A stretch of DNA of 36,714 nucleotides from Gemmatimonadota bacterium (lineage in GTDB: Bacteria > Gemmatimonadota > Gemmatimonadetes > Gemmatimonadales > Gemmatimonadaceae): the NCBI GenBank assembly GCA_025360995.1, contig JANYBD010000018.1, positions 1 to 36,714 on the forward strand, given 5' to 3'. Made by a program: the position numbers and the translations under genes. Positions 1-36,714 of the stretch are shown piece after piece (positions within the stretch are counted from its first letter, which is position 1; every line of letters begins with the position of its first letter). The notes beneath the pieces are model-generated. The model was not told where the DNA came from, searched no databases, and worked only from the letters and a program-made list of their open reading frames with translations.

Positions 1-93
1 TGAGTTGTTGCTTCCGCCGCTACAGGAGACGCTGGCGCCAGTGGCTACGAAAAGAATGGCGCGGCGAATCAGCGACGCGAGGCGAATCGACAT
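1..93 (-). CDS. Probable secreted lipoprotein, N-terminal fragment
   Basis: The minus strand reads from an ATG at 91-93 to the window edge without a stop, giving 31 residues. The start has a GGAG ribosome site about 6 bases upstream. The N-terminus has arginines (R4, R10, R11), a short hydrophobic stretch, then Cys24 followed by Ser-Gly-Gly-Ser-Asn-Asn-Ser. This looks like a lipoprotein signal peptide with a flexible tether, although the residues before the cysteine (Ser-Val-Ser) are a loose lipobox. The gene follows the E1 dehydrogenase gene by 30 bases on the same strand and is probably in its operon. The mature protein lies outside the window, so its function is unknown. Confidence 0.5.
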   Translation of the reverse strand, partial: MSIRLASLIRRAILFVATGASVSCSGGSNNS

Positions 94-123
94 GGCTAGC
101 TCCGGTGGGGCCGTGAATGCAAC

Positions 124-2268
124 CTAGATACTCAGTAGTGCCTCTATCCGCGCCGCGATCGTATCCGCACTTGGCAATACCGCATCTAACAGAACGGCGT
201 GATATGGCATCGGTACATCTTCTACGGCCAGCCGATCGACCGGTGCATCAAGCTCCCAAAATGCTTCGCGCACAACCGTTGCCGCAATCTCAGCGCCAAA
301 TCCGGCGGTCATGGTGTCTTCATGCACAATGAGACAGCGCCCGGTTTTCCGCACCGATGTGAGCACCGCGTCCCGGTCCCATGGTGCTACCGTGCGCAGA
401 TCGATCAGTTCCACGCCGTCGATCTGACGCGCTGCATCCGCACAGCGAAGCGCGAGGGCGCCCCACGTGACAACCGTAATCCGGTTACCGGCCTGCACGA
501 TGCGTGCACGGCCAAATGGCAGCACGTAATCATCACCGGGATAGCGGGCACTGCCATCACTGGTCATCAATAATGATCGGTGCTCAAAGAATACGGTCGG
601 GTTCCGGCCGCGCATGGCCGCCCGTAGCAGCCCCACCGCATCTGCGGAATTCGAAGGAATCGCCACCTGCCACCCAATCGCATGGACGAACGTTACCTCA
701 CTACTAAGGGAATGCCATGGATCCCCTACGTCCTTCCCGTATCCGCCCGGCATACGCACTACAATCGGAGCGCAAAACCGGTTCGCCGTGCGCCATCGCA
801 TCGTGCCGCAGTTGTTCAGTTGCTCCGTGGCCGGGTCGGCGTATTTGCGAAACTGGATCTCGGCCACCGGCATCAGTCCTCCAATCGCCATCGCGACGGC
901 ACGGCCAATGATGCCTTCTTCGGACAGACTAGTGTCGAACACACGGTCGATGCCGAATTTTTTCTGAAGCCCTTCGGTCACGAGATGGACGCCTCCCTTC
1001 ACGCCGACGTCCTCGCCAAATACCACCACTTTTTTGTTGCGCTCCAACTCACTCGCCAGAGTGCGGCGCACGGCTTCAGCCAGTCGCAACATCTCGCCGC
1101 CCTCAGCGGGCACATCGGTGCCACCTAGCGCCGCGATTTCGCTCTCGCTCAATCCGCCTAGGGCAACCGGGTCGCCCGCACCGGCGAGTTCGGCATATGC
1201 AAAACGCTTGACACGCGACGCATCCGGTACGGGCCTCGCCCGCGCAGCTTCGAGTCCAGCGTTCACATCGCGCGCGACATCGGCTTCGAGCGTGGTCCAC
1301 TCCGCTTCGGATAAGTGTCCGGGCACGAGATATTCACGCAGGCGGGGAAGCGGATCACGGGCCGCGTCGGCGGCAATCGCCGCATCCGTACGGTAGCCCT
1401 TCTGATTGTCCGGACCGGAATGGCTCGACAGTCGTGGCACCGTTAGCCGCACCAACGCGGGACCACCGCCCGACCGAACATGGTTCACGCACTCAGCCAG
1501 TAAACGCGACGTTGCGCGCGGGTCGGTGCCATCGCCATCGCGCACAAGCAGATTTTGAAACGACGCCAGATTAGCGGCAATATTCGCGCCGGGCGTTTGC
1601 ATTTCGCCGCCCACGGAAATTCCGAGGCCATTGTCTTCGATATAAAAGAGCATCGGTAACTTCAGCGTTGTGGCCATCGTCAGCGCCGACCAAAATCCGT
1701 TGGTGGCAACCGACGCGTCGCCCCCAAGCGCAACGCTCAAACAATTGTCGTACGACGCATCTCCGAGTGTATCGCGATGGTAGACGATGTTCTGCGCCCA
1801 TCCGGCGCTTGGAGTGAACTGCGAGCCGACGTCACCAGACATCGGCAGGACAATGGGACCCGTCGTGCTCGGTAGATTGCACACCACGCCGATATCGCGT
1901 CCGTCGCTGAACCCGCCGGCGCGGCCGAGCGGGCTACCGAAGGCATCTTCTATAGAGAGGCCCATCGCGAGCAGCATCGGTCGCGAACGATAGTACGCGC
2001 CGGCGGCATCGTGCCGGCCATTAATCAGGGAGCCAAGGATGCACTGTGCAACATCGTGGCCACGCGCCGAGAACTGGTAGAGAACCAAGTGCTCTTTAGG
2101 GACGTTGGCGCGATTGCGGTTCGTGGACTCTTCGACATCGTCGAGGGCGCGCGACACAAGCGCGTTGTACGCGATCGCACGCCAGTCGAATGCTTTCTCT
2201 TTCGTTGATTCACGTGCCAGTGCACGTGGGGCGGTTTTTGCCATTCCCAAATGTGGGCTATTGGACAC
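124..2268 (-). CDS. Fused alpha/beta E1 component of a 2-oxoacid dehydrogenase (TPP-dependent)
   Basis: This 714-residue protein carries both E1 subunits in one chain. It would decarboxylate a 2-oxoacid and pass the acyl group to the lipoyl domain of an E2 partner, in the cytoplasm. The alpha part spans roughly residues 30-390. Its thiamine diphosphate motif begins with Gly183-Asp184-Ala185 and ends at Asp212-Asn213, matching the GDG-X26-NN pattern with Ala for the third Gly. The beta part spans about 395-714 and contains the Ser-Glu-Glu-Gly segment and the Gly-Asp-Pro-Trp-His-Ser loop of transketolase-like beta subunits. Fused chains of this kind are often annotated as 2-oxoisovalerate (branched-chain) dehydrogenases, but pyruvate cannot be excluded. 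The start used is GTG; an ATG at 2244 (residue 9) is a plausible alternative, and neither has a strong ribosome site. It begins 15 bases after gspG. No E2 or E3 gene is in view. Confidence 0.88.
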   Translation of the reverse strand: MSNSPHLGMAKTAPRALARESTKEKAFDWRAIAYNALVSRALDDVEESTNRNRANVPKEHLVLYQFSARGHDVAQCILGSLINGRHDAAGAYYRSRPMLLAMGLSIEDAFGSPLGRAGGFSDGRDIGVVCNLPSTTGPIVLPMSGDVGSQFTPSAGWAQNIVYHRDTLGDASYDNCLSVALGGDASVATNGFWSALTMATTLKLPMLFYIEDNGLGISVGGEMQTPGANIAANLASFQNLLVRDGDGTDPRATSRLLAECVNHVRSGGGPALVRLTVPRLSSHSGPDNQKGYRTDAAIAADAARDPLPRLREYLVPGHLSEAEWTTLEADVARDVNAGLEAARARPVPDASRVKRFAYAELAGAGDPVALGGLSESEIAALGGTDVPAEGGEMLRLAEAVRRTLASELERNKKVVVFGEDVGVKGGVHLVTEGLQKKFGIDRVFDTSLSEEGIIGRAVAMAIGGLMPVAEIQFRKYADPATEQLNNCGTMRWRTANRFCAPIVVRMPGGYGKDVGDPWHSLSSEVTFVHAIGWQVAIPSNSADAVGLLRAAMRGRNPTVFFEHRSLLMTSDGSARYPGDDYVLPFGRARIVQAGNRITVVTWGALALRCADAARQIDGVELIDLRTVAPWDRDAVLTSVRKTGRCLIVHEDTMTAGFGAEIAATVVREAFWELDAPVDRLAVEDVPMPYHAVLLDAVLPSADTIAARIEALLSI

Positions 2269-2283
2269 GTGATTGGGAGGCGG

Positions 2284-2736
2284 CTACTTCCAACTGAGGA
2301 TATCGGCGTCGTCACCCTGACCACCGACCTTGCCATCGGCACCATACGAAAGCAGGTCGTAGCCATTCAGGTTCTGCTGCCCCGGAAAGAGGTACAGATA
2401 GGCCCGCCCCCACGGATCGTTCGGCACCGGTTTTCGCAGGTATGGGCTACGCCAGTTCGCGGGCGGATTAATTGTCGGCTTTTCCCATAGGGCATTGAGT
2501 CCCTGTTCAGTCGTTGGATACGCCCCGTTATCAAGACGGTATGCATCGAGGGCGGCGCCGAGCATCTCGATTTGCGATTTGGCGGTCGCGCTCTTCGCGG
2601 CTCCGACGTGCTGAAAAACGTTCGGCGCTACGAGGGTTGCTAAAATCGCGATCACGACGATCACAACCAGAATCTCAATAAGGGTGAATCCGGAGCGGCC
2701 GCTTTTTTTTACGCGGTGGGCAAGAGCACGTGTCAT
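2284..2736 (-). CDS. gspG: Type II secretion system major pseudopilin GspG
   Basis: This 150-residue prepilin would form the pseudopilus of a type II secretion system after cleavage and methylation by a prepilin peptidase at the inner membrane. From the ATG at 2736 the leader is 16 residues with several Arg and Lys. It ends in Gly, followed by Phe-Thr-Leu-Ile-Glu with the conserved Glu5, and then a hydrophobic helix. The rest matches GspG: a Pro-Thr-Thr-Glu-Gln-Gly-Leu segment, an Asn-Asp-Pro-Trp-Gly-Arg motif, and the Tyr-Asp-Leu...Gly-Ala-Asp-Gly calcium-binding end. A GTG 39 bases upstream is open but would give an unusually long leader. No other gsp gene is nearby. The gene is divergent from paaG, and I see no clear promoter in the 123 bases between them. 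Confidence 0.9.
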   Translation of the reverse strand: MTRALAHRVKKSGRSGFTLIEILVVIVVIAILATLVAPNVFQHVGAAKSATAKSQIEMLGAALDAYRLDNGAYPTTEQGLNALWEKPTINPPANWRSPYLRKPVPNDPWGRAYLYLFPGQQNLNGYDLLSYGADGKVGGQGDDADILSWK

Positions 2737-2859
2737 AGTTCTGGGTGCTAGAGAAGGACCGGACACCAGCAGCACCCCAAAGTACGCTTCCGGGAGCTAT
2801 CTTTTCCAGCAGCAGTCCTAATCGCAGGGCGCAAAATGGTACCCGAGGTTTTTAAACCG

Positions 2860-3654
2860 ATGTCCAACCAGAGTATCCTAACCAGCTTCGGTGACGGCGT
2901 GTTGACGATCACGCTGAACCGTCCCGAGGTCCTGAATAGCTTCACCCTTGCGATGGCTCAGGAGCTTCAGGGCGCTCTCCGAGCGGCCGCTGACGATCCG
3001 GCGATTCGCGCCGTTCTCCTGACGGGCAGTGGGCGCGGTTTTTGTGCCGGCCAGGATCTCACCGAAGCGTTGCCTCAGGACGCGGACGGCCCCATGCCGG
3101 ACATTGGCGATGTGGTCCGGAGTTGTTACAACCCGATAGTTCGCGCCATTCGCGGACTTGAAAAGCCGGTGATTTGCGCAGTAAATGGAATCGCCGCAGG
3201 TGCTGGCGCTAATCTGGCATTCGCCTGCGATTTGACGATCGCCGCGGAGGAAGCCGCGTTCGTCGAGAGTTTCGCCAAGCTGGGACTGATTCCGGATACC
3301 GGCGGCACGTTTTTTCTCCCGCGGCTCGTTGGCATGCAGCGCGCCACCTCGATGGCATTTCTGGGCGAAAAGATTCCGGCGGCCAAGGCCGTGGAGTGGG
3401 GGCTCATCTTTCGTGTGGTGCCACTTGCGGCGCTGCAGGAGTCGGCGCTCGCGCTCGCCAAAATGCTGGCGACACAACCTACGCGCGGGTTTGGCCTTAC
3501 CAAGCGCGCGTTCAATCACTCGCTCGGCGCTACGCTCGACGCGCAACTCGACTTCGAAGAGCAGGCGATGCGAGAGGCGGGGCGTACCGACGACTACGCA
3601 GAAGGCGTTCGCGCCTTTCTGCAAAAACGCAAACCGAATTACACAGGCCACTAA
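2860..3654 (+). CDS. paaG: Ring 1,2-epoxyphenylacetyl-CoA isomerase PaaG
   Basis: A crotonase-family enzyme of 264 residues. PaaG converts ring-1,2-epoxyphenylacetyl-CoA to the seven-membered oxepin-CoA in aerobic phenylacetate degradation. The chain follows the E. coli PaaG pattern closely. It has the Gly-Arg-Gly-Phe-Cys-Ala-Gly-Gln-Asp oxyanion-hole segment at 58-66, the Asn-Gly-Ile-Ala-Ala-Gly-Ala-Gly segment near 109-116, and Leu-Ile-Pro-Asp-Thr-Gly-Gly with Asp146 in the catalytic position. The ATG at 2860 gives the family length and has GAGG about 10 bases upstream. The ATG at 2836 would add eight residues with no homology. It is the first gene of the paa operon, and its stop overlaps the paaH start (TAATG). 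Confidence 0.93.
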   Translation: MSNQSILTSFGDGVLTITLNRPEVLNSFTLAMAQELQGALRAAADDPAIRAVLLTGSGRGFCAGQDLTEALPQDADGPMPDIGDVVRSCYNPIVRAIRGLEKPVICAVNGIAAGAGANLAFACDLTIAAEEAAFVESFAKLGLIPDTGGTFFLPRLVGMQRATSMAFLGEKIPAAKAVEWGLIFRVVPLAALQESALALAKMLATQPTRGFGLTKRAFNHSLGATLDAQLDFEEQAMREAGRTDDYAEGVRAFLQKRKPNYTGH

Positions 3655-4844
3655 TGGCGCTTGATTCAAATGCGGTCATCGGAGTGGTTGGCGCCGGGGC
3701 AATGGGCGCCGGTATTGCCCAAGTGGCGGCCCAGCACGGGCATCGGGTTGTACTGGCCGACGCGTTTCCAGAAGCGCTCAGTCGCGCCCGCGCGAGCCAC
3801 GCCCGGGCGATGTCTCGCGAAGTAGAGAAGGGAAGGCTTGATCGGGGCGCTGCCGATGCCGTACTCGAACGCATCGGATATGTCACCGGACAGACTGCAG
3901 TTGACCTGGTCGCGCTCGCGGCATGTGAATTGGTCATCGAGGCCGTTGTCGAACGATTGGATGTGAAAGTGAATCTGTTCCGCACCGTCGAGAGCATCGT
4001 CGCCCCCGACTCGATCATCGCGACCAACACGTCGTCGCTGTCAGTTGCTGCAATCGGTGCGGCGTGCGAACGGGCCGGAAGGGTAATTGGTATTCACTTT
4101 TTTAATCCCGCACCGGTTATGCCATTAGTGGAGATCGTCCCGGCGATCACTACGCGTGCCATTACGACTGAATCCGCGCGAGCGCTGATCGATAGTTGGG
4201 GCAAGACGACAGTCGTGGCTTCCGACACGCCTGGCTTCATTGTCAATCGCATCGCCCGTCCGTTCTATGGCGAGTCCTTGCGCATGTATGAAGAAGGCCT
4301 CGCCGACATTGCAACGATTGATTGGGCCATGCGCGAACTAGGTGGATTCAAGATGGGGCCGTTCGAACTGATGGACTTCATTGGCAACGATGTGAACTAT
4401 GCCGTGACCAGTTCGGTATTCGAGGCGATGTTTTACGACCCGCGATACCGTCCCGCTTTGACCCAACGCCGCATGGTCGAGGCCGGATTGCTCGGGAGAA
4501 AATCCAAACGCGGCTACTATGATTATCGCGACGGGGCCACCGCGCCTGAGCCAATGAAGGATTCGGTGCTCGGCCAACAGATTGTTGATCGCGTGCAGGC
4601 CATGCTGATCAACGAAGCCGTTGATGCGGTGTACCTGCGCGTCGCATCACCGGCGGACATCGATCTGGCGATGACAAAAGGAGTAAACTATCCCAAAGGG
4701 CTGCTCGCGCTCGGTGATGAAATCGGTCCGTCCGAGGTGTTGGACCGGATCGTAGCCCTGCAGACTGAATATGGTGAAGACCGGTATCGCCCGAGCGTAC
4801 TCTTGCGTCGCGCCGTGAAGCAAAAGAGGAGCCTGCTCGCGTGA
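3654..4844 (+). CDS. paaH: 3-hydroxyadipyl-CoA dehydrogenase PaaH (3-hydroxyacyl-CoA dehydrogenase)
   Basis: A 396-residue NAD-dependent 3-hydroxyacyl-CoA dehydrogenase. In this operon it would oxidise 3-hydroxyadipyl-CoA to 3-oxoadipyl-CoA. The Rossmann motif Gly-Ala-Gly-Ala-Met-Gly lies at about 13-18. The Asn-Thr-Ser-Ser segment is near 125. The catalytic His148 sits in Gly-Ile-His-Phe-Phe-Asn-Pro and pairs with Glu160. Two C-terminal dehydrogenase domains follow, the first from about 190 with Asp-Thr-Pro-Gly-Phe-Ile-Val-Asn-Arg. It is shorter than E. coli PaaH (about 475 residues), mainly between and after the two C-terminal domains. The start is fixed by the TAATG overlap with paaG; longer readings in this frame run through the paaG coding region. 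Confidence 0.92.
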   Translation: MALDSNAVIGVVGAGAMGAGIAQVAAQHGHRVVLADAFPEALSRARASHARAMSREVEKGRLDRGAADAVLERIGYVTGQTAVDLVALAACELVIEAVVERLDVKVNLFRTVESIVAPDSIIATNTSSLSVAAIGAACERAGRVIGIHFFNPAPVMPLVEIVPAITTRAITTESARALIDSWGKTTVVASDTPGFIVNRIARPFYGESLRMYEEGLADIATIDWAMRELGGFKMGPFELMDFIGNDVNYAVTSSVFEAMFYDPRYRPALTQRRMVEAGLLGRKSKRGYYDYRDGATAPEPMKDSVLGQQIVDRVQAMLINEAVDAVYLRVASPADIDLAMTKGVNYPKGLLALGDEIGPSEVLDRIVALQTEYGEDRYRPSVLLRRAVKQKRSLLA

Positions 4845-5278
4845 GCAGCGAGAGTGATGCGCAAGCGCGCGCGGAACATGTTGTGCACGGAATGCTCGCC
4901 CGTGATGAATTCTCGCGCTGGCTTGGAATCGATGTATGCGAGATTGCTCCGGGGCGTTCCCGCTGTCGCCTGACGGTGCGGCCGGAAATGGTCAACGGTT
5001 TCGGGGCCGCACACGGTGGAATCGCGTATTCGCTTGCCGACAGCGCGTTGGCGTTTGCCTGCAACACGAATGGTCGAGTGACGGTCGCGATTGACAACAG
5101 CATTGGATACCCGGTGGCCGTCGCCGTTGGCGATGTGCTCACTGCCATTGCCGTTGAAGAAAGCGCAACCGCACGACTTGGCTACTATGCCGTTACCGTG
5201 CGCAATCAGCATGATACGACCGTCGCGATTTTTCGCGGCACCGTATATCGAACGAAGAAAGATCACAACATCACCTGA
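4841..5278 (+). CDS. paaI: Hydroxyphenylacetyl-CoA thioesterase PaaI
   Basis: A hotdog-fold acyl-CoA thioesterase of 145 residues. PaaI is thought to free CoA from dead-end ring-hydroxylated phenylacetyl-CoA that would otherwise drain the CoA pool. The signature Asn-Gly-Phe-Gly-Ala-Ala-His-Gly-Gly is at 52-60, and the conserved helix Asp is at 67 in Ser-Leu-Ala-Asp-Ser. The start is a GTG overlapping the paaH stop by four bases (GTGA), which implies translational coupling. The length matches E. coli PaaI (about 140). The sequence supports the family; the substrate is inferred from the operon. Confidence 0.92.
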   Translation: MSSESDAQARAEHVVHGMLARDEFSRWLGIDVCEIAPGRSRCRLTVRPEMVNGFGAAHGGIAYSLADSALAFACNTNGRVTVAIDNSIGYPVAVAVGDVLTAIAVEESATARLGYYAVTVRNQHDTTVAIFRGTVYRTKKDHNIT

Positions 5279-5284
5279 GTTCCG

Positions 5285-6496
5285 ATGACCGACGCATATA
5301 TCATAGATGGCATTCGCACCCCGATTGGAAATCTCGGCGGGACGCTGAGTATGGAGCGTGTTGATGATCTGGCGGCACATGCCATCGCCGCGCTACTCGA
5401 GCGCCATCCCGCTCTTGATCAATCGCAAATCGCCGATGTCATACTCGGTTGTGCGAATCAAGCCGGCGAAGACAATCGCAATGTCGCCCGAATGGCGCTG
5501 CTGCTCGCTGGAATTCCGGTGTCTGTGCCCGGCGAAACGATCAATCGGCTTTGTGCATCGGGACTGAGCGCCGTTGCCAGTGCGGCTCGCGGAATTAAAG
5601 TCGGCGAGGGTGACGTGTATATCGCGGGAGGCGCCGAGTCGATGACCCGGGCGCCATTTGTTCTGTCGAAAGGCAGTACTGCATTTGCCCGTGACGTGCA
5701 ACTGTTCGACACAAGTCTCGGCTGGCGCTTTGTGAATCCAAAGTTGAAAGCGAAGTATGGCACCGATTCGATGGGCGAGACGGCGGAGAATGTCGCGGCA
5801 CAGTTCGGAATAACGCGGGCCGATCAGGACGCCTTTGCCGTGCGATCGCAGCAGAGGGCCGCAGCGGCCCGATCGAGCGGACGATTCGCCGAAGAAATTG
5901 TAGCCGTCGAGATCGCTCAGAAAAAGGGCGAAGCGAAACGTGTGGAGCACGATGAATTTATTCGCCCCGATACGTCGCTGGAAACGTTGGCAAAGTTGAA
6001 GCCGGCGTTTCGGACCGATGGGCAGGGGTCGGTGACGGCCGGCAACTCGAGCGGCCTGAACGATGGCGCCGCTGCGCTATTAATGGCGTCGGCGAACGGC
6101 GTGAAAGCGAACCAGCTTTCTCCGTTGGCTCGAGTCGTGGCCAGTGCGGCGGCTGGAGTGGAGCCGCGGATTATGGGAATGGGTCCGGTGCCGGCGACGA
6201 AAAGGGTTCTGGCATTTGCGGGACTCACGTTGAAGGATATGGACGTCATCGAACTCAATGAAGCCTTCGCCGCCCAGTCGCTTGCCTGTATGCGTGAGTT
6301 GGGGCTTCGCGATGATGATCCGCGGGTAAATCCGAATGGTGGCGCGATTGCTCTTGGCCACCCGCTGGGTATGAGCGGGGCGCGCCTGGCACTGACCGCG
6401 GTGCGCGAGTTGCACCAACAAAAGAAACGGTACGCGCTGTGCACGATGTGCATCGGCGTGGGGCAGGGCTTCGCGATGATTTTGGAACGGGTCTAA
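5285..6496 (+). CDS. paaJ: 3-oxoadipyl-CoA/3-oxo-5,6-dehydrosuberyl-CoA thiolase PaaJ
   Basis: A degradative thiolase of 403 residues. It would cleave 3-oxo-5,6-dehydrosuberyl-CoA and, after beta-oxidation, 3-oxoadipyl-CoA to acetyl-CoA and succinyl-CoA. The nucleophile Cys90 is in Asn-Arg-Leu-Cys-Ala-Ser-Gly, the same number as in E. coli PaaJ. His359 is in Gly-His-Pro-Leu-Gly and Cys389 is in Thr-Met-Cys-Ile-Gly-Val-Gly-Gln-Gly, completing the catalytic set. It starts with ATG six bases after the paaI stop. Its place between paaI and paaY, together with the paaZ aldehyde dehydrogenase, supports the phenylacetate assignment over a general acetoacetyl-CoA thiolase. Confidence 0.92.
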   Translation: MTDAYIIDGIRTPIGNLGGTLSMERVDDLAAHAIAALLERHPALDQSQIADVILGCANQAGEDNRNVARMALLLAGIPVSVPGETINRLCASGLSAVASAARGIKVGEGDVYIAGGAESMTRAPFVLSKGSTAFARDVQLFDTSLGWRFVNPKLKAKYGTDSMGETAENVAAQFGITRADQDAFAVRSQQRAAAARSSGRFAEEIVAVEIAQKKGEAKRVEHDEFIRPDTSLETLAKLKPAFRTDGQGSVTAGNSSGLNDGAAALLMASANGVKANQLSPLARVVASAAAGVEPRIMGMGPVPATKRVLAFAGLTLKDMDVIELNEAFAAQSLACMRELGLRDDDPRVNPNGGAIALGHPLGMSGARLALTAVRELHQQKKRYALCTMCIGVGQGFAMILERV

Positions 6497-6500
6497 CCGA

Positions 6501-7091
6501 ATGATTTACGAATTTGACGGCTTCACACCGGTCGTCCACGAGACGGCGTTCGTCCACCCAAATGCTGCCATCACGGGCAATGTGATCATCGGCCGAGATG
6601 TGTACGTGGGCCCCGGCGCGGCGATCCGCGGCGATTGGGGCGCGATCGTGATTGAAGATGGTTGCAATATTCAGGAAAACTGCACGATTCATATGTTCCC
6701 CGGCGTCACGGTGGTGTTGGAGGCTGGCGCTCACATTGGGCACGGGGCCGTCGTGCACGGCGCACGGATTGGCGCGAACGCGCTGGTTGGCATGAACGCG
6801 GTTGTGATGGATAACGCCGTGATCGGTGCCGGGTCCATTGTTGGCGCGCTTTGTTTTGTGCCCGCGGATATGAATGTGTTGCCGCGAAAAATTGTCGTTG
6901 GCAATCCGGCGAAAGTTGTGAAAGATGTAACCGATGCGATGCTCGACTGGAAGTCGCAGGGCACGGCGCTCTATCAGGCGCTCCCGGCCGCGATGCGCGC
7001 CACTTGGAAGGAGTGCGAGCCGTTGCGTGCAGTGCCGCCCGGCCGGAAAGAACAGCCGATGTCTTTCAAGACGTGGTCTCAAACCAAATGA
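6501..7091 (+). CDS. paaY: PaaY-type left-handed beta-helix thioesterase (gamma-carbonic anhydrase fold)
   Basis: A 196-residue hexapeptide-repeat protein. PaaY of phenylacetate operons is a trimeric metal-dependent thioesterase that hydrolyses stalled or reactive CoA intermediates. Hexapeptide repeats run from about residue 20 to 145. The gamma-carbonic-anhydrase histidines are visible in the Thr-Ile-His and Ile-Gly-His-Gly segments (about 64, 81 and 86). The C-terminal tail after residue 150 (Trp-Lys-Ser-Gln-Gly-Thr, then Glu-Pro-Leu-Arg and Pro-Gly-Arg-Lys) matches PaaY rather than CaiE or generic carbonic anhydrases. It follows paaJ by four bases and overlaps paaZ by four bases (ATGA). 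Confidence 0.92.
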   Translation: MIYEFDGFTPVVHETAFVHPNAAITGNVIIGRDVYVGPGAAIRGDWGAIVIEDGCNIQENCTIHMFPGVTVVLEAGAHIGHGAVVHGARIGANALVGMNAVVMDNAVIGAGSIVGALCFVPADMNVLPRKIVVGNPAKVVKDVTDAMLDWKSQGTALYQALPAAMRATWKECEPLRAVPPGRKEQPMSFKTWSQTK

Positions 7092-9133
7092 TGAAACTTC
7101 AGAACTACGTACTCGGCGAATGGGTGACCGGTACCGGCCCGCAAGCCGAACTTTTTCACGCCGTCAGCGGCGAGAAAATCGGCGAAACGTCGAGTGGTGG
7201 ACTCGATTTCAAGGCGATGGCGCACTACGCGCGCACCGTCGGCGGCCCCAAGTTGCGCGCGATGACCTTTCATGATCGCGCCCGCATGCTGAAAGCGATG
7301 GCGAAATATTTGATGGAGCGCACAGCCGGCTATTATGCCATCTCGGCGATGACCGGCGCGACGAAGGCCGATAGTTGGGTGGATATCGAGGGCGGCATCG
7401 GGACGTTGTTCGCGTACGCCAGCCGTGGCCGCCGTGAGTTCCCGAATGAACGGTTCCACGTCGAAGGCCCTATGGAGCCGCTGTCGAAAGGGGGCACATT
7501 CATTGGCCGCCACATTGCGGTTCCGCTCGAAGGCGTCGCCATTCACATCAACGCGTTTAATTTTCCGAGTTGGGGCATGCTCGAGAAACTCGCTCCGACG
7601 TTGCTTGCGGGCATGCCGGCGATTGTCAAACCGGCTACAGTCACCTCGTACCTGACCGAAGCGATGGTCCGCGATATGATTGCGTCGAACATTTTTCCGG
7701 AAGGGACGTTGCAGTTAATCTGCGGCAGTGCCGGTGACTTGCTGACGCATGTGGATATGCAGGACGCTGTGGCGTTTACCGGCTCCGCGGTCACGGGGCG
7801 CATGCTCAAAGAAAGCGCGGCTATTCTCGAGCACTCCGTGCGGTTCAATATGGAGGCCGACTCGCTCAACTGTTCGATCCTCGGGCCCGACGCGGTTCCA
7901 GGCACCGAAGAGTTCGACTTGTTTATCAAGGAAGTGGTGCGCGAAATGACAACAAAGGCCGGGCAGAAATGCACGGCGATTCGCCGAACCATCGTCCCTA
8001 GCGGGATGGAAGAAGCCGTAATCAACGCGTTGAAGAAGCGACTTGCTGGCGTGACGATTGGTGATCCGTCCGTCGAGGGCGTTCGCATGGGCCCGCTCGC
8101 CAGTCGCGGACAGGTGCGGGACGTCGGCGCGGCCGCGTCGAAAATTCGCGCCGCGACGGAACTCGTGTACGGCGGCAACGACGATTTCGCAGTGACCGGT
8201 GCCGATCGCCGCGCTGGATCATTTTTCGCGCCGATGTTGCTGGCATGTGCGAATCCGTTCACGCACACGGAGCCGCACGATATCGAGGCGTTCGGTCCCG
8301 TGAATACCGTGATGCCGTACAAGACCATTGACGAGGCCATTGCACTGGCGAAGTTAGGGCGGGGAAGCCTGTGCGGGTCGCTGATTACCGCCGATACGAA
8401 CATTGCGCGCCAAGTGGTGCTGGGCGTTGCGCCATTCCACGGACGCATTCTGGTGCTCGACCGGAGTAGTGCCAAGGAGAGCACTGGGCACGGTTCGCCC
8501 CTACCAAACTTGATTCATGGCGGCCCTGGTCGTGCGGGCGGTGGTGAGGAGATGGGCGGAGGGCGCGGCGTGCTGCACTACATGCAACGCACCGCCATGC
8601 AGGGATCACCGGCGATGATTACGGCCGTCACGCGCGAGTGGGTGAAGGGCGGCCCCGAGACGACCGACGGCGTGCATCCGTTCCGGAAGTTTTTCCAGGA
8701 GCTCGCGATTGGCGAGACCATGATCACGAAAGCGCGGACAATGACCCACGAAGACGTGGCGAACTTCGCCGAGCTTTCTGGCGACAAATTTTACGCGCAT
8801 ATGAGCGACGAAGCCGCGGCGAAAGAGGGAGTGTTTGAGCGGAAGGTCGCCCACGGGTATCTCGTGCTATCCGCCGCTGCCGGTCTATTTGTTGACCCGG
8901 CGCCAGGGCCGGTGCTGGCGAATTATGGATTGGATAACCTTCGATTCATCAAGCCGGTTTATCCCGGCGACGCGATCCATGTGCGGCTGACGTGCAAGCA
9001 GAAGACGGCCAAAGACACGCCAGAGGGTGGTATTCCGCAGGGAGTGGTGGCGTGGGATGTGGAAGTATTCAACCAACTGAACGAGCCGGTGGCGGTGTAT
9101 ACGATCCTCACTCTGGTGCGGATCAGGTCGTGA
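7088..9133 (+). CDS. paaZ: Bifunctional oxepin-CoA hydrolase / 3-oxo-5,6-dehydrosuberyl-CoA semialdehyde dehydrogenase PaaZ
   Basis: A two-domain protein of 681 residues, the same length as E. coli PaaZ. The C-terminal MaoC-like hydratase opens the oxepin ring, and the N-terminal aldehyde dehydrogenase oxidises the resulting reactive aldehyde, channelled between active sites. The dehydrogenase domain (about 1-520) has its general-base Glu in Met-Glu-Ala-Asp-Ser-Leu-Asn near 255 and its nucleophilic Cys in Gly-Gln-Lys-Cys-Thr-Ala near 294. The hydratase domain (about 540-675) has Ser-Gly-Asp-Lys-Phe-Tyr-Ala-His, which keeps the Asp and His used by E. coli PaaZ; the residue after Asp is Lys instead of His. 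The start is ATG overlapping the paaY stop; a second ATG follows at once. It is the last gene of the paa operon and is convergent with the PfpI gene. Confidence 0.95.
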   Translation: MMKLQNYVLGEWVTGTGPQAELFHAVSGEKIGETSSGGLDFKAMAHYARTVGGPKLRAMTFHDRARMLKAMAKYLMERTAGYYAISAMTGATKADSWVDIEGGIGTLFAYASRGRREFPNERFHVEGPMEPLSKGGTFIGRHIAVPLEGVAIHINAFNFPSWGMLEKLAPTLLAGMPAIVKPATVTSYLTEAMVRDMIASNIFPEGTLQLICGSAGDLLTHVDMQDAVAFTGSAVTGRMLKESAAILEHSVRFNMEADSLNCSILGPDAVPGTEEFDLFIKEVVREMTTKAGQKCTAIRRTIVPSGMEEAVINALKKRLAGVTIGDPSVEGVRMGPLASRGQVRDVGAAASKIRAATELVYGGNDDFAVTGADRRAGSFFAPMLLACANPFTHTEPHDIEAFGPVNTVMPYKTIDEAIALAKLGRGSLCGSLITADTNIARQVVLGVAPFHGRILVLDRSSAKESTGHGSPLPNLIHGGPGRAGGGEEMGGGRGVLHYMQRTAMQGSPAMITAVTREWVKGGPETTDGVHPFRKFFQELAIGETMITKARTMTHEDVANFAELSGDKFYAHMSDEAAAKEGVFERKVAHGYLVLSAAAGLFVDPAPGPVLANYGLDNLRFIKPVYPGDAIHVRLTCKQKTAKDTPEGGIPQGVVAWDVEVFNQLNEPVAVYTILTLVRIRS

Positions 9134-9176
9134 TCGGGGCGTAGGGTCGCGCCTGCCCGTGCGCGAAATAATGGAG

Positions 9177-9704
9177 CTAAGCGCGCGTCGCTCGGCGGGA
9201 AAGCCATTCCACGAGCGCTTCTCCGAATGCCGGCAGGTCCTTTGGGGTACGGCTCGAAATGAGGTTACCGTCCACAACGACCGGCTCATCCAGCCATTTC
9301 GCACCGGCGTTGACGACATCGTCCCGGATGCCGACGGTTGAGGTCATTTGGCGTCCCTTCACGATCCCGGCGGAAATGAATATCCACGGCCCGTGACAGA
9401 TCGTGGCGACGAGCCCACCGTTGGCATTGACTTCCCGAACGAGGTTGAGAACTATCGGGTCGCGACGAAGCTTGTCAGGTGCCCACCCACCCGGCGCAAT
9501 GATTCCCGCCAATGTGTCAGACATGTATTCGCGAACATCTCCGTCCACTTGGCAAGGGTAGCCATGTTTGCCTTGATATGACTTATCCCCCATTCCGACT
9601 AACGGGACCTCGAAGCCCGCTGCTTCAAGGCGCAACTTGGGATACCACACTTCAAGGTCTTCGTAGTCCGGACAGACTAACATTAGGATTGTTTCCGTGT
9701 TCAT
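9177..9704 (-). CDS. DJ-1/PfpI family protein (PfpI/YhbO-like glutamine amidotransferase fold)
   Basis: A 175-residue class I glutamine amidotransferase-like protein. Relatives such as PfpI and YhbO are annotated as cysteine peptidases or glyoxalase/deglycase-type stress proteins, and the true activity is debated. The nucleophile elbow is Ile-Cys103-His104-Gly-Pro-Trp, and the acidic residue expected near it is Glu15 in Asp-Tyr-Glu-Asp. The Pro-Gly-Gly segment at 71-73 and the length agree with PfpI. The start is ATG with AGGA about 9 bases upstream. It is convergent with paaZ (43 bases between stops) and monocistronic. Upstream lies an AT-rich island. Its role here is unknown; it does not belong to the paa pathway as known elsewhere. 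Confidence 0.88.
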   Translation of the reverse strand: MNTETILMLVCPDYEDLEVWYPKLRLEAAGFEVPLVGMGDKSYQGKHGYPCQVDGDVREYMSDTLAGIIAPGGWAPDKLRRDPIVLNLVREVNANGGLVATICHGPWIFISAGIVKGRQMTSTVGIRDDVVNAGAKWLDEPVVVDGNLISSRTPKDLPAFGEALVEWLSRRATRA

Positions 9705-10133
9705 TGCGGATTATCCTCAGCCGATTGTTGAGATGAATGAATATGCACCAAATGACATCATATCATTGCTGTCAACTACATATGAATAGCATATATAGAC
9801 AGTATGCATGATATATTAGATGAGGTAATTCATAAATGTGGATATGCAATTTAGGACTGCATATGGCTGTTTCTGTCGGCGGTGTCCTGCATTTGATCAC
9901 AAAGCTGTCGTCTCACAACTATTGTGGATTGACACCTGTCGCAGTACGCAGTTCAATCATAGAAAATATTGCTGACCGCTGGCATATTAAATCGTTGCCT
10001 TGGCTTACGGCTCTCTGACCGACCCTAACCCAATCTGGCCCAGAGTCGGCCGCCTACTGGCTTCGTTACAATGACTGCCAAGAAGGCTGAATGTTTCAGG
10101 GCCCGTAATTGCAACCACAGACCACCAGGAACG
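9705..10133. other. AT-rich intergenic island with repeated ATGCAT-type motifs, no convincing gene
   Basis: This stretch separates the PfpI gene from the terminator of the small membrane protein gene. Line-by-line counting gives about 37% GC at 9721-9780, 27% at 9781-9840, and 45-47% to 9960, far below the flanks. It contains ATATGCA at 9741 and 9842, TATGCAT at 9803, and a 7-base inverted repeat (ATATGCA at 9842-9848, TGCATAT at 9858-9864) with 9 bases between the arms. A perfect TTGACA lies on the minus strand at 9770-9775 upstream of the PfpI gene, but no well-spaced -10 follows. An open frame at 9836-10018 is weak. It may hold regulatory sites or be a remnant of foreign DNA. Confidence 0.5.
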
Positions 10134-10159
10134 AAAAAAAACCGGCGCAGGCGCCGGTT
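10134..10159 (-). terminator. Rho-independent terminator of the small membrane protein gene
   Basis: On the minus strand a perfect 9-base inverted repeat (AACCGGCGC at 10140-10148 and GCGCCGGTT at 10151-10159) folds into a GC-rich hairpin and is followed by eight T residues (the A run at 10134-10141 on the plus strand). It lies about 47 bases downstream of the stop at 10207, so it terminates the 59-residue membrane protein transcript. It is the clearest terminator in the window. Confidence 0.9.
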
Positions 10160-10206
10160 CCGTACTTATTCAAAGGTCAGCGGCGGCCACTGAAGCCGTC
10201 GAACGG

Positions 10207-10386
10207 TCAGCTCCGCGCGGCCTTCTTTGCTTGAATGGCGTCTTGCACCCAGGTCAATGGAACGATGAAAAACGGCGTCAGAAATACCCCGAGCAAAGTG
10301 TTGATCCAGATCAGTGCCGCGTAAAACGCCCCCATTCCGAGGCCTGCGATCAACGTGCCAATTGGTCCGCCGAAACTGTGTTCCAC
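10207..10386 (-). CDS. Small hydrophobic membrane protein, 59 residues, unknown function
   Basis: The start chosen is GTG at 10384-10386, because an AAAGGAG ribosome site lies 5 bases upstream. The frame is open 60 bases further upstream, but that part lacks a ribosome site. The protein begins Glu-His-Ser-Phe-Gly-Gly and has a glycine-rich hydrophobic segment at about 8-28. A second hydrophobic segment follows at about 29-46 and the tail is basic (Lys-Lys-Ala-Ala-Arg-Ser). This suggests one long or two short membrane helices with a cytoplasmic tail. I do not recognise the family. The strong ribosome site plus the intrinsic terminator argue for a real, well-expressed gene. It is divergent from tilS, with 82 bases between the starts. 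Confidence 0.72.
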   Translation of the reverse strand: MEHSFGGPIGTLIAGLGMGAFYAALIWINTLLGVFLTPFFIVPLTWVQDAIQAKKAARS

Positions 10387-10468
10387 TACTGCTCCTTTGT
10401 GCTGATCGGTGTTAATCCGAACTGCCGGGCCGTCCGAGTGCCACACGGCTACTCAGTACATTAACGCC

Positions 10469-11476
10469 ATGTCCAACCGTGCGAAAGCGGGGGAAAATCC
10501 AGATGGGAATCACCCAACTCCGGACGCTGACCGGATTTGCCCCGCCATCGACGCCTTGCCTCCGGGCCGCTACTTGCTGGCAATCTCCGGTGGTCGTGAT
10601 TCCATGGTGCTGCTCGATGCGTTTACCAGCCGTCGCCACGACGTGGTCGGCGTCGCGACATTTGACCACGCCAGCGGCGCGGCGGCGACACGGGCAGCCC
10701 GCTTGGTCGAACGCGAGGTCGCCCGCCTATCAGTTCCATGCATCACTGGGCGCGGACACGAGGGTGAAGCCCGGACCGAAGCCTCATGGCGCGACGCGCG
10801 ATGGTCATTTCTGCGTCGGTGGGCTAGCCAGCTATCAGCCACAGTCGTGACCGCCCACACACGCGACGATCAAATTGAGACGGTCGTGATCCGCATTCTT
10901 CGTGAAGCGGGAGCTCGAGGGCTTGCCGGAATGTATGCCCAAACGGACATCGCCCGCCCGTTGCTCGACATCACCCGCTCCGAGATCTCGTTATACGCAG
11001 AGTCGCATGAACTGCTATTTGTCGACGATCCGTCGAACGACAGCCTCGCCCACCTTCGAAACCGCGTGCGCCATCATTTGCTCCCGGCGCTGGAACGTTC
11101 GCGGCCCGGATTCAGCGGCGAGTTACTGGACATCGCCCGCCGCGCTGCCGATTGGCGTGTCGGCATGGAGGTGCTCGTTGATGGCCTCGGCGTGACTCCG
11201 CTATCTGGCGAACAGGGGACGGATGACGCGGGCATCATCGTGCCAGCGTCGGCCTTTCAATCGCTCGACGTTAGCGCCGCTGCCTTGCTCTGGCCCGCGA
11301 TTGCCGCCCGCGCGCACGTCGCACTCGACTGGCGTGGTACCGAGCGTCTTGCCGCCTTTACAGCGTCCGGATTGCCCGGCGGACGCATTCCGCTCTCGGG
11401 CGGCGCCGAGGTGCAGCGCACGGCGTCGAGCTTTGTGCTGCGGAATTGTCGTGCCGTCGCCAAGCTATATTCATAG
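10469..11476 (+). CDS. tilS: tRNA(Ile)-lysidine synthase TilS
   Basis: A 335-residue N-type ATP pyrophosphatase. TilS joins lysine to C34 of the tRNA-Ile with CAU anticodon, so that it reads AUA and is charged with isoleucine. The PP-loop is Ser-Gly-Gly-Arg-Asp-Ser at 40-45. The Thr-Ala-His-Thr-Arg-Asp-Asp-Gln-Ile-Glu-Thr segment (about 128-138) and the Asp-Asp-Pro-Ser-Asn segment typical of TilS follow. The C-terminal region is short and divergent, as in many TilS proteins. The start is taken at ATG 10469; the frame extends 60 bases upstream without homology. There is no clear ribosome site, but TACATT sits 6 bases before the ATG, so the message may be leaderless. hpt follows after one base. 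Confidence 0.9.
   Translation: MSNRAKAGENPDGNHPTPDADRICPAIDALPPGRYLLAISGGRDSMVLLDAFTSRRHDVVGVATFDHASGAAATRAARLVEREVARLSVPCITGRGHEGEARTEASWRDARWSFLRRWASQLSATVVTAHTRDDQIETVVIRILREAGARGLAGMYAQTDIARPLLDITRSEISLYAESHELLFVDDPSNDSLAHLRNRVRHHLLPALERSRPGFSGELLDIARRAADWRVGMEVLVDGLGVTPLSGEQGTDDAGIIVPASAFQSLDVSAAALLWPAIAARAHVALDWRGTERLAAFTASGLPGGRIPLSGGAEVQRTASSFVLRNCRAVAKLYS
11466..11471 (+). promoter_or_regulatory. Candidate -10 element just upstream of hpt
   Basis: TATATT ends 6 bases before the hpt ATG, inside the last codons of tilS, and hpt has no Shine-Dalgarno sequence. This spacing is what a leaderless transcript would need. No good -35 hexamer is seen at the usual distance, so the call is tentative. 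Confidence 0.3.
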
Positions 11477-11477
11477 T

Positions 11478-12047
11478 ATGTCAGCCGCTGCCAGAATCGA
11501 CGTCGCGGTGCCCGATCCCCGCCTCCTCGGCCGTGCGGTCAAACGCATTGCGTTTGAGCAGGCGGAGATTCAACGCCGGGTACACGAACTCGGCGAAGAA
11601 ATCACTGTTGCCTACCCCGATGGAGACTTGCTGGTACTGGGTCTATTGAAGGGCAGCTTTGTTTTTCTCGCCGATTTAGTACGGGAAATCCGCCGCCCAC
11701 TCCATGTCGATTTTTTGGTCGCAACGAGCTACGGTGACGCGACCGAATCGAGCGGAACGGTGCGACTGGTGTATGACCCGGAGACGCAACTGGAAGGGAA
11801 ACACATTTTGCTCGTCGAAGATATTGTGGACTCCGGTCGTACGCTGGAGAAATTGATGGGATTATTGATGGCGCGACATCCGAAATCGATTGAGATCTGC
11901 GCATTGCTGCATAAGCACATTGCTACCGAGTTGCACCATCCGACGAAGTTCATCGGCTTTGACGCACCACATGAATTTCTGGTCGGGTACGGCCTCGACC
12001 ATGCGGAGAATTTCCGCCATCTGCCGTACGTCGCCAGTCTGCAGTAG
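11478..12047 (+). CDS. hpt: Hypoxanthine-guanine phosphoribosyltransferase
   Basis: A type I phosphoribosyltransferase of 189 residues that salvages hypoxanthine and guanine to IMP and GMP using PRPP. The PRPP loop Val-Glu-Asp-Ile-Val-Asp-Ser-Gly-Arg-Thr-Leu lies at 113-123. The Leu-Lys-Gly-Ser motif is at 57-60, and the flexible-loop Ser-Tyr-Gly is at 84-86. The C-terminal Phe-Leu-Val-Gly-Tyr-Gly-Leu-Asp segment binds the purine. It starts with ATG one base after the tilS stop. The tilS-hpt-ftsH order is widespread among bacteria and supports both calls. A longer reading from 11223 overlaps tilS and is rejected. Confidence 0.93.
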   Translation: MSAAARIDVAVPDPRLLGRAVKRIAFEQAEIQRRVHELGEEITVAYPDGDLLVLGLLKGSFVFLADLVREIRRPLHVDFLVATSYGDATESSGTVRLVYDPETQLEGKHILLVEDIVDSGRTLEKLMGLLMARHPKSIEICALLHKHIATELHHPTKFIGFDAPHEFLVGYGLDHAENFRHLPYVASLQ

Positions 12048-12073
12048 CACACAACAGGAACCGAGAACCACAT

Positions 12074-14056
12074 ATGGCACCGATACCTCCGAAACAGCCC
12101 GGCAACCTGGGACGCACCTCCAAGGCGATCGCCTTTTGGGTGCTCGTCATTCTCGTGCCGGTGGCGTTCATCCAATTCTCCAATGGCCGCACCGATCCGG
12201 CACCGGAAATTGAATACACGCAATACGATCAACAGCTGAAAGAAGACAACCTCGCCAAGGTCACGATTACGGGCGGCAAACTGATCACCGGCGAATTCAA
12301 GCAGCCGGTGATTGTTATGCCGAACGGGAAACCGACATCGAAGTTCACCGTAAAATTGCCAGTGCTGAATTCCGATCGCGAGCTCGATCGGTTGCGCGAG
12401 AAAAATGTTCGCATCACGGCGCAGGACGAGCGCGCCAGCTTCATGGTGCTGCTGGTCCAGTTCCTGCCATGGATCGTGTTAATCGCGATTTGGTTCTTTA
12501 TTTTCCGCCAGATGCAGGCCGGTGGGAACAAAGCATTTTCGTTCGGAAAATCGAAGGCCAAGTTGCTCGCCGGCGATACGCCGAAGGTGACGTTTGCCGA
12601 TGTCGCGGGCGCCGACGAAGCGAAAATGGATCTGATGGAAATCATCGAGTTCTTGAAAGATCCGGCGAAGTTCACGAAACTTGGCGGCCGACTTCCCAAG
12701 GGCGCTCTGCTCGTCGGCCCGCCAGGGACCGGCAAGACGCTACTCGCAAAGGCGGTCGCTGGCGAAGCCAACCGTCCATTCTTTTCGATGTCCGGTTCGG
12801 ACTTTGTTGAGATGTTCGTCGGGGTTGGCGCGAGCCGTGTACGCGATTTGTTCGAACAGGGCAAGGCGCACGCGCCGTGCATCATTTTCATTGACGAAAT
12901 CGATGCGGTGGGCCGTCATCGCGGAGCGGGTTTGGGTGGGGGGCATGACGAGCGCGAACAGACGCTCAATCAGTTGCTCGTCGAAATGGACGGCTTCGAG
13001 TCGAATGAAGGTGTGATTCTTATTGCCGCGACGAATCGCCCCGACGTGCTCGATCCGGCGTTGCTTCGTCCAGGCCGATTCGATCGCCAAATTGTCGTTG
13101 ACGCGCCGGACTTGCGTGGCCGCGAAGGCATTCTTCGTGTGCATTTGCGCAACAAGCCAATTGCCGACGATGTTGACGTCTTGGCGCTCGCGCGTGGCAC
13201 TCCGGGAATGGCCGGTGCGGACCTGGCCAATCTGGTGAACGAAGGTGCGTTGCTCGCGGCCCGCCGGAATCACGATAAGATCTACCGCATTGATTTCGAA
13301 GATGCGAAAGACCGCGTGATGCTTGGCGCCGAGCGGAAATCGCTCGTGATGAAAGACGAAGAACGCCGGCTCACGGCGTTCCATGAAGGCGGGCACGCGG
13401 TATGCGCCTTGATGGTGAAGGGCAATGACCCGTTGCACAAAGTCACAATCGTGCCGCGCGGCCGGGCACTTGGATTGGCATTTACATTGCCGGATGACGA
13501 CCGCGTCAGCGTCACGCGTCAGCAACTCGAAGCGCGACTCGTGATGGCATATGGTGGTCGCGCGGCCGAAGAATTGGTGTTCGGACATGATCGCGTAACC
13601 ACCGGTGCAGCCAGCGACATTCAGATGGCCACAGGCATTGCCCGCCGCTATGTGTCGCAATGGGGACTGTCGGATACCATCGGACCGGTTCTCGTCGGCG
13701 ACAACGAACAGGAAGTATTCCTCGGTCAACAGCTCACCAGCCGTCGACAGGTGTCGGAACGCACGGCACAGCTCGTTGACGACGAAGTCACCCGCGTGAT
13801 CCAGCAAGCCTATGGGCGGGCAACAGAAGTGCTCGTTGCCAACCGGGCGCTGCTTGATACCATCGCTGCCGCATTGCTGGAACGTGAGACGCTGACACGC
13901 GAGGATTTCGCGATTCTGATGCGCGGTGAACAGCTTCCGCCGCGCGATCCGCCGGAGGTATTCATGCCGTCGCCTGCTGTCATTCCAGCGCCCGCCACAG
14001 AGCCACGACGGTCTTCGCCAGGGCTGCTTGGTGGTCCGGAGCCCCGGCCGGCCTAA
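12074..14056 (+). CDS. ftsH: ATP-dependent zinc metalloprotease FtsH
   Basis: A 660-residue membrane-anchored AAA+ protease that degrades misfolded membrane proteins and unstable regulators. The first membrane helix is at about 17-35, an extracytoplasmic domain follows, and the second helix is at about 123-145. The Walker A motif Gly-Pro-Pro-Gly-Thr-Gly-Lys-Thr is at 215-222. The Walker B and second-region-of-homology motifs (Phe-Ile-Asp-Glu-Ile-Asp; Ala-Thr-Asn-Arg-Pro) are intact. The zinc site His-Glu-Gly-Gly-His is at 437-441; most FtsH proteins have Ala at the third position, but the HExxH residues are kept. The C-terminus is a proline-rich tail. The ATG at 12074 has a weak ribosome site. 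It follows hpt by 26 bases. Confidence 0.97.
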
Positions 14057-14085
14057 GGCTCCCAATCGCGCGGCTGAAAAAAGCC

Positions 14086-14113
14086 TTGCCGGAAGCGGGT
14101 AACCTCTGATAAT
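14086..14113 (+). promoter_or_regulatory. Candidate sigma70-type promoter before yggS
   Basis: TTGCCG (14086-14091), a 16-base spacer, and GATAAT (14108-14113) lie in the 67-base gap between ftsH and yggS. The -10 hexamer matches TATAAT at five of six positions and the -35 matches TTGACA at four of six. The ATG of yggS is 10 bases after the -10, so the leader would be nearly absent. Confidence 0.45.
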
Positions 14114-14123
14114 TTAGAGTGTT

Positions 14124-14813
14124 ATGCCATTTTCGGCGCTTCCTGAAAGAGTCGCGGAAGTTCGCGCGACAATCGCGGAAGCCGTGCGCCGTGGCGGGCA
14201 CGCTCAAACGGTTCGGCTGATCGCGGTCACGAAGACGCACGGACCCGATGCCGTCGAAGCGGCATGGCGCGCCGGGATTGGCGATGTGGGCGAGAATAAA
14301 GTGCAAGAAGCAGTCGTCAAGCAGGCAGCAATCAGTGGCGATGCGGCGGCCGTCCGATGGCATTTGATCGGTCACTTGCAGCGTAACAAAGTGAAACAGC
14401 TTGACCATTTCACATTGTTCCACGCGCTCGATCGGCCGGCGCTGGCGGACGCGGTCAGCGAATTTGGTCTCGCGCGCGGCCGTGCAGTGGATGTGTTAGT
14501 ACAAGTGAACGTCGCTGGTGAAGCTACAAAAGGCGGATATGCGCCGACCGCACTCGAAGCCGAGGCAGACCGGTTGAAGGAATTGTGTGGAGTGCGGGTG
14601 ATGGGTGTCATGACGATGGCGCCGTTTGACGCGAATGCGGTAGTGTTGCGGCGCGTGTTTAGCGGCGCCCGCACTGCGCTCGATGTGCTGGTGGCGGCTG
14701 GTCATAGCGCCGTGGAACTGTCGATGGGCATGTCCGCCGACTTCGAGATGGCGATCGAAGAAGGCGCAACGTTGGTGCGATTGGGCACCGTCCTGTTCGG
14801 AACGAGGTCGTAA
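14124..14813 (+). CDS. yggS: YggS/PROSC family pyridoxal phosphate homeostasis protein
   Basis: A 229-residue PLP-binding protein with a single alanine-racemase-like barrel. The family buffers pyridoxal phosphate and has no known catalytic role. Lys37 in Ala-Val-Thr-Lys-Thr-His would form the Schiff base with PLP. The His-Leu-Ile-Gly-His-Leu-Gln segment (about 80-86) and the C-terminal Ser-Met-Gly-Met-Ser-Ala-Asp-Phe-Glu phosphate-binding segment are typical. It starts at ATG 14124, downstream of a candidate promoter, and its stop overlaps the divIVA start (TAATG). The yggS-divIVA pairing is common in Gram-positive and several other phyla near cell-division genes. Confidence 0.94.
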   Translation: MPFSALPERVAEVRATIAEAVRRGGHAQTVRLIAVTKTHGPDAVEAAWRAGIGDVGENKVQEAVVKQAAISGDAAAVRWHLIGHLQRNKVKQLDHFTLFHALDRPALADAVSEFGLARGRAVDVLVQVNVAGEATKGGYAPTALEAEADRLKELCGVRVMGVMTMAPFDANAVVLRRVFSGARTALDVLVAAGHSAVELSMGMSADFEMAIEEGATLVRLGTVLFGTRS

Positions 14814-15388
14814 TGAACGACGAAGCCTTTCACCTGACCCCCGTTGATGCGCGGCGCTACGACTTCGGGTCGGAGTGGCGCGGATACGACAAAACGCGTG
14901 TCGATCAGTTTCGCGACCAAGTGGCCGACGAACTCGAACGGCTCACACGCGTCAATCAAGAGCTCGAGGCGAAAGCCAAAGGGTTTCACGAACAGTTGCG
15001 CGCCTTCCGCGAGCGCGACAAAGCGCTCAATGACGCGCTGATCTCGGCGCAGCAACTGCGCGCTGACACCCGCGATCAAGCGGAACGCGAAGCGCAGCTG
15101 ACATTGCGTGAAGCGCGCGCCGAGGGTGAGAAAGTTGTGGACGAAGCGCGCGCCGAAGTCCGGCGCCTGCGCGCGGAATTAGACGCACTCGACAGGGCGC
15201 GCCGAAGTTATCTCACGCAGATGCGCGTGATGGCCGAGCGACATTTGGCCGAGTTGCAGGCCGCCGAATCAGCGCCCGATCCTGTTGATGTGCAAGCTCC
15301 CGATTTCGAATCGGACGCGAAAGAGGACGAGCGCCCGCCCGTGAAGAGCCCTGGTTCGTGGCTCGACGCGAACGCCAAAGCAGAGTAG
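14813..15388 (+). CDS. DivIVA-domain coiled-coil protein
   Basis: A 191-residue protein with an N-terminal DivIVA domain. Residues 7-40 include Leu-Thr-Pro-Val-Asp and Phe-Gly-Ser-Glu-Trp-Arg-Gly-Tyr-Asp, followed by Val-Asp-Gln-Phe. A long charged coiled coil follows from about 35 to 150, rich in Glu, Arg, Ala and Gln. The tail (150-191) is acidic and proline-containing. DivIVA proteins bind curved membranes and scaffold polar or septal complexes. It overlaps the yggS stop by one base and precedes the purine nucleoside phosphorylase by 10 bases. The same genome segment carries MglA, another polarity factor, but a link is speculative. Confidence 0.88.
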   Translation: MNDEAFHLTPVDARRYDFGSEWRGYDKTRVDQFRDQVADELERLTRVNQELEAKAKGFHEQLRAFRERDKALNDALISAQQLRADTRDQAEREAQLTLREARAEGEKVVDEARAEVRRLRAELDALDRARRSYLTQMRVMAERHLAELQAAESAPDPVDVQAPDFESDAKEDERPPVKSPGSWLDANAKAE

Positions 15389-15398
15389 CGAAAGGACC

Positions 15399-16271
15399 AT
15401 GGCGGCATTGGCAAAAGGCACGCTCCCCGAACGGATCGAGGGCGCGGAGCATGCGCATCGGGTCGAAACGGTCGACGCTGCCGTCTCGTCGATTCGTGCG
15501 CGCACGAGTTTCGTACCGAGCGTTGCGATCATCCTCGGCACGGGGCTTGGCGCACTCGGCGCGGCGATCACGGTGGAGACTGTTGTGGAATACGCGGATA
15601 TTCCCGGCTTCCCGCTGTCGACTGTGGAATCGCACAGTGGAAAGTTGATATTCGGCACACTGGGTGGAAAGCGCGTGGTGGCGATGCAGGGGCGCTTTCA
15701 TCGCTACGAGGGTTACTCGCTGCAGCAGGTCACTTTTCCGGTGCGGGTACTGCGCGCGCTCGGTGCAGACACATTGATTGTCAGCAATGCGTGTGGGGGT
15801 ATGCGCGCGGACTGGGAAGCCGGCGACGTAATGCTGATCGTGGATCATATCAATTTATTGGGTGACAATCCCCTGATTGGCGCGAACGATTCCCGACTTG
15901 GTGACCGCTTTCCGGATATGAGCGCGCCGTACGATGCAACCTTGTGTGGGCTCGCGCGGGCGGTGGCGCGTGACGCAAAGATCACGCTGCGTGAGGGTGT
16001 GTACGTCGCAGTCGCCGGACCGAATCTGGAAACGCGGGCGGAGTATCGTATGCTACAAGCGCTCGGCGCCGACGCGGTTGGGATGAGCACCGTGCCCGAA
16101 GTGATCGTCGCGTTGCACGGCGGTTTAAGCGTGCTCGGGATTTCGATTATCACCGACATGTGCATTCCGGATGCGCTCGAGGCCGCGAGTTTGGAAAAGA
16201 TTCTTGCCGTCGCGAAACGCGCCGAGCCGGCGCTCACGACGCTTGTGCGCGGCGTGTTGGAGCGCATGTGA
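15399..16271 (+). CDS. Purine nucleoside phosphorylase (trimeric, NP-I family)
   Basis: A 290-residue family I nucleoside phosphorylase that splits purine nucleosides with phosphate into base and ribose-1-phosphate. The phosphate-binding Gly-Thr-Gly-Leu-Gly motif is near 47-51, and Arg-Phe-His-Arg-Tyr-Glu-Gly-Tyr follows near 97-104. The Gly-Pro-Asn-Leu-Glu-Thr-Arg-Ala-Glu-Tyr motif is near 207-216, followed by Gly-Met-Ser-Thr-Val-Pro-Glu. The base-specificity position, Asn in mammalian-type enzymes, is Asp253 here (Ile-Ile-Thr-Asp-Met), as in MTA phosphorylases. The substrate may therefore include 6-aminopurine nucleosides, and I give no gene symbol. The stop overlaps the ileS GTG start by four bases. 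Confidence 0.9.
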   Translation: MAALAKGTLPERIEGAEHAHRVETVDAAVSSIRARTSFVPSVAIILGTGLGALGAAITVETVVEYADIPGFPLSTVESHSGKLIFGTLGGKRVVAMQGRFHRYEGYSLQQVTFPVRVLRALGADTLIVSNACGGMRADWEAGDVMLIVDHINLLGDNPLIGANDSRLGDRFPDMSAPYDATLCGLARAVARDAKITLREGVYVAVAGPNLETRAEYRMLQALGADAVGMSTVPEVIVALHGGLSVLGISIITDMCIPDALEAASLEKILAVAKRAEPALTTLVRGVLERM

Positions 16272-19200
16272 CGACCATCAACACCCCGAAGACATACGGT
16301 GAACTTTTACCGGAACGCGCGGCGCGCGATCTGGAAGAAGAGCTGTTGAAGCGCTGGGCGGCCGAGGAGCTGTTCGCGGTCACGCAGGCGGCGCACGCGA
16401 ACGATCCGGAATTCGTGTTCTTTGAAGGCCCGCCAACGGCGAACGGCCGACCGGGGATTCATCATCTCTTTGCGCGGACCGTGAAGGATCTATTCTGCCG
16501 CTATCGGGCGATGAGCGGGCGGCACGTGAATCGCAAAGCCGGCTGGGACACACACGGGTTGCCGGTCGAGATTGAGATAGAGAAAGCGCTCGGCATCAGC
16601 GGCAAGCAGGATATCGAGAAGTTTGGCATCGAGAAGTTCAACCAACTCTGCCGCGAGAGTGTGTGGAAGTATCGCGAGGAGTGGGAGACGCTAAGCGCGC
16701 GTATGGGTTATTGGCTGGACTATCAACACCCATATGTGACGTACAGCAATGAGTATGTGGAAAGTGTGTGGTGGGCGTTGAAAGCGCTGCACAACAAGCA
16801 ACTGTTGTATCAGGGTCACAAGATTTTGCCGTATTGTCCGCGATGTGAGACCACGTTGAGTTCACACGAACTCGCCTTGGGCTATCAGGACGTCGAAGAT
16901 CCGTCGGTGTATTTGGCCTTGGATCTGGAGCCGACCGTTTCGGACACCGGCGTAGTGAAGCGGCGCCGTATTGTGGTATGGACGACAACGCCGTGGACAC
17001 TCGTGTCCAACGCAGCGCTCGCCGTCAATCCTGAGCTCACCTATGTCGAGGTGCGCAAAAATGGACGTGACGACTGGTCGCTCGTGCTCGCGGAGTCGCG
17101 CGCCGCCGTGGTATTGGGCGCCGAGTGGGAATCGAAATGGGAAGTCCTTGCCCGATTCCCGGGTCGCACGCTTGCGGGGCAGCGCTATCGCCGGCCACTG
17201 GACTGGGCGGAATACGCGGAAGGCATCCACGAGGTGATTGTTGCCGAGGAGTTCGTATCGGCAGACGATGGCTCGGGCGTGGTGCATATGTCTCCCGCTT
17301 TTGGCGCGGATGATTATGAGGCGGGTCGCCGTCACGGGTTGGCGTTTTTGCTTCCAGTGAATTCGCGCGGCCAGTTTCCGGATGAGATGCCGGTCGTGGG
17401 CGGAATGTTTGTGAAGAAAGCGGATCCCCTGATCATCGAAGAGCTGAAGAAGCGCGATGTCATCTGGAAGGCGACAACGCTGACACATTCGTATCCGCAT
17501 TGCTGGCGCTGCCGCACGCCGCTGTTGTATTACGCGCGCACATCGTGGTTCGTGCGCACGACGGCATTCAAAGACGACATGATTGCGCGCAACGCTCAGG
17601 TGAGTTGGAACCCACCGGAGACTGGCACGGGCCGGTTTGGTAAGTGGCTCGAGAATAACATTGACTGGGCGATTTCACGCGACCGTTTTTGGGGCACGCC
17701 GTTGCCAGTGTGGATGAACGATGCCGATCCGACGGAAATTGAAGTGCTGGGGAGTTACGCCGAGCTGGCGGAACGCTCGGGCCGTGCGTTGCCGCCGCAA
17801 TTCGATCCGCACAAGCCGTACATCGACGCCTACTCGTGGCCAGCGAAATCCGGGACCGGGACCATGCGCCGCGTCCCTGAAGTGATTGATGCGTGGTTCG
17901 ATTCTGGTTCGATGCCGTTTGCGCAATGGCACTATCCGTTTGAGAATGCCGATAAATTCGCCAAGTTCTATCCGGCCGATTTTATTGCTGAAGGTGTGGA
18001 TCAGACCCGCGGATGGTTTTATTCGCTGCTGGCGATCGCCACGGGGCTGTCAGACGAGTTGCAGGGAAATGGACAGCCTGCCGTGGTGCAGCCGCCGTAT
18101 CGCAATGTCGTCGTGAACGACATGGTGCTCGACGCGAAAGGGCAGAAGATGAGCAAGAGTCGCGGCAACACTGTCGACCCATTCGCGGTGATGACGCAAC
18201 ACGGTGCCGATGCGGCGCGGCTCTTTTTTATCAGCGCCAGTCAGGTGTGGAAGCCGCGCAGTTTTGACGAAGCCGCTGTGCGCGAGACGGCTGGGCGATT
18301 TCTGGTGACGCTCAAAAATCTGTATAACGGAGTTTTTGCCCAGTACGCGAATTTTGGATGGGCGCCATCCGCCGCCGATCCGGCTCCTGAGCAGCGGCCA
18401 CTGCTCGATCAGTGGGTTCTGTCACGGCTGGCGGCAGTCGAGGGGGAGGCGAATCGGGCGCTAGATGCCTATGACGCCACCGGGGCCGCGCGCGCGATAA
18501 TGGAGTTCGTGGACGAAGACGTCTCGAAATGGTATACCCGGCGCTCGCGCGACCGTTTTTACGAGGTCGAGGGCGCAGAGAACCGAAGCGCCTTTGCCAC
18601 GATGCATGAAGTGCTCGCGGTGAGCTGTCGTTTACTCGCTCCGCTGGCTCCATTTGTCACGGATTGGATTCATCGTGAACTCACAGGGCAATCGGTGCAT
18701 TTGGCGTCATATGTGCGCCCGGCACCATTCGCGAACCAGCCCGCACTCGACCTCGCGATGTCGGAGATTCGCGCTCTCGCTACGCTTGGCCGGGCGGCGC
18801 GTGACGATGCCTCCGTGAAGGTGCGGCAACCGTTGTCGCGAATGGTGTGTGTGACACCGCACCATGGCGACACCGTCTCGGCGTTCATTCAGGCGCTGGC
18901 GCCGTTGCTCGAAGCCGAGTTGAACATCAAGAAAATCGAGTTCGCCACCAGTGCCGATACCTTGGTAACGTTGGAGGCGAAGCCGAACTTCCGGGCGTTG
19001 GGAAAGCAGTGGGGCAAGGACACGCCGCTGGCCGCCGCGGCCGTTGCCGCGCTTCCCGTTGACACCCTGCGTAGCTTTGAACGCGGCGAAGTGGTCCGGA
19101 TCAGTGTAAACGGTACGGAGCATGCTTTGTCGGCGGATGATCTTACATTAGTTCGTCGGGCGAGCGGTGATCTTACCGTACAGGAGGATGGGTCGCGGTT

Positions 19201-19501
19201 CGCAGCGGTAGATCCGACCGTGACAGCTGCGTTGCGCTCGGAGGGTATAGCACGTGAGCTGGTAAGCCGTATTCAGCGGTTGAGAAAGGAAACCGGGCTT
19301 GCGGTCAGCGACCGGATCCGTCTGGAAATTGCCGGTGACGAATTCACCTGCGCTGCGGCGGAGGAATACCGGCAATGGATCGCCGGAGAAGTACTGGCGC
19401 GCCAGGTCGTGATTGCGGCGACACTCGCGCACGGAAGCAAAGCCACCGCCGTCGATCTCGACGGAATGATGGCGCACATTGCTCTCACCAAGGACGTCTG
19501 A
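16268..19501 (+). CDS. ileS: Isoleucyl-tRNA synthetase, type 2
   Basis: A 1077-residue class I aminoacyl-tRNA synthetase that charges tRNA-Ile. The first signature motif is Gly63-Ile-His-His66 instead of HIGH. It sits in Pro-Pro-Thr-Ala-Asn-Gly-Arg-Pro, as in Thermus-like type 2 enzymes. Next come Ala-Gly-Trp-Asp-Thr-His-Gly, the large CP1 editing insertion, and Lys-Met-Ser-Lys-Ser at 627-631. The C-terminal tRNA-binding region is of the longer type 2 kind; I see no C-terminal zinc-finger cysteine set. Type 2 enzymes generally resist mupirocin. The start is a GTG overlapping the phosphorylase stop (GTGA); the longer frame from 16160 lies in the upstream gene and is rejected. Confidence 0.96.
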   Translation: MTTINTPKTYGELLPERAARDLEEELLKRWAAEELFAVTQAAHANDPEFVFFEGPPTANGRPGIHHLFARTVKDLFCRYRAMSGRHVNRKAGWDTHGLPVEIEIEKALGISGKQDIEKFGIEKFNQLCRESVWKYREEWETLSARMGYWLDYQHPYVTYSNEYVESVWWALKALHNKQLLYQGHKILPYCPRCETTLSSHELALGYQDVEDPSVYLALDLEPTVSDTGVVKRRRIVVWTTTPWTLVSNAALAVNPELTYVEVRKNGRDDWSLVLAESRAAVVLGAEWESKWEVLARFPGRTLAGQRYRRPLDWAEYAEGIHEVIVAEEFVSADDGSGVVHMSPAFGADDYEAGRRHGLAFLLPVNSRGQFPDEMPVVGGMFVKKADPLIIEELKKRDVIWKATTLTHSYPHCWRCRTPLLYYARTSWFVRTTAFKDDMIARNAQVSWNPPETGTGRFGKWLENNIDWAISRDRFWGTPLPVWMNDADPTEIEVLGSYAELAERSGRALPPQFDPHKPYIDAYSWPAKSGTGTMRRVPEVIDAWFDSGSMPFAQWHYPFENADKFAKFYPADFIAEGVDQTRGWFYSLLAIATGLSDELQGNGQPAVVQPPYRNVVVNDMVLDAKGQKMSKSRGNTVDPFAVMTQHGADAARLFFISASQVWKPRSFDEAAVRETAGRFLVTLKNLYNGVFAQYANFGWAPSAADPAPEQRPLLDQWVLSRLAAVEGEANRALDAYDATGAARAIMEFVDEDVSKWYTRRSRDRFYEVEGAENRSAFATMHEVLAVSCRLLAPLAPFVTDWIHRELTGQSVHLASYVRPAPFANQPALDLAMSEIRALATLGRAARDDASVKVRQPLSRMVCVTPHHGDTVSAFIQALAPLLEAELNIKKIEFATSADTLVTLEAKPNFRALGKQWGKDTPLAAAAVAALPVDTLRSFERGEVVRISVNGTEHALSADDLTLVRRASGDLTVQEDGSRFAAVDPTVTAALRSEGIARELVSRIQRLRKETGLAVSDRIRLEIAGDEFTCAAAEEYRQWIAGEVLARQVVIAATLAHGSKATAVDLDGMMAHIALTKDV

Positions 19502-19503
19502 CG

Positions 19504-19923
19504 ATGCCCGTTACCTCTACGGACGACAAGAAGTTCAAGCCGATGCAAAAAAAGCAAATCGCGTATTTTGAAAAGCGGCTGCTCGAGGAGCGCCGGCGCG
19601 TGCTCAAGGAACTCGGACATTACGACGAAACGTTTGGCTCCACGCCGCAAGGCGCGGAAGGCGATCTGTCGTCGTACTCCTTCCATATGGCGGACCAGGG
19701 CACCGATGCCATGGAACGCGAGAAGGCCTTCTTGTTCGCCAGTCAAGAGGGACGGTTCCTTTGGCACATCGACGAAGCATTGCGGCGGTTGTATCGCACG
19801 CCGGAACGGTTCGGGCGCTGTCACCAGTGCGGCGGCGAAATCGCGTTTGAGCGTCTGGATGCACTCCCGCACGCGCGATTCTGCATTCAGTGCAAGCAAC
19901 GTGAGGAAGATGGCAAGAAGTAA
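19504..19923 (+). CDS. DksA/TraR-family C4 zinc-finger protein
   Basis: A 139-residue protein of the DksA/TraR family. Members bind the RNA polymerase secondary channel and adjust transcription, sometimes with ppGpp. A charged helical N-terminal half (about 12-45) is followed by acidic residues in Ala-Asp-Gln-Gly-Thr-Asp-Ala near 62-68. The zinc finger follows at about 105-130: Cys-His-Gln-Cys, 17 residues, then Cys-Ile-Gln-Cys. The start is ATG two bases after the ileS stop, with AAGGA upstream. The 3' end overlaps lspA by 14 bases. An ileS, dksA/traR, lspA order is common in several phyla. Whether it acts as a true DksA cannot be told from sequence. Confidence 0.9.
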   Translation: MPVTSTDDKKFKPMQKKQIAYFEKRLLEERRRVLKELGHYDETFGSTPQGAEGDLSSYSFHMADQGTDAMEREKAFLFASQEGRFLWHIDEALRRLYRTPERFGRCHQCGGEIAFERLDALPHARFCIQCKQREEDGKK

Positions 19924-20503
19924 TCCGATTTCGAGAAAGCGAACGCTGTTTTGGGGTGTGATCGTGTCGGTGGTCCTCGCAGACGCGTTCACGAAAGTGT
20001 TGGCTGTCGATGGGCTCGTCCTGAGAGTGCCGCATGCCGTGCTGGGCAACGTTTTGCGGCTCACGCTGGTGTACAATCCAGGTGCGGCGTTCGGTTTGCA
20101 CGTGGGGACATATTCCCGGGAGATTTTTTCGGCGCTGAGTGTTGCCGCGCTCGTCCTGCTCTGGCAGATGTACCGGAGCACCCGAGCCGGTGACCGCGTG
20201 CGGACGCTGGCGCTAGCCTTGGTCTGCAGCGGCGCGGTGGGCAACCTCATCGACCGGGTGAAGTCGGCGCGGGGCGTGGTGGATTTTCTCGATGTGGGCA
20301 TCGGCATACACCGCTGGCCGACGTTCAATGTCGCCGACATGGCAGTGAGCTGTGGCGCCGTGGTCTTGGCGATCGTGTTGTGGCGCGAAGACGCCCAGGC
20401 CACCGCCATCGCGCGTGAAGCAGCAGTGAAGGAACCGGAGGCCATGCAGGACGAACTGCTGCTCGTGCCGACCCGTGAACCAGACGCGCCGCTTCGCGGT
20501 TGA
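19910..20503 (+). CDS. lspA: Lipoprotein signal peptidase (signal peptidase II)
   Basis: A 197-residue integral membrane aspartyl peptidase that removes signal peptides from diacylglyceryl-modified prolipoproteins. Four hydrophobic segments are visible. The conserved motifs are Asn-Pro-Gly-Ala-Ala-Phe-Gly (about 56-62), Gly-Asn-Leu-Ile-Asp115-Arg, and Phe-Asn-Val-Ala-Asp143; the two Asp residues form the catalytic pair. A hydrophilic C-terminal tail of about 35 residues is longer than usual. The ATG start lies within the end of the zinc-finger gene with GAGG just upstream. The 3' end overlaps the pseudouridine synthase start by 29 bases, so translation is probably coupled. Confidence 0.94.
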   Translation: MARSNPISRKRTLFWGVIVSVVLADAFTKVLAVDGLVLRVPHAVLGNVLRLTLVYNPGAAFGLHVGTYSREIFSALSVAALVLLWQMYRSTRAGDRVRTLALALVCSGAVGNLIDRVKSARGVVDFLDVGIGIHRWPTFNVADMAVSCGAVVLAIVLWREDAQATAIAREAAVKEPEAMQDELLLVPTREPDAPLRG

Positions 20504-21464
20504 CGCCGCCGACGGGGGGCGTTTGGATTCCCTCGTCGCGCGCCGTCTTGACCTTTCGCGCACACAAGCCGCAACGCTGATCGCCACCGGTCAGGTGCTC
20601 GTTGATGGCAAGGCAGAGCGTGCCAGCTTTTTACCGCTCCCCGGCAGTGAAATCACTGTTGAAGTGCCACCAACCAAAGATCGGCCGGTCCTCGCCGAGG
20701 ACATCGCGATTAATGTGGTGTTTGAGGACGACGAAGTACTTGTGGTCGACAAGGCGGCCGGCATGGTGGTGCACCCGGCACCAGGGCACTGGTCGGGCAC
20801 GTTGGTCAACGCCTTAAAGGGGCGCTTTTCGGCAAATCAGTCGCTCGACGAAGTGGGTGGCGAAGATCGAGCTGGCCTGGTGCACCGGCTCGACAAAGAC
20901 ACGTCGGGGTTACTCGTCGTCGCGAAAACAGAGCGCGCGCACCGCCTACTGTCAAAAGCGATGGCCGAACGTCGCGTGTCGCGGCGCTATGCGGCGATGA
21001 CGTGGGGCCATATTGACGGCGATAAAATCACCGTCGACAAAGCGATTGCACGCGATCCGAACGATCGCAAGAAAATGGCGATTTCCGCGAGTGGACGGGC
21101 GGCGCGCACGGACTTCGTACGGATCGCGCGATTTCAGTCATGCGATTTTTTCCGGGCGCATTTGCACTCGGGGCGCACGCACCAGATTCGCGTGCATCTG
21201 ATGTCCATTGGCCATCCGGTGGTCGGCGACGACACCTATGGCGGGGGCGGGGCTCGACGGCTCGTAGGCCTCCCGCCGCAGCGCCACTTTCTGCACGCGG
21301 CGTGGCTCGTTTTCAAGCACCCTGGGACCGGGGACCTGATGGACTTCCGATCGCCACTGCCAGAAGATCTTCGGGTTTCGCTCGGGGCGATCGCCGAAGA
21401 CCCCGATTTGATTGCTCACCCCGATCCGCTGGAGTACTTTGGCTTCTATAGAGTCGACGGCTGA
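20475..21464 (+). CDS. rluD: RluA/RluD-family 23S rRNA pseudouridine synthase
   Basis: A 329-residue RNA-uridine isomerase. It has an N-terminal S4 RNA-binding domain (about 15-65, including Leu-Ser-Arg-Thr-Gln). A RluA catalytic domain follows (about 80-310), with the nucleophilic Asp140 in His-Arg-Leu-Asp-Lys-Asp-Thr-Ser-Gly. The Ser-Gly-Arg-Thr-His-Gln-Ile-Arg-Val-His segment near 235-244 is the second signature. RluD modifies helix 69 of 23S rRNA; the exact target here is inferred from the S4-plus-RluA architecture and the common lspA-rluD order. The start is GTG inside lspA. The 3' end lies only 16 bases before the cheW ATG, so the housekeeping run may read through into the chemosensory operon. 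Confidence 0.88.
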   Translation: MNQTRRFAVDAADGGRLDSLVARRLDLSRTQAATLIATGQVLVDGKAERASFLPLPGSEITVEVPPTKDRPVLAEDIAINVVFEDDEVLVVDKAAGMVVHPAPGHWSGTLVNALKGRFSANQSLDEVGGEDRAGLVHRLDKDTSGLLVVAKTERAHRLLSKAMAERRVSRRYAAMTWGHIDGDKITVDKAIARDPNDRKKMAISASGRAARTDFVRIARFQSCDFFRAHLHSGRTHQIRVHLMSIGHPVVGDDTYGGGGARRLVGLPPQRHFLHAAWLVFKHPGTGDLMDFRSPLPEDLRVSLGAIAEDPDLIAHPDPLEYFGFYRVDG

Positions 21465-21480
21465 AATTCTGGGTCGGCGC

Positions 21481-21921
21481 ATGCTGTTGTTCGGGGTCGG
21501 GGCACGCCTGTGTGCCTGCGATCTCGCGGTCGTACGCGAGATCGTACCATCACGGCCGGCCACGCGGTTGCCCGGGGCTCCGGAGTGGGTCCGCGGCCTG
21601 ATCAACCTGCGCGGGACGCTGGTAACGGTAATTGATTTGCGCGTGCGTTTCGGTACGGACCGACGCACCGACGGGGAGGAGCAGGGCGCGATGCCGTCGG
21701 GAGTTATTGTCGTCGTCAATGCGGGCGGTAAATCGTTTGGAATCGGGGTGAGTGAGGTGAAGGAAGTTCTTACGGTGGCCGAAGACGCGGTGGAATCGAT
21801 TGACCCGGAGCGGGCGGCCGGCGGTGCGGTCTGCGGGTTGGTGTATTTCGGAGCAACGCGGGAGTCCACAGCGCTGCTCTGCGATGTCGAAGAAATTGCG
21901 AAGCAAGCATTCGTGGTATAG
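21481..21921 (+). CDS. cheW: CheW-like coupling protein
   Basis: A 146-residue CheW-domain protein that would link receptors to CheA. The fold signatures are the N-terminal Leu-Leu-Phe-Gly-Val-Gly strand, Val-Val-Arg-Glu-Ile, Trp-Val-Arg-Gly-Leu-Ile-Asn-Leu-Arg-Gly near 38-47, and Val-Ile-Asp-Leu-Arg. The ATG at 21481 gives a standard domain but has no ribosome site. A TTG at 21439 has GGAG four bases upstream and would add 14 residues while overlapping rluD. I cannot decide between them. It is the first gene of the chemosensory run and precedes cheY by 44 bases. Confidence 0.87.
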   Translation: MLLFGVGARLCACDLAVVREIVPSRPATRLPGAPEWVRGLINLRGTLVTVIDLRVRFGTDRRTDGEEQGAMPSGVIVVVNAGGKSFGIGVSEVKEVLTVAEDAVESIDPERAAGGAVCGLVYFGATRESTALLCDVEEIAKQAFVV

Positions 21922-21965
21922 GCGATGCACAGTCTTATTTCCTTTTTCGTTTGACCGGGGGAACG

Positions 21966-22328
21966 GTGGCACAGACGGTACTCATTTGTGATGACGCGAT
22001 TTTCATGCGCACGATGGTGGGTGACATCTTGCAGCAAGCGGGATTCGAAGTCGTCGGCGAGGCCGAGACCGGGGCGCAAGCAGTCGAGAAATACAAACTG
22101 CTGCGCCCGGATCTTGTGACGATGGATATCGTGATGCCGGACATGGGCGGTATTGATGCGGTCCGCGAAATCACGAAGTTCGACCCGAATGCGAAAGTGC
22201 TGATGTGCAGCGCGATGGGGCAGCAGGCGCTAGTGGTCGAAGCGATCCAGGCAGGCGCGAAGGATTTTGTCGTCAAGCCCTTTCAGCCGAGCCGTGTGCT
22301 GGAGGCGGTGCAGCGGGTGCTTGGTTGA
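21966..22328 (+). CDS. cheY: CheY-type single-domain response regulator
   Basis: A stand-alone receiver domain of 120 residues. It has the acidic pair Asp9-Asp10, the phospho-acceptor Asp54 in Thr-Met-Asp-Ile-Val-Met-Pro, the switch residue Ser82, and Lys104 in Val-Val-Lys-Pro-Phe. It would be phosphorylated by the CheA encoded next and dephosphorylated by the CheC encoded after that. The GTG start follows a purine-rich GGGGGAA. The stop overlaps the cheA TTG start (TTGA). The output target is unknown: no flagellar switch gene is in view, and a pilus or polarity target is possible. Confidence 0.93.
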   Translation: MAQTVLICDDAIFMRTMVGDILQQAGFEVVGEAETGAQAVEKYKLLRPDLVTMDIVMPDMGGIDAVREITKFDPNAKVLMCSAMGQQALVVEAIQAGAKDFVVKPFQPSRVLEAVQRVLG

Positions 22329-24286
22329 GCCTCGACCTGCAACGCTACGCCGAGTTATTCCGCACCGAGAGCCGCGAACAGCTCTCGGCGATCAATCGCG
22401 CGCTGCTGCAACTCGAAGAAGGCGTCGAAACTGTCGAGCCGGTGGACGCAGTCTTCCGGGCGGTACACACCATGAAGGGGATGAGTGCGGCGATGGGGTA
22501 TCACGCCGTTGCCGAGTTTGCGCATGAGGTGGAGTCGCTGCTCGACCGGTTGCGGCGCGGCGAGCAGATGCTGTCGCCGGAGCTCATTGACGCACTTTTC
22601 GCGGCGGCGGATGCCTTAGAAGCCGGCGTCGATTCGGCAAATGAAGACGCGGTACAATCGCCGGGAATGGTCGATGCGCTCCAGCGATTGCACGATGTCG
22701 CCGGCGGAAGCGCGACGAGCGAATTCCGGGCGGTGCAGGTGACGGCGACGGGTGCGCTGGTGGATTTCAGCGTGTTGACCGTTGCCGATGCGCCCGGCGT
22801 ACTAATACGTGTACAACAGACGGCGAATGCGATGCTCCCGGGCGTTCGGGCGTTCATGGCCATCACCAAGTTGCGGGAGCTCGGCGACGTCACGGCGATT
22901 GAGCCCGCCATTGAAGTGATCCAATCTGCGGATCAGCCTCAGACGTTCACGTTGCGGCTCGTGACGACGGCCGGTGCGGCCGAGATTGAATCGGCCGTGC
23001 GTGCGGCTGGCGATGTCGAGGAGGTGGAAATCCGGATGGGCGATTCGGCTGTGGATTCCGGAGTGACGGCAGTGCCGGCGCGCCGATCGACCGACGTCGC
23101 CGGTCTCTTGGACGAAGGGGCATCGCAGCCGTTCACGCGGACGACCCGCCACGTGCGCATTGATCTGACGCGCCTCGACGCCCTGATGAACCTGATCGGC
23201 GAACTAGTCATCACTCGCGGCCGACTGTTACAGCTGACGGCGTCGATTGACGATGCGGCGCTCGAGGAGTCGATGCAGCAAGCGGCGCGACTCATTGGCG
23301 ACCTGCAAGCGGAAATTATGACGAGCCGCATGGTGCCAGTGGGCCAAGTATTCGACCGGTTCCCCCGCTTGGTGCGCGATGCGGCCCGACAAGTCGGGAA
23401 AGAAGTGCAGTTTGTCGTTGAAGGAAAAGAGATTGAGCTCGACCGCTCGTTGCTCGATGAAATTGGTGAGCCGCTCGTGCACTTGTTGCGGAACGCCATT
23501 GATCACGGCATCGAAACACCACAAGCGCGAGTGGCAGCAGGGAAGCCGCGCGTCGGGCGCCTGTTGCTCAGTGCCGCACGGGACCGCGCGGCGGTGCTCT
23601 TGCGGGTGACAGACGACGGACGGGGCATTGATCGAAGCGGCGTACTTACACGCGCCTTGACGCAAGGAATGGTCGACCCGGGCACCATGCAGCTCACTGA
23701 CGAGATGCTATTCCGGTGTATTTCGCAGCCCGGCTTTTCGATGGCGGATCGCGTGTCAGAATTATCGGGACGCGGTGTTGGTGTGGATGTCGTCGCGACC
23801 AAAGTGCGCGCACTCGGCGGTACGGTCGAATTGAAGACCGGGCAAGGCGAAGGCACCGCTATCACGATCCGACTTCCTGTGACGCTGGCGATTGTCCGCG
23901 CATTGCTGGCCCGTTCCGGTAGCGAGCGGTACGCGTTGCCGCTGACCCATGTGCGGGAAACACTCGAGTACGGTCCAGACGCGGTTCAGCGCATTAAAGG
24001 ACGCGACGTGTTGGTGCTACGCGACGAAGTCCTCCCGTTGCTGGATTTGCGCGATGTGGTGCGACAGTCGCCTGGAATGGAGCCGCACCGCGAGATCATC
24101 GTAATTGAACGCGGCGATCAGCGATCCGGCCTAGTGGTAGACGAACTGATTGGACAGCAGGATATCGTCGTGAAACAGTTCGACGCGCCGCGCGATGGAC
24201 TCGCATTGTTCAGTGGCGCGACCATTCTCGCTGATGGTGCGCCGGCGTTGATCGTGGACGTTGGCAGTCTTTTCCCGGGAGCTTGA
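22325..24286 (+). CDS. cheA: Chemotaxis histidine kinase CheA
   Basis: A 653-residue hybrid-free CheA with all five domains. P1 carries the phosphorylated His48 in Ala-Val-His-Thr-Met-Lys-Gly. A P2-type response-regulator docking domain lies at about 135-240. P3 dimerisation helices are near 275-340 (Leu-Asp-Ala-Leu-Met-Asn-Leu-Ile-Gly-Glu-Leu). The P4 ATPase domain has the N box Leu-Leu-Arg-Asn-Ala-Ile-Asp-His-Gly near 388-396, Asp-Asp-Gly-Arg-Gly-Ile near 430, and Gly-Arg-Gly-Val-Gly near 482. The P5 CheW-like domain runs from about 516 to the end. The start is TTG, overlapping the cheY stop by four bases; an ATG 120 bases upstream of it lies inside cheY and is rejected. Confidence 0.95.
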   Translation: MSLDLQRYAELFRTESREQLSAINRALLQLEEGVETVEPVDAVFRAVHTMKGMSAAMGYHAVAEFAHEVESLLDRLRRGEQMLSPELIDALFAAADALEAGVDSANEDAVQSPGMVDALQRLHDVAGGSATSEFRAVQVTATGALVDFSVLTVADAPGVLIRVQQTANAMLPGVRAFMAITKLRELGDVTAIEPAIEVIQSADQPQTFTLRLVTTAGAAEIESAVRAAGDVEEVEIRMGDSAVDSGVTAVPARRSTDVAGLLDEGASQPFTRTTRHVRIDLTRLDALMNLIGELVITRGRLLQLTASIDDAALEESMQQAARLIGDLQAEIMTSRMVPVGQVFDRFPRLVRDAARQVGKEVQFVVEGKEIELDRSLLDEIGEPLVHLLRNAIDHGIETPQARVAAGKPRVGRLLLSAARDRAAVLLRVTDDGRGIDRSGVLTRALTQGMVDPGTMQLTDEMLFRCISQPGFSMADRVSELSGRGVGVDVVATKVRALGGTVELKTGQGEGTAITIRLPVTLAIVRALLARSGSERYALPLTHVRETLEYGPDAVQRIKGRDVLVLRDEVLPLLDLRDVVRQSPGMEPHREIIVIERGDQRSGLVVDELIGQQDIVVKQFDAPRDGLALFSGATILADGAPALIVDVGSLFPGA

Positions 24287-24900
24287 ACGTGGACGACATC
24301 CGCAATTTGAAGTCGCTGCAACTTGACGCGCTGCGTGAAGTCTCCAACATGGGCGCTGGTCATGCGGCGACGGCGCTGAGTCAGATGACCGGTCAGAAGA
24401 TTATGATCAGCGTGCCGCATTTGACGATCTCGAAGCTCGAAGATGTGCCGAATCAGATCGAGGCACGCGAGGAACCCGTTGCCGCGGTCCTGATGAAGAT
24501 GCTCGGCGATCTCACGGGCCTAACGCTGCTGGTGTTTTCGCAACAGACCGCCCTGCAAGTAGCGGGATTGATGATGCGCAAACCCGCGACAACGCTCGGC
24601 GCGATCGAGCAGTCGGCGCTGAAAGAGGCCGGCAACATCCTTAGTGCAGCCTATCTCAACGCGCTGAGTGAATTCATGGGCATGATCCTGATGCCATCGC
24701 CGCCGACACTGGTAATTGATATGTCCGACGCGGTGCTCAATGAGACCTATCTCGAGGTCGCGCAACAGTCTGAATATGTGTTTTGTGTCGAGAGTGAATT
24801 CGAATTGATGGAAAGCAACGAGCGGCTTCGCGGATTTTTCCTGCTGATGCCGGACGTCGGAAGTCTGAATGCGATCCTGCGCGCGACGCGGGTCGCGTAA
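24283..24900 (+). CDS. cheC: CheY-P phosphatase CheC
   Basis: A 205-residue CheC/CheX/FliY-family phosphatase. Two Glu-X2-Asn active-site motifs are present: Glu19-Val-Ser-Asn22 and Glu115-Ala-Gly-Asn118. CheC removes phosphate from CheY-P and binds CheD, which is encoded downstream in the same cluster, so a feedback loop of the Bacillus or Thermotoga type is likely. The start is a TTG overlapping the cheA stop (TTGA); a GTG two codons later is an alternative. The gene is followed after eight bases by the large TPR gene. Confidence 0.92.
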   Translation: MNVDDIRNLKSLQLDALREVSNMGAGHAATALSQMTGQKIMISVPHLTISKLEDVPNQIEAREEPVAAVLMKMLGDLTGLTLLVFSQQTALQVAGLMMRKPATTLGAIEQSALKEAGNILSAAYLNALSEFMGMILMPSPPTLVIDMSDAVLNETYLEVAQQSEYVFCVESEFELMESNERLRGFFLLMPDVGSLNAILRATRVA

Positions 24901-24908
24901 CCACACCC

Positions 24909-27617
24909 ATGGCTGTCACGCTGGCCTCCGATCGCGACCGCGAGACGCTCAAGAGTTTTGTGCGGCGCATTGATCCGTCCGACGCCGGCGCGCACAATAA
25001 TTTGGGCGTGCTCTATTACAACAAAGGGCTGTACGAGGAAGCGGTGGCGGCGTTTACGAAAGCCCTGGAACTCGACGCAAAAATGCAGGTGGCGCAGCGC
25101 AACCTCGAAGTCGCATACTTTAACACGGGCTATTACGACAAGCGCGTGGCGCAGTTGCGCGAGAAGTTGCGTCATCGGGTGGACGACCGCGATGCCCGCT
25201 GGGAGTTGGGGCGGGCCTATGCCTTGCTCGGGCAGAACGAAGAAGCGATCGCCGAATTCACGGCACTGTTGCGACACCATCCCAACGATCTGGGTGCGAT
25301 TGTGCAATTGGGGTCGGCCGAGAAGGCCAGCGGGAGTCTGGCGTCGGCCCAACATTGGTTCGAGGACGCCATTCGGCTCGATCCCTCGAGTTCGGTGACA
25401 CATTTCTATTTGGGTGAGGTGCTCTACAATCAGGGGCGCCACGACGAATCGCTCGACGCGCTCAAGCGGGCCATCGAACTTAATCCGGAAAATCCGGATG
25501 CGCATTTTCTGCTGAGTTTTGTCTATGGGGATACAGGCCGTCACGCCGAAGCTGCGGCGGCGAGCAAGCGCGCGGTACAGCTCAATCCGACGCTATCACA
25601 CGCGCACGCGAATCTTTCCCTCGACCAGTACAATCCTCAAAAATACGAAGAGTTGCTGCCGGGCCGTCAGGAACAACGGGCCCAGCGTCAGATGCAGGTG
25701 GCGGAAGGTGAGCATCTCGCGCACTACAATCTCGGGTTGGCGTTTCGGCAAAAGGGGTACTATGCCGAAGCGCAGCGTGAGTACCGGTTGGCCCTCGATC
25801 GCGGTGAAGATCGCGGGCTCGTGCTTCAGGCGATGGCCGAGGTGCATCTGTTGCGCCAGGATTCCGCCGCGGCGATCGAGCTCTACGATCAATTGATCGT
25901 CGAGAAGCCGGACAGCCCGAAACTCTGGAACGAACGCGGCGTCGCACTGCACCAGAATGGCAGCTACGCCGAGGCAGCGGAGAGTTATCGTCGGGCGCTC
26001 GCGGCGGATCCGCGGTATGCGATTGCCCACAACAATCTCGGGGTGGCGTTGTACCACGCCGGCGAGCGCGAGCAGGCGGTGGACGCGTTTCGCGCAGCAC
26101 TGTCTGCGAATCCATCGTTCGCGAAAGCCCGGCTGAATCTGGCATTACTGCTCGGCAAGAGTCACCGTTTTCAATTGGCCCTTGAGGCCTATCGTCAAGT
26201 GTTGGTCACGGAGGCCGCGAATCCGACCGCGTGGAATGGGATCGGCGTGGTCCTCGCCGAACTGCGCAAGTTTGACGATGCCCGCAATGCCTTCGCACGG
26301 GCAATTCAAGGACGCCCGGATTTTGCCGAAGCGCACTACAACCTGAGCTTCACGCTGTCGAACCTCGGCGATTTCGAAGGCGCGTTGCGTGAGACGAAGC
26401 GGGCGCTGGAGCTTGATCCGTTTTATGTGCCGCAGAAATTTTCCCTGGCAATTGATCTCGAGTACGAAGATCCGGATTTGTCGGTGGTGCCCGACCTCGG
26501 CGGCGAAAAGCGCATGAGTGGTGAGGTCGATGCGTTTTCATTCGACCCGCGATTGCTCGACACGCTGTTTAGCGAACTGGCACCGCCGCCCGAACCCTCG
26601 CCGCAAGTGATGGTCGAGGCGGATGCGTTCACGATGGCTGGAGATTATCTCACCAAAGGGCTGTACGATCGGGCGCTCGCTGAGACCAGTCGGGCACTCG
26701 CCCGCGGTGGGAATGTTGCGGAAGGGCACGCGATGCTTGGCGACATTTTGTCCCGCCAGGGAGCGTACGGTGATGCGCTGGAGAAATATCGCGCCGCGCT
26801 GCTCTCGCAACCCAATCATTTGCGCGCGCAACGCGGTGAAGCACAAGCGCTGTTGATGCTGGGCCGCGGCGCCGAGGCGCGCGAGGCAGCCGAGCGCCTC
26901 CTTGAGGCCGCTCCGGACGATGTGGACGCCACGATGCTCGTCGCGACCTGCAGGTTTGAGTCTGGCGATCCCGCAGCGGCGCTCGACGCGTTGGATATCG
27001 CGCGCCGCCTCGCGCCGGCGCGCGCGGATGTGTTGCGCTGGATTGGCAATATCACGCGATCGCTCGGTGATGTGGACGGTGCGATTGCCGCTTATCGCCA
27101 TGCGTTGCAACTCGATGGAGATTTTGCGGCCGTGCGATTTGACCTCGCCGCGCTATTGATGCAGCGGGAGATGTGGGCGGACGCGGAGCAGGAACTGGTC
27201 GCAGCCCTCGATGCGGTGCCGACGTATACGGAAGCGACGTTGCAACTCACAACACTCCGGCGCATGACGGGGCGTCATCTCGACGCGGTGCACATGCTCG
27301 TGGACCTGTTGCAGCGCGACCCGTACAGTTTCGACGGCCTGATTGCGCTCGGCGAGACGCTACTCGAACTCGGACGGGCCAGTGACGCGGGCGTCGCATT
27401 CCGGCGCGTACTGGCATTCGATCCTGAACATGTCGGCGCCATTTTTTACGATGGTATGCTGCTGGCGCGCCAGAAGCGCTATCGCGAAGCGATCGCGCAG
27501 TGGGAACGTGTGGTGGATCTGGAACCGGCCGGCGAATATGGACGTCGGGCGCGTCGTGAGTCCCGAACGGCGAGCGACTTGCTCAAAGTGTTTGGCGAAC
27601 GGTTCGAGGAGAGCTGA
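24909..27617 (+). CDS. Large tetratricopeptide-repeat protein
   Basis: A 902-residue protein made almost wholly of TPR helices. The repeats begin at about residue 20 (Asn-Asn-Leu-Gly-Val-Leu-Tyr-Tyr) and run to about 515. A less regular linker with a Pro-Glu-Pro stretch (about 515-575) separates them from a second block (575-895). There is no signal peptide, membrane segment or enzyme domain. TPR arrays act as docking scaffolds. Position between cheC and a DUF4388 gene, with ATG eight bases after cheC and a GTG-started gene two bases later, implies that it serves the chemosensory complex, perhaps linking the kinase array to MglA. The partner is unknown. Confidence 0.88.
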   Translation: MAVTLASDRDRETLKSFVRRIDPSDAGAHNNLGVLYYNKGLYEEAVAAFTKALELDAKMQVAQRNLEVAYFNTGYYDKRVAQLREKLRHRVDDRDARWELGRAYALLGQNEEAIAEFTALLRHHPNDLGAIVQLGSAEKASGSLASAQHWFEDAIRLDPSSSVTHFYLGEVLYNQGRHDESLDALKRAIELNPENPDAHFLLSFVYGDTGRHAEAAAASKRAVQLNPTLSHAHANLSLDQYNPQKYEELLPGRQEQRAQRQMQVAEGEHLAHYNLGLAFRQKGYYAEAQREYRLALDRGEDRGLVLQAMAEVHLLRQDSAAAIELYDQLIVEKPDSPKLWNERGVALHQNGSYAEAAESYRRALAADPRYAIAHNNLGVALYHAGEREQAVDAFRAALSANPSFAKARLNLALLLGKSHRFQLALEAYRQVLVTEAANPTAWNGIGVVLAELRKFDDARNAFARAIQGRPDFAEAHYNLSFTLSNLGDFEGALRETKRALELDPFYVPQKFSLAIDLEYEDPDLSVVPDLGGEKRMSGEVDAFSFDPRLLDTLFSELAPPPEPSPQVMVEADAFTMAGDYLTKGLYDRALAETSRALARGGNVAEGHAMLGDILSRQGAYGDALEKYRAALLSQPNHLRAQRGEAQALLMLGRGAEAREAAERLLEAAPDDVDATMLVATCRFESGDPAAALDALDIARRLAPARADVLRWIGNITRSLGDVDGAIAAYRHALQLDGDFAAVRFDLAALLMQREMWADAEQELVAALDAVPTYTEATLQLTTLRRMTGRHLDAVHMLVDLLQRDPYSFDGLIALGETLLELGRASDAGVAFRRVLAFDPEHVGAIFYDGMLLARQKRYREAIAQWERVVDLEPAGEYGRRARRESRTASDLLKVFGERFEES

Positions 27618-27619
27618 CG

Positions 27620-28660
27620 GTGGCGATCGAAGGCCCGCTGCGCGAACTCGGCATCCATGACGTCTTCCAGCTACTCGACCTGAGCCGGAAGACGGGGACG
27701 CTGGCGGTCAGTTCCGAGCTTCGCGACAACGAAGGCACGGTGCTGTTTGAGAAAGGCCGCGTCGTGGCCGCCACTATTAAAAGCAATCCGCATCGCATTG
27801 GCGAACTGTTGCTGCGGTCCGGCAAAGTCACAGAAGGAGACGTAATCAAAGCGCGTTCGGCGCAGTCGGAACACGGCGATACGCGGCGCCTCGGGGAGAT
27901 TCTCCTCGAGATGGGAGCAATTTCCCCGAAAGAGCTGGAGCGTCAGATTCGTCTGCAAATCGAAGCGGTCGTCTTCGAATTATTGTCGTGGCGCGAAGGG
28001 TTTTTTCGCTACGAGGAAGGCGACATCGGTGAGCGCGCGATGATTGAGATTTCAACCGAATCGCTTCTGATGGAGGGGGCGCGTCGCATTGATGAATGGT
28101 CGCGCATCGCCGATCGGGTCCCGAGTCTGGCGGCGGTACCGGTGCTGGCGCCGGTGCAAGAGGACCATGCGCCGATGTTGGATTTGTTGCCTCACGAATG
28201 GGAAGTTCTGGGCATGATCGATGGTGCGAACGACTTGCGGGCACTCGCCGCGATGCTGTCGCGCAGTGAATTCGACGTCGCAAAAATTGTGTATGGATTG
28301 GTCAGTACGGGTGTGGTCGAGTTAAAAGTGCCGACGGAATTCGCCGATCGCGTCACCACCCGCGTGCCCACGCCAATTATGCCGATGCGCGCCGTGTCTG
28401 ACCGCGCGATTCCGTCGCCGGTGCAATTGCCGCCCGTGCCCCAAGAGCCGTCGCGCGACGAACCACCCACGGCGGAACAGGTGGACGATCTCGAGCGCGG
28501 TTATCGCGCCTTGAAGCGCGGCGATTTTGACGGAGCCGTCAAAGCGTGGGCGCAACTGCTGCAGACCCATCCGCGTCATGAATTGGCCGAGAAGATTCGC
28601 GGCGGTCTCGAGTCGGCGGCCCGTTTGCGTAGCCTTATGGAGGCGCGCTATGGTGACTGA
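27620..28660 (+). CDS. DUF4388 (PATAN-like) protein with paired RLG motifs
   Basis: A 346-residue protein. The N-terminus (about 1-60) is a DUF4388 domain, a module related to the PATAN domain and often found beside signalling and motility genes. Two 24-residue motifs of the form Arg-(Leu/Ile)-Gly...Gln follow at 59-82 and 90-113; they resemble the half-motifs of MshEN c-di-GMP-binding domains, although the spacing is much shorter. A helical middle domain (about 130-240), a Pro-rich linker and a C-terminal helical hairpin like one TPR (about 290-335) complete it. It is a paralogue of the N-terminal half of the protein at 32860. The start is GTG; its 3' end overlaps the next gene by 11 bases. 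The role is unknown. Confidence 0.82.
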   Translation: MAIEGPLRELGIHDVFQLLDLSRKTGTLAVSSELRDNEGTVLFEKGRVVAATIKSNPHRIGELLLRSGKVTEGDVIKARSAQSEHGDTRRLGEILLEMGAISPKELERQIRLQIEAVVFELLSWREGFFRYEEGDIGERAMIEISTESLLMEGARRIDEWSRIADRVPSLAAVPVLAPVQEDHAPMLDLLPHEWEVLGMIDGANDLRALAAMLSRSEFDVAKIVYGLVSTGVVELKVPTEFADRVTTRVPTPIMPMRAVSDRAIPSPVQLPPVPQEPSRDEPPTAEQVDDLERGYRALKRGDFDGAVKAWAQLLQTHPRHELAEKIRGGLESAARLRSLMEARYGD

Positions 28661-29516
28661 CGACATTCGCGCTCTCAGCGAGGCGCTGGCCGCCGACCCG
28701 TCGAGCACCGTATTTCTTCAACTGGGAGAAGCGCTGCGTCGTCAGGGCCAAGTTGAACTCGCGTACCGCGTCGCGACGCGTGGTCTTGAACGGCATTCAC
28801 AGCGTTTTGAGGTGCACGATCTGGTGGCCCGCATCGCGGTGGACCGCGGCGATTTTGCGCGTGCCCGCACGGAATGGGAAACGGTACTCCTGCTGGCTCC
28901 AGGGCACAGTGGCGCACAGAAGGGTCTTGGATTTCTCTGTTTTCAACAAGGCGAACTCGCCGCTGCGTCGCGCTATCTGGGCGCGGCGCTAGAGGCGAGT
29001 CCTGGCGACCAGTCGTTGTCGGCGGCGCTTGATACCGTGCGGGCCGCAATCGCCGACGAACAGCGTGCACCATGGGAACGTCCGACGGCGGCGCTACCGG
29101 CGACGGTCGGTGCACTGGAGTCGCCGGCCCGTCCGTTCGCGGCACAACCAGCAGATGCCCGCACACTCTTTGCCGAAGTGCTTGGTGATGCGCCACAGGC
29201 GGCGCTGTTGATTGACGCGGACGGCTATGTCATGGCGGGCGATTATGTCACAGCGGATGGACATGACCTTGGCGCGGACCTCGGCGCCCAATTGTCTGGC
29301 GTGAGCGACGAAGCCTCACGCGCCATGCGGCACCTTGGACTCGGCAAATGGAAGCAGATTGTATTTGAATCGGAGGCCGCCAGCGTAGCGATGGCGCCCT
29401 GTGGGGAAGGTGTGCTGTTGGTTGCGGCACCACGCACCGTGCCGCTCGGCTTTGTGCGACGGCTATTGGAGCGCTCGCTGGACCGAGCCCGCCGGTGGTT
29501 GGAGAGTGGGACGTGA
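28650..29516 (+). CDS. TPR plus roadblock/LC7 domain protein
   Basis: A 288-residue protein with TPR-like helices at about 5-135, a Pro/Ala-rich linker to 168, and a C-terminal roadblock/LC7 domain. The latter is recognised by Ala-Ala-Leu-Leu-Ile-Asp-Ala-Asp-Gly-Tyr-Val near 189-199 and a terminal helix. Roadblock proteins dimerise and regulate small Ras-like GTPases; in Myxococcus, MglB is the GAP for MglA. The start ATG lies inside the previous gene, with GGAGG 7 bases upstream. The stop overlaps the next roadblock gene by four bases (GTGA). It may bridge the TPR scaffold to the MglA encoded downstream. Confidence 0.82.
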   Translation: MVTDDIRALSEALAADPSSTVFLQLGEALRRQGQVELAYRVATRGLERHSQRFEVHDLVARIAVDRGDFARARTEWETVLLLAPGHSGAQKGLGFLCFQQGELAAASRYLGAALEASPGDQSLSAALDTVRAAIADEQRAPWERPTAALPATVGALESPARPFAAQPADARTLFAEVLGDAPQAALLIDADGYVMAGDYVTADGHDLGADLGAQLSGVSDEASRAMRHLGLGKWKQIVFESEAASVAMAPCGEGVLLVAAPRTVPLGFVRRLLERSLDRARRWLESGT

Positions 29517-29860
29517 ACAGTCCATTTACCCAAACGCTCTCGGCGCTCATACGCCATCGGGGGGTCACCGGGTGCATGGTCGTAGGGGAATCCGACGGAA
29601 TTATCGTGGACTCCAGTTTGCAGATTGGTGTCAACGGCAGCGCCGTTGCCGCCCTCACGGCGTCGCTGTATCGCAAGGCGCAGCGGGCGTCCACGGCGGC
29701 GGGATTTGGGATGACCGGATTTTTCGAATTAGTTGCGGAAGGCGGCCGGGTGTGCGCGGCCGGACGGAACGAAATGGTTTTGGTGATAGTGGCCGGTGCA
29801 AAAGTGAATGTGGGAATCATTCGCATGGAAATGCTCAAGGCGCTGGAGTCGTTCCCGTGA
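29513..29860 (+). CDS. Roadblock/LC7 domain protein (MglB-like)
   Basis: A single roadblock/LC7 domain of 115 residues. The first strand Gly-Cys-Met-Val-Val-Gly-Glu-Ser-Asp-Gly is near 21-30, a helix Ala-Val-Ala-Ala-Leu-Thr-Ala-Ser-Leu follows, and a terminal helix ends the chain. Size and context suggest an MglB-like partner of MglA, but GAP activity cannot be read from the sequence. The start is GTG, overlapping the upstream stop by four bases, and the stop overlaps the next start in the same way, so three roadblock genes are translationally coupled in a row. Confidence 0.82.
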   Translation: MNSPFTQTLSALIRHRGVTGCMVVGESDGIIVDSSLQIGVNGSAVAALTASLYRKAQRASTAAGFGMTGFFELVAEGGRVCAAGRNEMVLVIVAGAKVNVGIIRMEMLKALESFP

Positions 29861-30327
29861 GATTGACGGTAGCGGCATCGTGGGTCGAATCGCCGCTCAA
29901 GGCATTCGTCGACGACGGGCGTGTGCGGCTCGCCATCCTGCTGCATTCGAGCGGGCAGGTGCTTGGACAGTTTGGGTTCGCGCGTTCGGTGGATGTGATG
30001 ACAGCGTGTGCATTGGCCGCGGCGACGGCCGCGAGTTCGGCCGAGTTGGGCCGGCTGATTGATGGCCGACCGTTTAACGCGATGCACTATGTCGGAGTCA
30101 CGCAGCAAATTTTTCTTGCCCCGGTGCCTATTGAGGGGGGCAAGCTGGTGTTGCTCGCCGTGTTCGACGAAGACAGTTCGCTGGGCCTGGTGCAGCTATT
30201 CTTTCAGGAGTTTTGTGCGACAGTCAAAGCAATTGCTCCGGCGGCGAGCGCCGGAGAACCCGCACTCGATGCAGATTTTGAACGCGAGCTCAACCGTAAT
30301 TTGGCAGTGATGTTCGGGCGCGCCTGA
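29857..30327 (+). CDS. Roadblock/LC7 domain protein
   Basis: A 156-residue protein with a roadblock/LC7-like core at about 20-125: Ala-Ile-Leu-Leu-His-Ser-Ser-Gly-Gln-Val-Leu, a Ser-Ala-Glu-Leu-Gly-Arg helix, and Val-Leu-Leu-Ala-Val-Phe-Asp-Glu-Asp-Ser-Ser-Leu-Gly. The C-terminal extension (about 125-156) is acidic then basic. The GTG start overlaps the previous stop. It lies 39 bases before mglA and is probably a second MglA regulator or adaptor. A longer reading starting inside the upstream genes is an artefact. Confidence 0.8.
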   Translation: MRLTVAASWVESPLKAFVDDGRVRLAILLHSSGQVLGQFGFARSVDVMTACALAAATAASSAELGRLIDGRPFNAMHYVGVTQQIFLAPVPIEGGKLVLLAVFDEDSSLGLVQLFFQEFCATVKAIAPAASAGEPALDADFERELNRNLAVMFGRA

Positions 30328-30366
30328 GTCGCGCGCTCTGCTCTTTCCCGTTTCCCGGCCCGTTCA

Positions 30367-30972
30367 GTGTCACTCGTCAACTACGCCACACGCGAAATCA
30401 CCTGCAAGATCGTCTACTACGGCCCGGGTCGGTCGGGAAAGACGACGAACCTTCATTACATTTACGGGCAGGTGCCGGCCGAGCGGAAAGGGAAGATGGT
30501 GTCGCTCGCCACCCAAACCGACCGCACGTTGTTCTTTGATTTCCTACCGATTGATCTCGGAATAATTTCCGGCTTTACGACGCGATTTCAGCTCTATACA
30601 GTTCCAGGTCAGGTCTACTACCAGACGACGCGCCGTTTGGTGTTGCAGGGCGCCGATGGCGTGGTGTTTGTGGCCGACAGTCAGGCACGCCAGCTTGGAG
30701 AGAATGTGGAGTCGATGCAGGACTTGCATGCGAATTTGGTGAACTACGACGTCGATGTTCGGGAAATGCCAATGGTCATTCAATACAACAAGCAGGATTT
30801 GCCGGGTGATCTCATCATGACTGTTCCCGAGTTGGAGGATCATTTGAACTTCCGCAATGTGCCTTCGTTTTCGGCCGATGCTTTACACGGGCCAGGGGTG
30901 TTTGAAACGTTGCGGGCAATCTCGGAACAGGTGTTGCGCAAGTTGAGTCCAACGAGCGGGAGCAACGGGTAA
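30367..30972 (+). CDS. mglA: MglA-type Ras-like polarity GTPase
   Basis: A 201-residue small GTPase. The P loop Gly19-Pro-Gly-Arg-Ser-Gly-Lys25-Thr-Thr is present. The switch II segment is Thr-Val-Pro-Gly-Gln82; MglA proteins lack the usual Asp here, and Gln82 corresponds to the residue needed for GTP hydrolysis in Myxococcus MglA. Asn141-Lys-Gln-Asp144 is the guanine-specificity motif. MglA sets the leading pole and drives gliding or type IV pilus motility in other bacteria. The start is GTG with no clear ribosome site. It sits between three roadblock genes and the tandem AAA+ gene, one base before the latter's start. Confidence 0.93.
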   Translation: MSLVNYATREITCKIVYYGPGRSGKTTNLHYIYGQVPAERKGKMVSLATQTDRTLFFDFLPIDLGIISGFTTRFQLYTVPGQVYYQTTRRLVLQGADGVVFVADSQARQLGENVESMQDLHANLVNYDVDVREMPMVIQYNKQDLPGDLIMTVPELEDHLNFRNVPSFSADALHGPGVFETLRAISEQVLRKLSPTSGSNG

Positions 30973-30973
30973 C

Positions 30974-32860
30974 GTGCAGCTCGATCAGCGACTCAGGTTC
31001 GATAGCTACGTCGTCGGCGCGGGGAACCGCCTGGCCGTCGCCGCGGCGCGCGCGGTCGCCGAGTCGCCCGGATCCGTATACAATCCGCTATTCATCTACG
31101 GCGGCACCGGACTCGGCAAAACGCATTTGCTGGGGGGGATAGGCCGACTCGCTGAGGCGTTGCATGAAAATCTTGAAATCGAATACCTCTCGCTCGAAGA
31201 ATTCGTGGACCAGTTGCACGCCGCGATATCCGCGGGGCAGTTGGAGGCATTCTCCAGCCGATACGAGCGTGTTGGACTGCTCCTGATTGATGATGTGCAG
31301 TTTCTCACGGGTCGACGTGAGACGCAGGCTGCATTGTTGAAGTTGTTTGAACGGATGCAGCGTGCCGGCGGGCAGATTGTGTTGACCAGTGACAGGCCGC
31401 CGTCGGGAATTTCCGATGTGGATGAGCGGCTTATCAGCCGCCTGTCCGGCGGCCTGATCGTCGACGTGACTGTGCCGGATTACGAGACCCGAGTGGCGAT
31501 TCTGAGGGCCAACTGTGAGGAGCGGCGCATTGTGTTCCGTGGCGGCGTGCTCGAGGAACTGGCGCGATTTAGTTTTGTGAATGTTCGCGAATTACAGGGC
31601 GCGCTGAACCGGCTTGTCGCACACCAGGCCGCCGGAATCGAGGAGACACCGGCTCCGGCTCCGGCGCCTGCCGACCGGCCGACCGGCGAGTTCGAGAGCT
31701 TTCTTTCCGAAGTCACCTCGGTGGTACAACAGCACGTGGAGTCGTGGCAGGCCCGGCTCACCGAAGCGGCGGAATACTGGAAGGGTGAAGGGTATCGCAC
31801 GGCGGTACTCGAACGGGCCGTGTCACTGCCGAAGTCCCCGGACGTCGCGGGACTGCTCGCCACGTTCAGCGCTGCCGTCGAACATTTGCGCGATCTCGAA
31901 AAGACGGCGTGTTCGGTGGATCCGTCGCTGGGAAGCAATTCGGTATTTCGCGATCCGGAGAGGATGGCCCAGGCCGAGGACCTCGTGGAGCGGGCGCTGG
32001 CCGGGGAAACGCCGCCCAATGGTCCGAGCACCGAATTTGATCGCGCGTCCTACGACGTTGGTTCGTCGAATCAAGTGGCAGTGCATGCGGCAGACGCGAT
32101 CGTCGCTGAGCCGGGCGTCAAGTACAACCCGCTGGTACTGCATGGTCCCAGCGGAGTGGGCAAGACACATCTCGCGAATGCCATCGGCAATGCGTTGGCC
32201 AAAGGAAATGGCACTCCGGTGACCGTTGCGTGCGTGCATGCGCAAAAATTTATAGACGAATTAATTTCAGCGATTCAAGGCGGTACGGTCGAGCGGTGGC
32301 GGGCCCGCTATCGCTCGGTCGGGGCGCTGATCATTGACGACGTGCAGTTCGTGGCAGGAAAGGAGCGCACGCAGGATGAGTTTTTCCTGCTGTTTAACTC
32401 CTTGGTGGGTGCGAATAAACAGATCGTGCTGACGAGTGACCGTGCGCCCGCCGAGATCCCGGATCTGGAAGCGCGGTTGCGCTCACGCTTCGAGGGCGGA
32501 TTGGTCGTGCCGATTCAGTCACCGGACCGGACGCTACGCGAACGGTTGTTCACCCGCTTCCTCACCGCCGCGGGACGTGAGGCGGACGACGCGCTCCTTG
32601 GGGTGCTCAGTGAACCGTCGGTGCAGAGCGTTCGCGAGATCATCGGTACAGTGAATCGTCTCGGTGCCGCCGCCGAGGCCAGCGGCACGCCGCTCACGGC
32701 GCAACTGGCGCGAGGCGAACTTGGGATGGCCACGCCGTTTTCCGGTGGTACAGCGGTCGCAACGGCCGGTGCCACCGCCGATCCGGTATTTCTCAACAAT
32801 GAAAAAATTGTGTGGGAGTGGCCGGACGTTACCGCGCGCGTGATTGAGGATTTCCGCTAG
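30974..32860 (+). CDS. Tandem DnaA-type AAA+ ATPase without DNA-binding domain
   Basis: A 628-residue protein with two DnaA-like AAA+ modules. Module 1 (about 6-215) has Walker A Gly-Gly-Thr-Gly-Leu-Gly-Lys49-Thr-His, Walker B Leu-Leu-Ile-Asp-Asp-Val-Gln-Phe (103-110), sensor 1 Thr-Ser-Asp-Arg-Pro, and the sensor 2 segment Val-Arg-Glu-Leu-Gln-Gly-Ala. Module 2 (about 355-565) has Gly391-Pro-Ser-Gly-Val-Gly-Lys397-Thr-His, Ile-Ile-Asp-Asp-Val-Gln-Phe, and Lys-Glu-Arg-Thr-Gln, very close to true DnaA. Arg-Leu-X-Ser-Arg (box VII-type) occurs in both. A helical linker (about 220-350) joins them. No domain IV helix-turn-helix follows; the tail ends in a Trp-Glu-Trp-Pro segment. It is therefore unlikely to be a replication initiator. 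Context suggests a motility or polarity role. GTG start. Confidence 0.85.
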   Translation: MQLDQRLRFDSYVVGAGNRLAVAAARAVAESPGSVYNPLFIYGGTGLGKTHLLGGIGRLAEALHENLEIEYLSLEEFVDQLHAAISAGQLEAFSSRYERVGLLLIDDVQFLTGRRETQAALLKLFERMQRAGGQIVLTSDRPPSGISDVDERLISRLSGGLIVDVTVPDYETRVAILRANCEERRIVFRGGVLEELARFSFVNVRELQGALNRLVAHQAAGIEETPAPAPAPADRPTGEFESFLSEVTSVVQQHVESWQARLTEAAEYWKGEGYRTAVLERAVSLPKSPDVAGLLATFSAAVEHLRDLEKTACSVDPSLGSNSVFRDPERMAQAEDLVERALAGETPPNGPSTEFDRASYDVGSSNQVAVHAADAIVAEPGVKYNPLVLHGPSGVGKTHLANAIGNALAKGNGTPVTVACVHAQKFIDELISAIQGGTVERWRARYRSVGALIIDDVQFVAGKERTQDEFFLLFNSLVGANKQIVLTSDRAPAEIPDLEARLRSRFEGGLVVPIQSPDRTLRERLFTRFLTAAGREADDALLGVLSEPSVQSVREIIGTVNRLGAAAEASGTPLTAQLARGELGMATPFSGGTAVATAGATADPVFLNNEKIVWEWPDVTARVIEDFR

Positions 32861-34479
32861 TGGCCATCAAGGGCAGTCTCAAGGAGGCCAGTCTTCCGGA
32901 CGTGTTGCAGCTGTTGTCCATGGGCAAAAAATCCGGATGCCTATCGGTGACCCATCGCAATAATTTCGGATCGATCTTTTTCGACAAAGGGAAGATCAGC
33001 TATGCGGCGATCGTCAACCGCCGCGACCGGCTCGGCGACATTCTGACAAAAAGCGGTGCAATTACCGTTGAACAACTGGATGTGGCGATCGAAGCCCAAG
33101 GAAAAGAACGCGATAAACGGCTCGGTGAAATTCTCGTGGGCCTTGGGATCATCTCGAAGGAGGAGTTGCATAGACAGATTCGAATTCAGATTGAAGAAGC
33201 CGTCTATTTTCTGTTTACGTGGACCCAGGGCACGTTCAATTTCGAAGCGGACATCCGGCCGGAAGAACAAGACTTTCTCGTCCAGATCAATCCCGAGTCG
33301 TTGCTGCTGGAAGGGGCGCGACGGGTGGACGAGTGGAGTCTGATTGAAAAGAAAATACCGTCATTCGATATCGTATTCGACGTGGACCGCAAACGGCTCG
33401 AGGCGAGCGGCGCCAAGCTGACGCGTGAACAGGAAATCCTCCTGCCGCTGATTGATGGGCGGCGTGATGTTGGCGCGTTGATCGAAGATTCAGGATTTGT
33501 CGAATTCGAAGTCGGCAAAGCGCTCTATGGCCTGTCGAACGCGGGATTTCTGCATAAAGTTGGCAAGACGCGCGCACCGGACGTCATGGCTCCCGATGCG
33601 CGCATCGAAGAGCACCGCAATCTCGGTGTCGCGTTCTATAAGACCGGTATGCTCGACGAGGCGGAGCGGGAATTCCGGCGCGTGGCTGAACTGCGGCCCG
33701 GCGACCAGCAATCGCGGTTTTATCTCGGGCTTGCGCATATCCGGCTGGGCCAGTGGGAAGAGGCGGTTGCAGATTTCGAAGCCGTCACCGCATCACGAAC
33801 CGCGGGCGCTGCCGCGTATCACAATCTCGCATTCGCATTCGAACGTGTGGGTGCCTTTGCGAAAGCGCACGACGCGTTGCGCGAAGCCGTCAAGCGCGGC
33901 GGCGATCGGGACCCGCGGGTCCTTACATCGCTCGGCGTGCTCGCGTTGCGCGAAGGGGACTTGGCGTCGGCAGAAGCGTCATTTGTAGCCGCGCGGTCAT
34001 TGGTCACCGCGCGCGCGCCATCGCCCGCCTGGTTCCATTATGCGGCGCTGGCGGCGGCGCTTGCCGGCCGCACCGACGACGCGATTGCGACCCTGCTCGA
34101 AGGGACGCACGCGTATCCGCACTCTGCGGTGCTCTACAACAATCTGGCGGTCGCGCTGGAGCGCAAAGGCAAGTTTGACGATGCGATGATTGCGGCAGAG
34201 CATGGAGTAGTGGAAGACACCGGTATCGCCCAGTTGCACAAGAACATTGGCGACGCGCACTATCGCTCGGGCCGATTCGACGACGCGTTTGAAGCCTATC
34301 AGCGTGCGGTAAAGTTCAATGACGTCCTCGGCCCCGATATGTGGCAAAAACTCGGGAACATTAAGCTCAGGCGGCGGGAACGCGACGACGCGATCCGCTT
34401 TTGGGAGCGCTCTTTAGCGCTCGATCCGGACAATCCGATCGTCCGGCAGAATATCGAGGCGGCGAAGGAGTTACCGTGA
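32860..34479 (+). CDS. DUF4388-TPR protein with paired RLG motifs
   Basis: A 539-residue protein. The N-terminal DUF4388 domain (about 1-55) is followed by two 24-residue RLG...Q motifs at 57-80 and 87-110. A helical domain similar to that of the protein at 27620 comes next (about 115-240). The C-terminal half is a TPR array of roughly eight repeats (about 245-535). The GTG start overlaps the TAG stop of the tandem AAA+ gene by one base, and the stop overlaps cheR by four bases (GTGA), so it is embedded in the operon. It is probably a scaffold or sensor adaptor; binding of a nucleotide second messenger is only a guess from the motifs. Confidence 0.84.
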   Translation: MAIKGSLKEASLPDVLQLLSMGKKSGCLSVTHRNNFGSIFFDKGKISYAAIVNRRDRLGDILTKSGAITVEQLDVAIEAQGKERDKRLGEILVGLGIISKEELHRQIRIQIEEAVYFLFTWTQGTFNFEADIRPEEQDFLVQINPESLLLEGARRVDEWSLIEKKIPSFDIVFDVDRKRLEASGAKLTREQEILLPLIDGRRDVGALIEDSGFVEFEVGKALYGLSNAGFLHKVGKTRAPDVMAPDARIEEHRNLGVAFYKTGMLDEAEREFRRVAELRPGDQQSRFYLGLAHIRLGQWEEAVADFEAVTASRTAGAAAYHNLAFAFERVGAFAKAHDALREAVKRGGDRDPRVLTSLGVLALREGDLASAEASFVAARSLVTARAPSPAWFHYAALAAALAGRTDDAIATLLEGTHAYPHSAVLYNNLAVALERKGKFDDAMIAAEHGVVEDTGIAQLHKNIGDAHYRSGRFDDAFEAYQRAVKFNDVLGPDMWQKLGNIKLRRRERDDAIRFWERSLALDPDNPIVRQNIEAAKELP

Positions 34480-35306
34480 GCGCCGCGGCCGACGACGCCG
34501 AGTCGTTCATGGCGCTGACGGAGAAGATTTCCCGAGAGCGAGGATTCGGCACTGCGAGCTACAAAGACGGATGCTTGCGGCGCCGCATCGCCGTGCGTAT
34601 GCGGGCGAACCGCGTGGACGACTACACGGCATACAGCCACCTGCTGGACAATGACCCATTGGAATTCGATCGCCTGCTCGACGCCCTAACTATCAATGTC
34701 ACGAAGTTGTTTCGGAACAATGAGGTGTGGGATGCCGTCGCGGCGTCGGTGCTGCCTGAGCTATGGGCAGGGGAGTCCATCAGAATTCAGAACTGGGTTG
34801 CCGGGTGCGCGTCCGGAGAAGAAGCGTACACGCTCGCCGCGTTGTGGCACCGCCACGTGACGACTCATCCAGCCTCCGGCGCGCCAGACCGAGTGCGGAT
34901 CACGGCGAGCGATATCGATAGCCGATCGTTGATCGCGGCAGCGGAAGGCGCGTTCGGCCCGGAAACATTAACGGAGACGCCAGATAGTATCCGTGGCCGA
35001 TATTTCGCGCCCGTGGATACGGACGGGCGTGCGCATGCGGCGCCGGAGCTGCGCGAAATGATCCGGTTTGAACGGCGCGATTTACTGTCCGAGCTGCCGC
35101 CAGCCGGTGCGCTCCATCTGATTACGTGCCGCAACGTCATTATCTATTTCGACCGCCCGTCGCAAGAAGCGTTGATGAAGCGTTTTCACCATGCTCTCGC
35201 GGTGGGCGGCTTTCTTGTATTGGGGAAGGTCGAGACGTTACTGGGTCCGTCGCGACTGCTGTTCGACGTGGTGGATCAGCGCAACCGCATTTTCCGCCGC
35301 GCGTGA
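34476..35306 (+). CDS. cheR: Chemotaxis protein methyltransferase CheR
   Basis: A 276-residue S-adenosylmethionine-dependent methyltransferase that would methylate Glu residues of chemoreceptors. The N-terminal all-helical domain includes Tyr-Lys-Asp-Gly-Cys-Leu-Arg-Arg-Arg (about 27-35). The Asn-Val-Thr-Lys-Leu-Phe-Arg-Asn segment is near 74-81. The SAM-binding segment is Trp-Val-Ala-Gly-Cys-Ala-Ser-Gly-Glu-Glu near 108-117, and Cys-Arg-Asn-Val-Ile-Ile-Tyr-Phe near 218-225 is the CheR signature. The start is GTG overlapping the previous stop; the stop overlaps cheD (GTGA). No receptor gene is within view, so its substrate is elsewhere. Confidence 0.94.
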   Translation: MSAAADDAESFMALTEKISRERGFGTASYKDGCLRRRIAVRMRANRVDDYTAYSHLLDNDPLEFDRLLDALTINVTKLFRNNEVWDAVAASVLPELWAGESIRIQNWVAGCASGEEAYTLAALWHRHVTTHPASGAPDRVRITASDIDSRSLIAAAEGAFGPETLTETPDSIRGRYFAPVDTDGRAHAAPELREMIRFERRDLLSELPPAGALHLITCRNVIIYFDRPSQEALMKRFHHALAVGGFLVLGKVETLLGPSRLLFDVVDQRNRIFRRA

Positions 35307-35779
35307 CGGATCATCGCGTGCGTATCGCCCATCACGCCGTGAGGCGCGGCAGCGGCCGGTTGGTGACGGTCGGGCTCGGGTCGTGCGTGGCCATCGCGCT
35401 GCACGACGCATTGGCACGTGTCGGTGGGTTGGCGCACGTATTGCTGCCGCAGGTTCTCGGAGAGCAAAGCGAGCCGAACCGGGCAAAATTCGCATCGACG
35501 GCCGTTCCATTGCTGATTGAAGAAATGCGGGCGCTTGGAGCCTCCGGCCCGTTCGTCGCGAAGCTCGCCGGCGGCGCTTCACTGTTTGGTCCACTGCTGG
35601 CGATGAGCGGGACCGTGGGCGCGCGGAACATCGAGGCCGCACGCGCCGCGCTGCAGGACGCGCGGGTGCCATTAATCGGCGAGGACGTCGGCGGAGTTGC
35701 CGGGCGCACGGTCACGCTGGACGTGGCCACCGGCGCATTTCTGGTGAAGACTGTACGGGGAGGAGAACGTGCCATCTAA
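35303..35779 (+). CDS. cheD: Chemoreceptor glutamine deamidase CheD
   Basis: A 158-residue CheD. The catalytic Cys is in Gly-Leu-Gly-Ser-Cys28-Val-Ala and the His is in Gly-Leu-Ala-His45-Val-Leu-Leu-Pro. Lys-Leu-Ala-Gly-Gly-Ala and Asn-Ile-Glu-Ala segments follow, as in the family. CheD deamidates receptor Gln residues and binds CheC, stimulating its phosphatase activity. With cheC upstream in the same cluster, both roles are plausible. The GTG start overlaps the cheR stop by four bases, and the 3' end overlaps the cheB start by 11 bases. Confidence 0.93.
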   Translation: MTDHRVRIAHHAVRRGSGRLVTVGLGSCVAIALHDALARVGGLAHVLLPQVLGEQSEPNRAKFASTAVPLLIEEMRALGASGPFVAKLAGGASLFGPLLAMSGTVGARNIEAARAALQDARVPLIGEDVGGVAGRTVTLDVATGAFLVKTVRGGERAI

Positions 35780-36714
35780 GCCGCGTACAGTACTGGTCGT
35801 GGATGACAGTGCGCTGATTCGCACGATGGTGCGTGAAGTGATCGCCGAGTTTGGCGACTTTGTTGTCGTTGGCACGGCGCGTGACGGTGCAGACGCGTTG
35901 CGGCAGGTGCACGAACTGAACCCCGATATCGTCACGCTCGACATTGAGATGCCTGGAATGGACGGCATTGCCACATTGCGCGAACTGATGCGTGATGCGC
36001 CGCGTCCAGTCGTGATGCTCAGTGGCGCCGAAACCCGTGGTGATGTGGACCTGACGCTCCTCGCGTTGGAACTCGGCGCGGTGGATTTTGTGCGGAAGCC
36101 GAATGCGGCGGGCACACAGCAGGTGCGGCAAGTCGCCGAACGTCTGCATGAAGCGTTGCGGGCGGCCGCGATCGTCAATCTGCGTGGTGCGACCGCAGTA
36201 GCCGGGATGCCGGCGATCAGGCGGACGCCGGCCGTGTTGCGCCGAGTGACGCCGGACACGCGGGCGGCGCGAGCGGCCGTCGCAATTGCCAGTAGCACCG
36301 GGGGGCCGCGGGCGCTTATGGAAGTGATACCAGGTTTCGGTCGCGAACTGGATGCCGCGGTTCTGATTGCGCAGCATATGCCGCCAGGATTTACCGCCGG
36401 ACTCGCGCGCCGCCTGAACGACGAGTCGGTGCTCGCCGTGACAGAGGCCCGCGATGGAGAACCGCTGTTGCCGAATCACGTATATGTTGCCCCCGGCGGA
36501 TGGCACATGCGTGTGCGCAGTGTCGAGCGCAGTGGAACGGACAGTGGAACGGACAGTGGAACGGACAGTGGAACGCACGGTGGAGCGCACGGCGCGAGGA
36601 TCGTGCTGGACGACTCGCCGACCGTTTGGGGCGTGCGACCGGCCGCTGATCTCCTGTTTGTGTCGGTAGCAGCACTGTTCGGATCGGCGTCTGTTGGTGT
36701 GGTCCTCACCGGAA
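35769..36714 (+). CDS. cheB: Protein-glutamate methylesterase CheB, 3' end outside window
   Basis: The frame from GTG 35769 (after GGGGAGGAG) is open to the window edge, giving 315 residues. The N-terminal receiver domain has Asp58 as phospho-acceptor in Leu-Asp-Ile-Glu-Met-Pro. The C-terminal methylesterase domain begins near 170. Its nucleophile is Ser176 in Ala-Ser-Ser-Thr-Gly-Gly-Pro and its His203 is in Ala-Gln-His-Met-Pro-Pro-Gly-Phe. The catalytic Asp should lie just beyond the window, after Val-Val-Leu-Thr-Gly. CheB removes methyl groups from receptors and balances CheR. A tandem repeat of Ser-Gly-Thr-Asp units (residues 255-274) interrupts the esterase domain after Val-Tyr-Val-Ala-Pro-Gly-Gly-Trp-His. 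It overlaps cheD by 11 bases. Confidence 0.93.
   Translation, partial: MPSKPRTVLVVDDSALIRTMVREVIAEFGDFVVVGTARDGADALRQVHELNPDIVTLDIEMPGMDGIATLRELMRDAPRPVVMLSGAETRGDVDLTLLALELGAVDFVRKPNAAGTQQVRQVAERLHEALRAAAIVNLRGATAVAGMPAIRRTPAVLRRVTPDTRAARAAVAIASSTGGPRALMEVIPGFGRELDAAVLIAQHMPPGFTAGLARRLNDESVLAVTEARDGEPLLPNHVYVAPGGWHMRVRSVERSGTDSGTDSGTDSGTHGGAHGARIVLDDSPTVWGVRPAADLLFVSVAALFGSASVGVVLTG
36531..36590 (+). repeat. 12-bp tandem repeat inside cheB, five units
   Basis: The unit AGTGGAACGGAC occurs three times exactly (36531-36566). A fourth copy differs at one base (36567-36578) and a fifth is more diverged (36579-36590). The unit is four codons, so copy-number change keeps the frame and adds or removes Ser-Gly-Thr-Asp. 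It encodes a flexible acidic loop in the CheB esterase domain. Confidence 0.95.

Follow-up and report, generated by a model that had tools for sequence, protein, structure and literature searches.

To our knowledge, the roles described for DnaA-clade ATPases are confined to replication and its control, the loading of helicases, and transposition. Domain III of DnaA assembles in an ATP-dependent manner through the arginine of box VII. The other described systems that come close to the locus reported here are the MglA/roadblock/PATAN neighbourhoods of Wuichet and Sogaard-Andersen 2014 (PMC4316618) and, in M. xanthus, the pilus polarity network MglA-SgmX-FrzS-SopA (PMC11580455), which bring together an MglA-type GTPase, roadblock, long TPR and PATAN proteins and chemosensory genes. 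PATAN genes have been noted near MglA/MglB (PMC4316618), and M. xanthus PATAN proteins co-occur with SgmX (PMC11580455). In Synechocystis, PATAN proteins have been reported to bind PilB, the motor of the pilus (PMC10519157, PMC9090330), and an alpha-helical insertion in the PATAN domain is known from Makarova et al. 2006, as cited in PMC7690835. MshEN receptors, namely MshE and the N-domains of PilB/PilF, carry two 24-residue motifs of the form RLGxxLxxxGxLxxxxLxxxLxxQ, and tandem motifs of such kind bind c-di-GMP (PMC5013675).

The window analysed here, meaning the whole stretch of 36,714 nucleotides, contains a run of chemosensory, PATAN, roadblock and MglA genes with a double DnaA-type AAA+ protein, called dDnaA below, in its midst:

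21412–21921, + strand: CheW
21951–22328, + strand: single-domain response regulator (CheY-like)
22205–24286, + strand: CheA kinase
24283–24900, + strand: CheC/CheX-type phosphatase
24909–27617, + strand: 902-aa TPR protein, SgmX-like in build only
27620–28660, + strand: second PATAN protein, with an MshEN-like motif that falls just short of the cut-off of 38 (36.1 bits)
28650–29516, + strand: TPR + roadblock protein
29513–29860, + strand: roadblock/LC7 protein (MglB-like)
29857–30327, + strand: roadblock-like protein (Robl_LC7 match below threshold: 12.9 bits, cut-off 23)
30367–30972, + strand: MglA-type small GTPase
30974–32860, + strand: dDnaA, double DnaA-type AAA+ protein, 628 aa (open reading frame, Pfam/NCBIfam, AlphaFold model)
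32860–34479, + strand: PATAN (DUF4388)-TPR protein, 539 aa, the constant downstream partner
34401–35306, + strand: CheR
35126–35779, + strand: CheD
35769–36713, + strand: CheB, truncated by the contig end

This order, CheW-CheY-CheA-CheC-TPR-PATAN-TPR/Robl-Robl-Robl-MglA-dDnaA-PATAN/TPR-CheR-CheD-CheB, is the usual run in most Gemmatimonadales. MglA, roadblock and PATAN genes stand together as they do in the MglA-PATAN polarity/motility neighbourhoods, an association absent from the loci of family f5. The window differs from the systems of PMC4316618 and PMC11580455 in its DnaA-type ATPase, of which we found no description in the parts of those papers available to us, and in having one PATAN protein with TPRs and a full MshEN insert. 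Nor did searches of the open-access literature for DnaA-like proteins associated with MglA or PATAN bring up a publication on this protein. What appears new, and is new to us, is the DnaA-derived component with its pairing, in an MglA/PATAN/Che setting of an already known kind.

Two further observations concern the neighbourhood. The 902-aa TPR protein scored above cut-off for the MamA (magnetosome) and PilW models, probably as an effect of its repeats. A conserved PNP-IleRS-LspA-pseudouridine synthase run precedes the operon (window 15399–21464, with DivIVA further upstream) and stays in place when the motility genes are lost.

Anatomy and conservation of dDnaA

The dDnaA gene begins with a GTG at 30974, one base past the mglA stop codon (TAA, 30970–30972), as a sequence-only reading of this DNA had pointed out, and its TAG stop shares one base with the GTG start of the downstream PATAN-TPR gene. 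The same reading assigned both halves of the protein to the DnaA clade from their Walker A and B, sensor 1, arginine box and sensor 2 segments. Pfam Bac_DnaA indeed matched twice (E 2e-51 and 3.6e-50; 175 and 170.9 bits against a cut-off of 23), and the residue counts given below agree. The closest solved structures to the modules are those of B. subtilis DnaA domain III (8bv3/8btg); matches in PADLOC and PHROGs were generic P-loop or DnaC-like only. The protein is built as follows:

30974–31648, + strand: AAA1, DnaA domain-III-like ATPase, aa 1–225 (Pfam; catalytic residues kept phylum-wide)
31685–32011, + strand: conserved helical linker domain, aa ~238–346, ~110 aa (helices in the AlphaFold model)
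32030–32743, + strand: AAA2, second DnaA domain-III-like ATPase, aa ~353–590 (intact in this protein, decayed or absent in other families)
32798–32857, + strand: C-terminal motif E-K-I-V-W-E-W-P...R-x-I-E, predicted to be disordered, a proposed docking peptide

The AlphaFold model contains two domain-III folds, a linker of long helices (239–342) and disorder at 225–242 and 589–628; its mean pLDDT is 84 and its pTM 0.48, so the mutual placing of the two halves is unsure. The modules share with DnaA domain III the AAA+ fold, Walker A and B, sensor 1, the box VII arginine finger, sensor 2 and a helical insertion between the Walker motifs. Unlike DnaA, dDnaA has no domain I, II or IV: it begins straight at domain III, domain IV gives way to a new helical linker followed by another domain III and a short tail bearing a new motif, and the genomic company is different. 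No Bac_DnaA_C (domain IV) match was obtained with Pfam, and the window held no DnaA box TTWTNCACA against 1.25 expected, in keeping with the earlier claim on both points. A DNA-binding domain hidden in the linker or tail, which had been named as evidence that would tell against a new use of the fold, was found neither by Pfam nor in the structure model nor by inspection, the linker being made of long helices and the tail disordered. As a candidate for a known domain, the linker matched no Pfam family. In further contrast to DnaA, dDnaA is not the sole replication-initiator-type gene of its genome, which has a separate true dnaA on contig C129 (477-aa open frame, 235 bits). Because dDnaA scored 484.5 bits over two stretches with the NCBIfam DnaA equivalog model (cut-off 343.9), automatic pipelines may misname it as dnaA, and annotations should be read with this in mind.

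Residues were compared in 72 AAA1 and 56 AAA2 domains. The Walker A lysine and the Walker B aspartate were kept in all 72 AAA1 domains, the sensor-1 aspartate and the sensor-2 arginine in 68/72 each, and the box VII arginines in 67/72 and 68/72 (arginine finger 68/72), a retention of 93–100% for the catalytic residues. AAA2 retained the Walker A lysine in 47/56, the arginine finger in 55/56 and the sensor-2 arginine in 40/56, and the Lys-Glu-Arg-Thr segment remarked on earlier in the second half was confirmed in this set of 56 domains. Across the family, AAA1 with its intact catalytic set, the linker and the C-terminal motif persist. AAA1 is the sole module found in all lineages; the order to which the window belongs has an intact AAA2, whereas in families f4 and f5 the module is degenerate, its Walker motifs lost, and f6 and f9 lack it, their proteins carrying the tail motif directly after the linker. 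The tail is near-invariant: although predicted to be disordered, it has the motif E[KRN]x4W in 57 of 61 distinct tails, single-AAA forms included, with the consensus E-K-x-V-W-x-W-P. The double-headed design proposed for the protein therefore holds for the window but not for the family. Two heads are not essential: AAA2 has decayed in some families, and forms with a single AAA module occur; double-headedness marks some lineages and does not define the family. In a tree of 77 domains, AAA1 (together with a diverged solo copy from genome G015), AAA2 and DnaA formed three separate groups, so that each dDnaA module stands apart from DnaA. This tree would fit a single ancient origin of the two-module form, followed by loss or decay of AAA2.

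The dDnaA–PATAN-TPR gene pair

dDnaA was found in 27 of 41 close relatives, the window's genome included, and a model of the linker matched 236 of 395 Gemmatimonadota genomes. All named homologues carrying the linker belong to Gemmatimonadota; none of the 27 genomes of other phyla among the matches listed had dDnaA, which is thin evidence from a set that included no Myxococcota.

A PATAN-TPR gene follows dDnaA in 50/50 informative loci. Among 52 loci, its start lies within 150 bp in 46 and at 169 bp in one (L044), it is frame-shifted in one (L054) and fused in frame in one (L148), and three loci lie at contig ends, of which L063 shows the PATAN-TPR start; some of the 52 may stem from a genome sampled twice, as L041 and L146 certainly do, which makes the pairing count not fully independent. 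In the fused locus (G233; L148 2735–5887), AAA1, linker, AAA2, tail, PATAN, MshEN and TPR are encoded by a single 1051-codon reading frame. This fusion was seen in one draft genome, and a possible GTG start with stops in both other frames at the junction means that a one-base sequence error could mimic it.

The link to MglA drawn by the sequence-only reading stood in part. MglA lies directly upstream of dDnaA in 29 of the 52 loci, the f5 loci lack it, and the constant partner is the PATAN-TPR protein, which that reading did not name. In the f5 loci (one named Longimicrobiales), the MglA, roadblock and Che genes, CheA included, are gone, and the pair persists alone, adjoining IleRS and pseudouridine-synthase genes. 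A second, diverged MglA occurs elsewhere in f5 genomes, so dDnaA may still contact MglA there.

Wherever enough sequence was available, dDnaA was accompanied by PATAN-TPR. The opposite case, PATAN-TPR without dDnaA, is found in three lineages. One is formed by the genera g5, g7 and g22, a single clade for the five analysed in the tree, in which a search with an insert-less query found PATAN-TPR without the MshEN insert in 19 genomes, none of them linker-positive; the others are G024 and G032, whose PATAN-TPR has the insert. The regulator can thus work without the ATPase, and the dependence runs from the ATPase to the regulator and not vice versa, as expected for an ATPase acting on PATAN-TPR. 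The partnership is well supported, and the two proteins may also bind each other physically.

Some loci showed other states. G005 and G154 look like deletion remnants. In G015, from the window's genus, a strongly diverged single DnaA-like AAA+ gene (L145 9389–10237, 283-codon open frame) directly precedes an intact PATAN-TPR gene, and the Che/MglA genes are lost from the locus.

The PATAN domain of the partner contains an insertion with the following feature:

33028–33189, + strand: tandem MshEN-type c-di-GMP motif inside the PATAN domain, aa 57–80 and 87–110

The insert scored 50.7 bits with NCBIfam NF053729 (MshE-type motif, cut-off 38) and matched solved MshE (PDB 5htl, 2.6e-6) and the PilF/PilB N-domains. 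A motif scan identified two 24-residue motifs, RLGDILTKSGAITVEQLDVAIEAQ and RLGEILVGLGIISKEELHRQIRIQ, in the tandem arrangement of MshEN receptors, from which the partner differs in that the motif is inserted in PATAN, the spacer is 6 instead of 5, and no pilus ATPase is present in the same protein. The MshEN character of the PATAN insertion here is our own reading, and these motifs suggest that the partner may bind c-di-GMP. GGDEF proteins occurred in 22/22 genomes searched, and some genomes with dDnaA have degraded MshEN motifs (L046, L065, L077). The second PATAN protein is also MshEN-like (motif 27794–27946), so both PATAN domains of the operon carry the motif. A strict coupling of dDnaA to the MshEN insert at one point seemed perfect, with PATAN-TPR orthologues cleanly lacking the 53-aa insertion (L139–L143, L161–L165) all in genomes without dDnaA. 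However, all 19 insert-less genomes come from g5/g7/g22, and in G024 and G032 the insert occurs although dDnaA is absent, so the coupling is at most suggestive.

PilT occurs whether or not a genome has the system, and it is retained where the whole system has been lost; pilus co-occurrence therefore does not discriminate. G077 (L050), which has MglA, a single-AAA dDnaA and PATAN-TPR, gave no PilT match at E ≤ 1e-60 and no CheA match, a combination that is odd for a pilus output.

Proposed function and alternatives

With moderate confidence, we propose that dDnaA is a DnaA-derived ATPase which has left replication and serves as the dedicated partner of the PATAN-MshEN-TPR protein in a c-di-GMP- and MglA-linked pathway, most likely controlling type IV pili. 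AAA1 would bind and hydrolyse ATP and assemble head-to-tail via the arginine finger, as in DnaA, and the conserved W-x-W-P tail would dock the PATAN-TPR protein. The ATP state of AAA1, and of AAA2 where intact, would toggle PATAN-TPR between clustered and free forms, and this clustering would in turn decide whether PATAN-TPR engages the pilus motor or other partners with TPRs, while c-di-GMP at the MshEN insert would act as a second input. The output would be control over the place or timing of type IV pilus activity, probably at a pole. What the data show directly is the two DnaA-type ATPase modules, the lost DNA-binding domains, the conserved AAA1 residues and tail, the gene pairing and the single fusion; binding between the proteins, assembly, tail docking, c-di-GMP binding and the pilus output are inferred.

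A continued role in replication seems improbable to us. dDnaA might co-assemble with DnaA in an Hda-like or decoy fashion, or bind single-stranded DNA through AAA2, and so link replication with the state of surface motility and c-di-GMP. In favour of this, the two halves are unmistakably DnaA domain III, and at the positions that in DnaA contact single-stranded DNA, V211 and R245 (PMC12122000), AAA2 is DnaA-like, with Ile/Val at the V211 position in 54/56 domains and Lys-Glu-Arg-Thr/Ser in most. AAA1, the module present in all lineages, has lost these contacts, however (usually His at the V211 position; Glu at the R245 position in 58/72), and AAA2 is the module that has decayed in f4/f5 and vanished in f6/f9. 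Hda/HdaA resembles dDnaA as a DnaA-related AAA+ protein without domain IV, but dDnaA has two modules, reaches 144.7 bits with the Hda model (NCBIfam TIGR03420, cut-off 194.8) and is not found near replication genes; the N-termini of homologues (MQLDQRLRF, MTTTLNPRF, MELNPRF) share, by inspection, no Hda-type sliding-clamp motif. NCBIfam models of DnaC/DnaI/IstB loaders all scored below their own cut-offs for dDnaA. The lack of domains I and IV, and of a DnaA box in the window, also speaks against this role. A location of homologues mostly near replication genes was to have counted against a use of the fold outside replication; in every locus read, the neighbours were instead motility/signalling or housekeeping genes, with no replication gene beside dDnaA, and the suggestion of such a new use has held up.

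The sequence-only reading had tentatively envisaged an ATP-driven assembly or clamp for the polarity or kinase array. A clamp or scaffold that serves the CheA array, or MglA itself, agrees with the position of the gene inside the Che-MglA-PATAN run in most Gemmatimonadales and with the frequency of MglA immediately upstream, yet we consider it very improbable. Five f5 genomes (G092, G278, G267, G137 and G328; 95–100% complete), G177 and G077 keep the pair with no CheA H-kinase_dim match genome-wide, in a search that can overlook diverged copies, since it missed the domain in G031 despite a CheA-like gene in that locus. With CheA missing from genomes that keep dDnaA, the kinase-array clamp was rejected as a general role, and the operon MglA is missing from the f5 loci. 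There is also little probability that dDnaA is no assembly switch and instead acts as a general AAA+ chaperone or unfoldase, remodelling PATAN-TPR or taking it apart. Its constant pairing with one substrate-like TPR/PATAN protein and its disordered, conserved tail fit an adaptor–substrate relation, but DnaA-clade AAA+ proteins generally work by nucleotide-gated assembly and not by threading.

On a wider scale it is possible, if doubtful, that the DnaA ATPase was exapted in the ancestry of Gemmatimonadota into an ATP-gated assembly and now arranges a pilus-polarity scaffold that senses c-di-GMP, working as a filament or oligomer on protein and not on DNA. If this is true, the DnaA assembly mechanism would be adaptable to protein scaffolds, by way of a phylum-wide, dedicated ATPase, and the dDnaA and PATAN-TPR genes would be a concrete pair with which to study the control of cell polarity and pilus activity by ATPases.
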